NCBI RefSeq assembly: GCF_009712475.1
Contig: NZ_VCJO01000008.1
Location: 1-64,000, forward strand
Direction of reading: 5' to 3'
Length of the DNA: 64,000 bases
Source: Micromonospora sp. CP22
GTDB taxonomy: Bacteria; Actinomycetota; Actinomycetes; Mycobacteriales; Micromonosporaceae
In this document: positions 1 through 64,000 of the stretch, one piece after another
Position numbering within the stretch: position 1 is the first letter of the stretch
Layout of the letters: each line of letters opens with the position of its first letter
Position numbers and translations under genes: made by a program
Notes under the pieces: generated by a model
Seen by the model: only the letters and a program-made list of their open reading frames with translations
What the model was told of the DNA's origin: nothing
The model's database searches: none

Positions 1-50
1 CAACCGCCTCCACATAGGCCAATCACCCAGCATCATCCCAGCTCACTGGC

Positions 51-980
51 TTGCCGAGCGAGAACGCAACGGCCCTGTCCGAGTACGACTGCTCGACCTG
101 CCGCGGTTTCATCAAGCACTTCGGCAACGTCGTTGAGATCGACGACGGGCGGGTCCGTACCGTCTGGTCCGGGGTGTCGGCCTCCGACCCGGTCTTCTCG
201 GTCGTCGCCGCTGCTCTGGACGAGTTCGTTCTGTCGCTGCCGTTGTCCACCATCTTCCGGTCCACTCAGGCGCAGTACGGGACGAAGACGACCCGAACGC
301 TGCGCGAAGGCCAGGTCGAGGTGTGGCACCACCTGCACGGCCGGGTGGCGAAGCGGCATCGCATCGAAGACGTCTGCGCGGCACAGGGCAACTTCGACGC
401 CGCGGTGCAGGTCTTCCAGCGTGGCCTGGCCGAGCTCACCCAGGACGCTCTGGACACCATCGTTGACCTTATCGACGACAACGCCCTCTATCGCGGCACG
501 GAGCATCGTCGGGCGGTGACCGAGTTTCGGTCGCTGCAGAACCGGTGGGCGCAGGCGATCGACCGGCGGGCCTTCGTCTTCGCCAACGCCATGAACCCGG
601 CGGCCCGGCTCCGCAACACGGTGATCGGCACCCTCGTCCAAGACCTCTCCGCGGGTGTCGACCTGGAGCAGGCGGTCCGGTCGTTCGAGACGAAGGTGGC
701 ACCGCAGAATTACCAGCGTCCCACGGCGTTGATCACCCCGGCCATGGTCAAGGCTGCCATGAAGACTATCGACGAGTTGGGCATCGAGGAGTCGTTGCAG
801 CGACGGTTCGCCCGGCTGTCCGATCTGTCGGTCACCAACGTGCTGTGGGTCGACAACGACACACAGCCGCAGATGAAGGACGGCATCGAAGGGCTGCTCC
901 TGCAGGCGGCCACCCCCGGTCGTCAGGTGCGGGCCTTCGGGACGCGAATCCGGAGGAGATTCCCGTGGTCTCCTTCATGA
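51..980 (+). CDS. Phage/mobile-element-associated protein of unknown function, probably N-terminally short
   Basis: A protein of about 309 residues with no assigned function. Near the N-terminus it has a CxxC pair (EYDCSTCRGFIKHFGNVV), which I recall as a conserved block of uncharacterised proteins in actinobacterial phages and mobile elements; those proteins usually have more residues before the block. In this frame a stop lies at 15-17, so translation must begin at the TTG at 51 or the gene has lost its 5' end. The remainder looks alpha-helical and soluble. It overlaps the next gene by 16 bases and belongs to a three-gene set ending at 2351. The phage association is from memory of the family; the truncation is an inference. 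Confidence 0.6.
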   Translation: MPSENATALSEYDCSTCRGFIKHFGNVVEIDDGRVRTVWSGVSASDPVFSVVAAALDEFVLSLPLSTIFRSTQAQYGTKTTRTLREGQVEVWHHLHGRVAKRHRIEDVCAAQGNFDAAVQVFQRGLAELTQDALDTIVDLIDDNALYRGTEHRRAVTEFRSLQNRWAQAIDRRAFVFANAMNPAARLRNTVIGTLVQDLSAGVDLEQAVRSFETKVAPQNYQRPTALITPAMVKAAMKTIDELGIEESLQRRFARLSDLSVTNVLWVDNDTQPQMKDGIEGLLLQAATPGRQVRAFGTRIRRRFPWSPS

Positions 981-1924
981 AAGACATCCTGCCCGGTGCC
1001 GCGACCATCGAGCTGTGGGTCGCCAACAGCCACGAACCGCACCTCGTCAGTCTCACCACCGGCCGGCATCCAGCCGCCCCGCGGTTGTTCACCTGGGACA
1101 ACGATTTCGCCTGGTCGTACGGCGGCAACGTCACCGACTCGATCAGGGAGAAGGTCAAGCGGGCCGGCGGCAACGTCACCGGCAAGCTGCGGGTGAGCCT
1201 GTCCTGGTTCAACCACGACGACCTCGACCTGCATGTGTACGAACCCAACGGCGACCACATCTGGTACCAGGAGAAGCGCAACAAGCTGGACGTCGACATG
1301 AACGCGGGCGGGACGCTCTCCCGCGAGCCGGTGGAAAACGTCACCTGGACCGACCGTGTACCCGACGGTGAGTACCGGATCGAGGTGAACCAGTACTGCA
1401 GGCGGGACAGCAGCGACGTCGGCTTCGTGATCGAGACCGAGAGCAACGGGAAGATCGAGAATTACCGGCACGAGCGGGCGGTCGGCCACAACGAGACTGT
1501 CGAGGTGGGCCGGATGACGGTTGCCGGCGGGGTGATCACCGCTTTCCGGCCAGGTAAGGACATGCAGCCGGGCAGCGCCAGCAAGGAACTGTGGGGCATC
1601 ACCACCGAACAGTTCGTGCCGGTGTCCACCATCATGTACTCGCCGAACTACTTCGACGACAGCGAGGTCGGCAACCGCCACTACTTCTTCATGCTGAAGG
1701 GGTGCGTGAACGACCAGCCGACCCGGGGAATCTACAACGAGTTCCTCCGCAGCGACCTGCAACCCCACCGCAAGGTGTTCGAGGTACTCGGCGACCGCAC
1801 CAAGTGTGAGCCGTCTGCGGATCAGCTGTCCGGCCTCGGCTTCAGCTTCACGGTCCGCAGCTCCGTGATCGCCAAGGTGACCATGACCGGCGGCCGGCGC
1901 CGCCTCATCAGCATCCAGTTCTGA
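965..1924 (+). CDS. YfaP/DUF2135-like beta-sandwich protein, phage-associated
   Basis: About 319 residues. The start is the GTG at 965, six bases after a strong ribosome binding site (GGAGGAG at 952-958) inside the end of the upstream gene. This is therefore a separate overlapping gene, not a frameshifted extension. The central part has the signature SLSWFNHDDLDLHVYEPNG followed by LDVDMNAGG and VPDGEYRIEVNQY, typical of YfaP/DUF2135-like beta-sandwich domains seen in surface or von Willebrand A-linked proteins. The C-terminal half (MYSPNYFDD, HYFFMLKGC) I do not recognise. The function is unknown; the tight overlap suggests it works with the protein encoded upstream. Confidence 0.65.
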   Translation: MVSFMKDILPGAATIELWVANSHEPHLVSLTTGRHPAAPRLFTWDNDFAWSYGGNVTDSIREKVKRAGGNVTGKLRVSLSWFNHDDLDLHVYEPNGDHIWYQEKRNKLDVDMNAGGTLSREPVENVTWTDRVPDGEYRIEVNQYCRRDSSDVGFVIETESNGKIENYRHERAVGHNETVEVGRMTVAGGVITAFRPGKDMQPGSASKELWGITTEQFVPVSTIMYSPNYFDDSEVGNRHYFFMLKGCVNDQPTRGIYNEFLRSDLQPHRKVFEVLGDRTKCEPSADQLSGLGFSFTVRSSVIAKVTMTGGRRRLISIQF

Positions 1925-1955
1925 TTCGTCACCCAGACACCCGAGAAAGGCTACC

Positions 1956-2351
1956 GTGACCATTTTCGAGAAGGCCACGCGAGAAAAGTTCCGCTACCCG
2001 TCGACCAAGGGACTGCTGACCACGGAACAGCTGTGGGAGCTTCCGCTTACCGCCAAGTCCGGCTTCAGCCTCGATGACGTGGCCAAGGCCGTCAACGCCG
2101 AGCTCAAGGCCATCGACACCGAGTCGTTCGTGGCCACCGAGACCAATCCGGCCAAGGCAACCTTGGAGACCAAGTTGGAGGTCGTCAAGCACGTCATCGC
2201 CATCCGCATCGCGGAGGATCAGGCGGCGAAGGCAGCGGCCGCCAAGAAGCTGGAGAAGGAGAAGCTGCTGGCGGTCCTGAGCCGCAAGCAGGATGCGGCC
2301 CTGGAGAACCTGACCGAGGCAGAGCTGCTGGCCCGAATCAACAACCTGTAG
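1956..2351 (+). CDS. Small helical charged protein, third gene of the phage-like set
   Basis: 131 residues from a GTG at 1956 with GAAAGG just upstream. The N-terminal half (KFRYPSTKGLLTTEQLWELPL) is a block I recall from small uncharacterised phage proteins. The C-terminal half is a Lys/Ala/Glu-rich helix, probably a coiled coil (AAKAAAAKKLEKEKLLAVL), ending in a short helix ELLARINNL. It follows the YfaP-like gene by 31 bases in the same direction and probably shares its transcript. No catalytic motif is visible. A structural or assembly role is possible but not shown. Confidence 0.65.
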   Translation: MTIFEKATREKFRYPSTKGLLTTEQLWELPLTAKSGFSLDDVAKAVNAELKAIDTESFVATETNPAKATLETKLEVVKHVIAIRIAEDQAAKAAAAKKLEKEKLLAVLSRKQDAALENLTEAELLARINNL

Positions 2352-2635
2352 CCTGCCGACGATCAGAGTCTGCGAGCGGGCCGCACATCGCCGAGAGGTA
2401 CGGCCGACATGCAAGACCTGTGCGACCAGGTTGGCACCCAACCAGCCACTGCTCGGCGATCTCGCATCCGCACAACAGTGACCGCGACGCCCTCTCTCAT
2501 CGGCACGACCGCGCGTCGATCGTCGCCGCGCGTCCGTCATGCACCGTGACACTCGGATCGGTTACGGGCGTTGTTGTCTCGTTCGACCGGCTGGTGCACG
2601 ACGGGTCCCTCCTCGAAGAGCTCTTCGAGTACGAG

Positions 2636-3170
2636 TGGGCCTGCCTGGTGACCCTTGTCGGCGAAGGTCATCGCGTTCGGGTCAGCGCGTCGATCATGCG
2701 GGCTGCGGTCAGGTCATGGACTGAGCCGGTAGCGCTGGCGAAGCCCAGATGAGGCGGTCGGCGGCGTCGGAGATGACCTGGACGTTCATGTCGTGGTGCT
2801 TGCGTTTCCCGGAGTGGTACGGCTTCTGGTCGGCGAGGCGGTCGATCGGGGTCAGGGTGCCGTCGCAGATCGCGTACGCCAGTAGGCGGATCCGGTCGAT
2901 GGCGGTGGTCAGGTCGTCGGCGGTCGCCGCGAGTGGGGCTATCGCTTCCTGCGCGTACCGCCAGGCGGTGCTCACGCCGACGGTGAGCCTGGCAGCCAGC
3001 CGGGTGTAGGTGTCACCGTTGCGCAGGTGAGCCAGGGCGAGTAGTGCCTGCCGTTCCGCGTCGAGGCGTCGCCACCCGGATCGGCGCTGGTTGCGGTGGC
3101 TGCGGATGCGGTCAGCGAGGTGGTTCAAGGTCCGGCTGGACAGCGAGATCGTGGACGGGTAAGGCAGCAC
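2636..3170 (-). pseudogene. Frameshifted IS5-family (DDE) transposase remnant
   Basis: The intact first 153 residues start LPYPSTISLSSRTLNHLADR, with an HTH region (GDTYTRLAARLTVGVSTAWRY), and continue with CDGTLTPIDRLADQKPYHSGKRK, carrying the first catalytic Asp, and VISDAADRLIWASPALP. These are classic parts of actinomycete IS5-group transposases. After LPAQ the frame shifts: SVHDLTAARMIDALTRTR stop is in a second frame and MTFADKGHQ in a third, so the catalytic domain is broken. The second Asp (HD) lies beyond the first shift and the final Glu region is lost. The element is dead. The 284 bases between the preceding gene and this remnant hold no supported gene. Confidence 0.8.
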
Positions 3171-3171
3171 A

Positions 3172-3235
3172 GGCGAGGCTCCCGTGTCGGGGCATCGGGT
3201 TTCGGTCGATCTGCTGTCTTACCTGGAGCCTCGCC
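3172..3235. repeat. 11-bp perfect inverted repeat in front of the transposase remnant
   Basis: GGCGAGGCTCC at 3172-3182 is the exact reverse complement of GGAGCCTCGCC at 3225-3235, with about 42 bases between. It lies directly upstream of the transposase start, where IS5-type elements carry leader hairpins or ends. I could not find a matching far terminal repeat, which fits loss of the other end of the element. Confidence 0.5.
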
Positions 3236-3276
3236 CTCATCGACACCCGGCTACACACCATTTCGGACCTGCAGGA

Positions 3277-3640
3277 TCAGGTTGGAAAAGTCTCACGGGT
3301 GCGGCATCGAGTTGGCGAACAGATTATCGATGTCGAAGCACAGTTTCGAAACGCCCCTTCTCCGTGGTGTGTTCCGGGGAGGCCGTCGAGATCCTGCGCG
3401 TCGAAGTCGCATTCCCACGGCAGTGACACGTGTTCCAGGTCAACTGCGGTGACCCGCTCACCAAATCGACTGCCGGTGAGTACCTGTACGCGATGACCGC
3501 AGCGGCGGAGTTCGGTTGCGACGGGCAGTAGTGCTGCCAGGTGCCCGATGATCGGCGAGCCGGAAGCCCTGGTAGAAGTGCAGGTGAGCGCACTGCCAAT
3601 CGCTGAGACTGCGGGATTCGCGATACGAGCATGCTGAATT
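3277..3640 (-). pseudogene. N-terminal fragment of a GT-B (UGT/macrolide-type) glycosyltransferase
   Basis: Read on the minus strand, positions 3561 to 3280 encode GSPIIGHLAALLPVATELRR followed by CGHRVQVLTGSRFGERV and LEHVSLPWECDFD. This is the N-terminal Rossmann half of UDP/dTDP-sugar-dependent glycosyltransferases (pattern GHxxPxLPLAxxLRRRGHxVxVLTG). The likely start, MLVSRIPQS, near 3632 is in a different frame, and the reading ends at a stop at 3277-3279 after about 95 residues. The gene is therefore both frameshifted and truncated before its sugar-donor domain. It abuts the transposase remnant, which suggests the insertion cut it. Such enzymes usually decorate polyketides, so it may be debris from another natural-product cluster. 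Confidence 0.65.
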
Positions 3641-4215
3641 GCCTCGTTCCGGTGCCAGTGACGACCATCTGTGCGGGTGTGCTCTTCATGCCTTTTTCGT
3701 GTGATCTACATGGGCGTGTATGCAGATCTAACCTGTTGCCTCGCTGGCGGCTGCTGGTAGCGTCGAGAACTGTTCCGCCGAAAACCGACAAGTTATGGCG
3801 ATGGGTCCGCGCCGATCTGCTCGGCTCGCGGTTTGTTTCTGGAGACGGACTGTGTCGCGTCGATATGTAACTGCGGATATGTCCCGGGAAGAAGTGGCGA
3901 GGACATCGTTTTCATCCCCGCCTGCTGTTCCAGCCGGACCGTGCCGGGAATCGCCGCACGCTGCGTGCCGCGGCTGCGGACCGGCCGAGATCGACAGGCG
4001 CTTGAGTCGACTGCCGCCGGGTGCCCGACCTCGGCGGGACCGGCTGCGTCGCGGCCGGTCTGTGTGTCCCCGACCTCGCGCCAACGGGCCGCCCGCCCAC
4101 CGGGCCGAGTCGAGACGCGGCCGCGCGCCCACCACACCTGCGGCTCGTCGGCGCGGTCCCAGCCGGCGCGGGCCAGTACCGCCGGAGTCCAGAGTCGTCA
4201 CAGGAAGAGGATGAG
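3641..4215. other. Intergenic region ahead of the biosynthetic cluster
   Basis: No gene supported on either strand; the open frames are short, shift often and lack ribosome binding sites. The promoter for the plus-strand hydrolase/polyketide operon should lie here, but I see no convincing -35/-10 pair. Confidence 0.4.
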
Positions 4216-5082
4216 ATGTCGAATTTCGAGAGTCTGTCCCGGCTGGACCTCTCCTACCCGGAGGATGTCCAACGCATCCGTACCCGGGCGGACGTAGAGC
4301 TCTATTACGAGGTCCGCGGCGAGGGTACCCCGATCACGCTGCTGAACCACTTCCTGATGAGCGCCCCGCTGTGGCGGGTGTTCACCGAGGATCTGGCGCG
4401 TAGCTATCGCCTGATCAGCTACGACCTGTGCAACCACGGTGCCTCCTCGCACGTGGCCGAGGAACCGACCTGGGCCGAGCACGTCGACGACCTGGTCGCG
4501 TTGCTCGACGCCCTCGAAATCGAGTCGACGTACCTGATCGCGGCGTCGGCCTCCACCGTGCTGGCCCGGGACATGGCGCTGACGCACCCGGACCGGGTCA
4601 AGGGCATGGTGCTGGCCGGTCCGGTCTACGGACCCAAGGGCATGCGGCGCCAGCGGCAGTTGCAGCGGGCCTGGCTGCGGACCATCGAGAGCCACGGCAT
4701 CGTGGGCTTCTACGAGCACCTCTACCCGGAGCTGTTCAGCGCCGAGATGAACGAGGCGCTCGGCACCCCCGGCTTCCTCGGCCTGCGCGAGGCCTTCACC
4801 GCGGTCACCACCCTCGAGGACCTGGTCAACGGGCTGAACCGGTCACTCGTCGACGACCACAAGCCGGAGCAGGCGGCGGCCGTCCAGGCGCCGACGCTGA
4901 TCGTGGTCGGCGACGACGATCTGCTGCTGAGCCCGACCGGTGCCCGGGAACTGGCCGAGCAGTTCCCCAACGGCAGCTACGAGATCATGCCGCGCGCCGG
5001 TCACCAGCCCTTCCTCGACGACGCCCCGGGATTCCAGGCGATCGTCCGCAAGTTCGTCGACGAGGTGCAGTCGCGCGCCTGA
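4216..5082 (+). CDS. Alpha/beta hydrolase with an atypical nucleophile elbow
   Basis: 288 residues from the ATG at 4216, preceded by GGAAGAGG. The alpha/beta-hydrolase core is clear: LISYDLCNHGASS, IAASASTVLARDMA for the nucleophile turn, VVGDDDLLLSP for the acid strand and RAGHQPFLDD with the catalytic His. The elbow reads A-A-S-A-S where most members have G-x-S-x-G, so the Ser is present but both flanking glycines are replaced. It is the first gene of the plus-strand operon, 31 bases before the polyketide synthase. It could release, edit or cyclise the polyketide-derived product; a non-hydrolytic role is possible given the elbow. The family call is firm; the role is inferred from position. 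Confidence 0.85.
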   Translation: MSNFESLSRLDLSYPEDVQRIRTRADVELYYEVRGEGTPITLLNHFLMSAPLWRVFTEDLARSYRLISYDLCNHGASSHVAEEPTWAEHVDDLVALLDALEIESTYLIAASASTVLARDMALTHPDRVKGMVLAGPVYGPKGMRRQRQLQRAWLRTIESHGIVGFYEHLYPELFSAEMNEALGTPGFLGLREAFTAVTTLEDLVNGLNRSLVDDHKPEQAAAVQAPTLIVVGDDDLLLSPTGARELAEQFPNGSYEIMPRAGHQPFLDDAPGFQAIVRKFVDEVQSRA

Positions 5083-5113
5083 GGTGACAACCACTCATTG
5101 ATGAGGAGGAACC

Positions 5114-8100
5114 GTGGCGGATCCTGGAGACATCGCGGTGATCGGCATGGCCTGCCGGTTCCCCGGTGGTATCGATTCCCCGGAAAGTCTGTGGAACCTG
5201 ATCGCGAACGGCGGCGACGTGATCACCGAGATTCCCGCGGACCGATGGGACGCGGATGAGCACTATGACGCCGAGCAGGGGGTGCCGGGCCGTTCGGTGT
5301 CGCGCTGGGGCGGCTTCCTGACCGACGCCGGAGGCTTCGACGCGAAGTTCTTCAAGATCGCCGAGCGGGAGGCGCTCGCCACCGACCCGCAGCACCGGGT
5401 CCTGCTGGAGACCGCCTGGGAGGCGGTCGAACGATCCGGAACACCGCCGTCCGCGCTCGCCGGCACCCGCACCGGCGTCTTCGTCGGCATCGCCCACGGC
5501 GACTACTCGGTGGTCACCCACGGGGTACGGAAGATCCACCCGTACTGGTTCACCGGCACCGCCTTCAGCATGGCCTCCGGGCGGATCTCGTTCGCGTTGG
5601 ACCTGGCCGGTCCGTCGCTGAGCGTCGACACGGCCTGCTCCTCGGGCCTGACCTCGGTGCACCAGGCGTGCATGAGCATCCGCTCCGGCGAGAGCGACAT
5701 GGCCCTGGCCGGTGGCGTCATGCTGATGCTGATCCCGGAGCCCGCAGCCGGCGCGTCCGGGCTCGGCATGCTGTCCCGCAGCGGCAGGTGCCGGCCCTTC
5801 GACAGGTCCGCCGACGGCTTCGTCCGGGCGGAGGGCTGCGGCATGGTGTTCCTGAAGCGGGCGACCGACGCGTTGGCCGACGGCGACCACATCCTGGCGG
5901 TGATCAAGGGCATCGCGACGAACCAGGACGGTCACACCGAAACCATCACCATGCCGTCGCAGGTCGCGCAGGCCGCGGTGCACCGGGCCGCGCTGGCCGA
6001 CGCCGGGATCACCCCGGAGCAGGTCGGGATGGTGCAGGCGCACGGCACGGGCACGCCCGTCGGTGACCCGATCGAGTTCCGCGCCCTGGCCGAGGTCTAC
6101 GGCCAGGGCGCCAGCCCCTGCGCGGTGACCTCCGTCAAGTCGAATCTCGGTCACACCGAGTCGGCCGCCGGCACCGCCGGGCTGATCGCCACCGTGCTGG
6201 CGTTGCAGCATGGCGTCGTACCCGGGACGCTGCACCTCGAGGAGCTCAACCCCGAGATCAGCGCGTTGAACACCCGGCTCTTCGTGCCCGGCAAGTCGAC
6301 GCCGTGGCCGGACGTTCCCGGGCCCCGGCGAGCGGGCGTCTCCTCGTTCGGCATGTCCGGCACCAACGTCCACGCCGTGGTCGAGGAAGCGCCCCGGACT
6401 CGGCCGGTCGCGGACAACCGGTCGCGGCGATCCGCTGCGCAGCTGGTTCCGCTGTCGGCCAGCGCGCCGGAGGAACTGGGCCCGACCGCCGAGCGGATAG
6501 CGGACTGGCTGGCCGTCCACGAGGACGTCACCCTCGCCGATCTCGGATACACCCTGGCACGGCGGCGCGAGCACCGCGCGTTCCGTACCGCCGTGATCGC
6601 TTCGGACCGGCCGGAACTGATCGCCGCGCTGCGCGGCGTGGCCGACCAGGTGGCCGAGCGGCCCCCGGCACCGGTGGTCGGTGACGACTCGCGCGGCCCG
6701 GTCTGGGTCTTCTCCGGCCAGGGTTCGCAGTGGGCCGGCATGGGTGCCGCGCTCCTGGCGACCGAGCCCGAGTTCGCCGCCATGGTCGCCCGGGTGGAGC
6801 CGCTCATCCAGCGCGAGTCGGGCTTCTCGGTGACGGCCGCGATGACCGACCCGGAGACGGTGACCGGCATCGACCGGGTGCAGCCGACGCTCTTCGCCAT
6901 GCAGGTAGGGCTCGCCGCAGCCTGGCGTGCGGCGGGCGTGCGACCAGCCGCCGTCATCGGGCACTCGCTGGGCGAGGTGGCGGCCTCCGTGGTGTCCGGT
7001 GCGCTCTCCCTCGACGACGGCGTCAAGGTGATCTGCCGTCGGTCCCGGCTGTGCGCCCGACTGGCCGGTGCCGGCGCGATGGCCTCCGTCGAACTTCCCG
7101 CCGAACGCGTCGAGCAGGAGCTGGCCGCCTACGACGACGTCGTGGTGTCGGTCGTCGCCTCACCGGAGTCCACGGTGATCGGTGGCGCCACCGACCGGGT
7201 CCGGGAACTGATCGCGGCGTGGGAGAGCCGGGGCGTGATGGCACGCGAGGTCGCCGTCGACGTCGCCTCGCACTCGCCGCAGGTGGACCCGATCCTGGCC
7301 GAGCTGGCCGAAGTCCTCGCCGACCTCACGCCGGCCGCCGGGACGGTGCCCGTCTACGGCACCGCGCTCGACGACCCGCACACGCAGCCGGTCCCCGACG
7401 CCGCCTACTGGGTCGACAACCTGCGCCAGCCGGTCCGGTTCGGCGCTGCGGTGCTGGCCGCGCTCGAGGACGGTCACCGCGTCTTCCTGGAGCTGTCCCC
7501 GCACCCGCTGCTCACCCGGGCGGTGGAACAGTGCGCCCGGTCGTCCGGGCTGCCCGCAGCCGCCCTGCCGAGTATGCGGCGCGGCCAGGAGACCCCGTAC
7601 GGCCTGCTCACCAGCCTGATCGAGGTGCATGCGGCCGGTGGCGGGGTCGACTTCTCGCTGCTGCATCCGGACGGTGACCTCGTCGACGCGCCACTGCCCA
7701 CCTGGGCACGCCAGCACCTGCTGGTCCGGTCCGACCAGTCCCCGCCAGCACACACGGTACGGGTGCATCCGCTGCTCGGCGCGCATGTCCGGCTCGATGA
7801 GAGCCCGGAGAGGCACGCCTGGCAGTCCGACGTCGGTACGGCGGTGCTGCCGTGGCTTGTCGACCACCGGGTCGGTGACGTTGCCGCCTACCCCGGCTCG
7901 GCGCACTGCGAGGCGGCGCTCAGCGCGGCCGGAGAGGTCTTCGGTGGCGGGGGCGAGGTGCACGGGCTGCGCTTCGAACGCATGCTGCTGCTCAGCGACC
8001 ATGACGAGGTCACCGCGTCCGCCACGGTGACCGCGCCGGGCCAGGCCCGGTGGGAGGCGACCACGTCGGACAACGGCGAACGGGTCCGGCTGGCCTCCGC

Positions 8101-11100
8101 CACGCTGCACCCGTCAGCGGACGTCGCCGAACCCGAGCCGATCGACATCGACCTGCTCCTCGACGAGCATTCCGATCCGTTGCCGGGGGACGAGCTGCGG
8201 CGGATCGTCGGTGAGCGGGGCATCCAACCCGGACCGGCGTTCGCCGGTGTCACCACCGTCCACCGCCTGCCTGGCCCGGACGGACGGACCGTGCTCGGTG
8301 AGGTCGAGCTGCCGTCCGCGCTGCGCAGCGGAAACGACGGTTTCGGTATCCACCCGGCGCTGCTGGACGCCTGCTTCCAGTGCGTGATCGCGATGCCTGC
8401 GGTGGCGCAGGAGGTGGCGGACGGCGGCCTGATGGTCCCGCTGGAGGTAGGACGGATCCGCCAGTGGGCACCGTCCGCCGCCGCACGGTACTGCCATCTG
8501 CGACTGGTGTCCCACGACAGCACCCGGGTGGTCGCTGACATCCAGCTGACCGATCGCTACGGCGCTGTCCTGCTGACCGTGGAGGGCCTGGTCATGGGCA
8601 CCAGCGGCAGCGACGAGGAGAGTGCCGGGCAGATCCTGGCCGAGCGGCTGCTCACCGTGGGCTGGCACCGCACCGACCCGCCGCGACCCGCCGAGAGCCG
8701 GTCCGACGACTCGTGGCTGATCCTCGCGCCGGACGCGGCGGTCTGCGAGCCGGGCGAGCTCGCCACGGCCCTGCGCGGGCAGGGCGGCAAGGCCGAAGTC
8801 CGTCCGTGGTCGTCCGACGGCACTGCGCCCCTCGTGCCGGAGGGCACCTGGCGTGGCGTCGTGCTGCTCTGCCCACGACCGGCCGGACCTGCCGATGAGG
8901 ACGGCATCGCCCGCGGCCGCGACCTGGTGCAGGCGGTTGTCGGGGTCGCGCAGGAACTCGCCGCGTTCGGTGGCACACCGCCCCGGCTCTACGCGGTCAC
9001 CCAGTCCGCACAGCAGGTCCTGACCGGCGACGTGGTCAACCTCGAACACGCCGGGGTACGCGGCCTGCTGCGCGTGATCGGCGCCGAGTTCCCCGATGTC
9101 CGGGCCACCCAGATCGACGTCGACGAGGCGGTGGTCGAGGCGCTCGCCGCCGAACTCGCCGCCGACAGCCCCGAGGACGAGACCGCCTGGCGCGCCGGGC
9201 ACCACTACACCGCCCGGCTCGAGCGGGCCCCGCTCGCCGTCGGGGAACGGCACCGAACGGTCATCGACCCCGATGCCGACGGTTACCGGCTGGAGATCCG
9301 CCACCCGGGCGACCTGGACTCGCTGGAGCTGGCCGTCGTCGCGCGCCGTAGCCCCGGCCCGGGCGAGATCGAGATCGCGATCGGCGCCGGCGGCATCAAC
9401 TTCGTCGACGTACTGGTGGCGCACGGCAACGGCTTCAGCTACGAGGGGGAGATCCCCGGCTTGGGCGTGGACTGTGCCGGGACCGTGGTCCGGGTCGGCG
9501 ACGAGGTCACCGGGTTCGCGGTCGGCGATCGGGTGATGACCGCCGTCGGTGTCACCGACGGCGCGTGGGGGAGCCACGTCACTGTCGACGCCCGGCTCGC
9601 CGCCCCGCTGCCGTCCGGGCTGAGCATCGAGGAGGGGGCGGCGACCCCTGCGGTCTACGCCACCGCCTGGTACGCCCTGCACGAGCTGGCCCGGCTACGG
9701 CCCGGCGAGCGCGTCCTCATCCACTCGGCCACCGGTGGCACCGGGCAGGCCGCGGTTGCCATCGCCCGCCGGATCGGCGCGGAGATCTTCGCGACCGCCG
9801 GCAGCGCGGACCGCCGGGAATGGCTGCGCTCGACAGGTATCACGCACGTCTACGACTCCCGCAGCCTGGAGTTCGCCGACCAGATCCGCGAGGACACCGG
9901 CGGTGCGGGCGTCGATGTGGTGCTGAACTCGCTCACCGGCGCGGCGCAGCGGGCGAGCCTGGATCTGCTGACCTTCGGCGGCAGGTTCGTCGAGATCGGC
10001 AAACGTGACATCTACGGCGACTCCCGGCTGGACCTTGCCCCGTTCCGGCGCAACCTGGCCTTCTACAGCGTCGATCTGGAGCTGATGGCAGGTGTTGATC
10101 CGGGACTGCTCGGTCGGCTGCTCCGCGAGGTGGCGGAGCTGATGAGCCGCGGCGAGCTGCCGGCACCGATGGTCACCGCGTTTCCGCTGAGTGAGGCGGC
10201 GACCGCGATCCGGACCATGGCGGCGGCCCAGCACACCGGCAAGTTCGTGCTCACCACAGCGGTCGAGTCCGGAACGCCTGTGGTGGTGCCGCCGGACCGG
10301 TTCCCGGCGTTCCGCGCCGACGGCGCGTACCTCATCACCGGCGGACTGGGCGGCCTCGGTCTGCGGCTGGCCCGGCACCTCGCCGAGGCGGGCTGCGGCC
10401 GGATCGTGCTGAACTCGCGGTCCGCGCCGAACGCCGAGGCGGCCGCGGCGATCGCCGCGCTACGCGAGGCCGGGGCCGACGTTCAGGTGGAACTGGGCGA
10501 CATCGCGGACCCGGGCACCGCGGTCCGGCTGGCCGCCGCCGCCCGGGCCACCGGGCTGCCCCTGCGTGGGGTGCTGCACGCCGCGGCGGTGGTCGAGGAC
10601 GCCACAGTGCCGAGCATCACCGCCGAGTTGGTGCACCGGGACTGGGCGCCCAAGACGTACGGGGCCTGGCATCTGCACCACGCCACGATCGACGACGACC
10701 TGGACTGGTTCTGCTGCTTCTCGTCGGCCGCCGCGCTGCTCGGGTCCCCGGGTCAGGGCGCCTACGCCGCCGCGAACAGCTGGCTGGACGGGTTCGCGCA
10801 CTGGCGGCGCGCGCAGGGGTTGCCGGTGACCGCGATCGCGTGGGGCGCCTGGGCTGAGATCGGCCGCGGCGCGGTTCTCAGCGAATCCGGTGACACCACG
10901 ATGATCACGCCTGACGAGGGGGTCCGCGCCTTCGACACCCTGCTGCGGCACACCAGGACCTTCACCGGGTACGTCCCGCAGTCCCGGGCGCCGTGGCTGA
11001 CCTCGCTCGCCCGCCGCAGTCCGTTCGCGGCGGCGTTCCAGGACAGCCAGCCAGCGCAGTCGCAGTCGTCGGCGTTGCTCAGCGAAGTGCGGGCACTGCC

Positions 11101-11353
11101 GGCCGGTGAGCGGGTCGGCTGGCTGAGCAAGTTCCTGGCCCGGGAGGCCGGCGCGATCGTCCGTGGGAATGTCGACCCCGGCCGGCCGTTCCACGACTAC
11201 GGTCTGGACTCACTCGGCAATCTGGAGCTGCGGACCAGGGTCGAGACCAGCCTGGGTATCCGGGTCGCCCCCAAGGCGATCGCCACCAACAACTCGGCCC
11301 GGGCGCTGGCCCAGCACCTGGCCGAGCTGCTCGGCGAGCAGGAGGCGCGGTGA
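5114..11353 (+). CDS. MAS-like type I reducing polyketide synthase (KS-AT-DH-ER-KR-ACP)
   Basis: 2079 residues from the GTG at 5114 behind GAGGAGGA. Domains in order: KS (about 5-430; Cys175 in DTACSSG, His in QAHGTGTPVGD and NLGHTESAAG); AT (about 535-830; Ser618 in GHSLGEVAAS, specificity motif VASHSPQVD); DH (about 885-1165; His918 in DHRVGDVAAYP, Asp1085 in LLDACFQ); ER (about 1395-1715; HSATGGTGQAAVAIA); KR (about 1735-1905; TGGLGGLGLRLA, GAYAAAN); ACP (Ser2033 in YGLDSLGNLE). The order, the size and the VASH motif match mycocerosic acid synthase-like enzymes, which are iterative and use methylmalonyl-CoA. All catalytic residues are present, so a fully reduced, methyl-branched chain is expected. 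No loading module or thioesterase is attached; release is probably by the overlapping reductase gene. Methylmalonyl specificity is inferred from the motif. Confidence 0.93.
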   Translation: MADPGDIAVIGMACRFPGGIDSPESLWNLIANGGDVITEIPADRWDADEHYDAEQGVPGRSVSRWGGFLTDAGGFDAKFFKIAEREALATDPQHRVLLETAWEAVERSGTPPSALAGTRTGVFVGIAHGDYSVVTHGVRKIHPYWFTGTAFSMASGRISFALDLAGPSLSVDTACSSGLTSVHQACMSIRSGESDMALAGGVMLMLIPEPAAGASGLGMLSRSGRCRPFDRSADGFVRAEGCGMVFLKRATDALADGDHILAVIKGIATNQDGHTETITMPSQVAQAAVHRAALADAGITPEQVGMVQAHGTGTPVGDPIEFRALAEVYGQGASPCAVTSVKSNLGHTESAAGTAGLIATVLALQHGVVPGTLHLEELNPEISALNTRLFVPGKSTPWPDVPGPRRAGVSSFGMSGTNVHAVVEEAPRTRPVADNRSRRSAAQLVPLSASAPEELGPTAERIADWLAVHEDVTLADLGYTLARRREHRAFRTAVIASDRPELIAALRGVADQVAERPPAPVVGDDSRGPVWVFSGQGSQWAGMGAALLATEPEFAAMVARVEPLIQRESGFSVTAAMTDPETVTGIDRVQPTLFAMQVGLAAAWRAAGVRPAAVIGHSLGEVAASVVSGALSLDDGVKVICRRSRLCARLAGAGAMASVELPAERVEQELAAYDDVVVSVVASPESTVIGGATDRVRELIAAWESRGVMAREVAVDVASHSPQVDPILAELAEVLADLTPAAGTVPVYGTALDDPHTQPVPDAAYWVDNLRQPVRFGAAVLAALEDGHRVFLELSPHPLLTRAVEQCARSSGLPAAALPSMRRGQETPYGLLTSLIEVHAAGGGVDFSLLHPDGDLVDAPLPTWARQHLLVRSDQSPPAHTVRVHPLLGAHVRLDESPERHAWQSDVGTAVLPWLVDHRVGDVAAYPGSAHCEAALSAAGEVFGGGGEVHGLRFERMLLLSDHDEVTASATVTAPGQARWEATTSDNGERVRLASATLHPSADVAEPEPIDIDLLLDEHSDPLPGDELRRIVGERGIQPGPAFAGVTTVHRLPGPDGRTVLGEVELPSALRSGNDGFGIHPALLDACFQCVIAMPAVAQEVADGGLMVPLEVGRIRQWAPSAAARYCHLRLVSHDSTRVVADIQLTDRYGAVLLTVEGLVMGTSGSDEESAGQILAERLLTVGWHRTDPPRPAESRSDDSWLILAPDAAVCEPGELATALRGQGGKAEVRPWSSDGTAPLVPEGTWRGVVLLCPRPAGPADEDGIARGRDLVQAVVGVAQELAAFGGTPPRLYAVTQSAQQVLTGDVVNLEHAGVRGLLRVIGAEFPDVRATQIDVDEAVVEALAAELAADSPEDETAWRAGHHYTARLERAPLAVGERHRTVIDPDADGYRLEIRHPGDLDSLELAVVARRSPGPGEIEIAIGAGGINFVDVLVAHGNGFSYEGEIPGLGVDCAGTVVRVGDEVTGFAVGDRVMTAVGVTDGAWGSHVTVDARLAAPLPSGLSIEEGAATPAVYATAWYALHELARLRPGERVLIHSATGGTGQAAVAIARRIGAEIFATAGSADRREWLRSTGITHVYDSRSLEFADQIREDTGGAGVDVVLNSLTGAAQRASLDLLTFGGRFVEIGKRDIYGDSRLDLAPFRRNLAFYSVDLELMAGVDPGLLGRLLREVAELMSRGELPAPMVTAFPLSEAATAIRTMAAAQHTGKFVLTTAVESGTPVVVPPDRFPAFRADGAYLITGGLGGLGLRLARHLAEAGCGRIVLNSRSAPNAEAAAAIAALREAGADVQVELGDIADPGTAVRLAAAARATGLPLRGVLHAAAVVEDATVPSITAELVHRDWAPKTYGAWHLHHATIDDDLDWFCCFSSAAALLGSPGQGAYAAANSWLDGFAHWRRAQGLPVTAIAWGAWAEIGRGAVLSESGDTTMITPDEGVRAFDTLLRHTRTFTGYVPQSRAPWLTSLARRSPFAAAFQDSQPAQSQSSALLSEVRALPAGERVGWLSKFLAREAGAIVRGNVDPGRPFHDYGLDSLGNLELRTRVETSLGIRVAPKAIATNNSARALAQHLAELLGEQEAR

Positions 11354-12465
11354 CGGCGATCCTGTTGACCGGGGTGACGGGGTCCCTCGGCGGCCATCTC
11401 GCCGCGGCGCTGCTCGCCCAGCCACACCCGGTGATCTACTGCCTGGTCCGGGCGACCGGACCGGCGGCGGCCGATCGCCGGCTGCGGGAGCGGATGGCAG
11501 AGGTCGGCGTGGACGATCCGCAGCGTCTGATCGCGGTGCCGGCCGACCTGGATCGTCCCGGTCTCGGCATGCCACCGAAGGTCTGGAACGACCTGGCCGA
11601 ACGGGTCTCGCGGATCTATCACAGCGCCGCGTCCGTGCACATGACCGCGCCGTACCACGATCTGGCACCGTCGAATGTGGGCGGAACCAGGGCGCTCGTG
11701 GAACTGGCCACGGCCGCCGGTCGGCCGGTCGGCTTCCACTTCGTCTCCACGATCGCGGTGTTCGCCGATGCGGCCAGGGCCGGACTGTCCCGGGTGGACG
11801 AGATGACCCCGCCGTCGATGGCGACGTCCGGGCACCTCGGCTACCCGCGATCGAAGGTGGCCGCCGAACGGGTCGTCACCCGGGCCGCCGAGCGTGGCGT
11901 GACGGCCACGATCTATCGGCCGGGTCTGGTGACCGGGCATTCCGGCACCGGTGGCACCTCCACGTCCGACCTGCTCATGCCGCTGCTGAGGGCGGCCGTC
12001 GCGGTCGGGGCGGTACCCGAGCGGGTCGAGGCGGTGCCGATGGACGCTGTCGATCAGGTCGCCGGCAACCTGGCCCGGCTGTCCGTCGGGCCGTCGGCCG
12101 CCGGGCGGGCGTATCACCTGGTGAAGCCGCAGCCGGTGGCGCTCACCCATGGATTCGACGCGCTGCGCCGGGCGGGGTATCCGCTGGACTCCCTGCCCGG
12201 CCCGGTCTGGTGGGAACGGGCGACCGAACGGGCCACCCATCCGGACGTGGCACCGCTGATTCAGATGGGGAAGATCGGGCGGCGGATGCTGGGCCTGGAG
12301 CCGGCGTATCCGATGCCGGAGATCAGCGCGGAGCACACCTGGGCGGCCCTGCGCGCTGCGGAGCCGGCGCCGCCGTCGGTGCCGCTGGACGACGCGTTCT
12401 TCGACCGCCTCATCGCGTACGGCTTCAGCCAGGCGATCCGGGAGCGGCCGATCCTGACCCGCTGA
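11350..12465 (+). CDS. Stand-alone thioester reductase-like NAD(P)-dependent protein
   Basis: 371 residues, starting at a GTG that overlaps the polyketide synthase stop (GTGA at 11350-11353), so the two are translationally coupled. The N-terminus has the Rossmann motif LLTGVTGSLGGHL. IYHSAASVHMTAPY, FHFVSTIAVF and the Tyr165/Lys169 pair in YPRSKVAAE follow; these are hallmarks of extended SDR thioester reductases (NAD_binding_4 type) that release carrier-bound chains as aldehydes or alcohols. The C-terminal part (YHLVKPQPVALTHGFDALRRAGYPL) fits the same family. Usually such domains are fused to the synthase; here one is separate. The likely substrate is the acyl chain on the synthase ACP. Whether it makes one or two reductions cannot be told from sequence. 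Confidence 0.9.
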   Translation: MTAILLTGVTGSLGGHLAAALLAQPHPVIYCLVRATGPAAADRRLRERMAEVGVDDPQRLIAVPADLDRPGLGMPPKVWNDLAERVSRIYHSAASVHMTAPYHDLAPSNVGGTRALVELATAAGRPVGFHFVSTIAVFADAARAGLSRVDEMTPPSMATSGHLGYPRSKVAAERVVTRAAERGVTATIYRPGLVTGHSGTGGTSTSDLLMPLLRAAVAVGAVPERVEAVPMDAVDQVAGNLARLSVGPSAAGRAYHLVKPQPVALTHGFDALRRAGYPLDSLPGPVWWERATERATHPDVAPLIQMGKIGRRMLGLEPAYPMPEISAEHTWAALRAAEPAPPSVPLDDAFFDRLIAYGFSQAIRERPILTR

Positions 12466-12473
12466 GGACCCCG

Positions 12474-12512
12474 CGGAACCAGGCCCCGTGCATCTCGCGG
12501 GGCCTGGTTCCG
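12474..12512 (+). terminator. Perfect 15-bp-stem terminator of the polyketide operon
   Basis: CGGAACCAGGCCCCG at 12474-12488 pairs perfectly with CGGGGCCTGGTTCCG at 12498-12512 around a 9-base loop, nine bases after the reductase stop. There is no clear T tract, which is common in high-GC actinomycetes. Confidence 0.8.
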
Positions 12513-12578
12513 TTGCCGGGATCCGTACCGGCGGAGACCACTGTGCCCGGGGGTTCGTCGTCGAACCCCGCGACGAGC

Positions 12579-12610
12579 CTCAGGCGCCCCACAGTCGTGG
12601 AGCGCCTGAG
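12579..12610 (-). terminator. 14-bp-stem hairpin ending the minus-strand operon
   Basis: CTCAGGCGCCCCAC at 12579-12592 pairs with GTGGAGCGCCTGAG at 12597-12610, with one G-T type mismatch and a 4-base loop, 17 bases beyond the adenylation gene stop. A smaller 8-bp hairpin (12550-12569, GGGGTTCG/CGAACCCC) lies between it and the plus-strand terminator, so the two converging operons are well insulated. Confidence 0.7.
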
Positions 12611-12626
12611 GTGGTGGTGCCGAGGA

Positions 12627-14207
12627 TCAGCTCGTGGTCGTCAGCGAGGCGGCCTGCGCCACGAGCGCCTTCCGGTCGATCTTGCCGTTGAGGCTCAGCG
12701 GAAGCTTCGCCACGTGCACCAGGAAACGCGGGGTCATGTACGTGGGCAGCCGCCCCGCCAGGAAGTCCCGCAACTCCGGATCGGAGACGGCCTCCCCGGT
12801 GAAGAACCCGGCCAGCTCCACGATGCCGTCGTCGGCCGGGCAGGGCACCACGGCGGCCTCTTCCAGGCCAGGGTGCGCCCGCAGGGCCGCCTCGATGTCA
12901 CCCGGCTCGATCCGGTAGCCGTGCACCTTCACCTGGTTGTCGACACGTCCCAGGTAGACCGCCACTGCGTCGTCGAACCGGACCCGGTCACCGGTGCGGT
13001 ACCAGTGCCGCTCGTCCGGTCGTCCGGGACCGTCGTGGGTGCCGAGGAGTTCACCGTCCCACAGCACGAACCGGCCACGGTTGTGCGCGGGATCCAGATA
13101 TCCGTCGAACCGCTGCGGGCCACGGACCAGCAGCTCACCCTCGTCGGCGGCGGTGCCGTCATCGTCGAGTACCACGTATTCGACGGTGGGGTAGACCCGC
13201 CCGATCGGGACGGTGCCGTTCGGCGTGGCCGGCTGCTCGGTCGGATCCTGGGGCAGCAGGTGGGTCAGGCAGGTCACCGTCGCCTCGCTGGGTCCGTACA
13301 CGTTGGCCACCGCGCTGTTCGGTGCGGCCTCCCGCCAGGCCCGTACGTGCTCGGGCGTCAGCGCCTCACCGCCGAAGATGCTCCACCGCAGGTCCGGCAG
13401 CCCGCCGGTGGTCAGGTCGCCCAGCCACCTGGCCATGGTGACCGATGCCGGCGTCGAGACCCAGTGCGTGATGCCCTGCCCGGCGATGAACTTCGCCGGG
13501 GCGAGCAGGTCCGTCTTCGTCGGCACCACCACCGTCCCACCGGACGCCCACGCGGTCCACAGCGGGATCATCGACATGTCCCAGGACAGGTCGGCCGTCT
13601 GGGCGACCCGGGCACCGGCGCGGTCGGCGAACATCGGCACGAAGTGCCCGACCCAGGCGGCGAAGTTGCGGTGCCGGATCGGCACGCCCTTCGGGCTGCC
13701 GGTCGACCCGGACGTGAAGATGATGTAGGCCAGGTCATCGACGTCCGGGGTGCCGGCCTCGACGGACGGGCCGTCACCGGTGAAGGTGGCGGCGTCGTCC
13801 GGCATCGACAGCAGCCGGACGCCGGTGGCGGCCCGCACCTGCGCGGCGAGTTCCCGCTCGGCGTCGGCGTGCACAAGCACGTCCAGCCCGGCCAGCCGGG
13901 CGATCTCCGCGTTGCGGACCGGCGGGAACTCGGTGTTGAGACAGATCACCGTGTCACCCAGCCGCAGGCTGGCCAGGTAGGCGACATAGGTGGCCGCCAC
14001 CGTCCGGGAGGCGAGGACACCGATCCGGCGCGGGGGACGCCCGGTCCGGTCTCCTGCCGTCCCGGCGATGGCGGCGGCGGCCCGGCCCGCGGCCGCATCG
14101 AGTTCGGCGTACGTGAAGTCGGCACCGGCCACGCTCAGGGCGGTGCGGGTGGGGTGGGCGCGTACGGTGGCGCCGAACCACTCGTACATCGCCGGAGTCG
14201 GGCTCAC
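12627..14207 (-). CDS. Free-standing amino-acid adenylation enzyme (NRPS A domain)
   Basis: 526 residues, starting at a GTG that overlaps the carrier-protein stop. Core adenylation motifs are all present: A3 IIFTSGSTGSPKGVPIRH, A5 NVYGPSEATVTCL, A7 WYRTGDRV, A8 GRVDNQVKVHGYRIEPGDIE, and the A10 lysine in LNGKIDRKALV. The A4 region reads SWDMSMIPLW; its Asp occupies the place of the residue that binds the substrate amino group in amino-acid-activating domains, so an amino acid rather than a fatty acid is likely. It should form an aminoacyl-AMP and load the adjacent carrier protein. Discrete adenylation enzymes of this kind load beta-amino acids in macrolactam pathways. The exact substrate is not readable by eye. 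Confidence 0.92.
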   Translation of the reverse strand: MSPTPAMYEWFGATVRAHPTRTALSVAGADFTYAELDAAAGRAAAAIAGTAGDRTGRPPRRIGVLASRTVAATYVAYLASLRLGDTVICLNTEFPPVRNAEIARLAGLDVLVHADAERELAAQVRAATGVRLLSMPDDAATFTGDGPSVEAGTPDVDDLAYIIFTSGSTGSPKGVPIRHRNFAAWVGHFVPMFADRAGARVAQTADLSWDMSMIPLWTAWASGGTVVVPTKTDLLAPAKFIAGQGITHWVSTPASVTMARWLGDLTTGGLPDLRWSIFGGEALTPEHVRAWREAAPNSAVANVYGPSEATVTCLTHLLPQDPTEQPATPNGTVPIGRVYPTVEYVVLDDDGTAADEGELLVRGPQRFDGYLDPAHNRGRFVLWDGELLGTHDGPGRPDERHWYRTGDRVRFDDAVAVYLGRVDNQVKVHGYRIEPGDIEAALRAHPGLEEAAVVPCPADDGIVELAGFFTGEAVSDPELRDFLAGRLPTYMTPRFLVHVAKLPLSLNGKIDRKALVAQAASLTTTS

Positions 14208-14452
14208 GGGTCACGCCTGCCGTCGGCCTGCTCGGCGAACACTGTGTAGATGCCGCGTACCGTGCGCTCCTCGAAGAGCGTGCCGACCTCCGGACGGCGG
14301 CCGGCGTGCTGCTCCATCGCCACGAACAGCCGCACCCGGTGCAGCGACCGCCAGTTCACCTCCTGATCGAAGCTGTTCTCCAGATCCGGATCGGCCAGCG
14401 GCAGCCGCAGTTCGTCGCGGACGATGCGGATGAACTCAGCCTGCCCGATCAC
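14204..14452 (-). CDS. Discrete acyl/peptidyl carrier protein
   Basis: 82 residues from a GTG that overlaps the KAS III stop; its own stop overlaps the adenylation start (GTGA both times). The fold pattern is that of a carrier protein: FDQEVNWRSLHRVRLFVAMEQ aligns with the usual D-S-L helix, with Ser in WRSLH as the probable phosphopantetheine site. The usual Gly and Asp before the Ser are Trp and Arg here, which is unusual. It is expected to carry the aminoacyl group made by the adenylation enzyme and to present it to the KAS III-like protein. A pantetheinyl transferase is not encoded in the window. Confidence 0.8.
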   Translation of the reverse strand: MIGQAEFIRIVRDELRLPLADPDLENSFDQEVNWRSLHRVRLFVAMEQHAGRRPEVGTLFEERTVRGIYTVFAEQADGRRDP

Positions 14453-15483
14453 TCCGGGAGCTCCGCAGTGATCTCGATAACCGCGGCGCTGAACATGAAG
14501 CCGGTGCCCGAGCCGGCGAGCACGACCCGGTCGCCGGGCTTGGCCTTCCGGGCCTCCAGCAGGTGGGTCAGCCCGGCGAACTGGTCGCCCGCGCCCAGGT
14601 GCCCACAGCGGCGGCCCCAGTCCCAGGTGGTACGGGAGATGTCAATACCGAACGCCTTGCGCGCGTCCCAGTCGGTGAGTGCCAGCCCCTGGTTCGGGAA
14701 GATCCACCAGGCGACGTCCGTGGGCTCCAACCCGGCCTCGGCCAACGCCTGCTCGATGACGAGCATCTCCTTCTGCTGCAACGCCTGCACCATGGGGACG
14801 TAGATCTCGGGGCCCTTCTCGGCCAGATAGGCGTGCACCCGGGCGTTGATGTTCACCGGCCAGCCGTTCCCGCCGCTCACGTCGCTCCACGGCTCCGCGC
14901 CGATCTGGATGTCGCCGTAGGTGGTGTCGCCGGTGGTCGCGCTGCTCACCAGCCGGGCGATTCCTGAGGACCGGCAGAGCAGCAGCGCGGTGCCGCCGTC
15001 GCCGAAGAGCATCCCGGAGGCGGTGGCGTAGCGGTTGTAGCCGGGCTCCACGAACCGGTCGGCGGTGGTGAGCAGCGCCGCGGAGGTGTCCGGTCGGGCA
15101 GTCAGATAACCCGCCGCCAGCTCCAGGGCGGCCATGCCGCCGTTAGACGCCTGGCGCATTTCCACGGCGAAGCCGTCGCCGCGGACGGTGCGGCCCTGGA
15201 TGTACGCGGCCGGTGCGAAGTCGTCCAGGCCCTGGTGCGCGATGTAGGAGTGGACCACCAGGTCGACCTGCGAGGCCCGGTCACCGGCACGGGCCACCGC
15301 CGCTGCCGCCGCTCGCACCGCCAGGTCGATGGTGGGTCCCTCGTCGTCCACCCGGGTGGCGAGGAAGCCGCTCGCCTCATTCTCCTTCGCCGCGTAACGC
15401 CCGTCGGCCACGGCGCTCTCGGTGGTCTCCTCACGACCCAGAGTCATTGCCACGGACCCGATGTAAAGGTCATTCCAAAGCAC
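14449..15483 (-). CDS. KAS III-like acyltransferase with Ser in place of the catalytic Cys
   Basis: 344 residues from a GTG at 15483 behind GGGGAGG. It has the thiolase-fold layout of 3-oxoacyl-ACP synthase III, but the nucleophile position reads VEMRQASNGGMAALELA: Ser113 where condensing enzymes have Cys. The usual H-Q-A-N motif is FPNQGLAL and the usual Asn motif is CGHLGAGDQFAGL, with His295 and Asp300. That G-H-L-G-A-G-D-Q pattern is what I recall from CerJ/ChlB-type members, which transfer acyl groups to oxygen or nitrogen rather than condensing; DpsC is a known member with Ser. The likely job is to move the carrier-bound aminoacyl group onto an acceptor such as the polyketide-derived alcohol. 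The acyltransferase role is inferred. Confidence 0.85.
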   Translation of the reverse strand: MLWNDLYIGSVAMTLGREETTESAVADGRYAAKENEASGFLATRVDDEGPTIDLAVRAAAAAVARAGDRASQVDLVVHSYIAHQGLDDFAPAAYIQGRTVRGDGFAVEMRQASNGGMAALELAAGYLTARPDTSAALLTTADRFVEPGYNRYATASGMLFGDGGTALLLCRSSGIARLVSSATTGDTTYGDIQIGAEPWSDVSGGNGWPVNINARVHAYLAEKGPEIYVPMVQALQQKEMLVIEQALAEAGLEPTDVAWWIFPNQGLALTDWDARKAFGIDISRTTWDWGRRCGHLGAGDQFAGLTHLLEARKAKPGDRVVLAGSGTGFMFSAAVIEITAELPE

Positions 15484-15514
15484 TGTGCGCCTCCCCTTGT
15501 GTCGAAATTCGAGG

Positions 15515-16594
15515 TCAGTCCTCGCCGTCGTTGTAGACCACGTCGAGCGTTCCGGCGGAGTTGACAGTGGCCGTGGCCGGCAGCCGGTAGGAAGGGCTCC
15601 AACGCAGCCGATCCTCGAGCCGGTACGACGTCCGGAGCGTCAACTTCCGGCCGTTCTTCGCAACGATGCTGCCCTCGTAGGGGGTGACTTTTCCGATGTC
15701 GGTCATCACGGTGAACATCGGTTTCGCCAGGCCGCTGAGATACCCGCTGCCGGAGATTTCCGAGGCGAGCCGCAGCCCTTTCGCCACGGTCGTACGGAAC
15801 TCGTCCGTGCCCACCATCGGAACTGCGTGGAAGAGGTAGTGCGGGATGAACCGCAGCGTCCGCTGCCGGTCGTAGAGCTCGATGAGCGTCTCGGCCTCGT
15901 CATTGACGCCCTTGAGCAGGACGTTCTGGCTGTAGAGACGCACGCCCCGCTGCTGCAGGGCGCCGAATACCTCGACCGCCTCCGGCTGCAACTCGAACGG
16001 ATGGTTGACCTGCACACCGATCTCGAACTGGAAACGGTCGGCGAACTCCTCGAACACCCGGTAGGTGTCCGCGGTGAACGCGCCCGGGTTCTGCACCGGC
16101 AGCCGGGTGCCCATCCGGACGGTGATGATGTTCTCCGCGCTGGTGGCCACCGCGGCCAGCAGCTCGTTGAGCTTGCGCGGCGAGATCAGGGGGTCTCCGC
16201 CGGTGATCAGGATCTCGCGCAGGTCCTCGTCACGCTTCAGGAAGTCCGCGATGGCGCCGATCTGATCCGTGCCCAAGGTGTGCGGATCGTAGAGGCCGCG
16301 GACGCAGAACACGCACTCGCTGGCACAGGCGGAGAGCATGTCGATGACGACGACCCGTCGGTAGAGGCGCTCCAGGCCCTTGGGAAAGTCACTCGACATG
16401 ACCGCGTCGAAGTGCCGCGTGTTGTTGCCGAAACTCGGGCCGGTCGACGGCATTCGGAAATACTGGTTGTAGATGCCGCGATAGGCGCCGGAATTCTCCC
16501 CGTGCTGCTTTTTCGCGCGTTCCAGCAGCTCCTGCGTGTACTTGTGAACCCGAGGCTTCTGTGTTTCGGTGATTACTCGGAGAAGTCCAGCCAT
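15515..16594 (-). CDS. KamA-family radical SAM aminomutase-like enzyme
   Basis: 359 residues from an ATG at 16594 with AAGGGA upstream. The iron-sulfur motif is ACASECVFC (Cys90, Cys94, Cys97), followed by LITGGDPLIS, QVNHPFE and NVLLKGVND, all typical of the lysine 2,3-aminomutase family. Lys302 in VMTDIGK lies where the PLP lysine sits, but the usual glycine-rich PGGGGK is reduced to TDIGK. The Q-C-D-L segment is HAVP and the Asp before the PLP loop is also missing; in KamA these two Asp residues bind the lysine side-chain amine, so lysine is an unlikely substrate. The length is shorter than KamA (about 416). It probably converts an alpha- to a beta-amino acid for the downstream adenylation enzyme, and heads that operon. 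Confidence 0.88.
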   Translation of the reverse strand: MAGLLRVITETQKPRVHKYTQELLERAKKQHGENSGAYRGIYNQYFRMPSTGPSFGNNTRHFDAVMSSDFPKGLERLYRRVVVIDMLSACASECVFCVRGLYDPHTLGTDQIGAIADFLKRDEDLREILITGGDPLISPRKLNELLAAVATSAENIITVRMGTRLPVQNPGAFTADTYRVFEEFADRFQFEIGVQVNHPFELQPEAVEVFGALQQRGVRLYSQNVLLKGVNDEAETLIELYDRQRTLRFIPHYLFHAVPMVGTDEFRTTVAKGLRLASEISGSGYLSGLAKPMFTVMTDIGKVTPYEGSIVAKNGRKLTLRTSYRLEDRLRWSPSYRLPATATVNSAGTLDVVYNDGED

Positions 16595-16833
16595 GGTCGG
16601 TCATCCCTTACCCTAATGATGCCAACGAAAAAGCGCTTGGCATGCCGCATCAAGGACTGGTACCCGCCTGCGAGATCACGGGATCAAGTGCTGCCTTCGC
16701 GGTCGGTCACGAATATCCCGCCGAACGTTTCCGGGTCGCCGGAACGCTTCCGAGGTTACCAACCGCGATCCGGGCCGCAATCGACGTTCTTCATGACTGG
16801 ATGTGAATTTCGCATCCGTGGTGGGGGCGGATC

Positions 16834-17457
16834 TCAGCTTTCGGCCCGGTCGATCTGTTGAGCGACGCCGTCGATGAAGACCTGCAGGCCGTAGCGGAAC
16901 CGTTCCCCCGGATCGGCGCCGGTGAGCGCGGCCAGCGCGGCCGAGTGGTGCGTCGACATCTCGGCGTCGAGCTTCTCGATGCGTTGACGCCAGGTGTCAC
17001 CCGCCGGGAGTTCGGCCAGCGCCTGCTCCTCGATCACGTGGCCGAGCACGTAGTAGAAGAGGGCGAAGGCGAGCCACCCGGCCTGGGCGGGCGCCAGGCC
17101 GGCGGTGCAGAGTGCGGTGATCGCGCGGTCGGCGCCGCGCATCGTGTTCAGGCCGGGAGCGAAGGTGCCGCCCACCACCCGGGCACCGTCCCGGTGTGCC
17201 AGCATCGCCGACCGCATCCGGTCACCGAGGACGTACAGCTGCCGGCGCCAGTCGGCCTCCGGCAGCGGATCGCCGAGCCCGTCGACGATCCGGTCCGCCA
17301 GGGCATCGAGCAACGCCTCCTTGTTCGGAAAATGCCGGTAGAGGGCGCTGCCCTGGACATTGAGCGCGGCGCCGAGCCGGCGCATCGTCAGCCCGTCGAT
17401 CCCCTCGGCGTCCAGCAGCTTCAACGCGCCGTCGACCACGTCAGCCTTGCGCAGCAC
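16834..17457 (-). CDS. TetR-family repressor of the adjacent exporter
   Basis: 207 residues from a GTG at 17457, six bases after GAGGAG. The N-terminal HTH (LTMRRLGAALNVQGSALYRHFPNKEALLDAL) is typical TetR/AcrR; the C-terminal part (VVGGTFAPGLN, FYYVLGHVIEEQAL) resembles the tetracycline-repressor ligand domain. It is divergent from the DHA2 exporter, with a 25-bp palindrome in the 126-base gap. By analogy with TetR/TetA, it should repress both genes until the exported compound binds. It ends 240 bases before the aminomutase gene on the same strand, so it could also read through into the biosynthetic operon, but no evidence shows this. Confidence 0.9.
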   Translation of the reverse strand: MLRKADVVDGALKLLDAEGIDGLTMRRLGAALNVQGSALYRHFPNKEALLDALADRIVDGLGDPLPEADWRRQLYVLGDRMRSAMLAHRDGARVVGGTFAPGLNTMRGADRAITALCTAGLAPAQAGWLAFALFYYVLGHVIEEQALAELPAGDTWRQRIEKLDAEMSTHHSAALAALTGADPGERFRYGLQVFIDGVAQQIDRAES

Positions 17458-17473
17458 CCGTCGCTCCTCTGGT

Positions 17474-17529
17474 TTGACAACGACTTGCGGTCATTCCTAG
17501 CATCAACACCGTTCACCGTGAACGGTGTT
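17474..17529 (+). promoter_or_regulatory. Promoter and TetR operator between repressor and exporter
   Basis: TTGACA (17474-17479) and TAGCAT (17498-17503), 18 bases apart, form a good promoter reading towards the exporter. Directly after it lies a near-perfect palindrome, 17505-17529: AACACCGTTCAC, one central C, then GTGAACGGTGTT. On the minus strand TTCACG within the palindrome and TAGGAA 17 bases further on could serve the repressor gene. One bound repressor dimer would therefore block both promoters. Confidence 0.8.
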
Positions 17530-17583
17530 AACGTCGGCCTCATCCAGTTCCCGTGCGTGATTCTGGACCAGTGAGGAGATCAC

Positions 17584-19020
17584 ATGCTCGACTCCCGAAC
17601 CGGCCTGGCACCCCGCGGCGTCGTGCGGCCCAACCTGCCGCTCGGCGTCGTCGTGGCGATCTCCTGCCTGGCCCAGTTCACAGTCGTGCTCGACGCCACG
17701 ATCGTCACGCTCGCGCTGCCCGACATGCGTGCCAGCCTCGACATGTCGGTCAGCCAGCAGCAGTGGGTGGTCAGTGGATACCTCATCGCCTTCGGCGGTT
17801 TCCTGCTGCTGGCGGCCCGGGCCGGTGACCTGTTCGGTTACCGGCGGGTCTTCCTGACCGGCACGGTGATCTTCACCCTGGCCAGCCTCGCCGGTGGACT
17901 CGCCACCAGCCCCTGGATGCTCCTGGTGGCCCGCGTCTTCCAGGGCCTCGGCGCTGCGGCCCTGTCACCCACCAGCCTCAACCTGATCACCGCCAGCCAC
18001 AGCGACGAGGACCGTCGCGAGCGAGCCGTCACGCTGTGGAGCCTGATGGGCGCCCTCTCCAGCGTCGCCGGGCTCATCCTCGGCGGCGTCCTGACCGCCG
18101 GGCTGAGCTGGCACTGGGTCATGTTCGTGAACGTCCCGCCCGGCCTCATCCTGCTCGTCGCCGGCCTGCTCTGGCTGCTGCCTGACCGCGACACCGGCGA
18201 ACGCCGTCGCCTGGACCTCCCGGGTGCGCTCACGGCGACCCTCGGCATCGGTGCCCTGACCTACGGCTTCTCCGAGGTCGCCACCGACGGCTGGACCGAG
18301 ACGAACGTGCTGGTCGCCCTGATCGCCGCCGCCGTGCTGCTGATCGGCTTCGTGGCCGTGGAGGCGAAGAGCCGTCATCCGCTGATTCCGCTGGCCATCT
18401 TCCGCCTCCGCACCGTCAGCATCGGAAACTTCCTGATCTTCTGCATGGGTGTCACGATGACGGCCGGGATGGTCCTGCTCTCCCTGTACTTCCAGGAGGC
18501 GCTCGACTACGACCCGTTCAGCACGGGTCTCTCGCTGCTCCCGATGTCCGCCATCGTGATCGCCGGTGGTCTCGGTGCCCGCCAGCTCCTGCCCAAGGTC
18601 GGCACCCGACCGCTCCTGCTCGCCGGCGGTCTCGTCACGGCCGTGGGCCTGCTCTGGATGACCAGGATGCCGGCGGAGCCGGCCTACCTGACCCACGTCC
18701 TGGGCCCCACCCTGGTGACCGGCCTCGGCATGAGCCTGCTGCTGCCTGCGGCGACGGTGACCAGCACCACCGGTGTGGCACCCGGCGATGACGGCGCAGC
18801 GTCCGGTCTGCTCAACACCTCGCGCCAGATCGGCGGGGCGGTCGGTCTGGCCGTCCTGGTCACCATCGCCACCACGACCACTGAGCGGGCCCTGCCTGAC
18901 ACGACGCCAGTCGAGGCCGTCGTGGACGGATTCCACGCCGCCTTCCTGGTCAACGCCGCTGTGATGCTGGCGGCCACCTTCGTGGCACTAGCCCTGCCGA
19001 GGTCCGGGCGACAGTCCTGA
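17584..19020 (+). CDS. DHA2-family MFS multidrug/metabolite exporter, 14 membrane spans
   Basis: 478 residues from the ATG at 17584 with GAGGAG upstream. The first span carries LDATIVTLALPDM, a signature of the EmrB/QacA (DHA2) group, followed by QWVVSGYLIAFGGFLLLAARAGDLFGYRR, which contains the conserved loop between spans 2 and 3. The hydrophobic profile fits 14 spans in the cytoplasmic membrane and proton-driven efflux. Its position behind a TetR gene with a shared operator and next to the biosynthetic genes suggests that it exports the cluster's product and gives self-resistance. The substrate is inferred from context only. Confidence 0.92.
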   Translation: MLDSRTGLAPRGVVRPNLPLGVVVAISCLAQFTVVLDATIVTLALPDMRASLDMSVSQQQWVVSGYLIAFGGFLLLAARAGDLFGYRRVFLTGTVIFTLASLAGGLATSPWMLLVARVFQGLGAAALSPTSLNLITASHSDEDRRERAVTLWSLMGALSSVAGLILGGVLTAGLSWHWVMFVNVPPGLILLVAGLLWLLPDRDTGERRRLDLPGALTATLGIGALTYGFSEVATDGWTETNVLVALIAAAVLLIGFVAVEAKSRHPLIPLAIFRLRTVSIGNFLIFCMGVTMTAGMVLLSLYFQEALDYDPFSTGLSLLPMSAIVIAGGLGARQLLPKVGTRPLLLAGGLVTAVGLLWMTRMPAEPAYLTHVLGPTLVTGLGMSLLLPAATVTSTTGVAPGDDGAASGLLNTSRQIGGAVGLAVLVTIATTTTERALPDTTPVEAVVDGFHAAFLVNAAVMLAATFVALALPRSGRQS

Positions 19021-19502
19021 CACCGGGTGCCAGTCGGGCCGCGAGACGGACACGACCGACGCCGGTGGCCGGTCGGCCGGTCCGGTGGTGACTCCTCCTG
19101 GTCGATAGTGACGCCCCCGACGGCGAGGCGCTCGGCGGCCAGCAGCGCGGCGAACCTGTCGTCGGCGGTGGCGTCCGGCAACCGGCCCAGCGCCAGCGCT
19201 GCCGGGGCGGCGTCGCCCACGGCCGACGCGTCGGTCCACATCGCGTGGGCCTTCCGCAGGGGCGGCGCGGGCCCGGTCCGGGTCGATCTCCGCAGCGGCG
19301 CGCAGCTCCAGCGCCCGGCCAGGTCGGCCCGCAGCCCTCCGGCCCGGGCCAGAGGGGCGGTCGTGCCGATGCGGTCGAGTTGGCCCGGACCGAGGCTGCG
19401 GGTGACCTGGCTGTGACCAGGTCTGACCCACCGGGGTCCGGGGCACGCGGCAGGGCAGCGCGCGGGTTCGCCTGAGAACGCGGTCTCGGCGGACGGCCGT
19501 CG
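19021..19502. other. Gap with a possible decayed coding remnant
   Basis: No complete gene. On the minus strand around 19240-19100 a stretch reads MWTDASAVGDAAPAALALGR and onward without stops, and neighbouring frames show similar Ala/Leu-rich stretches, which looks like a decayed gene crossing frames. I do not recognise it. No clear terminator hairpin for the exporter was found. Confidence 0.3.
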
Positions 19503-20567
19503 TCACCGCATCGGGTGGCGCACCGCGAAGTCCCACACGATCTCGCTGGCGTCGGGGCCCGCGCGGTCGGTGTAGCGGCCCTCGCCGTTCGGGCCGGGCC
19601 AGGCGTGGCCCATGCCCTGGACGAGGTACGCCTCGACCAGCGACGAGCCGTCCGACGTGGTGATCGTCGAATGCGTGTACGCGTGTCGTCCCGCGTCCGC
19701 TGGTACCGACACGGTCTCCTCGGTCAGGGCGAGGCTGTCGTTGGGCAGCCCGTCGTCGACGAGATCACCCACCGCAGTCCAGTGGGCGACGAGTCGGGTG
19801 GCGACCAGGGGCGGCACGACCTCGTCCCGCTCGCCCTGGATGACAAGCAGCGGCACCTGGCGGGCGCGCTCGCCCATCTGTGCCCAGGCCTGCCGTGCCG
19901 TGTCCAGCGGCGACGTCGAGTCCGGGTCGTCCGGGTCCACCTGGTTGAGCCCGTACTCACCCCCGGCGACCGAGGTCACCGTGGCGAAGACGTCGGGATA
20001 GGTGGCGGCGAGGATGACTGCGGTTCCCGCTCCTGACGACGCGCCGGCCACGTGTACCTGCGCCGGATCCGCGTCGTACTCCTCGACCACCTGGCGGGCG
20101 ACGCCGGCCAGCAGCGCGGGTTCACCTGTGTGCCGCTGCTGCTCACGGGGGTCAGCCGAGTTCCAGCAGGCGATCACGTTACGTGAGATCAACTGTGTGG
20201 GATAGACGACGATGAAGCCTTCCCGGTCGGCCAGGTTGTTGAACTGGGTCGTCGCCTTCATCGAGTTCCACCCGTAGCCGGTCATCGCGCAGCCGTGGAT
20301 CGCCATGACCACCGGCAGCCGGGCAGTCCCGTCGTGCTGGGGCGGGAGATGGACCTGGTAGCGCTGCGAACCGGCCGGCCCCTCGTAGACGTGGTTGCGG
20401 TCGCCCTCGCCCATCTGCCAGGGCAGGCCGAGCTGAAGGGCGGCGACGCCGAGGCTGGCGACGGCCACCACTGCGGCGAGGGTGCCGGAGACGATCCGCA
20501 GCCACCGTCGGGGACGGCGGGCCTCGACGTCGGCATTCATCGTGGCGTGGGCAGGGGTGGTGGACAT
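19503..20567 (-). CDS. Secreted PHB-depolymerase/LpqC-family esterase
   Basis: 354 residues. The N-terminus has a basic stretch (RRPRRWLR) then a hydrophobic segment (IVSGTLAAVVAVASLGVAALQL), a signal peptide or anchor placing the enzyme outside the membrane. The catalytic triad is visible: Ser177 in GASSGAG, Asp in QGERDEVVPP, His in GMGHAWPG. The AIHGCAMTGYGWN oxyanion region is typical of polyhydroxybutyrate-depolymerase-like esterases, which also include feruloyl and acetylxylan esterases. It stands alone, convergent with the exporter. The substrate, a polyester or plant ester, cannot be decided from sequence. Confidence 0.88.
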   Translation of the reverse strand: MSTTPAHATMNADVEARRPRRWLRIVSGTLAAVVAVASLGVAALQLGLPWQMGEGDRNHVYEGPAGSQRYQVHLPPQHDGTARLPVVMAIHGCAMTGYGWNSMKATTQFNNLADREGFIVVYPTQLISRNVIACWNSADPREQQRHTGEPALLAGVARQVVEEYDADPAQVHVAGASSGAGTAVILAATYPDVFATVTSVAGGEYGLNQVDPDDPDSTSPLDTARQAWAQMGERARQVPLLVIQGERDEVVPPLVATRLVAHWTAVGDLVDDGLPNDSLALTEETVSVPADAGRHAYTHSTITTSDGSSLVEAYLVQGMGHAWPGPNGEGRYTDRAGPDASEIVWDFAVRHPMR

Positions 20568-20636
20568 GTACCCAGGAAAGCGCGTCCGCCGCCGACATGT
20601 CAGTGGCGTGCTGTCATGACCGCGTGTGACGTGGTG

Positions 20637-21473
20637 TCACTTGTCGTTGTCGCTGGTCACCGGATGGGTCCGCTGCCGTGCCGATTCGTACAGCACGACG
20701 GTCGCGGCGGTCGCCGCGTTCAGGGAACTGGCGGCCCCGGACATCGGGATCCGGACAAGCTGGTCGCAGGCCTCACGCCAGCCGGAGCTGAGACCGGTGG
20801 TCTCATTGCCGACCAAGATCAGCGTTGGTTGCCTGAAGTCGTGATCGGCGACATCCAGCGTGCCCAGCTCATCGGTTCCCACGACGCTCATGCCGATGCC
20901 GCCGGCGCGGACGTCGCCGACCCAGGACAGCACGGCCTGGCGTGTGGGCACCCGGACCACGGGCAGAGCGAACAGCGATCCGGTGCTCGCCCGGACTGCC
21001 TTCGGGTCGTACGCGTCGGCGGCGTGGCCGGTGATGATGACGCCGGAGGCGCCGAAGGCGTCCGCGGACCGGACGAGGGTCCCGATGTTGCCAGGGCTGG
21101 TCGGCCGGTCGAACACCACGGTCAGCATGTTCGGCCCGACCGGAATGCGGCCCAGGTCGTCCTCCGGCAGCGCGACCACGGCCAGCAACTCTGGCACGTC
21201 GTCCGCCTTACCTCCCAGCTCGTGCATCAGTTCACGGGAGACAGCGACCTTCTCGGCGCGGACCGTTTCCAGCGTCTCGCGCGCCCAACCGGAGAGCGCA
21301 GCGCTGTCGTCGTACAGCAGCTCTCGGATCTGCCAACCGTGTTCGACGGCCATCGCAATCGGACGCACGCCCTGCACGAGGAATTCGCCGCGACGCTGCC
21401 GCTTGGTCCGGTTACGCAGGAGAGCCTCCCACTGCTGGAATCGCGCGTTGCGACCACTCACCCGCAGAACCAC
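20637..21473 (-). CDS. TrmH/SpoU-family RNA 2'-O-methyltransferase
   Basis: 278 residues. An N-terminal substrate-binding domain (RGEFLVQGVRPIAMAVEHG) precedes the SPOUT catalytic domain with its three knot motifs: PGNIGTLVRSADAFGAS, LILVGNETTGLS and IPMSGAASSLNAATAATVVLY. It uses SAM to methylate the ribose of a tRNA or rRNA nucleotide. Some relatives confer thiostrepton resistance (Tsr-like), but most are housekeeping; nothing nearby indicates an antibiotic target. Single gene, minus strand, no evident operon partner. Confidence 0.9.
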   Translation of the reverse strand: MVLRVSGRNARFQQWEALLRNRTKRQRRGEFLVQGVRPIAMAVEHGWQIRELLYDDSAALSGWARETLETVRAEKVAVSRELMHELGGKADDVPELLAVVALPEDDLGRIPVGPNMLTVVFDRPTSPGNIGTLVRSADAFGASGVIITGHAADAYDPKAVRASTGSLFALPVVRVPTRQAVLSWVGDVRAGGIGMSVVGTDELGTLDVADHDFRQPTLILVGNETTGLSSGWREACDQLVRIPMSGAASSLNAATAATVVLYESARQRTHPVTSDNDK

Positions 21474-21521
21474 CCTTGTCCCCGCCTCCGTCGTACATCA
21501 CCCGCGCCACGCCTGGCACGC

Positions 21522-22355
21522 CTACCCGACATTGTCGTCAGTGCCAACCCCGTCCGGATCGGGGGTGTCCTGTCCGAGACCCCGACGGATCGCGATTTCG
21601 ACGGGTGAGTAGGCGCCGTCGGTCCGCTCCAATTCGTACGGCGCGGCCGGCATCAGCGGCGGCTGGGCCATGAAGCGCGGCCGTGTCCCGTGGTGCGGTT
21701 GCGCCGCGTGCACCAGGAACGGATGGCACAGAAAGACGTCGCCCGGGGATCCGGTGGCCAGGGCGACCGGCCGGTGTTCGGAGGCCGCCACCAGGTCGGG
21801 TGCCAGGTCCAGCCCGCTCGCCCCCTCCTCGCCGTACTTCTCCAGCACCTTCGGCACGTCGAGGTGTGAGCCGACCCGGATCCGGGTCGGCGCGTCCTCC
21901 TCACCGACCTCGCTGAACAGGAACAGCATCAGCAGCGCCCGGCCACGGGAACGCACATTCGTGAAGTACCAGCTCTCGCCCTCCGGCAGATAGCTGCCCT
22001 CGATGTGCCAGCCCGCGTCGTTCGGCTCCTCTTCGTGCGGGAAGCGCAGCGGGAACGTGCCCAGCGAGTAGCGCGGCTCCCAGCGTCCCGGGCCGACCAG
22101 CAGGTCGTACGCGTGATGGAGGAACGGGGAATTGGGCGCGGCGGCGAACGGCCCCTGCGCCATGCCCTCCACCCAGTGCACCGGCTGGGTCCACGTCGCC
22201 GGGTCGTCCGGGTCGCAGCCCGTCTCTCGCCACAGCAGCCGCGCGCAGTCCGCAGCCACCCGCGGCGCGACGGCACCGGCCAACTTGACGAAGCCGTCGC
22301 GAAGAAAGCGGGACACCAATGTCGTGTCATCCATGGCCCCATCATGCGGCGACAT
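21522..22355 (-). CDS. Phytanoyl-CoA dioxygenase (PhyH) family protein
   Basis: 277 residues. Starts at 22355 (GCGGGA five bases upstream); an internal ATG at 22334 is possible. The jelly-roll Fe(II)/2-oxoglutarate oxygenase pattern is present. The metal motif is WHIEGSY, with Glu where most members have Asp, the distal His is in FLVHAAQPHHGT, and the 2-oxoglutarate Arg is in GTRPRF. These enzymes hydroxylate or halogenate small molecules. It is a single minus-strand gene, divergent from the GyrI-like gene. Substrate unknown. Confidence 0.85.
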   Translation of the reverse strand: MSPHDGAMDDTTLVSRFLRDGFVKLAGAVAPRVAADCARLLWRETGCDPDDPATWTQPVHWVEGMAQGPFAAAPNSPFLHHAYDLLVGPGRWEPRYSLGTFPLRFPHEEEPNDAGWHIEGSYLPEGESWYFTNVRSRGRALLMLFLFSEVGEEDAPTRIRVGSHLDVPKVLEKYGEEGASGLDLAPDLVAASEHRPVALATGSPGDVFLCHPFLVHAAQPHHGTRPRFMAQPPLMPAAPYELERTDGAYSPVEIAIRRGLGQDTPDPDGVGTDDNVG

Positions 22356-22514
22356 CGATCCCGCTCACCCGACACTTCCCGCGCGGCTTCTGTCGGGTGT
22401 GGCGCAGCAGCGCCGCCGCACGATCGGATCGGAGGAACGACGATCAGCCGCAGCCGGTACGCCGTCGATCACCCCCAGCTCAGGTTCCGCCTACCTGTCG
22501 AAGGGAGCGACCAC

Positions 22515-23009
22515 ATGGATACCCGCATCGTCGACCATCCCGCGTTCCGGCTCGTAGGGCACGCTGCTCGCGTTCCGCTGATCCACCAAGGCATCAACCC
22601 GTACATCCGGCAGCACATCGCCGCGCTACCGGCCGAGGAGCACCTGCGCCTGAAGGCACTCGGCAACGCTGAGCCGAGCGGCCTGCTCGCGGTCAGCGAC
22701 GACCTCGACGCCGACTACGACGAGGGCAGCGAGCTGACCTACCTGCACGGGGTCGCCGTGTCCCCGGGCACGCCGATCCCGGGCGACCTCGACATCATCG
22801 AGGTCCCGGCCGGCAGTTGGGTGGTCCTCCGGACCACGGGGCCGCATCCGCAGACTCTTCAGAACGCCTGGGCCACGGCCGCCGCCGCATGGTTTCCCTT
22901 CAATCCGTGGCGGCTGCGGCCAGGCCCGGAGATCACCGCGATGCTCGATCCCACGAATGACTTCAGCATCGCGACCTGCGAACTCTGGCTGCCCGTCGAA
23001 CCGGCGTAG
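22515..23009 (+). CDS. GyrI-like / AraC effector-binding domain protein
   Basis: 164 residues from the ATG at 22515 with GAAGGGA upstream; the open frame extends further 5' but antisense to the PhyH gene, so the longer form is rejected. The sequence begins with RIVDHPAFRLVGHAARVPL and contains LLAVSDDLDADYDEGSELTYLHGVAV and VPAGSWVVLRTTGP, the pattern of the SHS2-type effector-binding domain found in GyrI and at the C-terminus of AraC regulators. There is no HTH domain, so it probably binds a small cationic or hydrophobic ligand and acts as a stand-alone sequestering protein. Confidence 0.8.
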   Translation: MDTRIVDHPAFRLVGHAARVPLIHQGINPYIRQHIAALPAEEHLRLKALGNAEPSGLLAVSDDLDADYDEGSELTYLHGVAVSPGTPIPGDLDIIEVPAGSWVVLRTTGPHPQTLQNAWATAAAAWFPFNPWRLRPGPEITAMLDPTNDFSIATCELWLPVEPA

Positions 23010-23261
23010 CGCCCCGACGAGCAGCTGCGGGCACCGCCACCAGGCCGGCACCGGGTGGGCGCCTGCGGGCCGTCCGCACCGGCTACCCGCCAACAACCAC
23101 ACGCTTCGCGACGTCCAGCAATCCCACAGCTGCCACTCGATCGGCGACCACCAGCTGTGGGGCGTCGTGCGCCCCCCAGGAACGTCGCGAGCACCCTCGC
23201 CGGAGAGCGAAGCAGAGCTCGACGTCTTCGGCGCGGGCAGTAGTAGCTACCCGGAGGTGTG

Positions 23262-24032
23262 ATGACCTATCGGTTTGTGACAGAGCGACATGACTACTCT
23301 GACCTGGCCAGCGGGGCGGTGCTGCGTTCGGCACCAGGCCATCCGGGCTTTCCCGTCCGCCTCGCATCGGAGGTGTTCCTCCGCGCGTGGCACGCCCTGG
23401 GACAACCCCGGCCTCTGACCGTATGGGATCCCTGCTGTGGCAGTGGGAACCTGCTAACCGTGTTGGGTCTGCTGCATCGGGACAAGATCGCGGGACTTGT
23501 CGCCTCGGACATCGCCGATGGCCCGCTCCGGCTGGCACGAGCGAACCTTGCTCTCCTGTCCGCCGAGGGCATGCGGAAGCGGGCAGCCGAGCTGGAAGAC
23601 ATGGCACACCGCTTCGGCCGACCGTCCTACAGGGAATCCGCCGAGGCTGCGCGGCGGCTGCAAGAGCTGCTTGCCCGGGGTGGCGGAGACCTCCCCCATG
23701 TGGTCGGACAGGCCGACGTCCTCGACCACCAGCAGGTGGCCGCATTCTTGACCGCGTTACCACCGCCGCAGCTCGTGTTGACCGACATGCCGTACGGCGA
23801 ACAGACCTCATGGCTGGGTTCACGTCAGGAGAAAAGCATTCCAGGCATGCTAGGGACACTCGCATCGGTGCTCCCCGCCGACACCATGGTCGCGTTGACG
23901 ACGCGAGGACGCCGCATCCGGCTGCCGGAAGGTGTCCATGCAACGGCGCGGTTCAAGACCGGAACGCGGGCGACTGTGCTAGTTCGTCTCGGGCACCTTC
24001 AATCCACGGTGGCCGGCACGTCCGAACGGTAG
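23262..24032 (+). CDS. aviRa: AviRa-like 23S rRNA methyltransferase
   Basis: 256 residues; the ATG at 23262 is chosen over an adjoining GTG because GGAGGTG sits at the right distance. The N-terminal block ERHDYSDLASGAVLRSAPG and FPVRLASEVF match what I recall of AviRa, the avilamycin-resistance enzyme that methylates G2535 of 23S rRNA. The Rossmann fold is clear: SAM loop VWDPCCGSGNLLTVLGLL and catalytic LVLTDMPYGEQTSW. Its substrate would be the large ribosomal subunit, blocking orthosomycin binding. No orthosomycin genes are in the window, so it may be acquired resistance or a methyltransferase with another role. The family call is firm; the exact target base is inferred. Confidence 0.78.
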   Translation: MTYRFVTERHDYSDLASGAVLRSAPGHPGFPVRLASEVFLRAWHALGQPRPLTVWDPCCGSGNLLTVLGLLHRDKIAGLVASDIADGPLRLARANLALLSAEGMRKRAAELEDMAHRFGRPSYRESAEAARRLQELLARGGGDLPHVVGQADVLDHQQVAAFLTALPPPQLVLTDMPYGEQTSWLGSRQEKSIPGMLGTLASVLPADTMVALTTRGRRIRLPEGVHATARFKTGTRATVLVRLGHLQSTVAGTSER

Positions 24033-24316
24033 CGTCCGGCGACCCGAGCGGCACCATCTGGAGCCATTACGCCGGCAGCGACCATTGTGCGTCACCAACC
24101 CACTGGGGTCTGGTGCTGCCATCAGATTGGCGCTGCCATCAGATCGTCCTCGGGGTCCACGCCGATTGGAAAATCGACTACTCGCCCAGCGGTCACCTCA
24201 TGGCTCGGTTCGCCAGCTGATTTGTCTACTTGCGCCCGCTTTGTCTGTTTTAAGACCTATCGTGTCCCTTGCGTGACAGCCCCAGCCAGCCCACCCCGTC
24301 GCACGAGGAGGACACG

Positions 24317-24949
24317 TTGTTTGGATCGACAAGATTGACATTGGGCGGATCGAGCAGTCCGGGAGGCCGTCGCAAGCTCAAGGCCGTCCTGGCCGGAGGG
24401 CTCGCCCTCGGCATCGGCGCGACGATCTCCCTCGCCGCCTGGAACGACTCGGAGTACGCCACGGGGACGTTCACCGCCGGCACCTTCAACATCGAGGGCA
24501 GCACGGACGACTCCGTCTGGGCGGAGCACGACACGCCCGGCACGGCGGCTGCGCTGGTCTTCAGCACCGGCTTCGACAACATCAGCCCCGGCGACGCGGT
24601 CGCTGCGCCGTTCGCCGTCCGCCTGACCGCAGACACCACGTACGACGCGACCGTCACGGTGGCCTCGGCCACCCCCAGCCTGCCTGCGTTCGCCGGGCTC
24701 ACCTACGGGATCGCGACCGTGCCGACCTTCGCGGACTGCAGCGAGACCCCAACGAGCCCGATCTGGATCGTGCCGCAGGGCACGGCGCTCGACTCGGTGG
24801 CTGGCGCGGCGACGTTCAACCTGACGCAGGGCCCTCCTCCCGCGCCTGGCGCTCCGGCATACCTGTGCTTCGTCGTGACGGCGGACGGCGCTCTGGTGCA
24901 GGGCTCGTCGGTCACGGAGACCTGGCAGCTTCTCGCCGAGTCCGTGTAG
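24317..24949 (+). CDS. SipW-dependent (TasA/CalY-like) secreted surface protein
   Basis: 210 residues from a TTG at 24317 behind GAGGAGG. After a basic start (GGRRKLKAVLAGGLALGIGATISLAAW) comes the typical SipW-processed signal ending in AAWNDSEYATGTFTAGTFNIEG, the hallmark of CalY/TasA-type proteins that are cut by the SipW signal peptidase and assemble outside the cell. The rest is a beta-rich Thr/Ala domain with one late Cys pair. A matching SipW-like peptidase is encoded 300 bases downstream. A surface fibre or matrix role is inferred from the family. Confidence 0.82.
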   Translation: MFGSTRLTLGGSSSPGGRRKLKAVLAGGLALGIGATISLAAWNDSEYATGTFTAGTFNIEGSTDDSVWAEHDTPGTAAALVFSTGFDNISPGDAVAAPFAVRLTADTTYDATVTVASATPSLPAFAGLTYGIATVPTFADCSETPTSPIWIVPQGTALDSVAGAATFNLTQGPPPAPGAPAYLCFVVTADGALVQGSSVTETWQLLAESV

Positions 24950-25195
24950 GTGGCAGCCGTGGTCAACCGTCGGGTGCCGGCCGGATCACCACGGCTTCTC
25001 CGAACCCGTGCCGTACTCGCTGCCGCCCTCGTCCTCGGCGTGGACACGACGTCCACGCTCGCGGCCTGGACCGACAGCGAGTACGGCACCGGGTCGTTCA
25101 CCGCACGCGTCTTCGGCACCGAGTCGCCCCACGGACTCGTCGTACGCCTGGACCGACATCCGCACGACCACGATGACGAAGGTACGTACCCCTGA
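24950..25195 (+). pseudogene. Truncated paralog of the SipW-dependent surface protein
   Basis: The GTG at 24950 follows directly on the previous stop. The signal region is intact (RTRAVLAAALVLGVDTTSTL, then AAWTDSEYGTGSFTARVFGTES) and closely parallels the upstream gene, but after GTES the frame runs into a His/Asp-rich tail and stops after 81 residues, where a full member has about 200. A second frame continues with SYAWTDIRTTTMT, so a frameshift is likely. It appears to be a duplicated and then broken copy; production of the short peptide cannot be excluded. Confidence 0.55.
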
Positions 25196-25263
25196 CATCG
25201 GTGGCACCTGTTCCGCCACCGCCTCCACCGATTCGCCGCCACGTCCACGTAAGGGTCCTGCAC

Positions 25264-26556
25264 ATGATGAGACGAGCACGTCGAGGGCGGGGCGTCATCG
25301 CCCGCGTCGGCGATCTGGCGCTGACCCTGCTCGCCGTCGGCGGGACGGTGTGCGTCGTCCTCGTCCCGCTGGCGTTCTTCTTCGACATCTCACTCATCCT
25401 GTTCAAGACCGGATCGATGAGCCCGACCATTCCCGCCGGGTCGCTGGCGGTGGTACGTGAGATCCCCGCGTCCGAGGTCAAGGTGGGCGACGTGGTCACC
25501 GTCGACCGCACGCCGCTTCCACCGATCACCCACCGGGTCGTCCAGATCGACGAGGGCGGTGGGCCCACCCGCCTGCTCACCCTGCGTGGGGACGCGAACG
25601 ACTCCAACGACTCCGCGCCGTACGCGGTGACCCACGTACGGCTCGTCACCTGGTCGGTGCCCAGGCTCGGGTACGCGGTGCGGGCCGTGTCGAACCCGTA
25701 CGCGACCAGTGCGATCACGGTCGGCACCGCCGTGATCGTCACCTGGGCGTTCTGGCCGCGCGCCACGGAACCGCCGACCCGGCGGCGTACGACGTGGCGC
25801 CGACGGCGAACGGGCCCTCCGGCGCCTGCCGAGGCGGGAACAGGTCCTGAGGTCGGCGCCCCGCCGAGCCGGACAGCGGCGCATGTCGAATCGACCGCCC
25901 GGCGGTTGTTCGTCATGGTGGCCGTGCTTCCGGGCGTCGCCGCCGCAGTCCTGGCCACGCCCGGTCAGGCACGGGCGGAACTGACCGAGGAGGTCATCCG
26001 GGGCAGGTACCTCACCCTGATATCGATCCGCGACGAGGCTCGCATGACATCGATGACACCGAGGGAGCCGGTGCCGTGGCAGGTGGGCGTCACCGCGCAC
26101 GCCCCGCACCCGGGCACGGTGACAATCACGCTGTCGGCGCTGGGCCCGCTCGTGGTCTCGACGAACGGACTCCAGGTCATGGTCGCCGTCTGCGCCGCCC
26201 GCTGGGTGAACGGCGCCTGTCCCGGCGGGCGGGGAGAGCAGGTTCTCGCCGAGGGCCCCGCCACCAGACTGGCCGAACGCCCGGTCCCCATCAGCACGAT
26301 GCGCTCCGACGAACAGCGTTGGGTACTCGTCACCGCGAGCCTGCTCCCGAACTCCACGGCCGCCGGCTCGGCCGACCTGATCCTCACGGCGACCGGACTC
26401 GGCGACAGGGCGGCGACCGGCGGCAAGGTCGACACGCTGCCACGCACCGGCACCGACCTGCGGACGCCGATGCTCGCCGGTGCGGGTGCCCTGCTCGTCG
26501 GCCTGCTGCTCATGCGCGCCACGCGCAGGAACCGGGTCAGGAAGGAACAGCCGTGA
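25264..26556 (+). CDS. SipW-type signal peptidase fused to an LPxTG-ending surface domain
   Basis: 430 residues from the ATG at 25264. Residues about 15-40 form a membrane span. Next is the ER/SipW-type catalytic core with Ser in FKTGSMSPTIPAGS and His in PITHRVVQI, using His where bacterial type I enzymes have Lys, then LRGDANDSNDS. A second span (YATSAITVGTAVIVTWAFW) ends the usual SipW. The chain then runs on: a Pro-rich linker, a third hydrophobic segment ending in an Ala-x-Ala site (AAAVLATPGQARA), a beta-rich domain, and a C-terminal DTLPRTGTD, hydrophobic span and basic tail, which is a sortase sorting signal. It looks like a SipW fused to a cell-wall-anchored protein. It lies among its likely substrates and overlaps the next gene by GTGA. 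Confidence 0.82.
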   Translation: MMRRARRGRGVIARVGDLALTLLAVGGTVCVVLVPLAFFFDISLILFKTGSMSPTIPAGSLAVVREIPASEVKVGDVVTVDRTPLPPITHRVVQIDEGGGPTRLLTLRGDANDSNDSAPYAVTHVRLVTWSVPRLGYAVRAVSNPYATSAITVGTAVIVTWAFWPRATEPPTRRRTTWRRRRTGPPAPAEAGTGPEVGAPPSRTAAHVESTARRLFVMVAVLPGVAAAVLATPGQARAELTEEVIRGRYLTLISIRDEARMTSMTPREPVPWQVGVTAHAPHPGTVTITLSALGPLVVSTNGLQVMVAVCAARWVNGACPGGRGEQVLAEGPATRLAERPVPISTMRSDEQRWVLVTASLLPNSTAAGSADLILTATGLGDRAATGGKVDTLPRTGTDLRTPMLAGAGALLVGLLLMRATRRNRVRKEQP

Positions 26557-27062
26557 GGCGCGTACGGATCCCCGCTACGCCGAGCCGGCGACGTGAGAGC
26601 CACGCCCGGCGACGCTGGCTCGCGGGTGTCCTCGCCCTCTCGCTCTGGATCCATGCCATGGCGCTCGCACCTGCCCGGTCGACGCTGGCCGCCTGGACCG
26701 ACACCGAGTTCGGCAGCGCTGCTCTCGCCGCCGGCACGGTCGACCCGCCGACCGACCTGGCCTGCATGGCGGGCCAACTCACCCCGCCCGCCTTCACCTG
26801 GGACCCGCCCGCCTTCACCTGGGACCTGCCCGCCGGTGGCGTGGCCCGCAGTGGCTTCACCTGGTTCCTGAGCGACGGCTTCTCCGGAGGCGGCACTCTC
26901 GGCTCCAACGACACCTCGATCGTCGTTCCCGGCGTGTTGCTGGCTGTGGACACCGGCACCTTCACCCTGTACGCGAACGGCCCGGGTGGCTGGACGTCGA
27001 CGCCGGTCACCGGTTCGCTCGGCATGCTGACGGATGAGCTCTACTTCTGCAGCGTCCCTTAG
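26553..27062 (+). CDS. Small SipW-dependent exported protein
   Basis: 169 residues from a GTG that overlaps the peptidase stop. The N-terminus (RRRWLAGVLALSLWIHAMAL) leads to TLAAWTDTEFGSAALAAGTV, the same SipW cleavage-type signal as the proteins encoded at 24317 and 24950. The mature part is short, beta-rich and has a duplicated PPAFTWD motif encoded by a 21-base tandem repeat. Translational coupling to the peptidase suggests it is a direct substrate. No known domain is evident. Confidence 0.75.
   Translation: MRRVRIPATPSRRRESHARRRWLAGVLALSLWIHAMALAPARSTLAAWTDTEFGSAALAAGTVDPPTDLACMAGQLTPPAFTWDPPAFTWDLPAGGVARSGFTWFLSDGFSGGGTLGSNDTSIVVPGVLLAVDTGTFTLYANGPGGWTSTPVTGSLGMLTDELYFCSVP
26784..26825 (+). 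repeat. 21-base tandem duplication inside the SipW-dependent gene
   Basis: Two identical copies of a 21-base unit starting CCGCCCGCCTTCACCTGG lie at 26784-26804 and 26805-26825, followed by a partial third (CTGCCCGCCGG). The unit adds seven residues (PAFTWDP) in frame, so copy number could vary without breaking the gene. Confidence 0.8.
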
Positions 27063-27165
27063 CTTGATCTTCAACCTGTGCGGCGTGGTCGGGAGTTCGT
27101 CGATTTCTTCTTGCCGTGCGTGTCGGCGCCGGGAGCCGCGAGGAACTCGTCGTCGACAGTGACCC

Positions 27166-28020
27166 TCAGCGTCCGAGTTTCTCGAACGACGGATCGGTGG
27201 CCTTCGTCTGCGCGGGCGGCGAGGGGGTGCAACTGGCTTCGCCCGCCAGTGCCACCGCAATGTCCCCAAGCTCGGCGACGGTCTGCCGCAGTGCGGGGAG
27301 GATTTCGCGCATCCGCCCCTCGGTCAGGAGGATGCTGGGTCCGGCGATGCTCACCGCTCCGATCGCCTCACCGCTGTACGCATCGACCAGCGGCATGGCC
27401 ATCGCCGAGATCCCTCTCTCGTTGCTCTCATGCACGCGCGCCCACCCCTGCTCTCGCGCTTCGCGAATGCGGGCGGCCACGTCGGCGAGGCTGCGCGGGA
27501 ACTCGGGCCCGACCGGGTGCCGTCGCGGCTGCTCCTGCCGAGCGACGAGCCGTAGGGCCCGGTCCTCGGGCAGCGCGGACAGCCAGGCGATCCCCGTCGC
27601 GGTCGAGTCGAGGGGGATCACGTGGCCATGATCCACGTCCGCGTCGTACCGGAGTCCGGATGTCGCGCCCTGTTCCTTGGCGACCCAGATCAGCTGCTCC
27701 CGGTCGGCCAGGCTGAGGCGGACGAGTTGGCCCGAGGTGCGAGCGAGGCGAACCAGGACCGGTTTGGCGAGCCCGGTGATGGTCGAGGTCGCCAGGTGTC
27801 GTAGCCCCAGGCCGACAATACGGAGAGTGAGAGCGTAGTTGCCCGACGGTTTGAGCTGAAAGACGAAACCTTCGTCGGTGAGGGTCGCCAGGATCCGATG
27901 GGTGGCGCTTCGGGGAAGCCCCAACTGGTCGGAGATGCGGGCCAGGGGCACGCCCTCGACCTCACCGACAAGGCAGGAGAGCACCGCCAAGCCACGTGAC
28001 AGGGTCCCTGCAGCAACCAT
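27166..28020 (-). CDS. IclR-family regulator of the catabolic operon
   Basis: 284 residues using the ATG at 28020, where the usual IclR N-terminus begins (MVAAGTLSRGLAVLSCLVG); a longer form to 28107 would add residues not typical of the family. The winged HTH is VPLARISDQLGLPRSATHRILATLTDEGF, and the C-terminal effector domain contains LDSTATGIAWLSAL and MAMPLVDAYSGEAIGAVSIAGPS. It is divergent from the catabolic genes, so it most likely controls them in response to the substrate or an intermediate. A short inverted repeat lies between (28112-28124). Confidence 0.88.
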   Translation of the reverse strand: MVAAGTLSRGLAVLSCLVGEVEGVPLARISDQLGLPRSATHRILATLTDEGFVFQLKPSGNYALTLRIVGLGLRHLATSTITGLAKPVLVRLARTSGQLVRLSLADREQLIWVAKEQGATSGLRYDADVDHGHVIPLDSTATGIAWLSALPEDRALRLVARQEQPRRHPVGPEFPRSLADVAARIREAREQGWARVHESNERGISAMAMPLVDAYSGEAIGAVSIAGPSILLTEGRMREILPALRQTVAELGDIAVALAGEASCTPSPPAQTKATDPSFEKLGR

Positions 28021-28111
28021 TATCCACCGCTTTCTATGGTTCGCCCGCCTCGGTGGCGGGGGGTCGACGCAGCCCAATCTTTCACGTGCCCCTTGTGCTG
28101 TCGACATTACT

Positions 28112-28124
28112 GGAATAGCGTTCC
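28112..28124. promoter_or_regulatory. Candidate IclR operator
   Basis: GGAATAGCGTTCC is an inverted repeat (GGAA, five bases, TTCC) in the gap between the regulator and the catabolic genes, and a further TTCCAG half-site lies at 28139-28144. GGAA/TTCC-type dyads are common in IclR binding sites. Binding is inferred. Confidence 0.45.
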
Positions 28125-28163
28125 GGTCAGCAACGGTGTTCCAGTCGCTCAGGTTGGAGGGTC

Positions 28164-28717
28164 ATGGTGGCGAACATGCGCACTCACCGCATGGTCCTTG
28201 GTCAGGGCGCCCTCCTGTCGGTGCCGGCCGACGAGTTCGCCGATGCGATCGCCGGCTTCGACGCCCCGGACGTCTGGCGACACGCCTCGGACTCGGATCG
28301 ACGTCGGCGGTGGGCACGGTCGCACGCCGTGCGGGACCCTCGGTTCACGCCGTCTGCCGCAGGGGGTATCTGGTCGAACCCGACCAGCGGGCGGCGGACG
28401 ACGCCAGCCCGCAGACTCTCGACGACGCCGCGGAACTGGGTGCCGACCACCTCGTCGCCGTCGGCCCCGTGGTGCACAGTGCACGGGCCACGCTGGAACG
28501 AGCCGCTCGGGCGCTGGAGGCGCTGCTACCCGAGGCTGAGGACGGAGGGGTGGCCTTCGCCCTTGAGCCCTTCCACCCCATGTTCGCTGCCGAGAAAACC
28601 ACGCTCGTCACCCTTCGCGCGGCGCTCAGCATGGTCGAGGCGCCGGACTCTCGCTGGGCCGGCGTGGCGGCGGACTCCTACCGCCTCTGGTGGGGTCCGG
28701 CGCTACTGAGCTGCTGA
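28164..28717 (+). pseudogene. Frameshifted sugar-phosphate isomerase/epimerase (TIM barrel) at the operon head
   Basis: The gene starts MVANMRTHRMVLGQGALLSV with GGAGG upstream, then shifts frame near 28270. The second frame carries the family parts RLGLGSTSAVGTVARRAG, GYLVEPDQRAADDASPQTL, AAELGADHLVAVGPVVHSA, LEPFHPMFAAEKTT and then a stop at 28715-28717 after DSYRLWWGPALLSC. About 185 residues remain of a usual 260-280, so both the frame and the C-terminus with metal ligands are lost. It resembles the AP-endonuclease-2/xylose-isomerase-like fold. Its position suggests that the operon once had an isomerase. Confidence 0.7.
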
Positions 28718-28736
28718 TACGAACGAAAGGCTCTCG

Positions 28737-29591
28737 ATGTCCATGCAAACCGACTCCCCGACGACCGCCGGGGCTCCGAAGGCCGTCGCGGCGCCGGGAA
28801 CCTCCGCGGCGACGACCTATCGGCCCCGCCGACTCCGCAAGCTCGCCTGGGACCTCATCCCGGTGGGGGTCTTCGCGGCCATCGTCGCTCTGTGGGCCGG
28901 CGCGGTGGAGGCGTTTGACATCCCGTCGTACCTGTTGCCCAGCCCGCAGGAAACGTTCGCCCGCATGGCCGACGACTTCCCGCTGTTGTGGGAGAACACC
29001 ACCGTCACGGTCACCGAGATCGTGGCCGGTCTCGGTATCACCATCGTGACGGCCATCCCGCTCGGGCTGATGATCGCGCTCAGTCGCGTCGCCCGGCAGG
29101 TGGTGTACCCGCCGGTCGTCTTCATGCAGCTCGTACCGAAGATCGCGATCGCCCCGCTCTTCGTGGTGTGGATCGGCTTCGGCATCGAGTCCAAGATCCT
29201 GCTCACCGTCCTGATGACCTTCTTCCCGCTCCTGGTGGCGAGCATCAGCGGCTTCCGGATCCTGGACGACCGGATGCTCTACCTGACCAAGTCGATGGGC
29301 GCGTCGCGCTGGCAGACGTTCCGCTTCCTGCGGTTCCCCTCCGCCCTGCCGGTGATCTTCTCCGGGTTGAAGACGTCGGCGACGCTCGCCGCGACGGCGG
29401 CCCTCGTCGCCGAGTTCGTCGGAGCCAACACCGGGTTGGGTTATCTGCTGCTCCAGGGCACGAGCACCCTGGACACCACGCTGATCTTCGCGGTCCTCGT
29501 CGTGCTGACCGTCATCGGAATCGCCCTCAACTACCTCGTCGAGCTGGTCGAGTGGCTGCTGACGCCCTGGCAGCGCGCGCGCAACAACTGA
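28737..29591 (+). CDS. ABC transporter permease, NitT/TauT (SsuC) type
   Basis: 284 residues from the ATG at 28737 with GAAAGG upstream. About six membrane spans; the EAA-type loop that docks the ATPase is visible as YLTKSMGASRWQTFRFLRFPSALP. The family (SsuC/TauC/NitT) imports sulfonates, nitrate, thiamine precursors or aromatic acids. Unusually, the permease gene comes first and is separated from its ATPase gene (31277) by the binding-protein and MaoC genes, but all run in one direction. Together they form the uptake system for the operon's growth substrate. Confidence 0.92.
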   Translation: MSMQTDSPTTAGAPKAVAAPGTSAATTYRPRRLRKLAWDLIPVGVFAAIVALWAGAVEAFDIPSYLLPSPQETFARMADDFPLLWENTTVTVTEIVAGLGITIVTAIPLGLMIALSRVARQVVYPPVVFMQLVPKIAIAPLFVVWIGFGIESKILLTVLMTFFPLLVASISGFRILDDRMLYLTKSMGASRWQTFRFLRFPSALPVIFSGLKTSATLAATAALVAEFVGANTGLGYLLLQGTSTLDTTLIFAVLVVLTVIGIALNYLVELVEWLLTPWQRARNN

Positions 29592-29658
29592 CTGATCACC
29601 CCCTCACCACCCACCACCTCACTAAACGGGACCGACGACGATCCCGGAAAGGAACGAC

Positions 29659-30726
29659 ATGCGCCACATCCCCCGGCGATCCGCGCTGGTCGCGTCCGTG
29701 CTGGCCGCCTCCACGGCGCTCACCGCGTGCGGCGGCTCGAGCGACTCCTCCGTCGGCGCCGACGGCACCAAGCTCAAGCCCTTCACTTTCCAGCTCAACT
29801 TCACTGCGGGCGGATTCAACGCGGGCTTCGAGTACGCCGCCGTCCACGGTCTGTACGAGGAGGAGGGGCTGGACGTCAAGATCGTTCCGGGTGCGGGCTC
29901 CGGCGTCACCGCCCAGATGGTCGCATCGGGTCAGGCTCAGATCGGATTCGCCGAGGCGCCCACCACGAGCGCCCTCGTCGCCAAGGGCGCACCCATGAAG
30001 ACCATCATGGTGCTCTACCAATCCAGCCCGAACCAGGTGACGACCCTGACGTCGAGCGGCATCAACTCGATCCAGGAACTGAAGGGCCGCAGTGTGGGCG
30101 TGCCGACCGGCGGCTCCCAGACGGCGATGCTGCCCATCCTGCTGGAGAAGAACGGTCTGCAGCCCTCGGACATCAAGCAGGTGGGCCTGCCCAAGGAGTC
30201 CCTGGTCCAGGCGCTGCTGCAGAATCGTGTCGACGCCATCCTCGGCTCGACCGACTCGTACGGCGTGCAGCTGGAGCAGCAGGGCGCGCAGACCAAGAAC
30301 TGGACCTTTGCGGAGTACGGGGTCCCGACGGTCAGCACCAGCGTGTTCGCCAACGAGGACTACCTGAAGAACAACGCCGACGACGTCAAGGCGTTCCTCC
30401 GAGCCAGCCTCAAGGGCTGGGCGGCTGTCGCCGCCGATCCGGAGGCCGGTGCCGCGGCGGTCAAGGAGTACTTCCCCAACTCGAACGAGCAGCAGAGCCT
30501 CGCTGAGCTGAACGCGGTCCTGCCGCTGCTGTGCGCCGGCGGCGCGAAGGTCGTCGGCAAGGCGACCGACGAGAGCTGGGCGCGCACCCAGGACCTGCTG
30601 TCCTCGGTCGAACTCCTGCCCGCCGGAACCGACGCCACCACCTACTACTCGAACGACTTCCTCCCTGAGGAGGCGGAGATGCAGCAGTGCCAGGACAACA
30701 AGCCGGTGCCGCTGGCCGCGAAGTGA
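29659..30726 (+). CDS. ABC transporter substrate-binding lipoprotein (TauA/SsuA/NMT1 type)
   Basis: 355 residues with a lipoprotein signal (VLAASTALTACGG) anchoring it to the outer face of the membrane. The periplasmic-binding fold motifs are typical: FQLNFTAGGFNAGFEYAAVH, GLYEEEGLDVKIVPGAGSG, MVASGQAQIGFAEAPTTSALVAKG, and later GRSVGVPTGGSQTAMLPILL. This family binds small anionic or zwitterionic organics. It lies 67 bases after the permease gene with GGAAAGGA as ribosome binding site. The ligand is unknown; catabolic genes downstream suggest an organic acid. Confidence 0.92.
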   Translation: MRHIPRRSALVASVLAASTALTACGGSSDSSVGADGTKLKPFTFQLNFTAGGFNAGFEYAAVHGLYEEEGLDVKIVPGAGSGVTAQMVASGQAQIGFAEAPTTSALVAKGAPMKTIMVLYQSSPNQVTTLTSSGINSIQELKGRSVGVPTGGSQTAMLPILLEKNGLQPSDIKQVGLPKESLVQALLQNRVDAILGSTDSYGVQLEQQGAQTKNWTFAEYGVPTVSTSVFANEDYLKNNADDVKAFLRASLKGWAAVAADPEAGAAAVKEYFPNSNEQQSLAELNAVLPLLCAGGAKVVGKATDESWARTQDLLSSVELLPAGTDATTYYSNDFLPEEAEMQQCQDNKPVPLAAK

Positions 30727-30773
30727 GCCCGCAGGCGAACACCGCGCACTGATCTGTGGAAAGGAGGGACCAC

Positions 30774-31280
30774 GTGCCACACGACATCCCGCGGCAAGGG
30801 CTGCTCTACGAGGACCTGTACGTCGGACTCGCATTCCGCAGCCCGGGACGCACCATCACCGACGCCGACGTACTCGGGTTCGCCGCGTTGACCGGTGACT
30901 TCTCCGAGGTGCACACCAGCGACGTCTACGCGAAGGCCAGCCAGTTCGGTCGACGGATCGCGCACGGCATGCTGGGCCTGGCCTACGCACACGGCCTGAT
31001 GTGGCCGCGTACCGAGATGCTGCGCAACACCGCTATCGCATTCCTCGGAATCAAGGACTGGCGGTTCAAGGCCCCGATCTTCATCGGCGACACGATCTTC
31101 GTCGAGTACTCGGTGGCCGAGATGCGCGACAGCGCGTCCAAGCCGACCCAAGCGATCGTGACCTTCGACGTACGCGTCGTCGACCAGGACGGACGTGTCT
31201 GCCAGGAGGGGCAGAAGGTGGAACTGCTGTCCAAGGTCCCCCTCGGCGGCGTCGAAGCGAGCGGAAAGGCACAGTCATGA
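30774..31280 (+). CDS. MaoC-like (hot-dog fold) enoyl-CoA hydratase
   Basis: 168 residues from the GTG at 30774, after an excellent AAAGGAGG. The catalytic stretch ALTGDFSEVHTSDVYA contains the Asp and His of the MaoC/hydratase-2 motif, followed by RIAHGMLGLAYAHGL and FKAPIFIGDTIFVEY, all standard for the single hot-dog family. It should hydrate an enoyl-CoA (or dehydrate a 3-hydroxyacyl-CoA). It is placed between transporter genes and overlaps the ATPase start by ATGA, which ties uptake to metabolism. Confidence 0.88.
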   Translation: MPHDIPRQGLLYEDLYVGLAFRSPGRTITDADVLGFAALTGDFSEVHTSDVYAKASQFGRRIAHGMLGLAYAHGLMWPRTEMLRNTAIAFLGIKDWRFKAPIFIGDTIFVEYSVAEMRDSASKPTQAIVTFDVRVVDQDGRVCQEGQKVELLSKVPLGGVEASGKAQS

Positions 31281-32110
31281 CCGCACGCACCACAGCGGCC
31301 GTCACCCGGTCGGGGACTTCGATCTCCATCGAGTCAGTCAGCAAGACCTTCGGGCTCGACAGCCCGAACCCGTTCCAGGCGCTGAAGCCGGTCGACATGA
31401 ACATCAAACCCGGCGAGTTCATCTCCATCGTCGGCCCCTCCGGATGCGGCAAGAGCACCCTCATGCTCATGGTCGCCGGACTGCTCGACCGCACGACCGG
31501 CGACATCCGCGTCGGGGGTGAATCGGTGAAGCGGCCCATCACGGATGTGGGTATCGCGTTCCAGGATCACCTCCTCCTCGAGTTCCGGACCGCTATCGAC
31601 AACGTCATGCTCCAGGCGACGATCCGTGGCCTACCAGAGCAGGAGATCCGCAGCCGCGCGGAGCAGTTGTTCGAGCGGTTGCGGCTGACCAAGGCGATGA
31701 AGAAGTACCCCCGTCAGCTTTCCGGCGGGATGCGCCAACGGGTGTCGCTGATCCGGACACTCGTGCACAACCCGTCGGTTCTCATGCTCGACGAGCCCTT
31801 CGGTGCGCTCGATGCGCTGACCCGCCTGCAGGTCCGTACCGACCTTGAGGCACTGTGGATGGAGCGGCGCCCCACGGTCCTGTTCATCACGCACAGTGTG
31901 GAGGAGGCTGTCGGGCTCTCCGACCGGATCTTCGTCATGAGCCCCAGTCCGGGAGAGGTCGTCGATGAGATCGTCGTCGACCTGCCCCGCCCGCGGCCGA
32001 TCGCGCTCGGGGAGTCTCCCGAGTTCGGCAAGTACGCTGACCGGATCTACCAGCACTTCGAGCGGCTGGGCGTGCTCCATGGCATCGAACTGCCGAAGGC
32101 GCAGTCATGA
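31277..32110 (+). CDS. ABC transporter ATPase, SsuB/TauB type
   Basis: 277 residues from an ATG overlapping the MaoC stop. Walker A GPSGCGKST, Q-loop FQDHLLLEFRT, signature LSGGMRQRVSLIRTL, Walker B VLMLDEPFGALDAL and the switch His in FITHSVEEA are all present. It powers the permease encoded at 28737 with the lipoprotein at 29659. The next gene again overlaps by ATGA. Confidence 0.94.
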   Translation: MTARTTAAVTRSGTSISIESVSKTFGLDSPNPFQALKPVDMNIKPGEFISIVGPSGCGKSTLMLMVAGLLDRTTGDIRVGGESVKRPITDVGIAFQDHLLLEFRTAIDNVMLQATIRGLPEQEIRSRAEQLFERLRLTKAMKKYPRQLSGGMRQRVSLIRTLVHNPSVLMLDEPFGALDALTRLQVRTDLEALWMERRPTVLFITHSVEEAVGLSDRIFVMSPSPGEVVDEIVVDLPRPRPIALGESPEFGKYADRIYQHFERLGVLHGIELPKAQS

Positions 32111-32883
32111 CGGTGGGCAACGCGTCCCGGTTCCTGGATCGCCGCGCGCTGGTGACCGGCGCCGGCCAGGGGATCGGACGGGCCATCGCCGAGCGGCTCG
32201 CCGCAGAGGGCGCACATGTCGTCGTCGCTGATGTCGACGAGGACCTGGCGCGCGAAGCGGCGAGCGCTCTGCGGGCCGTCGGCGGCTCCGCGGAGTCCGC
32301 GAGGGTCGACGTCTCGGACCCGGCCTCGCTGGCCTCGCTCGGCGACCTGCTGGGCCGGGTCGACATCGTCGTCGCCAACGCCGGTATCCAGACCTTCGGA
32401 CCGCTACTGGAGTTGAGCGTCGAGGACTGGGACCGCGTGCTGGCGGTGAACGCCCGAGGTACGTTCCTGACCCTGCAACTCGCGGCGCGGCTCCTACCGG
32501 ACGGCGGCAGTGCCGTGACGGTGGCCTCGATCCAGGCGTCGTTGCCGAACGTGATGTCGGCGAACTACGCGGCGTCGAAAGCGGCGGTCGTCAGCACGAC
32601 CAAGACGTTCGCCGCTGAGTTGGCGCCACGTGGGATCCGGGTCAACGCGGTTGCCCCGGGCCGCATCGACACGCCGCTGGCCCAGCGGGCGAACGTCGAA
32701 CTCGGCCGCATGGTCGACACGGATCCGGCGCAGATGCTGGCCGAGCGCGTTGCCACCATCCCGCTCGGCCGCACCGGCCGGCCCCAGGAGGTGGCGGCCG
32801 CAGTGGCGTTCCTCGCCTCCGACGACGCCTCCTACATCACGGGGGAGACGCTGAATGTCTGCGGCGGGGACGTGATGCTCTGA
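32107..32883 (+). CDS. Short-chain dehydrogenase/reductase
   Basis: 258 residues. Classical SDR: cofactor loop ALVTGAGQGIGRAIAERL, acidic VVVADVDE after the second strand (favouring NAD), VVANAGIQTFGPL, catalytic Ser in VASIQASLPN and YAASKAAVVSTTKTFA with the Tyr/Lys pair, and the C-terminal YITGETLNVCGG. In this operon the likely reaction is oxidation of a 3-hydroxyacyl-CoA or other alcohol made by the hydratases. The exact substrate is not predictable. Confidence 0.9.
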   Translation: MTVGNASRFLDRRALVTGAGQGIGRAIAERLAAEGAHVVVADVDEDLAREAASALRAVGGSAESARVDVSDPASLASLGDLLGRVDIVVANAGIQTFGPLLELSVEDWDRVLAVNARGTFLTLQLAARLLPDGGSAVTVASIQASLPNVMSANYAASKAAVVSTTKTFAAELAPRGIRVNAVAPGRIDTPLAQRANVELGRMVDTDPAQMLAERVATIPLGRTGRPQEVAAAVAFLASDDASYITGETLNVCGGDVML

Positions 32884-33644
32884 TGGACACCACCGCACTC
32901 GCGACGGTCCGGCTCGACCGCTCCGGCCCCGTGTGGCTGGTGCGGCTCGACAACCCGCCGCTGCACCTGATGACGCTGGACATGCTCGCCGAGTTGGCCG
33001 AGACCTTCCGCCGTGCGGCCGAATCCGACGCACGAGCCCTCGTCCTGGGTGCGGCCGACGGGCGGGCGTTCTGCGCCGGCAGCGACATGCGTGAGTTCGC
33101 GGGGTTGGGGGAGCAGGCCGCCGAGCGCAAGGTGCTCGTCGAGGACCGCATGTTGCGGATGCTCGCCCGGCTGCCGTTCCCCACCATCGCCGCCATCGAC
33201 CAAGCGGCGCTGGGCGGCGGCCTGGAGCTCGCCCTCGCCTGCGACCTGCGGGTGGTGCGGCAGGGCGTCCGCCTGGGGCTACCGGAGGTGAAGATCGGCG
33301 CGCTCGCCGCTACCGGAAGTCAGCGGCTCACCAAACTCGTCGGACCGGGGCGGGCCAAGCAGTTGCTCTTGACCGGGGAGACCATCGACGCGGCAACGGC
33401 CCGGGATTGGGGCCTGGCGACCGAGGTCGTCGACGGCTCCGCATGGGAGCGCGCCGTCGAACTCGCCGAACTGCTCGTGTCACGCAGTGCGTTGTCGCTT
33501 CGGCTGGCGAAGCAGCTCGTCGACGAGGCGACCGACCTGCCGCTCAACGCGGGTCTGGTGCGTGCGTCGGACGCACTGGAGCTCATCTTCGCAAGTCGCG
33601 AACTCAGCGAAGGTGTTACGAGCTTCCTCGCCAAGAAGGATTGA
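32883..33644 (+). CDS. Enoyl-CoA hydratase/isomerase (crotonase) family protein
   Basis: 253 residues; its ATG shares one base with the SDR stop. The crotonase features are visible: GRAFCAGSDMREFAGLG for the first oxyanion loop, FPTIAAIDQAALGGGLELALACDLRV for the second, and LGLPEVKIGALAATGSQRLTKLVG. The two usual hydratase Glu positions are not both obvious (the region reads LPEVKIGALAATG), so isomerase, dehydratase or hydrolase activity is possible. It sits in the same transcript as a MaoC protein of unrelated fold, so the two may act at different steps. Confidence 0.87.
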   Translation: MDTTALATVRLDRSGPVWLVRLDNPPLHLMTLDMLAELAETFRRAAESDARALVLGAADGRAFCAGSDMREFAGLGEQAAERKVLVEDRMLRMLARLPFPTIAAIDQAALGGGLELALACDLRVVRQGVRLGLPEVKIGALAATGSQRLTKLVGPGRAKQLLLTGETIDAATARDWGLATEVVDGSAWERAVELAELLVSRSALSLRLAKQLVDEATDLPLNAGLVRASDALELIFASRELSEGVTSFLAKKD

Positions 33645-33650
33645 TCGGTC

Positions 33651-35261
33651 ATGACGCTCACCCTCAAGTCCGCCCCAGGGGACGGCTATAGGCGTCCCGG
33701 CCTGGTGCTGACGCCCGAGGAAGCGGTGGCGCTGATCCCGGCGGGTGCCACGGTCGCCGTGGGCGGCAGCGGCTCCCTGCTGCAGGTGCCGGAGACCCTG
33801 CTCGCCGCCCTCGAGCAGCGCTGGCGCAGGGAGCAGGAGCCCAACGACCTGACCGTCGTGCACGTCATGGGGCTCGGCGACCACCAGGGCCGGGGGATCG
33901 ACCACATCGCCATCGAAGGGCTGGTGCGCAGGTTCGTCGGTTCGCACTTCGTCCTCTCGCCCCGTCAGCAGCGAGCGATAGCCGACAACCGGGTCGAGGC
34001 GATCGGATTGCCTGCCGGCACCATCTCGTTGCTGTACCGGGAGATCGCCGGCGGACGTCCGGGGCTGTTCACGGACATCGGCCTGGGCACGTTCGTCGAC
34101 CCACGCCAGGAGTGGGGGCGGATGAACGAGCGTACCCGGGAAGGTCTCAGTGAGCTGATCACCCTCGCCGGGCGCGAGTGGCTCTTCTACCCCCGTTTCG
34201 ACGTCCACTTCGGGCTGCTGCGCGCCACGGTGGCCGACGGACACGGCAACCTGGCGATGGACGACGAAGCCGCCTTCAGCGACAACCTCGCCATCGCCCA
34301 AGCTGTCCACAACAGCGGCGGCACGGTGGTGGCCGAGGTGAAGCGGATCGTCGCCCCCGGGGAACTTCCCGCCGGGCGGGTCACGGTGCCCGGAGCGCTC
34401 GTGGACCACGTCGTGATCACCGACTGGCCGAATCAGACCCCCATCACCCTCAGCGACCCGCGCCGGACCGGTGTGGAAGCGAACCGGCCCACGGCCGTCA
34501 CACCGCTGCGCTTCGATCACCGCAAGGTGGTGGCGCGCCGCGCCGCGCAGGAGATCCACGAAGGCGATCTCGCCAATCTCGGTGTCGGCATGGCGAACGG
34601 CATCTCCTACGTGGCGCTCGAGGAGGGCTTCCTCGACCGGTTCACGCTCAGCATCGAGCAGGGCGTGTTCGGCGGGCTGCCCGGCGTGGGCCTGGATTCG
34701 GGAACGGCGATCAACCCGACGGCGATCGTGGACATGTCGAGCCAGTTCGACCTGTACGACGGCGGCGCCCTGGACTTCGCGGGTCTGGCGTTCGCCGAGT
34801 TCGATGCCGAAGGCAACGTCAACGTGGCTGGCGTGAACGGAACGCCGATCGGCCCCGGTGGCTTCATCGACATCAGCCAGAAGGCCAGGACCGTCGTGTT
34901 CTGCGGCACCTTCCGCGGTGGTGACCTCGACGTGCGGGTCGGGGAGGGCCGCCTGGAGATCGTGCGGGACGGCCGCTACGGCAAGCTGGTCGATCGGGTC
35001 CAGCGCATCGCCTTCGACGGCCGACGAGCGCGCCGCGCGGGGCAACGGGTCCGCTACGTCACCGAGCGGGCGGTGTTCCGGCTCGGCGCTGACGGCGTCG
35101 AACTGATCGAGATCGCGCCCGGAGTCGACCTGCGGCGCGACGTCCTTTCCCAGATGGGTTTCACCCCCATCATCCGCGAGCCACTTCGGGAGATGGACGC
35201 GCGGCTGTTCCGCCCGGAGCCGGCGGGGCTGCGTTGCCTGCCTCCACGCCGCCCCGGATGA
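33651..35261 (+). CDS. Family I CoA-transferase (acetyl/propionyl-CoA:acid type, YdiF-like)
   Basis: 536 residues with both alpha and beta halves in one chain. The first half begins with VALIPAGATVAVGGSGSLLQVPETLL; the second half contains GDLANLGVGMANGISY and the catalytic Glu in SIEQGVFGGLPGVGLDSG, which forms the glutamyl-CoA thioester. LDFAGLAFAEFDAEGNVNV and ARTVVFCGTF are typical. It should activate a carboxylic acid at the expense of acetyl- or propionyl-CoA, or release the final acid. It begins six bases after the crotonase stop. Confidence 0.9.
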   Translation: MTLTLKSAPGDGYRRPGLVLTPEEAVALIPAGATVAVGGSGSLLQVPETLLAALEQRWRREQEPNDLTVVHVMGLGDHQGRGIDHIAIEGLVRRFVGSHFVLSPRQQRAIADNRVEAIGLPAGTISLLYREIAGGRPGLFTDIGLGTFVDPRQEWGRMNERTREGLSELITLAGREWLFYPRFDVHFGLLRATVADGHGNLAMDDEAAFSDNLAIAQAVHNSGGTVVAEVKRIVAPGELPAGRVTVPGALVDHVVITDWPNQTPITLSDPRRTGVEANRPTAVTPLRFDHRKVVARRAAQEIHEGDLANLGVGMANGISYVALEEGFLDRFTLSIEQGVFGGLPGVGLDSGTAINPTAIVDMSSQFDLYDGGALDFAGLAFAEFDAEGNVNVAGVNGTPIGPGGFIDISQKARTVVFCGTFRGGDLDVRVGEGRLEIVRDGRYGKLVDRVQRIAFDGRRARRAGQRVRYVTERAVFRLGADGVELIEIAPGVDLRRDVLSQMGFTPIIREPLREMDARLFRPEPAGLRCLPPRRPG

Positions 35262-35306
35262 CCCGCCGTCCTTCCCGGCCTCAGACACAGAAAGGTAGAT
35301 CTCATC

Positions 35307-36563
35307 GTGACCGATGCGTTCGAGGGAGTTCGCATCCTCGACTTCACCCAGCTCGAACAGGGCCCGTCCGCGACGCAGATGCTCGCCGACTTCGGAGCCG
35401 ACGTCATCAAGGTCGAACGCATCGACGTGGGTGAGATCGGGCGCAATCAGGCCCCGTTCCTGGGCGACGGATACAGCCCGCACTGGTCCGCGACGAACCG
35501 GAACAAGCGGAGCATCAGCGTCGACGTGAAGTCGCCCGAGGGCCGCAAGCTCATCCTGGACCTGGCCAGGAACGCCGACATCGTGGCGAGCAACTTCCGG
35601 CCGGGTGTCATGGACCGCCTCGGGCTGGGCTACGAGGATCTGTCGGCGGTCAACCCGCGCATCATCGTCGCGTACGCCTCGGGGTACGGCCTCAGTGGGC
35701 CGTACACCCATCGGCGCGGGCAGGATCTGGCGGCGCAGGCCATCAGTGGCCTGATGGCCCTGTCCGGCACCGAGGACGCCGGCCCGATGCCGACCGGCAC
35801 GTTCATGATCGACTATGTCGCCTCCATGCAGTTCGCCCTGGGCATGATGGCCGCGCTGGCGGCCCGGGAGCGTACCGGCCGCGGGCAGGTCGTGGACTCG
35901 AACCTGATGAACGCCGCGATCACGACGCACCTGCAAGAGGGCACCACGTTCCTGAGTACCGGCCAGCGTTATCCACGTCCGCCAGCCAACATCGCCCACG
36001 CGCACAACACGGCGCTCTACGGCTACTACCAGGCCGCCGACGGACTGTGGTTCGCCCTCATCGGTGAGTACTACGTGGACGAACAGTGGCGGCGGGCCGC
36101 ACGCGCCTGTGGCCTGACCCCGGAGCAGACCGACGACCCTCGGTTCCAGAGCATCGAGGGTCTGCGAGAACACGTCCACGAGACCCGCGATCTGCTGGCG
36201 GAGGCGATCGCGCGCTTCCCACGCGACGAGATCATGGCTCGGTTCGAGGCGGAGGACGTTCTCGTAGCGCCCGTTCACGACTATGACGCCGTCTTCGAGG
36301 ACCCGCAGGTCCGGCACAACAACCTCGTACTCGAGGCGGACGTCGCCGGAGTCGGACCGGTGCGTTTCGTCGGCATGCCGATCTCGCTCTCCGAGACCCC
36401 AGCCCGCCTGCGCATGGTGCCCCCCAAGGTGGGCCAGCACAACGAAGAGGTCCTCCGAGCGGCCGGGCTCAGCCCCGAAGAGATCGCCAACCTGAAGTCA
36501 GCCGGAGTCATCGGCTCTGAGTCGGATCGCGAGGCGGCGGGCGGGCGGCCGGCCTGGTCCTGA
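35307..36563 (+). CDS. CaiB/BaiF family III CoA-transferase
   Basis: 418 residues from a GTG behind AGAAAGG. Features: GVRILDFTQLEQGPSATQMLADFGADVIKVER, RNKRSISVDVKSPEGRKL, FRPGVMDRLGLGYEDL, and Asp of the active site in SGTEDAGPMPTGTFMIDYVA; the C-terminus VGPVRFVGMPI is standard. Family III enzymes (formyl-CoA, carnitine, benzylsuccinate CoA-transferases) move CoA between acids without free intermediates. Having families I and III in one operon implies two different acid activation or release steps. Confidence 0.9.
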   Translation: MTDAFEGVRILDFTQLEQGPSATQMLADFGADVIKVERIDVGEIGRNQAPFLGDGYSPHWSATNRNKRSISVDVKSPEGRKLILDLARNADIVASNFRPGVMDRLGLGYEDLSAVNPRIIVAYASGYGLSGPYTHRRGQDLAAQAISGLMALSGTEDAGPMPTGTFMIDYVASMQFALGMMAALAARERTGRGQVVDSNLMNAAITTHLQEGTTFLSTGQRYPRPPANIAHAHNTALYGYYQAADGLWFALIGEYYVDEQWRRAARACGLTPEQTDDPRFQSIEGLREHVHETRDLLAEAIARFPRDEIMARFEAEDVLVAPVHDYDAVFEDPQVRHNNLVLEADVAGVGPVRFVGMPISLSETPARLRMVPPKVGQHNEEVLRAAGLSPEEIANLKSAGVIGSESDREAAGGRPAWS

Positions 36564-36604
36564 CTGCCGACCTCCCTCCCAACGCTTCGCCCAAGGAGAA
36601 ATTC

Positions 36605-37780
36605 GTGGACACGCTCACGACCGCCAAGCTCACCATCCCCACCGCTGACGGCGGGACCACAGTGCACGTCATGCACGAACCGGTCGACTACCCGCGCCAT
36701 CAGGGGCCCTTCGAGTCCCGAACCGTGCTCGCTGCGGCACACGTCGTCGTGGACGCCCGTGCCGACTACACCCCAGGGGAGCAGACTCCCATCGACTGGG
36801 AAGCCACGATCGCCTTCCGCAAGCACCTGTTCAGCTACGGAGTGGGCATCGCCGAAGGCATGGACACCTCCGAGCGCGGTCCCGGCGGTCTCCAGTGGGG
36901 ACAGGCCAAGGAGTTGATCCGGCTGGGTGTGGCCGCCGCGCGGGAAGAAGGCGCCGCGGTCGTGGCCGGCGCTGGCACGGACCAGATCACGTCCAGCAAC
37001 CCCAGCCTGGGCGAGGTCGTCGACGCGTATCTCGAGCAGCTCGACTGGGTCCAGGCCCAAGGGAGCGCCGCGGTGATCCGCGCCAGCCACGCCCTTGTCG
37101 CTGCCGCCCGCAACGAGGACGACTACCTCAAGGTCTACGGCCAGGTCCTCGCGCAGGTGGAGAAGCCCGCCATCGTGCACTGGCTCGGAACCGGATTCGA
37201 TCCCTCGCTCGCCGGATACTGGGGACACGCCGACCCCGTCGAGGCGATGAATGTCGTCGTCCGCATGGCCGAGGAGAACTCCGCGCGCCTCGACGGGATC
37301 AAGTTCAGCCTGCTAGACGAGGAGCTCGAAAAGGAGTTCCGCCGGCGTCTGCCGGAAGGCGTGAAGGTTTACACCGGCGACGACTACGGGTACACCAACC
37401 TCCTGCTGGGCGACGGTGAGCACCACAGCCACGGACTGCTCGGTGTGCTCGACCCCATCGCCCCGGTCGCGTCCCTTGGATTCTCCGCGCTCGACAAGGG
37501 CGACGAGGCGGGCTTCGTCGAGGCCATGAACTCCTCGATCCCCCTCGCGGTCAAGATGTTCGAGCCACCGGCCGACCGCTACAAGATCGGTACCGTCTTC
37601 ATCGCCTGGCTGTCCGGGCACCAGGACCACTTCCGGATGGTCACCGGTCGGGAAGGATTCCGCTCGCTGCAGCACCTCACCGACCTCTTCGTTCTCGCCG
37701 ACGAGATCGGCCTGTTCCCCGATCCCGCTCTGGCAGCGCACCGCATGCGACTGCTCCTGGCTGCGAGCGGCATCGAATGA
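36605..37780 (+). CDS. DUF993 protein (putative class I aldolase-like TIM barrel)
   Basis: 391 residues from a GTG at 36605. It matches my recollection of DUF993, annotated as dihydrodipicolinate synthase-like: FESRTVLAAAHVVVD near the start, GVGIAEGMDTSERGPGGLQW, AVVAGAGTDQITSSNPSLGE, HWLGTGFDPSLAGYWGH, and DGIKFSLLDEELEKEFRRRL, with Lys in GIKFSLLD as a candidate Schiff-base residue. No member has a well-known reaction that I can name. It often occurs beside sugar-acid kinases and oxidoreductases, as here. Retro-aldol cleavage is a reasonable guess, not a demonstrated role. Confidence 0.8.
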   Translation: MDTLTTAKLTIPTADGGTTVHVMHEPVDYPRHQGPFESRTVLAAAHVVVDARADYTPGEQTPIDWEATIAFRKHLFSYGVGIAEGMDTSERGPGGLQWGQAKELIRLGVAAAREEGAAVVAGAGTDQITSSNPSLGEVVDAYLEQLDWVQAQGSAAVIRASHALVAAARNEDDYLKVYGQVLAQVEKPAIVHWLGTGFDPSLAGYWGHADPVEAMNVVVRMAEENSARLDGIKFSLLDEELEKEFRRRLPEGVKVYTGDDYGYTNLLLGDGEHHSHGLLGVLDPIAPVASLGFSALDKGDEAGFVEAMNSSIPLAVKMFEPPADRYKIGTVFIAWLSGHQDHFRMVTGREGFRSLQHLTDLFVLADEIGLFPDPALAAHRMRLLLAASGIE

Positions 37781-39243
37781 CGGCGTCCCGCGACCAGCTC
37801 ATCTCCCCACGCGACGCGAACTGGGCCGAGGCGCTGCCCCCAGCGCGCGGCGTCACCGCAGCCGAGATCCGCGCCCACCTCAGCGAAGCACGCCGGCTCG
37901 TCGTGCTCGATGACGACCCGACCGGCACGCAGACCGTCCGGGACGTCCCCGTGCTCACGCGCTGGGACGTCGAGGACGTGCGGTGGGCACTGCGCCAGGG
38001 GGCCCCCGGCTTCTACGTGCTCACCAACACCCGAAGCCTCTCCCCGGCAGCGGCGGCCGAACGCAACCGGGACGTGGCCCGGGCATGCCTGGAGGCGGCT
38101 CGACTCGAAGACGTACAACTCGCGTTCGCGAGCCGGGGAGACTCCACGCTGCGAGGACACTTTCCCCTCGAAACGGACGTGCTGGCCGAGGTCCTCGCGG
38201 AACACGGTCAACCCACGCACGCGGTGCTCCTCTCGCCGGCGTACATCGATGCCGGGCGCGTCACCGTGGCCGGCATCCACTGGGCGGCAGGACCGGCCGG
38301 TCTCACCCCCATCGCCGACGGCGAGTACGCGCGCGACGCGACGTTCGGATACCGCTCGTCGCGTCTCGCGGAGTGGGTGGAGGAGAAGAGCGGCGGTCGG
38401 CTCCGTGCTGACCAGGTGGCCGAGGTCCACCTCGCGGACATCCGGGCCGCCGGCGGCGGCGCACTGGGCGCCGTCCTGTCCGCGGCGCAGGACGGCCAGG
38501 TCGTGGCGATCGACGCTGCCACCGACGACGATCTACGCGCGGCGGTGTTGGACATCCTCGCCGCCGAACGTGCCGGAGTCGGCATCGTTGCACGGGTCGG
38601 GCCGTCGTTCGTACGCGCGCGACTCGGGCAGGAGGACGGCTCACGCATAGCCGACGAGCGCCTCGCCCAACTGGTCGATCCCGACTCGCACGGCCTGGTC
38701 GTCGTCGGTTCGCACGTGGGCCTGACCACGCGGCAGCTCGACGCGCTGCGACAGCGCCGTTCCCCCACCGAGATCGAACTCGACGTCGCCAAGGTGATGG
38801 ATCCGGCGGACCGGGCCGCGCATGTCGAGCAGGTGGTGCGGCAGGCGGTAACGGCACTGGCCGACGACCTGGTGGTGGTGCGCACATCACGTCGACTCGT
38901 CACCGGGGCCGACGCCAACGGGAGCCTCGACATCGCTCGGACGGTGAGCGCGGCGCTGGTGGACGCGACCGCCCGGATCGTCGGACAACGCCGTCCGTCC
39001 TTCGTCGTCGCCAAGGGGGGCATCACGTCGTCCGACGTGGCGACCCAGGCTCTTCGCCTGGATCGGGCCTGGATCAGAGGGCCGATTCTCGACGGCATCG
39101 TGTCGCTGTGGGAGGCGGCCAGCGGCTTTGCCGCCGACCTGCCCTACGTGGTGTTCGCCGGCAACGTCGGCGGTGACACCTCGCTGGCGGACGTCGTCGA
39201 GCGGCTGGAGAAGGCATCTGGAAGATCGGAGAAACCGGCATGA
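37777..39243 (+). CDS. Four-carbon acid sugar kinase family protein (DUF1537, OtnK/DtnK-like)
   Basis: 488 residues, ATGA overlap with the DUF993 gene. The N-terminal domain opens with LVVLDDDPTGTQTVRDVPVL and VLTNTRSLSP and includes FASRGDSTLRGHFPLE; the C-terminal nucleotide-binding domain has FVVAKGGITSSDVATQAL and VFAGNVGGDTSLADVV. Characterised relatives phosphorylate 3-oxo-tetronates in erythronate/threonate catabolism. The usual partner aldolase (OtnC) and isomerase (OtnI) genes are missing here, so either the substrate differs or the DUF993 protein replaces the aldolase. Confidence 0.88.
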   Translation: MTASRDQLISPRDANWAEALPPARGVTAAEIRAHLSEARRLVVLDDDPTGTQTVRDVPVLTRWDVEDVRWALRQGAPGFYVLTNTRSLSPAAAAERNRDVARACLEAARLEDVQLAFASRGDSTLRGHFPLETDVLAEVLAEHGQPTHAVLLSPAYIDAGRVTVAGIHWAAGPAGLTPIADGEYARDATFGYRSSRLAEWVEEKSGGRLRADQVAEVHLADIRAAGGGALGAVLSAAQDGQVVAIDAATDDDLRAAVLDILAAERAGVGIVARVGPSFVRARLGQEDGSRIADERLAQLVDPDSHGLVVVGSHVGLTTRQLDALRQRRSPTEIELDVAKVMDPADRAAHVEQVVRQAVTALADDLVVVRTSRRLVTGADANGSLDIARTVSAALVDATARIVGQRRPSFVVAKGGITSSDVATQALRLDRAWIRGPILDGIVSLWEAASGFAADLPYVVFAGNVGGDTSLADVVERLEKASGRSEKPA

Positions 39244-40259
39244 GAGTGATGATCACCGGGGGGTCCGGATTCCTCGGCACCCTGTTGGCGCGCCGCCTCC
39301 TCTCCGGGGAGGTCGGCGTCGGCGGCAGCGCACCCCAGCGTGTCCAGGAGCTCCTGCTCGTCGATCTGGTGGCACCCCAACCGGACCTCCTCGCCGACCC
39401 GCGAGTGGTGCCGATCACCGGTGAACTGGAGGCGCAGTTGCCCACCCTGGGCACAGCCGACCTCGTGTTCCACCTTGCCGGGGTCGTCAGCGGTGCCGCA
39501 GAGGCCGACTTCGACCTCGGCATGCGCACGAACGTGGACGGCACCCGCGCCCTCTTCGAATGGGCTCGCCGGCTTTCCACGCCTCCGGTACTGGTCTTCT
39601 CAAGCTCGCTCGCGGTCTTCGGCACCAACCCCGCCGGCGAGGCCGTCGAAATCGTGCGGGACGACACCCTGCCGACACCGCAATCCAGCTACGGGACACA
39701 GAAATTCATCGGCGAGCAACTGCTCGCCGACTACACCCGCAGGGGTTTCATCCGCGGACGGAGCGTACGCCTGATGACCGTTTCCGTGCGGCCGGGCAAG
39801 CCGAACGCGGCAGCATCGAGCTTCCTCTCCGGGATCATTCGAGAGCCGATCGCGGGGCAGCGGGCCAACTGTCCGGTACCCCCCGACACCGCCATCGCCC
39901 TCTGCTCACCGAGCCGCACGATCGACGGACTGATCCGGGCCGCTGAGGTCGACGACGTGACCTGGGGCAGCCGTACCGCGCTGAACCTCCCCGCGCTCAC
40001 CACCACGCCCCGCGAGATGGTGGAAGCGTTGGAACGGGTGGTCGGTACCGGCACCAGCGACCTGATCGACTGGATCGACGACCCCGCCGTCCGCGCCATC
40101 GTCGGCAGCTGGCCCGCGCGCTTCAGCACGGAACGCGCGGAATCGCTGGGCCTGCTGCCTCCGCCCGACTTCGACGCGATCATCCGCGAGTACCTCACGA
40201 CCATCACCGGCAGCGACGCCGGACAGGCTCGGGTCGGCGGGCCTGGTGAGCAGACCTGA
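39240..40259 (+). CDS. NAD-dependent epimerase/dehydratase family protein, DenD-like
   Basis: 339 residues, ATGA overlap with the kinase gene. Extended SDR: MITGGSGFLGTLLARRLL, VFHLAGVVSGAAEADFDLGM, VFSSSLAVFG and the Tyr/Lys pair in SSYGTQKFIGEQLLADY. The block with RTNVDGTRALFEW and VRPGKPNAAASSFLSGIIREP matches D-erythronate dehydrogenase (DenD) as I recall it. It would oxidise a four-carbon sugar acid or a related hydroxyacid. It closes the operon. Substrate identity is inferred from family and from its kinase neighbour. Confidence 0.86.
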   Translation: MRVMITGGSGFLGTLLARRLLSGEVGVGGSAPQRVQELLLVDLVAPQPDLLADPRVVPITGELEAQLPTLGTADLVFHLAGVVSGAAEADFDLGMRTNVDGTRALFEWARRLSTPPVLVFSSSLAVFGTNPAGEAVEIVRDDTLPTPQSSYGTQKFIGEQLLADYTRRGFIRGRSVRLMTVSVRPGKPNAAASSFLSGIIREPIAGQRANCPVPPDTAIALCSPSRTIDGLIRAAEVDDVTWGSRTALNLPALTTTPREMVEALERVVGTGTSDLIDWIDDPAVRAIVGSWPARFSTERAESLGLLPPPDFDAIIREYLTTITGSDAGQARVGGPGEQT

Positions 40260-40567
40260 TCCGACTCTGCACCCTGATCACCGCGCGGCATGGCGCCGAT
40301 GGCGTCCAGGGCGGGCGAGTCGGTGATACCGCCTTCGGGGAACGGCGAGACGCGGTACTGACCCTGGCGTCAGGCGACGCAGAGTCCAGAAAGCCGCCAC
40401 GGCGTCACCGTCCGCGAGCTACCGCCTCGGCCGCCACTGTCGCGAACGAGCGACCAGAGCGAGCCAGAGCCCGGCGGGGTGGCGTGACAGCCATTGGCGA
40501 TGCCGGTCACGTAGGACGTCGCGCTGCGCGGTGTTCGGCAGCAGCACGTCCGGGTGGCATAGGTACG
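40260..40567. other. Gap after the catabolic operon
   Basis: No gene supported. Weak repeats such as CCCTGA/CCCTGG segments are present, but no clean terminator hairpin was found. Confidence 0.4.
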
Positions 40568-41335
40568 CTACTGCGTGAAGTAGGCGGCGCTCTCCGCGTC
40601 TGCCGGGTAGTAGGACTCGATCGCGATTTCATCGATCGTGATGTCCACCGGGGTGCCGAATGTGGTGATGGTCGAGAACAGCCGCAGCTCGCGTCCGTCG
40701 ATACGAAGGATCATCGGTAACACGACGTCCGGTTCGATCCGTTGGCTCGACGCATTCTCCGGTTCGGGCGCCAACAGTTCTTCGTAGAGTGCGGTGAGTT
40801 CAGGGTCGGGAGCAGTGGCGAGCTGACGCGAGATCCGGGTGCGGAACACCGCGCGTACGTCGGCCAGGTTGACGACCATGCGAGCGAGCCCGCGCGGGTC
40901 CAATCCCAGTCGCACCAGGTTGACCGGCGGCCGCAGCAGGTCAGGATCCACCTGTGCGAAGAACGGGTTGACAGCGCGATTGGTCATGACGATGTTCCAC
41001 CGGCGGTCGAAGACCACCGCCGGGTATGGTTCGTGCGCGCGAAGCACCCTGCGGACCGCGTCGTGGACGGCTGACAGCGCGTTGTCGTCGAGCGGACGCT
41101 CGGCGTACCGAGGTGCGAAGCCGGCGGCGAGCAGCAGCCGGTTGCGATCACGCAGTGGTACGTGCAGTTGATCCGCGAGTCGGAGGATCATGTCGGCGCT
41201 CGGCTTGGACTTACCGGTCTCGACCAGGCTGACGTGACGAGCCGAGACGTCCGCAGCGATCGCGAGGGCCAGTTGGCTGAGTCCCCGGCGCTGCCGCCAC
41301 TGCCGTAGGAGTTCCCCGACCGTGCACACGATCAC
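40568..41335 (-). CDS. XRE-family regulator with MmyB-like ligand domain
   Basis: 255 residues. N-terminal HTH: LRQWRQRRGLSQLALAIAADVSARHVSLVETGKSKPS. The remaining part (EPYPAVVFDRRWNIVMTNRAV, VNLVRLGLDPRGLARMVVN) is the PAS-like MmyB ligand-binding domain common in actinomycetes. It is divergent from the NTF2-like gene, with about 80 bases between, so it probably controls it. The ligand is unknown; related proteins may sense fatty acids or short-chain compounds. Confidence 0.88.
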   Translation of the reverse strand: MIVCTVGELLRQWRQRRGLSQLALAIAADVSARHVSLVETGKSKPSADMILRLADQLHVPLRDRNRLLLAAGFAPRYAERPLDDNALSAVHDAVRRVLRAHEPYPAVVFDRRWNIVMTNRAVNPFFAQVDPDLLRPPVNLVRLGLDPRGLARMVVNLADVRAVFRTRISRQLATAPDPELTALYEELLAPEPENASSQRIEPDVVLPMILRIDGRELRLFSTITTFGTPVDITIDEIAIESYYPADAESAAYFTQ

Positions 41336-41415
41336 GAAGCGTACTCATCGTCGAGTCGGACGCCATGAAATCCGAGTTCATCGACAATCGAGACGGCCAC
41401 GGAAACACTGCATCC

Positions 41416-41805
41416 ATGACCATGGAGAACAAGAGCATCGTCCAACGGGCGCTGGCAGGACTGATCGAGACGGGTGACGTCGACGCGCTCGCACCGTTTC
41501 TGAGTGATGACTTCGTCCACCACAGGCCGGGTACAACCACATCGACCAAGTCCGAATGGCTCGCCGCCGTCCGGGCTGCGCTGGTGCCGCTCGCCGACAT
41601 GCAGGTCGAGATTCATCAGGTGCTGGCAGACGGCGATCACGTCGTGATGTACTCGCGGCGCTGGCTTCCCGACGCAGGAACGGAAATCGCGGTCGTCGAC
41701 ATCTGGCGGATCGACGACGGGCTGATAGCCGAGGCATGGGAAATCATCGAGCCGGTGGCCCAGGTGGCCGCCAACCTGGTGTGGTGGGAACCCGCTCAGC
41801 ACTGA
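41416..41805 (+). CDS. SnoaL/NTF2-like fold protein
   Basis: About 129 residues from the ATG at 41416 (an ATG at 41365 would add 17 residues but leave only 30 bases for a promoter). It has the SnoaL/nuclear transport factor 2 pattern: IVQRALAGLIETGDVDALAPFLSDDFVHHRPG, then HQVLADGDHVVMYSRRW and VVDIWRIDDGLIAEAWEII. These small cone-shaped proteins act as ester cyclases, isomerases or ligand-binding proteins. It is most likely regulated by the divergent XRE protein. No substrate can be assigned. Confidence 0.82.
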   Translation: MTMENKSIVQRALAGLIETGDVDALAPFLSDDFVHHRPGTTTSTKSEWLAAVRAALVPLADMQVEIHQVLADGDHVVMYSRRWLPDAGTEIAVVDIWRIDDGLIAEAWEIIEPVAQVAANLVWWEPAQH

Positions 41806-41924
41806 CCATGCGAAAGCACCCGCACCGTGGCGGAGACCAGGGCGTTGCCGTCGGTCCCTCGCCCACAGCAACCGATGAGCGCCCGGAGGGCGGGCCGGGG
41901 TCGTCGGGCGTCGGCCGGGGGTGT

Positions 41925-42533
41925 TCAGGATTCCCGGGTGGACCGTCGGCGCGCCACGACGACGGTTCCGGCGGCGATGATCATGGCGGCCAGGATCGCG
42001 CCACCGATCAGGAGCGGCGCCCCCGGTCCGTCGTCGGTGTCGCGGGCCGCAACGGCGGAGCTGGCCGCAGTGGAACTGCTCGGCGTGGTGGACGGCGCGG
42101 CCGTGGGGGCCGTCGTGGCTGACGCGGCTGCGTCGGGGCTGGCGGTGGGGTCGGCGACGGTGAACTGGTACGAGCCTTGCACCGGGTGCCCGTCGGCGGA
42201 GACGACCCGGTAGGCGACGGTGTAAGTGCCGTTGGTCAGGACCTGGTCGATGGTGATGGTGCCTTTGGTGCCGGTGACGGCGGGCTCGCTGGTGGACACC
42301 TTCTGCTGCGCGGCGTCGGACAGGGTGATGGTGGTGTACGCGGGGTTCAGCTCCTGCATGAACTCCAGCGTGATCTCCTTCGGAAGCGAGGTGAGCTGGG
42401 CGTTCTTCGGCGGGGTGGCGGACTTGAGGGTGTTGTGGGCGGCGGCCGGAACAGCGGGCACCAGCAGCAGCGTCACCGTGGTAAGCGTGGCGGCGAGTAG
42501 GCCGGCGAAGCTCGGGCGGGCATGGGTGGGCAT
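41925..42533 (-). CDS. CopC-domain copper-binding protein, membrane anchored
   Basis: 202 residues: signal peptide ending VPAAA, mature protein starting AHNTLKSATPPKNAQL with the N-terminal His that binds Cu(II) in CopC, one Ig-like CopC domain (SADGHPVQGSYQFTVADP), a Thr/Ser/Ala-rich linker, one membrane span (APLLIGGAILAAMIIAAGTVVV) and a basic tail. It lies 15 bases after the DyP gene in the same direction. It probably collects or passes copper at the outer face of the membrane together with the PCuAC lipoprotein. Confidence 0.88.
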   Translation of the reverse strand: MPTHARPSFAGLLAATLTTVTLLLVPAVPAAAHNTLKSATPPKNAQLTSLPKEITLEFMQELNPAYTTITLSDAAQQKVSTSEPAVTGTKGTITIDQVLTNGTYTVAYRVVSADGHPVQGSYQFTVADPTASPDAAASATTAPTAAPSTTPSSSTAASSAVAARDTDDGPGAPLLIGGAILAAMIIAAGTVVVARRRSTRES

Positions 42534-42548
42534 GTCTCTCCTGTCGGC

Positions 42549-43775
42549 TCAGCCGAGAAGCTGTTGGCCGACCCAGCCGCCCTCCGGGCAGCCGGGCGGG
42601 ACCGCGAAGACAGCCGAGCCGATCGGGGTGGTCCATTCATTGAGCAGGTCCCGTTCGGCGAGGCGTCGCTGGATGGGCAGGAACTGCTTCGTGATGTCGG
42701 CCTGGAACGACGCGAAGATCAGCCCGCTGTCGGCGGTGCCATCGGCGGCGGGCGCTCCGTCGTAGTTGTAGGAGCGACGCAGGAGCTTCAGCCGATCGTC
42801 GGTGACGTGGGCCCGGGCCAGGTGAGAGAAGTCGGGAATGACGGTGAGCCCGTCGGGACCGAGGGCGTCGAAGTCCGGTTCGTCGTGCTCGGCGGTGCCG
42901 GTGAGCGGTGCCCCGGTGTCGAGGCGGCGGCCGACGGACAGCTCTCGATCGGTGCGCCCGAGCAGATCCCACGTCTCCAGGTTCATGCTGATCCGCCGCA
43001 CCACGAGGGTGGTGCCGTCACGCAGCCAGTCGGGACCGTCGTGGATCCATACCGCCGTCTCCATCGGTCCGCCGGGCTTCGGGTTGGCGGTGCCGTCGAG
43101 CTGGCCGAACAGGTTCCGTTGGGTACGGCCGGGTTCGGCGCCGGCGGCTCGGCGGAAGCCCTGCTGCACCCATGCGACGGTGGCGAAGGGGCGGCTGTCC
43201 TTGACCAGCACCCGTTGGGCGTGAGCGACGGTGAGCGGGTCGTCGGCGCAGATCTGGAGCAGCAGGTCCCCACCGGACCAGTGGGGCTGGAGCCGGTCGA
43301 TGCGGAAGGACGGCAGGTCGGCCACCGACGGTGGTCGCCGGTCGTCGAGCCCGGCGGCGCGGTAGAGGCCGGGGCCGAAGCCGAAGGTGACGGTCAGCCG
43401 GGCAGGCAGCAGACCGAGTTCGGGTTCGGTGTCGGCGAGGGCGGGCCGGCCCTGAGTGAGGCGAGCGGCGTCGTCGGAGAGCAGCCGCAGCATCCGCCCG
43501 AGCGCGGCCCGGTCGGTTCCTGGCTTCAGGGTGAACGTGACGAAGGCCGCGTGCGCCTGTGGTTCGGTGGTGACACCGGCCTGCCTGGCTCCGTGGAACG
43601 GCTCCACCGCGGTGCCGACCTGCGCCACCGGCACCGTGTCGGCGGGACGTACCTCGGGGTTGGTGGACCGGGCGGCGGTGACGGCGGCAGCACCGGCGAG
43701 CGCGCCCCCGGCGGCCAGGGCACCCCCGGTGAGCAGACCCCGCCTGCTCACCGGTCGGTTGGACGGACCGGTCAT
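42549..43775 (-). CDS. Tat-exported DyP-type haem peroxidase (DtpA/EfeB-like)
   Basis: 408 residues from the ATG at 43775, which overlaps the PCuAC stop. A twin-arginine signal is present (VSRRGLLTGGALAAGGALAG), so it is exported folded with haem. The DyP motif with the catalytic Asp is LFGQLDGTANPK, and the haem-side His and Arg lie in RAHVTDDRLKLLRRSYNYD. In Streptomyces lividans a DyP peroxidase with CopC-like and PCuAC-like neighbours (DtpA system) supports maturation of a copper radical oxidase; the same trio here suggests the same role. EfeB-type iron use is the alternative but no EfeU/EfeO is present. Confidence 0.9.
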   Translation of the reverse strand: MTGPSNRPVSRRGLLTGGALAAGGALAGAAAVTAARSTNPEVRPADTVPVAQVGTAVEPFHGARQAGVTTEPQAHAAFVTFTLKPGTDRAALGRMLRLLSDDAARLTQGRPALADTEPELGLLPARLTVTFGFGPGLYRAAGLDDRRPPSVADLPSFRIDRLQPHWSGGDLLLQICADDPLTVAHAQRVLVKDSRPFATVAWVQQGFRRAAGAEPGRTQRNLFGQLDGTANPKPGGPMETAVWIHDGPDWLRDGTTLVVRRISMNLETWDLLGRTDRELSVGRRLDTGAPLTGTAEHDEPDFDALGPDGLTVIPDFSHLARAHVTDDRLKLLRRSYNYDGAPAADGTADSGLIFASFQADITKQFLPIQRRLAERDLLNEWTTPIGSAVFAVPPGCPEGGWVGQQLLG

Positions 43776-44359
43776 GACGCCGGGCTGGGGCTCGCGGGCG
43801 TCTCCGGCGTGCCGTGTCCCGGGGCGTAGCTCTCCTGAGCGCCGGTGAACGGCTTCGCCACGGCGGTGAACGTCTGGGTGCGGCCGTCGCCGAAGGTCAG
43901 GGTGAAGGTCACCTCGTCGCCGGCCCTCACCGGCTGCTTGAGATCCATCAGCATCAGGTGGTCGCCGCCGGGCTCCAGCACGTGGCTGCTGTTGGCCTTG
44001 ATCACGATGCCGCCCGGCTTGGCCTGCATGACCATCTTGCCGTCCTGCATGGCCATCTCGTGCAGCTCCATCGGTGACACCTCGGTCGCCGCCGACGCGA
44101 TCGTCACATCGGCGTCGCCGTCGTTGACGAATGTGCCGAACGCCGCGGTCATGCCGTTGTCCGCGGCCTTCACCCACGGGTCACGGATACCCAGCACTCC
44201 GGCGGACGTGCCCGTCGGAGCCGAGACGGTTGGTGACGGGGGCGACCCGGCGGCCGAGGAGTCGTCCGACGACCCGCAGCCGGAGATGGACCCGGCCAGG
44301 ACGACGGCGCTGATCAGGGACGCCGGGCGGGCGAGCCGGCGAGTTCTGGTGCTGGGCAT
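43772..44359 (-). CDS. PCuAC copper chaperone lipoprotein
   Basis: 195 residues from the ATG at 44359; longer upstream frames lack a signal. Lipobox AGSISGCG anchors it to the membrane. The PCu(A)C copper motif is spread over MELHEMAMQDGKMVMQ and SSHVLEPGGDHLMLMDL, providing the His and Met ligands for Cu(I). It starts the three-gene copper operon (PCuAC, DyP, CopC). Its usual role is to hand copper to a cuproenzyme outside the cell. Confidence 0.9.
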   Translation of the reverse strand: MPSTRTRRLARPASLISAVVLAGSISGCGSSDDSSAAGSPPSPTVSAPTGTSAGVLGIRDPWVKAADNGMTAAFGTFVNDGDADVTIASAATEVSPMELHEMAMQDGKMVMQAKPGGIVIKANSSHVLEPGGDHLMLMDLKQPVRAGDEVTFTLTFGDGRTQTFTAVAKPFTGAQESYAPGHGTPETPASPSPAS

Positions 44360-44925
44360 GACGAAATCCCTCAGTAGGTTGGTGTCGAAGTAGTCGTCGG
44401 GCCGGTGGAGTCGGAAGTTCCCTCCCGGTGCGGTATTCGTGGTCACGCCGGAAGGATCAGGCAGCCGCGTCCCCGCGATGGTGGGCCGAGCCGGGGTACT
44501 GGCAGTTCCTCCTCCGCCAGCCGCTAGGCGGAGGCGCGGCTCGAGGCCGAGGGGATCGTGACCGCCGCCCGACGGGAGGCGGAGGCGATTCTGAACCGGG
44601 CACACGAACAGGCGGCCGGGACCACCGGAACTCCGGCTCCGTCTCCCGTACCGCCCGCCCGGCTGCCGTCACCGGATGAAGATCCGGGCACGCACACCTG
44701 GCGGAGGCGGAGGTGAACCGTCTGCTGCCGCAGTGGCGGGCACCTGAACCCACGCACCAGGTGGCCAGTTCGACGAGCCGTGCCGAGCGCGGCGTCGACC
44801 GGCGTGAGTCGCGCGACGCGGGCCGACCCCAATGGCGACCAGACGCTCGGTCGTTTGCCATTGGAGACGGCCCGCTGGTGTCAAGGGCGCACTACCGGGA
44901 CGAGGTATCTGTCGCGGGAGATCGG
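44360..44925. other. Intergenic region with a coiled-coil gene remnant
   Basis: No complete gene. On the plus strand about 44535-44719 one frame reads ARLEAEGIVTAARREAEAIL then NRAHEQAAGTTGT and a Pro-rich tail to a stop. That resembles the C-terminal part of a DivIVA-like coiled-coil protein, but there is no start or ribosome binding site. The promoter of the copper operon must lie near 44360-44450. Confidence 0.35.
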
Positions 44926-46005
44926 TCAGCGAGGGGCGGTGAAGGTGTACAAGTCCGACGCGGTGTCGTCGAAGTAGGGTGACCACCACAAGGTCGGTGC
45001 CGCGTACGAGTTGAGCGTGCTGTTGACCCCGTTGAGGTAGCCCCAGTTCCCATCCCAGTTGATCAACCATGGGCCGCCGCTGGCGCCTGCGGTCAGGTCG
45101 CAGTTGATGCGGATCCGCGCCCCGGACTTGGTCGAGTTGCCGCTGCACCTCATCAGGTTGCCGCCGTCGAACGGCGCGTCGCTCGGGTAGCCGAAGTTGT
45201 TGATGCCGACCGTGAAGCCCTGGTGCGTACGGAAACCGTGGCCGCCGAACTGGTTCACGATGTGGGCGCCGTTGCGGGTGTTCATGATGGCCACGGCCAT
45301 GTCGGCCTCCCAGTTGGAGCTGTCGATCCAACTGCTCCAGGTCCACAGCTCGCGGGCCGTCCAGGTGCCGTGCGGCCGAGGGTTGGCCAGGTCATCGTCG
45401 TACGCCGGGACGAACGACCAGTTGGTGGCGAGACTGCTGCCGGGCCCGCCGTGGATGCAGTGACCGGCCGTCCACACGGTGTTGTAGCCGACCGAGTTGA
45501 TGACCGAGCCGGAGCAGACCCACGATCCGCCGTCCATGTTGAAGAAGACCTTGCCGTTGGTCCGGGCGGTCGGGTGGTTGGAGCCGAGGTTCGGGTTGAT
45601 GGCCTGCGTGGAGTTGCCCGGGGCGCCCATCAGGCCCGCAACCGGAGGCACATTCACCGGCTTGGACCGGTTGGTCGGTGCGGCAGACGAGGTCCCTCCA
45701 CTCTCGGCGAAGCGCCGCGCCGCGGCCTTGTACGCGGGAGACTCCTCGACGGGCTTGGCATTGCGCATCCGCTCGGGCGTCCAGTACGCCTCGATCGCCG
45801 CGTGGGCAGTCACCTGCGCGCCGTGCAGTTGCCTGCCGGCCGCCCACGCCTCGGCGCTGACGGCCGTGCTGACCTGACGGATGCTGTCACCGTCGGCGTG
45901 CGGGGCCGCCTGCGCAGGCTGGCTGACTGCCAGCGGCGGCAGGGCCAAGGCCAGGGCCAGGATGGGGTACGTCAGGCGCCGAGCACCGATTGTCCTTGCT
46001 CTCAT
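44926..46005 (-). CDS. Secreted trypsin-like serine protease
   Basis: 359 residues. Signal peptide (LTYPILALALALPPLAVSQPAQA), a propeptide-like region to about residue 130, then a chymotrypsin-fold domain with His in VWTAGHCIHGG, Asp in NWEADMAVAIM and Ser in TAGASGGPWLINW; Cys pairs (SWVCSGS/AGHC and RCSGN/INCDL) fit extracellular disulfides. It is likely an exported zymogen. It stands alone between two gene-poor stretches. Confidence 0.9.
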   Translation of the reverse strand: MRARTIGARRLTYPILALALALPPLAVSQPAQAAPHADGDSIRQVSTAVSAEAWAAGRQLHGAQVTAHAAIEAYWTPERMRNAKPVEESPAYKAAARRFAESGGTSSAAPTNRSKPVNVPPVAGLMGAPGNSTQAINPNLGSNHPTARTNGKVFFNMDGGSWVCSGSVINSVGYNTVWTAGHCIHGGPGSSLATNWSFVPAYDDDLANPRPHGTWTARELWTWSSWIDSSNWEADMAVAIMNTRNGAHIVNQFGGHGFRTHQGFTVGINNFGYPSDAPFDGGNLMRCSGNSTKSGARIRINCDLTAGASGGPWLINWDGNWGYLNGVNSTLNSYAAPTLWWSPYFDDTASDLYTFTAPR

Positions 46006-46760
46006 CGAACATCCTTCTTCCGGGTCGTGTGGGAAACCGAAGATTGTCGCCAGTCGATATCCAGTCTCGATGCCTCACGACCGGTCGTGTGGCCATTCTG
46101 GACTAGGTCGGACCCCGTTGGACTGCCGTTGTCCCGAAGTGGACATGCGCCCGTCTATTTGTTTACTGATCGAAAAGCTGCCCGGCAATTTGTCGTGACG
46201 ACGCCCGGTGGCTCTGATGCCGGTAGGCGCGTGGATGAGGGAAGACGTGACTGGGTCGCCCGCCCTGGTCGCTCGCGATCGATCAGCGGACGCTGGTCTG
46301 CGCGCACGGTGCCCGGTTGGCGGCGATGGCGGTGTCCGTAGCGTTTCCAACCGGCGCCGTCAATGCCGCTACCGTGCTTGGTGATGTCGCGTTCCGGCTA
46401 GCCAGGGATACGGTTGCGGTGCATCCGAAGCCGCTGCTAATTCGTCTCAACTACTTCGAGGGCTCACCACGTACCAGGTAGCTCCGTGTGGAGTTCGGCC
46501 ATTATCTGTGGCTGGGATCGGCGCCGTGGGAACATCCCGATCGCCGTGAATCCAGGATTCGGAAATCCTTCGGCCGAGTCGAGGTAAGGATGTCGAAGGA
46601 ACGGTCCGCCGTGTCCGGTCGGTGACCGGACGCCGGAGGGGTCTCGTCCCCCGAGCGAGCTACCCGCGAATGTCCACCGCACGGTGACGACCGCGGCGGC
46701 GGAGATTCATAGGTTTCTCGTGTCCGCGGCACTCCGGTCGTGGTCTGCGAAGGAGTCGTC
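46006..46760. other. Gene-poor 755-base stretch
   Basis: No supported gene. GC drops around 46140-46190. A frame at 46326-46481 encodes a 51-residue peptide beginning MAVSVAFPTGAVNAATVLGD, with no ribosome binding site and no family I recognise; it may be a remnant. The protease promoter (near 46010-46090) and the CPBP gene promoter lie here. Confidence 0.35.
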
Positions 46761-47621
46761 ATGCGTCTGGTCAAACAGTTCCTCGCCGTTGCCGCCGTCG
46801 CCCTGGTCGGCAGCCAGTGCATCGCCGCAGTCGAGGGCAACTTCCTCCTCACCCTGGTGATCGGCGTCCTGACGGCCGTGCTGAGTGTGGTCGTCTACCG
46901 GTGGGTCGTGCGGCGTACCGAGCGCCGGGAGCCGACCGAACTCGCCCAGGACGGCCGGGGCGGGAAGCTGGGCCGTGGCTCGCTCATCGGTTTGGCCATG
47001 TTCGCGGCCGTCATCGCCAACATCGCGTTCGTCGGCGGTTACCACGTCGAGGGCTGGGGCTCGCCGACCGGAGCGCTGGGTCTGCTCGGGGTCATGGCGG
47101 CCGCCGCCGTCACCGAGGAGTTGTTGTTCCGGGGCGTCCTGTTCCGGATCGTCGAGGAGCGTACGGGCACCTGGATCGCCCTCGCCCTGACCGGCGTGGT
47201 GTTCGGCGCGATGCACCTGGTGAACCCGGACGCCTCCCTGTGGGGGGCGACCGCCATCGCGATCGAGGCCGGGTTCATGCTGGCCGCCTGCTACGCCGCC
47301 ACCCGGAACCTGTGGGTCCCGATCGGTCTGCACTTCGGCTGGAACTTCGCCGCCGGCGGCATCTTCAGCGTCGTGGTCTCGGGTAACGGCGAGTCGAAGG
47401 GGCTGCTCGACGCCTCGACGTCCGGGCCGGTCGCGCTGAGCGGCGGCGCTTTCGGACCGGAGGGCAGCCTGTACGCGGTGCTGGCCGGTGTGGTGCTGAC
47501 CGTGGTGTTCCTGTGGCTGGCCAAGCGCCGCGGGCACATCGTCCCGCGCCGCCGTCGTACGGCGCAGGCCCCGGGCCGTCGTACGGCGCAGGCCCCGGCA
47601 ACCGTTACGGTCACCCGGTGA
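46761..47621 (+). CDS. CPBP-family intramembrane metalloprotease (Abi/Rce1-like)
   Basis: 286 residues from the ATG at 46761, five bases after AAGGAG. Several membrane spans; catalytic motifs are EELLFRGVLF (Glu-Glu...Arg), VVFGAMHLVNP (Phe...His) and LHFGWNFAAG (His...Asn), the three signatures of CPBP glutamyl-type intramembrane proteases. The C-terminus has a duplicated RRTAQAPG unit from a short tandem repeat. It overlaps the sensor-kinase gene by GTGA, so it may process the sensor or be part of an envelope-stress circuit. Confidence 0.88.
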   Translation: MRLVKQFLAVAAVALVGSQCIAAVEGNFLLTLVIGVLTAVLSVVVYRWVVRRTERREPTELAQDGRGGKLGRGSLIGLAMFAAVIANIAFVGGYHVEGWGSPTGALGLLGVMAAAAVTEELLFRGVLFRIVEERTGTWIALALTGVVFGAMHLVNPDASLWGATAIAIEAGFMLAACYAATRNLWVPIGLHFGWNFAAGGIFSVVVSGNGESKGLLDASTSGPVALSGGAFGPEGSLYAVLAGVVLTVVFLWLAKRRGHIVPRRRRTAQAPGRRTAQAPATVTVTR

Positions 47622-48775
47622 TCAAGCTCCGGAGGCTCCCGGATCTGTGGCGGCAGTGGCCGACCACGATCCGGGATCTCCCGTTCGCAGTGGCGCTGGC
47701 CCTCGCGGTGGCGGTCCCGGCCCTGCAACGGCAGGGTACGCAGCTCGGTGACCTCCCGGACCGCCCGTACGACGCGTGGACCGTCGGCGTCGTGGCCCTG
47801 GAGTGCCTGCCGCTGGCCGTACGCCGTCGCTGGCCGGCCGTCTGCCTCGCGCTGGTGTCGCTCGGCTTCGCGATCGACCAGCTCCGCAGCTACCACACCA
47901 TCGCGGGTACGGGATTGGTCATCGCGCTCGTCAGCGCCGGCGCCTATCTGGAACGGCGCCGCTGGGTCGTCGCGGGTCTCGCCTCGGCGGCGTACGTGCT
48001 CCTGGCGATCGCCCTCGACCGGCTCGGCTCGGGTGAGGGCGTCGCCGGGTTCGCGACCTTCTACCTGCTGCTGGTGCTCGCGTGGGGCATCGGGGCGTGG
48101 CTGCGCCAGACCCGCGCTGCCGAGGCGGAACGCCGCCGCCAGGTCGAGCAGGCCACCCGTGCGGCGGAGCGTACGCGCATCGCCCGGGAACTGCACGACG
48201 TCGTCACGCACCACGTGACGGCGATGGTCGTGCAGGCCGAGGCGGCACGCTACCTGACCGGCGCGCCGGAGAAGCTGGACCAGGCCTTGACCGCGATCAC
48301 CGGCACCGGCCGCCGTGCCGTCGGCGACCTGCGGCAGTTGCTCGACCTGCTCAACCCGGACCACAGCACAGAGGATCCGCGTACGCCCGCCGTCGGTGAC
48401 CTGGACGCCCTCGTCGACCAGTCCCGGCAGGCCGGTCAACCGGTCGAGTTCGTCCGGGAGGGCACGCCGTCGGCGGCCACCGGCAGCGTCGAGGTGGCGG
48501 TGTACCGGGTGGTGCAGGAGGCGCTGACGAACGCGCTGAAGTACGCGTACGGCAGCCGGACCAGGGTTCACGTTCATCACGCGGAGGAGCAGACAACCGT
48601 GGAGATCAGCACCGACGGCTCCGGATCCGGTGGCGCGTCCCCAGGCGGCAGCGGGCGCGGCCTCGCCGGGCTCCGCGAGCGGATCACCGTCCTCGGTGGA
48701 GACTTCAGCGCGGGCGCGCGGGTCGGCGGCGGTTTCCTCGTACGGGCCCGGATCCCAGCCCGGAAGCCGTCATGA
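47618..48775 (+). CDS. NarL-type sensor histidine kinase
   Basis: 385 residues from the GTG at 47618. Four to six membrane spans lie in the first 160 residues, without a large external domain. Then comes the HisKA_3 dimerisation helix with the phospho-accepting His in RIARELHDVVTHHVTAMVVQA, and an ATPase domain with YRVVQEALTNALKYA and GRGLAGLRERITVLGG. It should phosphorylate the response regulator encoded by the next gene, which overlaps it by ATGA. The membrane spans may sense lipid or envelope state. Confidence 0.92.
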   Translation: MIKLRRLPDLWRQWPTTIRDLPFAVALALAVAVPALQRQGTQLGDLPDRPYDAWTVGVVALECLPLAVRRRWPAVCLALVSLGFAIDQLRSYHTIAGTGLVIALVSAGAYLERRRWVVAGLASAAYVLLAIALDRLGSGEGVAGFATFYLLLVLAWGIGAWLRQTRAAEAERRRQVEQATRAAERTRIARELHDVVTHHVTAMVVQAEAARYLTGAPEKLDQALTAITGTGRRAVGDLRQLLDLLNPDHSTEDPRTPAVGDLDALVDQSRQAGQPVEFVREGTPSAATGSVEVAVYRVVQEALTNALKYAYGSRTRVHVHHAEEQTTVEISTDGSGSGGASPGGSGRGLAGLRERITVLGGDFSAGARVGGGFLVRARIPARKPS

Positions 48776-49431
48776 CCGCGCCGATCCGGGTGCTGGTCTG
48801 TGACGACCAGGCGCTGATCCGTGCCGGCTTCGCGACGATCATCGACGCGCAGCCTGACATGGAGATCGTCGGGGAGTGCGGCGACGGGCGGGCGGCGGTC
48901 GACCTGGCCACCCGGCTGCGGCCGGACGTGGTGGTGATGGACGTGCGGATGCCGGTGCTCGACGGCATCGAGGCGACCCGCCTGCTGGCCGGCGTCGGGG
49001 TCGCCGAGCCGGTCAAGGTGCTGGTGGTGACGACGTTCAACCTCGACGAGTACGTGTACGAGGCGTTGCGCGCCGGTGCCAGCGGCTTCCTGCTCAAGGA
49101 CGCTCCGCCGGAGCAGCTGCTCAACGGCATCCGCACGGTCACGACGGGCGCCGCGCTGCTGGCCCCGGAGGTGACCCGGCAGCTGGTGGGCCAGTATGCG
49201 GCCCGCATTCGCCCGGCCGAGGAGAACCGGGACGACGGCGTGCTGACCCGGCGGGAACTGGAGGTGCTTCGGCTCATCGCGGAGGGCCTGTCCAACAGTG
49301 AGATCGCCGCGGCGCTGGTGATCAGCCAGGAGACGGTCAAGACGTACGTGTCCCGCATCCTCACCAAGCTCGACCTGCGTGACCGGGTGCAGGCGGTGGT
49401 GTACGCGTACCGCCATGGCCTGGTCACCTGA
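48772..49431 (+). CDS. NarL/LuxR-family response regulator
   Basis: 219 residues. Receiver domain with the acidic pair in VLVCDDQALIRAGF, phospho-Asp in PDVVVMDVRMPVLDG, and Lys in FLLKDAPPEQL; the C-terminal LuxR-type HTH is LTRRELEVLRLIAEGLSNSEIAAALVISQETVKTYVSRI. It is the output of the upstream kinase. Its targets are not visible; autoregulation and control of the CPBP gene are likely. Confidence 0.94.
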   Translation: MTAPIRVLVCDDQALIRAGFATIIDAQPDMEIVGECGDGRAAVDLATRLRPDVVVMDVRMPVLDGIEATRLLAGVGVAEPVKVLVVTTFNLDEYVYEALRAGASGFLLKDAPPEQLLNGIRTVTTGAALLAPEVTRQLVGQYAARIRPAEENRDDGVLTRRELEVLRLIAEGLSNSEIAAALVISQETVKTYVSRILTKLDLRDRVQAVVYAYRHGLVT

Positions 49432-49935
49432 AAGGTGTTTGATCAGGCCATGCCGTACCGAAACCGTCAATCGGACGCGATGCGATCCTCCTGTCCCGGT
49501 CGGGTCCGGCGGTCCTCCGCTGGGCCCGACGGCGCGGCTGCGCTGCCGAAGAACGTCGAGCGGAGGGCGCCACTACTTGTTTGTGCCAGGTAGTCGGGGG
49601 TAGCCAGGGCTGTCCGGGACGGGGCGGGCGGGGGCATGGCTGAGCTGAGGTTCTTCGAGAAATAAGCGGCACGGGCAGGCGTCACTCCGGACCCGGCGCG
49701 ATTCCTGACCGTGGCCACCCCTGCGTACCCGCACGGAGCGGATCAGCGGCGGGAGGCGGCGGACCTGGCCGACCGTGTGGTCGGGCACGACGAGTTCGAG
49801 GACGCGGTGGTGCAGCTGCCGGAGGGCCAGCGGGCCGGGGTCCGGCCGTCGCCCCGCGCCGACCATGACCGGTGCCGGCCCGGGTGGCGGCCGTTTCGTG
49901 CCACACAGCCTCAACTGGGTCGGGAAGGAGAAGCG
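49432..49935. other. Gap between regulator and DUF2267 gene
   Basis: No gene supported. A frame open from 49711 runs into the DUF2267 gene (HDEFEDAVVQLPEGQRAG), but its composition is irregular and the strong ribosome binding site lies only at 49923-49929, so the upstream part is probably leader DNA. Confidence 0.4.
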
Positions 49936-50349
49936 GTGAACTACGCCGAGTTCCTCGAAGCCGTGAAGGAGCGGGCGGGACTGCCACCGACGGAGGCGGC
50001 GAACATCATCCGAGCCACGCTGACGACGCTGGCGGAACGGCTCAGTGGCGGCGAGGCCCGGGATCTGGCCGCGCAACTTCCCGAGGAGTATCGAGGGTAT
50101 CTGCACAAGGGAGTGGAGTTCGCCGAACAGTTCGATCTGGTGGAGTTCCTGAATGAGGTGCAGACGCGAGCTGGACTGGATGACCGGCGGGCTGCTGAAG
50201 GTGCTCACGCGGTGTTGATGACCCTGCGCGAGGCAGTGAGTGCGGACGAATTCGGGGATCTGGAGTCCGAGCTGTCAAAGGACATTCGGCAGTTGTTTCA
50301 TCCGGCGGGCGGCCTCTGTCGGTGGCACGAGCCGACTCCCTGGCCGTGA
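49936..50349 (+). CDS. DUF2267 small helical protein
   Basis: 137 residues from the GTG at 49936 behind GAAGGAG. Two similar helical halves: LEAVKERAGLPPTEAANIIRATLTTLAERLSGGEARDLAAQLP and LNEVQTRAGLDDRRAAEGAHAVLMTLREAVSADEFGDLESELS, the DUF2267 pattern. The family is common in actinomycetes and often near stress genes, with no biochemical role that I know of. It is convergent with the ClpC-type gene. Confidence 0.82.
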   Translation: MNYAEFLEAVKERAGLPPTEAANIIRATLTTLAERLSGGEARDLAAQLPEEYRGYLHKGVEFAEQFDLVEFLNEVQTRAGLDDRRAAEGAHAVLMTLREAVSADEFGDLESELSKDIRQLFHPAGGLCRWHEPTPWP

Positions 50350-50370
50350 CGCGAGCCGGCTCGCCGTCAC
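50346..50370. terminator. Hairpin between the convergent DUF2267 and Clp genes
   Basis: GTGACGCGAGCC and GGCTCGCCGTCAC pair with a single bulged base, centred on the perfect palindrome GCGAGCCGGCTCGC (50351-50364). It overlaps the DUF2267 stop and precedes the Clp stop by 20 bases on the other strand, so it could end both transcripts. Confidence 0.55.
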
Positions 50371-50389
50371 TGACGACGGAGGGCCGGCG

Positions 50390-52867
50390 TCACGTGCCGG
50401 CCGGTACGGCGGCGGGCCGGACCGAGAGGTCGAGTTCGCCGCCGACGACATTGACCTCGATGGTGTCGCCCGGATTCGCTCCGTCCTCGAGCAGCAGGGT
50501 CGACAGCCGGTCTTCCAGCTCACGTTGAATGCTGCGCCGCAGTGGCCGCGCCCCGTACTCGGGCTGGTAGCCCCGGTTGGCCAGCCACTGCGTGGCGTCC
50601 GGGCTGACCTCAAGGTTGATGTCCTGTGCGTGCAACCGACGGCGGGTGCGATCCAGCAGCAGGCCGGTGATCTCGAGGAGCTGGTCCCGGTCCAGGCCGG
50701 TGAAGATGATGATCTCGTCGATCCGGTTGAGGAACTCCGGCCGGAAGCGCTGCCCCAGCAGCTCCATCAGTTCCTCGCGCTGGTCGCTGACGGGACGCCC
50801 GGCCGTCTGCGCGGCCAGGATGCGGTCCGCGCCGATGTTGCTCGTCATGATCAGAATGGTGTTGCTGAAATCGACCGTGCGTCCCTGCGCGTCGGTGAGA
50901 AGACCGTCGTCGAGCACCTGCAGCAGCGTGTTGAACACGTCCGCATGCGCCTTCTCCACCTCGTCGAAGAGCAGCACCGAGTACGGCCGACGGCGAACCG
51001 CCTCGGTGAGCTGACCGGCCTCCTCGTATCCGACGTAGCCCGGGGGCGCTCCGACCAGCCGGCTGACCGTGTGCCGCTCCTGGAACTCGCTCATGTCGAA
51101 GCGGATCATGCTGGACTCGTCGCCGAAGAGCGCCGCGGCGAGGGACCGGGCCAGTTCGGTCTTGCCGACGCCGGTGGGTCCGAGGAAGAGAAACGACCCG
51201 TCGGGTCGCTGGGGGTCACTCAGCCCGGAACGCGATCGGCGTACGGCGGCTGCCACAGCCCGTACGGCCTCGTGCTGGCCGACCACGCGCTCGTGCAGTA
51301 GCTCCTCGATGCGCCGCAACCTCTGCTTCTCCACCTCGGTGAGCTGGGTGACGGGAACACCGGTACGGCGGCTGACCACCTCGGCGATATCACCCATCTG
51401 CACCTCGGGCACCGGAGGTGGGCCCTCCTGCGCCGCCGCCAGGTCCCGCTCGGCCGCATCGATCTCGGCTTTCAGCGCACCCGCGCGCTGATAGTCCTCG
51501 TTCGCCACCGCGCTGTCCTTCTCCCGGCGCAGCTGGGACAGCCGCTTCTCGATCTCTTTCTTGTCCGGAGCCGGGGTGCGGGAACGCAACCGGACCCGCG
51601 CTCCTGCCTGGTCGAGCAGGTCGATGGCCTTGTCCGGCAGAAACCGGTCGGTGACGTAGCGGTGGGACAGTTCAGCTGCGGCGTCCAGCGCTTCGTCCGT
51701 GTAGCGCACCTGATGGTGCGCCTCGTACCGGTCACGGACACCCTTGAGGATTGCGACGGTGTCCTCCACGCTCGGCTCCGACACCAGGATCGGCTGGAAC
51801 CGGCGCTCCAACGCAGGGTCCTTCTCGATGTAGCGACGGTACTCGTTCAGGGTCGTCGCACCGACCACGTGCAGTTCGCCGCGGGCCAGGGCGGGCTTGA
51901 GCATGTTGCCGGCATCCATCGCCCCCTCGCCACCGCCGCCCGCGCCGACAACGGTGTGTAGTTCGTCGATGAAGAGGATCAGCCCGTCCTCGGCGGCCGT
52001 GACCTCCTGGATCACATTCTTCAGTCGTTCTTCGAACTCGCCGCGGTACTTGGTACCCGCCACCATCCCGGACAGGTCGAGTGCGACCACGCGCCGGTCG
52101 GCCAGGGTTTCGGGTACCTCGTCGTTGACGATGCGCTGTGCGATGCCCTCGACGATCGCCGTCTTTCCGACCCCCGGCTCACCGGTGAGCACCGGGTTGT
52201 TCTTCGTACGCCGGGAGAGCACTTCGATCGTGTCGTCGATCTCGTCGTCACGCCCGACGACCGGATCGAGCCGACCGGCCCGGGCATCCTCGGTGAGGTC
52301 CCGTCCGTACTGGTCAAGGGTGGGGGTGCTGCTGGCCCCGCGCCCGCCGGCACCGCCGGCCGGCGGCGTGGGCCCGGTGGCGGCTCCACCGAGCGCCCGC
52401 AACGCCCGGCCTGCGGTCGTCTCCGGGTTCGCGGCGATGCCGAGCAGGATGTGTTCGGGGCCGATGTACGTCGCGCCGGACCGTCGCGACTCGCGGTGCG
52501 CGTCGAGCAGGGCGCGCTTCGCCGCCGGTGCGAGTGGTGGGGTGTCCTCGCGTGGCCTGTCCCTGGGGACGGCCGACTCAATCTGGCGGGCCAGGTCGTC
52601 CGGGTCCGCGCCGCTCGCGTCGAGGATCCGGCGGGTGGGGTCGGACTGGGTGGCGGCCCACAGCAGGTGTTCGACGTTGAGGTACGGACTGCCCCACTGC
52701 GTGGCCTGCTCGGCTGCCCGTTGCAGGAGTTGCCGCGATTCGGTGGAGAGCAACCGGGACAGGTCGACCCGCTCCACCGGGCGTCCCGCGAACGGGTCGC
52801 CTCCGAAGAACCGACTCATCAGGTCATCCAAGGAGCCGCCAGGGATGCGGAACGCGTCGAGCGACAT
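50390..52867 (-). CDS. ClpC-type AAA+ protein-unfolding ATPase
   Basis: 825 residues using the ATG at 52867 (AGAAAGG upstream); a start at 52903 would add 12 atypical residues. Domains: Clp N repeats (about 40-165), first AAA+ with [16 protein letters not shown] and [15 protein letters not shown], a UVR-type coiled segment ([19 protein letters not shown]), second AAA+ with [15 protein letters not shown] and [12 protein letters not shown], and the C-terminal sensor domain ([15 protein letters not shown]). The UVR segment and the lack of the long ClpB middle domain favour ClpC. An unusual Gly-rich N-terminus and a Gly/Pro linker after the N domain distinguish it from the housekeeping ClpC, so it may be a second, specialised copy. 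Confidence 0.88.
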
Positions 52868-52999
52868 CTCATACCTTTCTGTCGGCTGGGTGGTCCTCGG
52901 CACAGGCCCATCTGAACGCTACGCACTTTTTGTCCGGCGAAGGTGGCTTTTGCGATTCGTGGGTCCGTGGGGAGGGTGGCTCGGGCTCGCCGACGAGAT

Positions 53000-53155
53000 C
53001 CAGCGGGTGGTCGCGAGCCCATCGCCGGCCGCGTCCTGCGCGTCGGCGACGCGGTCTACCTGCCCGCCGCCGCCAGCAACCGGGATCCGGCCGCCTTCCC
53101 CGACCCGGACGCGCTGGACATCTCCGGCCGCTGGTGCCGCCCTGGCGGCCACTGA
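53000..53155 (+). pseudogene. Cytochrome P450 internal fragment
   Basis: One frame reads [20 protein letters not shown] then [16 protein letters not shown] and stops at 53153-53155. This is the stretch between the P450 ExxR helix and the haem-binding loop (pattern GDxVxxxxxxANRDPxxFPDPxxxDxxR). Both the N-terminal part and the Cys haem ligand are absent. The rest of the 503-base gap (52868-53370) holds no other gene that I can support. Confidence 0.6.
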
Positions 53156-53370
53156 GGATGTGACACCACAGCGAATGGTTTTCCTGGCCGTCACCAGGCT
53201 GGCGGTGCTCACGCTGGTATCACTGTCCAGCGAGCGCGCTTTCTCACCGCTCTCCGCGTACCGCCGTTTACGTTCCCGTGCCTCGCCCCGGTTGGTCCTC
53301 GTAGCGGACCACGGCGGAGCCTCAGCGTCACGGGGCGGCGACAAAGCGTGCCACTACCGATGGTCCCCGC

Positions 53371-54099
53371 ATGGATCCCCTCGACCGAACTGCTCTCGGT
53401 GTCGCTCGGGTCGTGGTCGGCTTGGCCCTGTTCGCGGTGGCGGCGTGTGGCACAACAGCGCCAACGGAACCGGGCGATACCTCTCCGCCCACCTCCGGCA
53501 CGAGTTCGGGCTCGCCGTCGTCGGAGAGCACATCCTCGGTGGCGGAACCCCTGCGGCAGCCGCACGAAATCCTGTCCAACAACATTCGCCTGGCCCGTGC
53601 CGCCTGTAAGGGGTGCGGCGGGGAACTTAACCTCGACGCATCAGCGGCTCGGAAGTCGATCGGCCTGTTGATGAGGGAGCACGCCCAGCACAAGGACTTT
53701 GTGCTCACCGAAGTGAACGCGGAGCGGGCATTGTATGGGCCATCCGGTTCGACGCCGAGGCTGGCCGGTGCCAACAAGCCCCCACCCGACGTTTCCTTTC
53801 GGGACGCTAGCGGGCGGGAGGTGTACCGGCGAGAGGTCAAGACCTTCAGCGGAACGCCGACCACGTTCGCGCGGCAGTTCGAGGACTACGCGAAGAAGTT
53901 GGACTATCGGGGTGAGCTGTATGTGCAGGTACCCAGGGGGACGGACCCACAACGGCTGATGGAGGCGTTCTGGGCCAAAAATCGCGACGATCGCCGCTTG
54001 GCGAGGTACGCGGACGTGTACGTTGCCTTCCACACGCCCGATGGCCGACCGTCAGGGTTGTGGATGCTGGGGGCTCGTGGAATGGGCGTACCCGGTTAG
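53371..54099 (+). CDS. Lipoprotein with a C-terminal PD-(D/E)xK-like (nuclease-type) domain
   Basis: 242 residues. Lipobox at Cys26 ([10 protein letters not shown]) followed by a Pro/Ser/Thr-rich linker (about 28-60), then a domain with a CxxC pair ([10 protein letters not shown]) and a C-terminal part reading [54 protein letters not shown]. The Asp, then Glu-x-Lys (EVK), fits the PD-(D/E)xK nuclease pattern used by many polymorphic toxin domains. No good ribosome binding site is seen, so the start is uncertain. The following gene, 12 bases on, could be an immunity or partner protein. The toxin role is inference only. Confidence 0.6.
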
Positions 54100-54110
54100 A
54101 GAGGGGACAG

Positions 54111-54788
54111 GTGGGGGCATCGGCGTTTCTCTACTGCTCGTGCAACCGGATCTGCTGGGGACTCGGCAAGCCGTTGCGTGAGCAGCCCGGCGGCCCCGTG
54201 ATCAGGTACGCCGGCAATCCAGGTCAGCCGGTCTTCTCGCAGTCCCGGCTGGTGTCCAGCGCGTTGTGGAAACTGCTTGTCGACCATCTCGGCCACCAGC
54301 TGCGGGTGGCCCACGACTGGGATCCCGAACTGCACCGCCAGATGGAGAGCGGTGTGCTGCCGGCGATGCTCGACGCGGACGGCGACCTGGACATTTCCCT
54401 TCCTGCCTACCTTGCTGGCTGGCCGGAGGATGGGTTCGCGGAGCTATGGTCCGCCGGTTTCGATGCCTCCGACGAGGGATTTCTGACCTGCGAGCGCTGC
54501 CCTGAGCGGCTGGCCCTCGGCCGGGTGTTGCGGGATCGCGTGGGTGCCCCGTTGCTGTTTCATGGGGGCGACCCGGGTGAGGTGGCCAATTCCCGGCAGC
54601 CAGAGCTGAACAGGGCGGCGTGGCGCTTCCTGACGGTGCACTTCGAGCATCCGTTGCGGGTCGTCGCGTATCCGCCCGGACAGCGTGGTCCGGTTGACGA
54701 GGCCGGAGATGCCGGCTGGATTACGGTCGGCGGCAGCGGGTCGAGCGCCATGTCGCTAGTGGCGTACGTCGCTGACTTTATCGGCTGA
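54111..54788 (+). CDS. Internally duplicated protein of unknown function, possible partner/immunity protein
   Basis: 225 residues from the GTG at 54111 with GAGAGGGGA upstream. It is made of two similar halves: YCSCNRICWGLGKPL...YAGNPGQPVFSQSR...ALWKLLVDHLGHQLRVAHD and TCERCPERLALGRVL...HGGDPGEVANSRQPELNRAAWRFLTVHFEHPLRVVAY. Each half starts with a CxxC pair and ends in a helix plus strand. No known family is recognised. Its place directly after the nuclease-like lipoprotein gene suggests that they act together. Confidence 0.6.
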   Translation: MGASAFLYCSCNRICWGLGKPLREQPGGPVIRYAGNPGQPVFSQSRLVSSALWKLLVDHLGHQLRVAHDWDPELHRQMESGVLPAMLDADGDLDISLPAYLAGWPEDGFAELWSAGFDASDEGFLTCERCPERLALGRVLRDRVGAPLLFHGGDPGEVANSRQPELNRAAWRFLTVHFEHPLRVVAYPPGQRGPVDEAGDAGWITVGGSGSSAMSLVAYVADFIG

Positions 54789-54866
54789 TCCTGGGGCGAC
54801 CATCTCACGCCCCGTTCGCTGTCGGAGAGGTGTCGTCGAGCGCGTTCACCTTCTGCGGCGTCGGCG

Positions 54867-55490
54867 CTAGCCTGTCGGCACGTCGAGCGGTGCCGTGACG
54901 GCGAAGCTCCGATCCACGGCGTTCACCAGCGCCGTTCCTCGCCGGCCCAGTCCGGACCGTGCGGCCCATCCGGCGAGTGCGTTCAGGAAGCCGACCAGAT
55001 CCCGCTGTACGCGCATCAACAGTGGCGCGAGCGCACGGCGCGGAAAGTCGATGTGGTGATCTGCCCAGGGGCCGCGACGACGATTCGGGCCACTGTCCTG
55101 CCACACCCGCAGATCCTCACCGAGCACCTCAACCTCCGGAGCCGGGTCATGTCCCAGCCACGGTGAACCACCGGCGAGTGCCTGTGCCCAGTCCCGCCAG
55201 TCCTCCAGCCCACTGCAACAACCCGGCACGACGTTCGTCCCGGTCCTGGCGTCGCACACCCGCACACCACCAGCAACGATGAGGAGTTCCTCGGCCAGCA
55301 GCGCGTCCGCGACCTCTTTGTGGCCGCCAGGAGACGCCACCTCGATCCCACTTGCCAGAGCCGCCACGAACAGACCGATCCGCTCGTCGGGACAATCGGC
55401 GTCGAGCACCAGCCAGGAGCCGGGTGTCAACGGCTCCACCGGCCATGGCACCCTGCTGTCGAGCATCGGCACCTCGACGACCGCCTGCAT
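54867..55490 (-). CDS. Hypothetical protein convergent with the lipoprotein pair
   Basis: 207 residues taking the ATG at 55490; GTG codons at 55499 and 55502 are alternatives. Soluble, acidic protein: VEPLTPGSWLVLDADCPDER, LFVAALASGIEVASPGGHKE, LEDWRDWAQALAGGSPWLGH, and a helical end PLLMRVQRDLVGFLNALAGW. No family recognised and no catalytic motif evident. It is convergent with the duplicated gene, 78 bases apart. The 255 bases upstream of it to 55745 show nothing else. Confidence 0.6.
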   Translation of the reverse strand: MQAVVEVPMLDSRVPWPVEPLTPGSWLVLDADCPDERIGLFVAALASGIEVASPGGHKEVADALLAEELLIVAGGVRVCDARTGTNVVPGCCSGLEDWRDWAQALAGGSPWLGHDPAPEVEVLGEDLRVWQDSGPNRRRGPWADHHIDFPRRALAPLLMRVQRDLVGFLNALAGWAARSGLGRRGTALVNAVDRSFAVTAPLDVPTG

Positions 55491-55745
55491 CGTGATCACC
55501 ACGTCATTCAACCGACGTTTCCCGGACCCGTCAGGTGCCTTTCCGGTACCGGCCCGCGCTCGGCCGCGCGGCCGGAGAACCTGGCGCTGAGGGTCCGGCT
55601 GATCGACGGGTACGCACGGTGGCGGCGCGGCGGGACCACAGCCCGACCGCGCGGCTCTGGTCCCGTCGACGGGCGGAGCCCAGCGCCCGGAGGACAAGCC
55701 GCACCGAACGGCGTGCTGCCCGCCCCGGACGAGACCTCGGTGCGC

Positions 55746-57839
55746 TCAGTGGGTGAGCCCGAGAACGCCTGATGTCAGGGCGTCGTTGATCTCACGGGCG
55801 AGTGTGGCTCCGGTCGCTGATGCTCGCTCCAGGGTGGTGCGGAACTCGGCGAGTCGGCGGAAGGCTTCGCCGTACGTGTGCTGCTGTTCGAGTGCCAGGA
55901 CCGGGATGGACAGCCGCCGGATGTCGATGCGCATCGCGCCGTTTCCGGTGCTGGAGGCGCGGCCGGCGATGCGCAGGTTGTCGGTGTGGGAGATGACGCC
56001 GGCGATGAACCACGGGTCGAAGCGGGTGGTGTCGACGCGGATGAGTTGGGTGCCGGGTCCGAGTTCGGCGCCGATCTGTTCTGGGGTGGCCACTCGGGCG
56101 CTGATCTTGTGGCCGATGACGGGGACGAGGATGTCGTCGGGGCGTACGTCGGGTCCTGGCTCGTCGTCGGTGGTGCGGGTTGTGGTGCCGGTGGCCGGGC
56201 TGCCGGAGAGGATGTCGGCGGCGGTCAGGACGACGGTGGTGGCGGTGGTGCCTGTTGATCGGCTGCGGTTGGGGGCGCGGTGCACGGTGATGCTGCCGGA
56301 GCGGATGAGGTCGGCGATGTCGGCGTGCGGGGCGTCGCGTAGGGGTGTGTCCGGTGCCGGTGCTACCGCTGGCAGGTTGTGTCGCAGTTGGTCGAGCAGT
56401 CGGTCGAACTCGTCGATCCGGGTGATGACCTGTGCTGGATCGGTGGCGGAGCCGTGGGTCTGGGGGAGGTGGCGTTGCGGGGTGAGGTCGACGTGGTCGT
56501 CGAGGATGTCGATGACGGGCACCGCCCGGTGGACGCCGGGCAGTTCGGCGTACGCGGGTGATCGGTAGGCGCTCCACGCGCTGGCCACGGTGTCGGTGAG
56601 TGGCCGGTCGGGTGCGGCGGTGGTGTCGACCATGAGGAGGTCGCCTGCCGGTGGCTGGTGCGGGTCGGGTTGGGTGAGTACCCAGACGTGTAGTCCGATG
56701 CCGGTGGGTGGCATCAGGCCGGCGGGGAGGGCGACGACGGCCCGTAGGGCGCCTCGTCGGATCAGTTCGGCGCGGACGCGGCGGCCGGCGGGTCGGGACG
56801 CGGCGGCCGGTGGCATGAGTACGACGGCGGTGCCGCCGGGTGCCAGGTGGGCGAGGGCGTGCTGGACCCAGGCGAGTTCGGGTTCGGTGCGTGGGGGCAG
56901 GCCGTAGGTCCAGCGGGGGTCGTAGGCGAGTTGGTCGTGGCCCCATTCGTGGATGCCGAACGGGAAGTTCGCTACGACGACGTCGGCCCGCAGGTCGGGT
57001 AGTGCGTCGGCGAGCAGGCTGTCGCCGACGTGCACGACAGGGGGTGCGGCGTCGGGCGCGCCGCGTCGGGCGCGTACGTGCAGCAGCCACAGTCGCAGCA
57101 TGGTGATGAGGGCGTACTGCGGGTTGATCTCCTGGGCGTAGCAGCGGGTGGCGGTGCCGCGTGCCAGGGCCTGGTCGGCGGCCATTCGTAGGATCGACCC
57201 GGTGCCGCTGGTGAAGTCGAAGGTGTGGGTTCCCTGCCCGGCGAGGGCCAGCATCACCTCGGCGACGGCGTCCGGTGTCCCGGCCAGGCCGGACATGGAG
57301 TGGGCTGAGGAAGCGTAGCGGTGGTGCAGGTACTCGAAGGCCGTTTCGGGGCCCTGCTCCGTGCCGAGTTGGTCCACAACGCGCAACAGGGTGTCGAGTT
57401 GTGCGGTCCACTGTTTCGGCAGCAGCGGGTCGACCATTGTGGCCAGAGCGCGGTCGAGTGCGCGCAGCCGGGTGACGAGCTGTCGCGGTGTCGGCAGGTC
57501 GGCGTCGGTGGCCTGGGTCTGACTGGCGCGGACGACGAGCAGCGCGCCGGCGATGCCGAGCACGTCGCTGATGTGTGCCGCTGGTTGGTAGCTCTCGATG
57601 TGTCGCCAGGCCCATTCGTCGGTGCTGGCCCGGTGTAGCCGACCGTGCCGACGCAGCCAGCTTTCCACCTCCCGTGCGTCGAAGGACGGGCTTGCGGGGG
57701 TGCCGCCGACGGGTGTCGGGAAGTCGGCGTAGCGGCGTCGCCAGTTGCTCACCGCAGCCCGGCCGACGTTGGCCAGCCGGGCGATACCGCTGGCGGTCAG
57801 GGTGGTCTCGTTCGGGACCAGACTCGGCTCCGTCGTCAC
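55746..57839 (-). CDS. DNA N6-adenine methyltransferase with N-terminal HTH and C-terminal specificity-like domain
   Basis: 697 residues from the GTG at 57839. Residues about 10-65 form an HTH (ASGIARLANVGRAAVSNWRRR, then VGGTPASPSFDAREVESWL). A helical region follows, then an HsdM-type methyltransferase: SAM motif FDFTSGTGSILRMAA near residue 208 and catalytic VVANFPFG near 290, where Phe replaces the usual first Pro of N-P-P-F. The C-terminal third (PDDILVPVIGHKISARVATP, FDPWFIAGVISHTDN, LSIPVLALEQQHTYGEAFRRL) resembles an HsdS target-recognition half. A self-contained methyltransferase-specificity protein is implied. No restriction subunit gene lies next to it in the window. Confidence 0.85.
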   Translation of the reverse strand: MTTEPSLVPNETTLTASGIARLANVGRAAVSNWRRRYADFPTPVGGTPASPSFDAREVESWLRRHGRLHRASTDEWAWRHIESYQPAAHISDVLGIAGALLVVRASQTQATDADLPTPRQLVTRLRALDRALATMVDPLLPKQWTAQLDTLLRVVDQLGTEQGPETAFEYLHHRYASSAHSMSGLAGTPDAVAEVMLALAGQGTHTFDFTSGTGSILRMAADQALARGTATRCYAQEINPQYALITMLRLWLLHVRARRGAPDAAPPVVHVGDSLLADALPDLRADVVVANFPFGIHEWGHDQLAYDPRWTYGLPPRTEPELAWVQHALAHLAPGGTAVVLMPPAAASRPAGRRVRAELIRRGALRAVVALPAGLMPPTGIGLHVWVLTQPDPHQPPAGDLLMVDTTAAPDRPLTDTVASAWSAYRSPAYAELPGVHRAVPVIDILDDHVDLTPQRHLPQTHGSATDPAQVITRIDEFDRLLDQLRHNLPAVAPAPDTPLRDAPHADIADLIRSGSITVHRAPNRSRSTGTTATTVVLTAADILSGSPATGTTTRTTDDEPGPDVRPDDILVPVIGHKISARVATPEQIGAELGPGTQLIRVDTTRFDPWFIAGVISHTDNLRIAGRASSTGNGAMRIDIRRLSIPVLALEQQHTYGEAFRRLAEFRTTLERASATGATLAREINDALTSGVLGLTH

Positions 57840-57866
57840 TCGTGAACCTTACCACGACAATGGTGT

Positions 57867-57895
57867 TTGTGTACGCGCTTCACAGGCGCTATGGT
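57867..57895 (+). promoter_or_regulatory. Candidate promoter for the small-ORF transcript
   Basis: TTGTGT (57867-57872) and TATGGT (57890-57895) are separated by 17 bases and lie 40 bases before the next plus-strand start, in the gap divergent from the methyltransferase. Confidence 0.45.
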
Positions 57896-57934
57896 TCCGG
57901 TCGTTCGGTTCGACACCCCATCGGGAGGTTCCCC

Positions 57935-58105
57935 ATGCCACGTCGTGGCCGCAGCACCACGGTCGGAAAGTTCGCCCAGCTCTGCCAGGCCCGTCGCGCC
58001 TCCGAGATCCGGATGCTCGGTGAGCTGCTCCGTCGCGAGCAGCTCACCGCAGCGCGTGAGCAGGTGCGCCCGCCCTCGGAGCGGGAGCGAGCGACTCCGC
58101 GCTGA
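57935..58105 (+). CDS. 56-residue basic protein of unknown function
   Basis: Starts at an ATG with GGGAGGT upstream. The sequence is basic and helical (MPRRGRSTTVGKFAQLCQAR, RASEIRMLGELLRREQLTAA) with a charged tail. No family recognised; the size and composition would fit a nucleic-acid-binding or antitoxin-like peptide. It is the first plus-strand gene after the methyltransferase and has its own candidate promoter, 17-base spacing. Confidence 0.6.
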   Translation: MPRRGRSTTVGKFAQLCQARRASEIRMLGELLRREQLTAAREQVRPPSERERATPR

Positions 58106-58155
58106 GCCGTACGACCGACCCGATTCCGTCGACCTGAGGAGGACCATGAACACCC

Positions 58156-58899
58156 TTGCGCGAAGCAGCTTCGTCAACCGTTGCGTCTGCGTGCTTCCCG
58201 CCGGTCGCGTACGTCTGCCGTGGCGCGCGCCGCTACGCTCCGGCGACCGCGGGCATCGACTCTTCCCAGGCGTACGCGCGAGTGCGCCTTGATCCGGTCC
58301 TCGGTGCCGCCATCGCGGATGCGTACGTGGCGGCACCCCGGTGCGACGAACGTGCCTACGCCGCCTACGCGGCGTTCTGCCGGGAGACCGTTCAGCAGTA
58401 CCACCTCCTGGTCGGGCGGGTGGAGTTCGGTGGCTTGGGCGTGAGCGTGCGCATCGTCGACGAGGACCCGTACGCCGACGTCGAGTCGATGGTCGATGAC
58501 CTGCGCAGACGTCGGCTGAAGGTGTGGGCGAGCGCGGCCACCGGCAACCCTCATCCCTACCTCAGTGACGGGGAGAACGACATGTTCCGGGCGGTTCACG
58601 ATGTGTTCGGGCACGCGGCGAGCGGCCGGGGTTTCGACCGGCACGGCGAGGAAGCGGCCTGGTTGAAGCACAGCACGATGTACTCACCGCTGGCGGCGCG
58701 CGCGATGACGACCGAGACGCGCGGGCAGAACTGTGCCCAGATCTTCCACTACGGGGGTCGCCGGTTCGCCGAACAGAAGGCGGTGCTGCTGCCCCGATTG
58801 TTCAGTGATCCGCGTCTGGTGCGTGCTGCTGCGGGAGTGGGCGCGCGTGCTGTGGTGGCGTGCGGCCGACGATCGCGGCGTATGCCTGCACGGCGGTGA
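58156..58899 (+). CDS. Mobile-element-like conserved protein (HDxFGHA motif)
   Basis: About 247 residues if a TTG at 58156 is used; the first 35 residues are weakly coding and an ATG at 58147 opens a different frame, so either the true start is internal (a GTG lies near 58281) or the 5' end is frameshifted. The body is well conserved in style: IADAYVAAPRCDERAYAAY, VDEDPYADVESMVDDLRRRR, ENDMFRAVHDVFGHAASGRG, ARAMTTETRGQNCAQIF and FAEQKAVLLP. I recall this pattern from uncharacterised phage and plasmid proteins; the His/Asp-rich FRAVHDVFGHA looks like a metal site. Its last 98 bases overlap the kinase gene tail to tail. Confidence 0.7.
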   Translation: MREAASSTVASACFPPVAYVCRGARRYAPATAGIDSSQAYARVRLDPVLGAAIADAYVAAPRCDERAYAAYAAFCRETVQQYHLLVGRVEFGGLGVSVRIVDEDPYADVESMVDDLRRRRLKVWASAATGNPHPYLSDGENDMFRAVHDVFGHAASGRGFDRHGEEAAWLKHSTMYSPLAARAMTTETRGQNCAQIFHYGGRRFAEQKAVLLPRLFSDPRLVRAAAGVGARAVVACGRRSRRMPARR

Positions 58900-59797
58900 C
58901 GGACTCGTCCAGCACACCGGGTATCGGCGGCAAATTTTCCGACAGGGGCGCCAGGACGCGGTAGACGTCGGCGGCGCTGTCCGGCCGGTCGTCGGGGGTG
59001 GACGCCAGTAGCGAGTGCACCAGGTCGTCGAGCGTGGCCGGGGTCTCGGGTCGCAGCGTGGCGGGCCGGGGCGGTGCCGCGGTGAGTTGCCGCCGCACCG
59101 TGGTCATGGTGGTCAGGCCGTCGAAGGGTGGGCTGCCGGTGAGCAGGTCGAACAGGGTGGCGCCCAGCCCGTACAGGTCGGCGCGGTGATCGGTGCGTTG
59201 ACCGAATATCTGCTCCGGTGCCATGTAGCCGAAGGTGCCGACGGCCTGCCCGCTCTGGGTGATCCGCGAGTAGCGGTCGTCGTCGGGAATGACGGCCAGG
59301 CCGAAGTCGAGCACCTTGACCGAGCCGCTCGACTCCAGCATGGCGTTGCTGGGCTTGATGTCGCGGTGCACGAGCCCGAGTCGCTGTGCCGCGAGCAGGA
59401 CACTGCTGATCTGGGCTCCGATGGCGGCCACCCAGCCGATCGGGAGTGGACCGTGTTCGGCGACCAGGTCCGACAGGGAGATGCCGTCGATCTTCTGAAG
59501 GACCGCGTAGGGGTGGCCGGCGTGTTCGCCGAGGTCGTAGACGGCGGGCACGCCGGGGTGGTCGAGACGGGCGGTGAGCAGCGCCTCGCGGCGGAAACGG
59601 CGCACCAGGTCGAGGTCCGTGACGGCGACGAACTTGACGATGACCGGCCGGTCCAGCAGTGCGTCGTGTGCCGGCCAGACCTCGCCCATTCCCTTGTGCG
59701 CCAGGGGGAATCGAGCCAGGCGATAGCGGTCTTTGAGGCTTGTGCCGGGCAACACGCGGCTCAGCATAGCGACCGACGTGGTCGCGATCGGGGACAT
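58802..59797 (-). CDS. Serine/threonine protein kinase (Hanks type), no sensor domain
   Basis: 331 residues using the ATG at 59797 (59767 is an alternative). Kinase motifs: Lys in PVIVKFVAV, LVHRDIKPSNAML, VLDFGLAVIPDD, GTFGYMAPEQIFG, and DLYGLGATLFDLLTGSPPF. The glycine-rich loop is degenerate (FPLAHKGMGEVWPAHD lacks the first glycine pair). The C-terminal tail after residue 280 is short and unstructured, and there is no membrane span, so it is a soluble kinase. Its location between a mobile-element-like gene and Cas3 is like kinases found in bacterial defence islands. Confidence 0.87.
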   Translation of the reverse strand: MSPIATTSVAMLSRVLPGTSLKDRYRLARFPLAHKGMGEVWPAHDALLDRPVIVKFVAVTDLDLVRRFRREALLTARLDHPGVPAVYDLGEHAGHPYAVLQKIDGISLSDLVAEHGPLPIGWVAAIGAQISSVLLAAQRLGLVHRDIKPSNAMLESSGSVKVLDFGLAVIPDDDRYSRITQSGQAVGTFGYMAPEQIFGQRTDHRADLYGLGATLFDLLTGSPPFDGLTTMTTVRRQLTAAPPRPATLRPETPATLDDLVHSLLASTPDDRPDSAADVYRVLAPLSENLPPIPGVLDESVTAVQAYAAIVGRTPPQHARPLPQQHAPDADH

Positions 59798-59996
59798 CCG
59801 TCCGGGTCGCCGGTGAACACAGAGCGGAGGTACGTGCTTGCAAGCACGGTTCACAAGATGCATCATGAAGTGACCGCGCGGTGACTGCGGGCGCGGTGTC
59901 CATGCTGCGTGAATCAGACGGCCGGTCGTGTCTGGCGTGTGACAGTTCCGTCCATCTCGCTCCCGGCAGGCCCGGGTGCCCATTATCGGGGGACGT

Positions 59997-60149
59997 ATGG
60001 CTGAGTTGGCTATCGGTCAAGGCTTCCTGCCCGCTCACGCCCGGCTGCAACGCCGGATGCAGCACGCCGTCGACCAGGCGCGGCTCGGCGTGGATGAGGA
60101 CCTGCACCACAGCGGCGCACCGAGCCCGCTGCTGCCGGTGGCCCGATGA
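59997..60149 (+). CDS. 50-residue protein coupled to cas3
   Basis: ATG at 59997 behind GGGGGAC; its stop overlaps the cas3 start (ATGA at 60146-60149). The sequence begins MAELAIGQGFLPAHARLQRR and continues MQHAVDQARLGVDED, a helical peptide. I do not recognise it. It may be a true small protein made in step with Cas3 or the leftover N-terminus of a lost upstream gene. Confidence 0.5.
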   Translation: MAELAIGQGFLPAHARLQRRMQHAVDQARLGVDEDLHHSGAPSPLLPVAR

Positions 60150-63004
60150 CCGCCCGGGCGAGCCTCGACGCCCCACCGCTGGGCGCGGCGGCACGCACGG
60201 TCTGGGGCAAGACCGACCGGCTGGGCACCTCTCCGGTGGGTTGGTTGCCGCTGTGGCGGCACCTGGCGGACACGGCCGATGTGGCCGGACAGTTGTGGGA
60301 TCACTGGCTGGGTCGTGCGGCGCGGCACCGTGTCGCCGACGAACTGCCCGGTGGTGAGGCAGACGCTCGCACTCTGCTCGTCTGGCTCGCCGGTATCCAC
60401 GACATCGGTAAGGCCACCCCGGCTTTCGCCTGTCAGGCGTACAACCTCGCGGAGCGGATGCGTGACCACGGCCTCGGCTACCAGCGGGATCTGATCAGCG
60501 CCGACCGCAGGTACGCGCCGCACGCCACCGCCGGGCACGTGCTGGTGGCCGACTGGCTGCACGAGCAGGACTGGGCGGACCCGCACCCGTACGCCGTGGT
60601 CGTCGGCGGGCACCACGGCGTGCCGCCGACCGACATGGGCCTGCGCGAGCTGCGGATGCGCCCCCACCTGCTCGGCGGCGACACGTGGCGGTCCGTCCAA
60701 CACGAACTGCTGACCTGGATGGCGCACCGGTCGGGTGCCGGTTACCGGCTCGCCGACTGGAGCGGAGTGGCGCTGTCGCAGCCGGTGCAGGCGATGCTGA
60801 CCGGGCTGGTGACCGTCGCCGACTGGATCGCCAGCAACGAGGAGTACTTCCCGTACCTGATCATCGGCAACGACGCCGATCGGCTGCGTGCCGGGTGGGA
60901 GTTGGTGGACCTGCCGGTGCCCTGGCGACCCGCCGCCGCACCGACCAGCGTGGACAAGCTGTTCGCGGCGCGGTTCGCGTTGCCTGTGGGGGCGGCACCA
61001 CGTCCGGTGCAGCGGACCGTCGCCGATCTGGCCGAGGCCATGCCCACACCGGGGATGATGATCGTCGAGGCGGCGATGGGAGACGGCAAGACCGAGGCCG
61101 CTCTCGCGGCGGTGGAGATCCTCGCCCGCCGCACCGGAGCCGCCGGTTGCTATCTCGCCCTGCCCACCCGGGCCACCAGCGACGCCATGTTCGGCCGGAT
61201 GCTGTCCTGGCTGCGCCGGCTGCCCGACACCCAGGTCGGCTGGGGCGACCGTGACGTGCGGCTGGTCCACGGCAAAGCCGCCCTCAATCCCGACTACGAC
61301 GACCTGCGGACGACCCTGCTGCCCAGCGGCATCGGCGAGGACACCAGGGGTGCCGACATCGGCGTGCACCGCTGGCTCGCCGGCGCCAAGCGGACCATGC
61401 TGTCCAGTTTCGTCGTCGGCACCATCGACCAACTGTTGCTCGCCGCGCTGCGCAGCGAGCACCTGGTGCTGCGTCACCTCGGACTGGCCGGCAAGGTCGT
61501 CGTCATCGACGAGGCACACGCCTACGACGTCTACATGGGCCGCTTCCTCGACCGGGCGCTGGAATGGCTCGGCGCGTACGGCGTACCGGTGGTCGTGCTC
61601 TCCGCGACGCTGCCGGCACACCGACGCGCCGAGCTGATGAAGGCGTACGACGACGGCCGCCTCGGCCCACCCCCGACGCTGACCTGGCGCGACCCGGGCA
61701 AACCACGCATCGACCCGTACGCACCCCTGCGCACCGATCTGCGCTACCCCCTGGTGACCGTCTCCAACGAGCAGCGCGGTGCCACCGCGACGAGCTGCGG
61801 CGACTCCGGACGGAGCAGCGACGTGGCGCTGCGGCGGCTCCCCGACGATCTGCCCGCACTGGTGGACCTGCTCCGCGACCGGCTCGCCGACGGTGGCTGC
61901 GCCCTCGTCGTCCGCAACACCGTGGCCCGGGTCCAGGAGACCGCCGCCGCGCTCCGCGCAGCCCTCGGATCGGACACACCCGTGTCGGTGGCGCACTCCC
62001 GCTTCATGGCCGTCGACCGGGCCGCCAAGGACCGCTGGCTACGCGACACCTTCGGCCCACCGGGCAGCGGCGACCGCCCCCACCGGCACATCGTGGTGGC
62101 CAGTCAGGTCGCCGAGCAGTCCCTCGACATCGACTTCGACCTGCTCGTCACCGACCTCGCCCCGGTCGACCTGGTGCTGCAACGCGTCGGGCGGCTGCAC
62201 CGCCACCCGCGCGCCGACCGACCCGCCCGGCACGCGACGCCGACCTGCTGGATCACCGGCGCCGACTGGAGCGTCGAACCACCCCAGCCGGTCAATGGAT
62301 CACGACGCGTCTACCAGCCGGCCACCCTGCTGCGCAGCGCCGCCGTGCTCCTGCCCTACCTGGACGGCAAACCGTTGCGGCTACCTGACGACATCGCGAC
62401 GATCACCCAGACCGCCTACGGCGACACGCCGGTCGGCCCTGAGTCCTGGCAGCCCGCCATGATCGACGCGGAGGCCAGACAACGCGACGAGATCGCCACC
62501 AAGGAGTCGAAGGCCGACAGCTTCCGCCTGGCCGGTGTCGCCGAACCGGGCGTACCCCTGATCGGCTGGCTCTCCGGCGGCGTCGGCCACGCCGACGAGC
62601 GTAGGGCGCACGGCCACGTCCGTGACACCGAAACCCTCGACGTCCTACTCCTGGTACGCACCCCGCAGGGCCTGATCCTTCCCCCGTGGATCGACGGGGG
62701 CGGGGTACCCGTGCCGACCAGCAGCCTGCCCCGTCGACCACTACCTCGGATGATCGCCCGTTGCAGCCTGCCGTTGCCACGAGCGATGACCGCCGCCGAC
62801 GTGGTCGACGACGTCGTCGCCGACCTGGAACAGCGCAACGATCTGCGTGCCTGGCAGGACAGCCCGTGGCTGGCCGGCGAACTGGTGCTCGACATCAACC
62901 CCGACGGGACCGCCTCGGTGGCCGGCTTCGACCTGCACTACGACCCGGTCGAAGGGTTGCGCGCGGTCCGCGCCACGCGCGCTCCTCGGCACGACCGAGC
63001 CTGA
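60146..63004 (+). CDS. cas3: CRISPR-associated helicase/nuclease Cas3 (type I, HD plus DExH)
   Basis: 952 residues. HD nuclease domain: His39 in [12 protein letters not shown], His85/Asp86 in [12 protein letters not shown] with Lys89, and [10 protein letters not shown] near residue 150. Helicase: Walker A near 312 ([12 protein letters not shown]), [65 protein letters not shown] and QRVGRLHRH. The C-terminal Cas3 domain is present, so the protein looks complete and functional. In type I-E systems Cas3 is recruited by Cascade to degrade DNA. Here no cse, cas5-8, cas1, cas2 gene or repeat array follows; the next gene is on the opposite strand. Confidence 0.93.
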
Positions 63005-63064
63005 GCGCGAGCACCCACCTTGGCCGGAGGACGACGGTCCGTGGCCTCCCCGTCAAGGGCTGCG

Positions 63065-63970
63065 TTAGGTGTTGTCGATGTATACGGTCACGGAGTCGCG
63101 TGGTGACGCCGGTTCTAGCACCGGAGGTGGTTCTTCTTCGGTGTACAGCCACATTCGGTGTGGCTTCCAGTGCATGAGTCCGCTGATTTCACGGATGCCG
63201 TAGTATCTGCCACGTTCGGGTTGCAGTGGCCATCCGCGCTCGCGCAGGTGAGCGACGAGCCGGTTCACGGTCGTTCCCCGGCTGGCACCGTCGGTGGCCG
63301 TCACCACGAACTCCGCCGTGCAGTTGCCGGCGCTGCCGCCAGAGGCACACGGCTCGGCCGAGACCAGCCGCAGCGACATCGGCAGCGGAAGGAATTCGTC
63401 CTCGCGAACAACTACGCGGAACCTCAAGTCAGCGTCGAGCTGACCGTAGGTGAGCCCACCACCGCACAGCAGCACCACAGCGGCCAGCGGTACCACCGAG
63501 GCGATCCACCGAACCGACACCCAGTTCCACTCCACCGGCGATGGATATGTGATGCGGCTGAACACCATCGCCGCCAGGCACACCGCACCGACCATCAACC
63601 ACCCCGCGAACCAGTCAAGCCACGGCGCGACGGGTAGGCCGCGAGGCCACTGCGAGACAGCGAACATCGCGGCCAGCACGACGATGAGACCGACACCGAC
63701 AACAACACCCACGCCACGGCCGCTCCGGGTACCCCACGCCCACGCACCGACCACGATCACACCGAACGTTGCCGCCACCACCGCTAGCCAAGACTCACCC
63801 TGCCAGTACGGCAACATCACCAGCCCCGCGCTGCCCGCGCTCAGCCACCACCGCCAGCCGTCACCAGCCCTCGTCGCCACACCGGATCCTAGGATCACCA
63901 CTGCCGTCAACGGCAAGCATTCGACCGCAACCCAGGATCGACGCCTGCGACCTGTCGGTTCACGCGGCAC
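63065..63970 (-). CDS. Multi-span membrane protein of unknown function, possibly partial at the window edge
   Basis: 301 residues from a GTG at 63970, but the frame stays open to the end of the window, so the true start may be outside. About six spans lie in the first 190 residues (LTAVVILGSGVAT, AGLVMLPYWQ, WLAVVAATFGVIVVGAWAWG, VGVGLIVVLAAMFAV, WFAGWLMVGAVCLAAMVF, VVPLAAVVLLCGGGLTYG). A soluble C-terminal domain with one Cys pair follows (AEPCASGG, GNCTAEFVVTATDG, HLRERGWPLQPE). No family recognised. It is convergent with cas3, 60 bases apart. Confidence 0.7.
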   Translation of the reverse strand: MPREPTGRRRRSWVAVECLPLTAVVILGSGVATRAGDGWRWWLSAGSAGLVMLPYWQGESWLAVVAATFGVIVVGAWAWGTRSGRGVGVVVGVGLIVVLAAMFAVSQWPRGLPVAPWLDWFAGWLMVGAVCLAAMVFSRITYPSPVEWNWVSVRWIASVVPLAAVVLLCGGGLTYGQLDADLRFRVVVREDEFLPLPMSLRLVSAEPCASGGSAGNCTAEFVVTATDGASRGTTVNRLVAHLRERGWPLQPERGRYYGIREISGLMHWKPHRMWLYTEEEPPPVLEPASPRDSVTVYIDNT

Positions 63971-64000
63971 GGAGCCTGCGCCGGAAAACGGGTGGCGGAT

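Follow-up and report, generated by a model that had tools for sequence, protein, structure and literature searches.

Gene content and organization

The analyzed DNA (further referred to as the window) is a stretch of 64,000 nucleotides from the 5.85-Mb genome of the soil bacterium Micromonospora sp. CP22. Gene calling and scans with protein family models revealed a set of nine genes at positions 4216–19020; all genes, domains and gene overlaps that an earlier note had described here from the letters alone are present. Three genes on the plus strand encode an alpha/beta hydrolase (ABH, 4216–5082), a single-module fully reducing type I polyketide synthase (PKS, 5114–11353) and a free-standing thioester reductase (TR, 11350–12465, overlapping the PKS gene by 4 nt). 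They converge on a minus-strand operon that encodes, in this order, a radical SAM 2,3-aminomutase-like enzyme (AM, 15515–16594), a KAS III-like acyltransferase or starter enzyme (KS3, 14449–15483), a small free carrier protein (CP, 14204–14452) and a free-standing amino-acid adenylation enzyme (A, 12627–14207), with 4-nt overlaps between KS3 and CP and between CP and A. The set is completed by a divergent pair, a TetR-family regulator (16834–17457, minus strand; PF02909 and PF00440) and an MFS exporter of the DHA2/EmrB type (17584–19020, plus strand; TIGR00711, 253.7 bits with the cut-off 230.2).

The ABH gene starts with the ATG at 4216, which is preceded by GGAAGAGGATGAG; conservation with Micromonospora andamanensis and Saccharopolyspora kobensis begins at about this point. 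Of the terminators noticed earlier, the hairpins stand: the 160-nt gap between the convergent operons (12466–12626) folds strongly (fold z −7.7). However, a scan of this gap for U-tract intrinsic terminators found none, and hence a terminator here is plausible rather than demonstrated.

A perfect 25-bp palindrome is located between tetR and the MFS gene at 17505–17529. Its core GTTCACNGTGAAC (17511–17523) occurs in exact form once in the window, and is found at the same place, between tetR and the MFS gene, in M. andamanensis and S. kobensis. This core, GTTCACCGTGAAC, is a probable TetR operator, through which TetR would control export. A single operator for both arms of the cluster was considered and rejected, as the exact core is present only between tetR and the MFS gene and is absent upstream of AM.

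Polyketide synthase, thioester reductase and hydrolase

The PKS has the Pfam domain order KS-AT-DH-ER-KR-ACP and passes the NCBIfam Pks2 model NF041183 along its full length (2757.8 bits, cut-off 2400), which places it in the MAS/Pks2 type. The motifs of the KS (VDTACSSG, AHGTGT, KSNLGHT) and the nucleotide motifs of the ER and KR are intact; the AT contains GHSLGE and VASH, the DH, DHRVGDVAAYP, and the ACP, GLDSL. The AT is nearest to the MAS-like KS-AT structure 5BP1 (455 bits) and to MAS itself, and its methylmalonyl motif VASH is identical to that in the MAS-type structures 5BP1 and 7AGP. MAS is an iterative enzyme, and PKSs of its type normally extend fatty acyl starters. No FAAL, FadD or other fatty-acid activating enzyme was found in the cluster.

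The TR contains the GxxGxxG and YxxxK motifs and scores above the cut-off of TIGR01746 (229.1 bits, cut-off 213.35). The nearest solved structures are MxaA and 8v1x. MxaA is an alcohol-forming reductase, so it is the precedents among polyketide alkaloids discussed below that suggest the release of an aldehyde by this TR. Family scans of the cluster yielded no aminotransferase.

ABH (PF00561, 5e-20) may be an editing thioesterase or an esterase, and its best solved matches are esterases. The possibility that it is a VinJ-like deprotecting amidohydrolase was rejected, since no protein of the proline-iminopeptidase type occurs among its 60 best solved matches.

Aminomutase

The only solved relative of AM found by sequence is lysine 2,3-aminomutase (LAM; 2A5H), with further matches to the KamA/LAM family. 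AM retains the CxxxCxxC motif (C90, C94, C97) and, in the alignment to LAM, the carboxylate-binding Arg position (R99). K302 is the likely PLP lysine, the alignment being locally uncertain at this point. In contrast, the two residues expected of a lysine 2,3-aminomutase, Asp293 and Asp330 of LAM, which we take to bind the ammonium group of the lysine side chain, align with V258 and M297, both invariant in five homologues. With Val and Met at these positions, the AM substrate is probably uncharged. Further, the adenylation pocket described below suggests that it is probably aliphatic. The predicted structure of AM had low confidence (pLDDT 54) and was rejected as a basis for a fold search.

AM, and with it the gene set, is rare: AM is present in two of 160 Micromonospora species and, at high identity, in three of 201 genomes of the family. 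Among 84,980 species genomes scanned, it was found at at least four loci, which is a lower bound, as the scan used two conserved peptides and may have left out the records of the window's own genome. These loci belong to M. andamanensis (99% identity), S. kobensis (80%), Streptomyces netropsis (78%) and Paractinoplanes durhamensis (64%). In S. netropsis (L034:9842-16074) the homologue is followed by two genes of ATP-grasp/L-amino-acid ligases and an MFS gene, so AM is not tied to a PKS. In P. durhamensis (L035) it is adjacent to PhyH, ADH and NRPS genes (A-KR-PCP and C-A). Given these different partners, AM appears to be a portable supplier of amino acids. The S. netropsis locus looks like a cluster for a β-amino-acid dipeptide, and is uncharacterised. 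One more homologue (59%, genome G401) comes from a contig of 11 kb that also encodes transposases and a WelO5-like oxygenase, and is uninformative.

Adenylation enzyme and carrier protein

The best full-length free-standing solved matches of A (PF00501, 1e-61) are VinM (8K4R, 277 bits) and IdnL7 (6AKD, 246 bits), whereas matches to β-amino-acid enzymes of the HitB, IdnL1 and CmiS6 type score only 119–129 bits. Thus, the single A enzyme of the cluster is not of the HitB/VinN type. Both VinM and IdnL7 belong to pathways in which a β-amino acid primes a PKS (PMC11284099, PMC11253843). They act on small L-α-amino acids, and VinM caps the β-aminoacyl-ACP (PMC11284099). The pocket of A, read by eye from the alignments to IdnL7 and VinM, consists of Asp210, Met211, Gly279, Val303 and Thr312. 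Met211 and Gly279 correspond to Cys217 and Ala285 of IdnL7, the small-residue pocket conserved in VinM-type enzymes (PMC11253843). Given its best matches, A seems to derive from the starter-unit toolkit, its exact step being either loading of CP or capping.

The earlier assignment of the gene at 14204–14452 to a free carrier protein stands in part. The PF00550 score of CP is below the gathering cut-off (17.1 vs. 20.8 bits), and the DSL motif reads NWRS[L/I], with Asp replaced by Arg. On the other hand, Ser36 is retained, and the S. kobensis protein, 68% identical, keeps both the Ser and the whole NWRS motif. The Arg in place of the Asp is thus found in two genera. A weak alignment links CP to an ACP with a solved structure; the predicted model has a helical topology at low confidence (pLDDT 53), and was likewise rejected as a basis for a fold search. 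A CP-like protein (53%) with the canonical WDSL is encoded in another cluster from Micromonosporaceae, together with KSIII-like genes, an MMPL transporter and an FAD oxidoreductase.

KAS III-like enzyme

The solved relatives of KS3 are DpsC (the nearest, 204 bits), ChlB3 (172) and CerJ (153). Ser113, His295 and Asp300 align with the nucleophile, His and Asp positions of this family of acyltransferases and starter enzymes, to which both the matches and the three residues assign KS3. The nucleophile is Ser in KS3, as in DpsC, and Cys in CerJ and ChlB3. At the second His position the enzyme from the window has Asn264, as ChlB3 also appears to have, whereas the S. kobensis enzyme keeps His. ChlB3 moves 6-methylsalicylate between carriers, CerJ transfers malonyl to a sugar hydroxyl and is inactive as the C116S mutant, and DpsC, with Ser-His-His, is classed with the condensing starter enzymes (PMC9573744).

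In a tree of 33 sequences, KS3 of the window forms a clade with the enzymes from M. andamanensis and S. kobensis (support 100/99). A wider clade adds sequences from loci L005, L006, L052 and L065 (100/97), and DpsC belongs to another group (99/99). A nucleophilic Ser is common among members of the family, and by itself it is therefore no proof of starter loading. In a hybrid PKS/NRPS cluster on a plasmid of Streptomyces sp. BHT-5-2 (L049:11502-19442), a KS3 homologue (43%) adjoins genes for a VinM-like A enzyme (44%) and an isopropylmalate-synthase-like protein. At three other loci with KS3 homologues (L036 and L037, 47% and 45%, and L052), no homologue of CP, AM or TR is located nearby. At a further locus (L066, genome G261) a 50% homologue is located near genes of an adenylation enzyme, an aminotransferase and a radical SAM protein (24% identity to AM).

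Conservation of the gene set

The earlier note had proposed to check whether the two arms are conserved together, and both convergent operons are indeed retained in M. andamanensis and S. kobensis. The window shares a 15.5-kb block (positions 3553–19051) with M. andamanensis at a DNA identity of 97.0%; outside the block, in the 60 kb compared, only the esterase gene at 19480–20671 is shared, and in M. andamanensis it is located ~14 kb away. A transposase-type HTH fragment (PF13613, 2709–3170) is located beside the left edge of the block (3553). The first 4 kb of the window have a lower GC content (64%).

In S. kobensis each of the nine genes has an orthologue, and the convergent arrangement is the same: MFS on the minus strand, then TetR, AM, KS3, CP and A on the plus strand, facing TR, PKS, a luciferase-like F420 oxidoreductase and ABH on the minus strand. 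With the nine orthologues found together in a second order of Actinomycetes, the gene set is not a chance association. The identities equal 65% for ABH, 39% for PKS, 44% for TR, 66% for A, 68% for CP, 72% for KS3, 80% for AM, 65% for TetR and 69% for MFS. Compared with 65–80% for the other seven genes, the values for PKS and TR indicate either a much stronger divergence of these two or their exchange. The S. kobensis PKS has the same domain order; its identity of 39% is that over KS-AT, its score with NF041183 is 1072 bits vs. 2758 in Micromonospora, and its AT motif reads YAAH. Whichever history holds, a fully reducing one-module PKS and a TR stay with the priming genes, and the retention of both arms together, though the PKS differs, favors one pathway.

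The S. kobensis gene adjoining the PKS (L046:9228-11318) encodes a protein of 696 aa, in which a TR-like N-terminal half (25%; TIGR01746, 41 bits) is fused to an F420-type luciferase-like oxidoreductase (TIGR03617). This fusion has no counterpart in the Micromonospora cluster. The flanks of TR relatives (38–40%) in other Micromonosporaceae contain no other homologue of cluster genes except for a weak match to A.

Comparison with known pathways

The cluster resembles the vicenistatin, incednine and hitachimycin pathways, which combine a β-amino acid supplied by an (amino)mutase, a free VinM/IdnL7-like A enzyme, a free CP, a transfer enzyme and a type I PKS (PMC11284099). In the present cluster A is VinM-like, and CP is a less certain counterpart, with a weak PF00550 match and the Asp-to-Arg replacement at DSL. 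Unlike these pathways, the cluster has a KAS III-like transferase instead of VinK and no A enzyme of the HitB/VinN type, a single-module PKS instead of an assembly line, a TR instead of a macrolactamizing TE, and an AM that lacks the Lys-binding residues.

Argimycin P, coelimycin and cyclizidine are likewise released from a type I PKS by a TR, and here, as there, an amino-aldehyde or amine is expected to cyclize to an imine. In argimycin P and similar polyketide alkaloids, the TR-released aldehyde ends as a piperideine (PMC5820336). Their nitrogen is added to the released aldehyde by an aminotransferase (PMC5820336), whereas here the TR is present without an aminotransferase, and the nitrogen would arrive with the starter. 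The mycobacterial MAS/Pks2 loci resemble the cluster in the PKS family and the methylmalonyl-type AT motif, but the cluster has a TR and an aminoacyl arm and lacks FAAL/FadD, PapA and MmpL partners. KS3 shares with DpsC, ChlB3 and CerJ the family and the His/Asp pair; it differs from them by its own clade with S. kobensis, Asn264 and the predicted substrate, an aminoacyl-CP.

The single reactions are known, and their combination is new to the open-access literature searched, in which no description of this exact gene set was found. This is consistent with the earlier statement that no pathway with this set has been described.

Proposed pathway and alternatives

We give an even chance to a single pathway in which the β-amino acid is the starter unit of the PKS, and the amino-aldehyde released by TR closes to a cyclic imine. 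AM would shift the amino group from C2 to C3 of an uncharged, probably aliphatic, L-amino acid. A would activate the amino acid and load it onto CP, and KS3, with Ser113 as the nucleophile, would take over the aminoacyl group from CP and pass it to the MAS-type PKS, as ChlB3 moves an acyl group between carriers. The PKS would extend this starter with methylmalonate and full reduction, and reductive release by TR would yield a δ-amino aldehyde or a higher homologue. The free amine would then attack the aldehyde, and one round of extension would give a six-membered cyclic imine (3-methyl-6-alkyl-tetrahydropyridine). This ring has the same geometry as the six-membered lactam whose formation is favored by a free β-amino group after the first extension (reviewed in PMC11284099). 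ABH may hydrolyze stalled thioesters.

The starter role of the β-amino acid is suggested by the resemblance of KS3 and A to starter-unit enzymes (DpsC; VinM and IdnL7). In agreement with it, neighboring KS3 and A genes occur also in Streptomyces sp. BHT-5-2, and the cluster has no other starter-loading enzyme, such as FAAL. Such a pathway would account for each gene without an extra coupling enzyme. On the other hand, VinM-type enzymes aminoacylate the amine of a loaded β-aminoacyl carrier, and CerJ esterifies hydroxyls; given this chemistry and the lack of a loader of the HitB/VinN type, A and KS3 could serve amide formation. Moreover, several rounds on a MAS-type PKS would give longer chains, for which ring closure would not be easy.

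A single pathway joining a methyl-branching reducing PKS and a TR to a β-amino-acid arm had been proposed in the earlier note, and this part agrees with the operons staying together, the VASH motif of the AT, and the retained CxxxCxxC motif and Arg of AM. The suggested product, a lipid alcohol esterified or amidated with the β-amino acid, fared worse: the cluster has no wax-ester synthase, PapA or condensation domain, and KS3 and A are starter-like. In its full form, this scheme has PKS and TR convert a fatty starter into a methyl-branched lipid alcohol or aldehyde, to which KS3 then attaches the β-amino acid bound by A and CP through an ester or amide bond; it is unlikely. The usual fatty acyl starters of MAS-type PKSs, the transfer to a hydroxyl by CerJ of the KS3 family, and MxaA as the nearest solved TR speak for it. 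However, the KS3 nucleophile is Ser, as in DpsC, and not Cys, as in CerJ and ChlB3, with CerJ inactivated by the same replacement; the PKS would lack an enzyme activating its fatty acid. Besides, S. kobensis has a PKS that is not of the MAS kind, and what is conserved is therefore not a specific lipid arm.

We consider it rather improbable that A forms an amide as VinM does, attaching a second amino acid to the β-aminoacyl-CP, with KS3 handing this protected dipeptidyl group over to the PKS for later uncapping by ABH, as in vicenistatin, which would lead to a longer amino-polyketide or a macrocycle. A does score highest with VinM and IdnL7, and macrolactam pathways as a rule use an extra amino acid for protection (PMC11284099). 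Yet the cluster encodes neither a second adenylation enzyme that would load the β-amino acid nor a discrete acyltransferase of the VinK type, the Cys217/Ala285 pocket is replaced by Met211/Gly279, and ABH is esterase-like, the 60 best solved matches including no proline-iminopeptidase-type protein. Very unlikely is KS3 acting as a condensing enzyme, which would join the aminoacyl-CP and (methyl)malonyl-ACP with decarboxylation into a β-keto starter before the PKS: although the nearest solved relative DpsC is grouped with condensing starter enzymes with Ser-His-His, and S. kobensis KS3 has the second His, the window enzyme has Asn264 there, as the acyltransferase ChlB3 appears to have.

Returning to the starter-unit pathway, it is possible, and we suggest it only tentatively, that the cluster represents a minimal alkaloid pathway of a new kind. 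In it, a radical SAM aminomutase would act on an uncharged (aliphatic) amino acid, a DpsC-like KAS III enzyme would load the β-amino acid unprotected on a one-module PKS, and TR would produce a cyclic imine with the ring size set by the β position, the A-CP-KS3-AM cassette serving PKSs of different lineages. This would be a compact (~15 kb) route to branched piperideine-type alkaloids, with an aminomutase for an uncharged substrate and one natural priming cassette working on different PKSs, useful for engineering. The cluster would also offer an opportunity to test whether KAS III-like enzymes serve as aminoacyl starter transferases. Even if the details are wrong, these nine genes remain an orphan cluster whose conservation spans two orders of Actinomycetes.

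Other features of the window

In the right part of the window, an N6-DNA methylase gene (PF02384, 55746–57839) may belong to a restriction-modification system, and a Cas3 gene (HD and helicase, 60146–63004) is a sign of type I CRISPR-Cas at the right end.

Follow-up and report, generated by a model that had tools for sequence, protein, structure and literature searches.

The KamA-like protein encoded in this Micromonospora contig belongs, as judged from its residues and predicted fold, to a new subfamily of the KamA-type radical SAM enzymes. Sequence comparison gives good support to the view that it is no lysine 2,3-aminomutase, because the replacements of both lysine-binding aspartates of KamA are real and have become fixed in a branch of the family that stands apart. 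The changed residues, the separate branch and the amino-acid-attaching enzymes encoded nearby suggest that it probably makes a different, unusual amino acid. Our preferred reading, to which we assign a probability of about 0.45, is that of a PLP-dependent radical SAM aminomutase acting on an amino acid that is neutral and probably aliphatic; the product of the enzyme would be adenylated, loaded on an acyl carrier protein (ACP) and transferred. No description of this KamA branch was found in the open literature that was searched, and one may exist elsewhere.

Organization of the gene cluster

The features of the cluster found in the window (the whole stretch of 64,000 nucleotides that was analysed) are listed in Table 1. 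The KamA-like ORF starts with ATG, has GC fractions of 0.63/0.42/0.87 at the three codon positions, which are of the coding type, and its product shares 99% identity with a Micromonospora andamanensis protein. The genes for the KamA-like protein, the KASIII-like acyltransferase, the ACP-like protein and the adenylation enzyme are collinear, with a gap of 31 nt after the KamA gene and overlaps of 4 nt among the other three. The thioester reductase (TR), polyketide synthase (PKS) and alpha/beta hydrolase genes lie on the opposite strand, and the TetR and MFS genes are located upstream of the KamA gene. The cluster is of the antibiotic type. The initial annotation had placed the KamA gene next to an adenylation gene; such a gene is present in the neighbourhood, but three genes downstream, with the KASIII and ACP genes in between.

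Table 1. Features of the KamA-like gene and of the surrounding cluster (positions in the window).
Feature	Position	Strand	Evidence
KamA-like radical SAM protein, 359 aa	15515..16594	-	Pfam Radical_SAM PF04055; NCBIfam; AlphaFold
CxxxCxxC [4Fe-4S]/SAM motif (C90, C94, C97)	16304..16327	-	alignments
R99, equivalent of KamA R134	16298..16300	-	alignments; invariant across all aligned relatives
V258, replacing KamA D293	15821..15823	-	alignments; V in 13/14, S in 1/14 branch members
MTDIGK (M297 replacing D330, short loop, K302 = PLP lysine K337)	15689..15706	-	alignments
ERLYRR (E75, R76, R79, R80), branch-specific, at the KamA HRYPDR site	16355..16372	-	alignment
D85; D or E in every branch member, mostly hydrophobic in other KamA proteins	16340..16342	-	alignment
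KASIII-like acyltransferase, DpsC/ChlB3/CerJ type, Ser for catalytic Cys (RQASNGG)	14449..15483	-	PDB matches DpsC, ChlB3, CerJ
Acyl/peptidyl carrier-like protein, 82 aa, candidate phosphopantetheine Ser in VNWRSL	14204..14452	-	homologues L001, L002
Discrete amino-acid adenylation enzyme, pocket D-M-I-V-I-G-V-V-T read by motif	12627..14207	-	TIGR01733
Thioester reductase (TR)	11350..12465	+	TIGR01746 229 bits, above cut-off
Single-module type I PKS, KS-AT-DH-ER-KR-ACP	5114..11353	+	Pfam
Alpha/beta hydrolase	4021..5082	+	Pfam
TetR-family regulator	16834..17457	-	Pfam; retained beside cassette in S. kobensis
MFS exporter	17584..19020	+	Pfam; retained beside cassette in S. kobensis

The KASIII-like protein matched DpsC (PDB 4xs7) with an E-value of 3.1e-59, and its RQASNGG motif corresponds to RQVSNGG in DpsC, so that it is of the DpsC type in both respects. 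The adenylation enzyme scored 313.7 bits with TIGR01733, marginally below the cut-off of 317.4; in the PDB it matches NRPS A domains best, and it has the A-domain fold and an aspartate for the amino group (D235, the D in WDMS). No match was obtained for the ACP-like protein in Pfam or NCBIfam, and homologues are found at the same place in loci L001 (99% identical) and L002 (71%). Its candidate phosphopantetheine serine is in WRSL, versus the usual DSL.

Two other regions of the window were noted. A remnant of a transposase helix-turn-helix (HTH_Tnp_4; 2709-3170, minus strand) lies immediately outside the cluster. A separate collinear set of genes (28737-40259, plus strand), likely catabolic, encodes an ABC permease, an NMT1/THI5-like binding protein, MaoC, SDR and enoyl-CoA hydratase proteins, two kinds of CoA-transferase, DUF993, an SBD_N/NBD_C kinase-like protein and an epimerase.

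Family assignment and predicted fold

Radical_SAM was the only Pfam match of the KamA-like protein. All the KamA-family models of NCBIfam matched it, each below its cut-off: 116.4 bits versus 199.2 for the KamA family (TIGR00238), 93.4 versus 525.4 for AblA (TIGR03820), 107.6 versus 369.3 for EpmB (TIGR03821), 115.4 versus 600 for the arginine 2,3-aminomutase BlsG (TIGR04468) and 119.6 versus 650 for glutamate 2,3-aminomutase (TIGR04368). At the positions of KamA residues 293 and 330 it has V/M, as opposed to D/E in EpmB and D/T in BlsG; glutamate 2,3-aminomutase is set apart by score alone. Judged by these profiles, the protein is kin of the KamA family and falls outside the curated TIGR00238 model.

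The only match in a sequence search of the PDB was the lysine 2,3-aminomutase 2a5h. An AlphaFold run with five sequences gave a pLDDT of 54 and was discarded; after addition of KamA relatives from viral contigs, the 53-sequence alignment gave a model with a pLDDT of 89.0 and a pTM of 0.88. In agreement with the relation to lysine 2,3-aminomutase drawn in the initial annotation, a structure search with this model returned 2a5h as the top match (Z 29.9, rmsd 3.0 over 295 residues), with the runner-up at Z 14.9. The hallmarks of the KamA family, namely the CxxxCxxC motif, the KamA TIM-barrel fold, the GGD motif and the lysine of the GK motif, are all present.

Active-site residues

The first reading of this gene had reported a CxxxCxxC motif, a PLP lysine and the replacement of both aspartates with which KamA holds the side chain of lysine, and the alignments bear this out. 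The cysteines are C90, C94 and C97, and the lysine is K302 (codon at 15689-15691, minus strand). Three comparisons, with AblA, by profile and with the 2a5h sequence of the PDB, agree in placing V258 opposite D293 and M297 opposite D330, the two residues that we take to contact the lysine side chain in KamA, so the acidic pair with which AblA holds lysine is absent. K302 lies opposite K337, and R99 opposite R134 (presumably the alpha-carboxylate arginine), in the pairwise, multiple and profile alignments, except that pairwise HMMER shifts K302 by one residue. The K302 of the GK motif is invariant, the phage homologue included.

A shortened PLP loop had also been reported. The loop (MTDIGK) is indeed two residues shorter than that of KamA (DAPGGGGK), but the same length is found in BlsG (TTKIGK) and in relatives that keep D330 (e.g. 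DTEIGK, DTKYGK). Because these working relatives have the same length, the short loop is not diagnostic, and it was rejected as a sign of altered function.

KamA R112 and R116, which we assume to be PLP phosphate contacts, align with L77 and V81. The nearby R76, R79 and R80 may substitute for them; a one-residue register shift putting R76 and R80 at these positions is conceivable, but the profile alignment has no gap there.

A separate and rare branch

Maximum-likelihood analysis of 38 sequences grouped 14 of them, from actinobacteria and one phage contig, with a support of 100/100 on a long stem (1.77 changes per column). This branch contains two actinobacterial subgroups with ~40% mutual identity, and the phage sequence is closer to the first. 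M297 is found in all 14 members, and V258 in 13, with a serine in locus L039. Among 27 other KamA-family sequences, position 293 is D (23) or R (4) and position 330 is D, S, T, E or Y. Read from these alignments, the replacement of D293 and D330 is a fixed character of the branch, neither an isolated mutation nor chance. Other residues that mark the branch are R60, E75, L77, R79, R80, D/E85, Q168, E191, R245, H252 and P259. Among them are three conserved acids at positions other than 293 and 330, namely E75, D/E85 and E191.

The branch is rare. Close members were detected in 3 genomes out of a class-wide sample of 394 (source genome included), 3 of 300 from the source organism's own family, 5 of 392 from the genus holding S. 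netropsis and 4 of 346 from the family holding S. kobensis, while a phylum-wide sample of 396 genomes searched with a strict threshold yielded the source genome only. A scan of viral contigs with the narrow branch alignment gave no match; with a broad KamA alignment it gave 73 loci, of which one belongs to the branch.

Gene neighbourhoods of the relatives

Genes for amino-acid-attaching enzymes adjoin the branch KamA gene in most of the loci read. Adenylation, ACP and KASIII partners are found beside it in the window, L001, L002 and L037. The four-gene unit and the TetR/MFS pair are shared with Saccharopolyspora kobensis at 65-80% identity (KamA 80%, KASIII 72%, ACP 71%, adenylation enzyme 67%), while TR (44%) and PKS (~35%) have diverged, as expected of a unit that serves different scaffolds. 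NRPS genes adjoin the KamA gene in a Paractinoplanes locus (L004) and in L038 (C-A-T-TR). In S. netropsis (L003) it precedes two ATP-grasp genes and the other cassette genes are absent. Locus L017 contains a three-gene unit of KamA, PGM1-type peptide ligase and MFS exporter, with a homologous layout in L018 and L019. In the stretches read of L039, L020 and L008, no amino-acid-attaching gene lies directly beside the KamA gene; that of L039 has PKS and FAD-oxidoreductase genes upstream and a glycosyltransferase gene downstream.

Read by motif, the pocket codes of the A domains are hydrophobic in S. kobensis (DLIILGVVT) and the L038 NRPS (DVIFFTIIY) as well as in the window (DMIVIGVVT), the two loci with a pocket resembling that of the window being close relatives. 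The A domain neighbouring the KamA gene in L004 has an Asn-like pocket (DLTKVGEVG).

The phage member of the branch, encoded on a 112-kb contig, comes directly after an adenylation-like gene, a hexapeptide transferase gene and a PIG-L deacetylase gene; the adenylation-like gene had no Pfam match and is so named from a reading of its sequence. The collinear run (L121:5341-10457, IMGVR_UViG_3300029305_001653; same genes in L113), on a phage contig that also bears structural-looking and topoisomerase-like genes, comprises these genes, a crAss001_48-related gene and a glycosyltransferase-like gene, and is possibly a sugar or glycan modification pathway.

Two further arrangements were observed. The KamA/ligase/MFS unit of L017 (7921-19254, one Streptomyces genome) is flanked by near-identical inverted copies of ~1.08 kb that bear an IS-like transposase gene, resembling a composite transposon. 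On the Mesorhizobium plasmid pMspAR10a (L030:5980-8337), a KamA variant with R293/S330 adjoins a D-Ala-D-Ala-ligase-like ATP-grasp gene; related R/S variants in Amycolatopsis (L118) and S. cellulosae (L119) lie beside PLP aminotransferase or enoyl-CoA hydratase genes.

Proposed function and alternatives

In the mechanism that we propose, an alpha-amino acid would be bound as a PLP aldimine on K302 with its carboxylate on R99, the SAM-derived 5'-deoxyadenosyl radical would take a hydrogen, and the amino group would shift from C2 to C3. The product would be activated by the adenylation enzyme and then loaded on the small ACP, and the Ser-type DpsC-like acyltransferase would pass the aminoacyl unit to the PKS/TR polyketide. 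The retained equivalents of R134 and K337 argue for a PLP-bound amino acid, and since the side-chain positions are Val and Met, the substrate is probably neutral and aliphatic, not lysine. The carboxylate-activating enzymes associated with the protein argue for an amino-acid product that is attached elsewhere, and the recurrence of this association makes it plausible that the adenylation enzyme uses the product of the KamA-like protein.

With the counterparts of R112 and R116 lost and new charged residues conserved, there is real scope for a polar substrate or for chemistry of another kind. With the KamA fold and probably PLP kept, the protein could be an amino-acid radical enzyme other than a 2,3-aminomutase, catalysing for instance a dehydrogenation, elimination or epimerisation. 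The long stem points that way, as do about ten branch-specific residues, including the change of the KamA H111-R116 stretch to ERLYRR and of Y287 to H252, and the equivalog cut-offs of the KamA-family models, none of which is reached. We consider this reading doubtful, since the overall fold and the R134 and K337 equivalents are retained, and the characterised relatives known to us (KamA, EpmB, BlsG and glutamate 2,3-aminomutase) are 2,3-aminomutases.

A 2,3-aminomutase acting on a polar or charged amino acid, with the side chain held by R60, E75, D/E85, E191, R245 and H252, is unlikely. Members of the branch conserve these residues, which mostly differ outside it, the first five being charges with which the pocket could be less hydrophobic than V and M imply, and an Asn-type A domain is found beside the KamA gene in L004; against this, both known side-chain positions are V and M, and the A pockets are hydrophobic in the window, L002 and L038. 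A radical SAM enzyme of KamA ancestry that works without PLP would fit the loss of the basic R112 and R116 in a straightforward alignment, but is very improbable given the invariant K302 and the presence of R76, R79 and R80, one residue off, which could stand in. The KamA fold and family match would also suit a lysine 2,3-aminomutase or EpmB of the ordinary kind with tolerance of the substitutions, but this reading can be practically dismissed in view of the D/D of AblA and D/E of EpmB at these positions, the bit scores far under the equivalog cut-offs, the separate branch and the D at both positions in the second KamA-like protein of this genome (L006).

Returning to the aminomutase for a neutral, aliphatic substrate, we tentatively suggest that the branch is an undescribed KamA-fold subfamily that turns aliphatic amino acids into beta-amino acids (or carries out a new PLP/radical reaction), acts as a portable supplier for PKS, NRPS and ATP-grasp systems and has a phage homologue. 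A clearly separate branch that has hydrophobic residues where the side chain is held and is reused by many pathways would, if real, extend the set of beta-amino acids accessible by radical chemistry and aid the prediction of products for clusters that are currently unreadable. Because it is defined by few residues and frequently travels with an adenylation or ligase partner, its substrate and chemistry are directly testable.

Comparison with known systems

To our knowledge, the radical SAM aminomutases of known substrate act on lysine, glutamate or arginine. The KamA-like protein shares with KamA/AblA of C. subterminale (2a5h) the fold, the Cys triad, the R134 and K337 equivalents, GGD and NHxxE, and differs from it in having V for D293, M for D330, L for K/R112, V for R116, H for Y287 and F for Y290, in the shorter loop and in a different C-terminal region. 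BlsG (blasticidin S) has in common with it the short xTxxGK loop and a secondary-metabolite setting, and in Kitasatospora an ATP-dependent carboxylate-amine ligase gene lies two genes downstream of BlsG; in contrast, BlsG has D293, K/R112 and a T at 330, and clusters with AblA-type proteins.

There is also a likeness to incednine, in which a radical SAM enzyme, IdnL4, likely a glutamate 2,3-aminomutase whose product leads to the starter unit, provides the amino acid used by an adenylation enzyme and a carrier protein (PMC11284099). This likeness is one of pathway, and unlike in the incednine pathway a DpsC-type acyltransferase follows here. The best PDB scores of the adenylation enzyme in the window are with ordinary A domains and 6akd (which we take to be IdnL7), not with beta-aminoacyl-ACP synthetases. 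The KASIII-like protein is homologous to DpsC, ChlB3 and CerJ and has a Ser nucleophile as DpsC does; DpsC primes with propionyl-CoA, whereas the presumed donor here is an aminoacyl-ACP.
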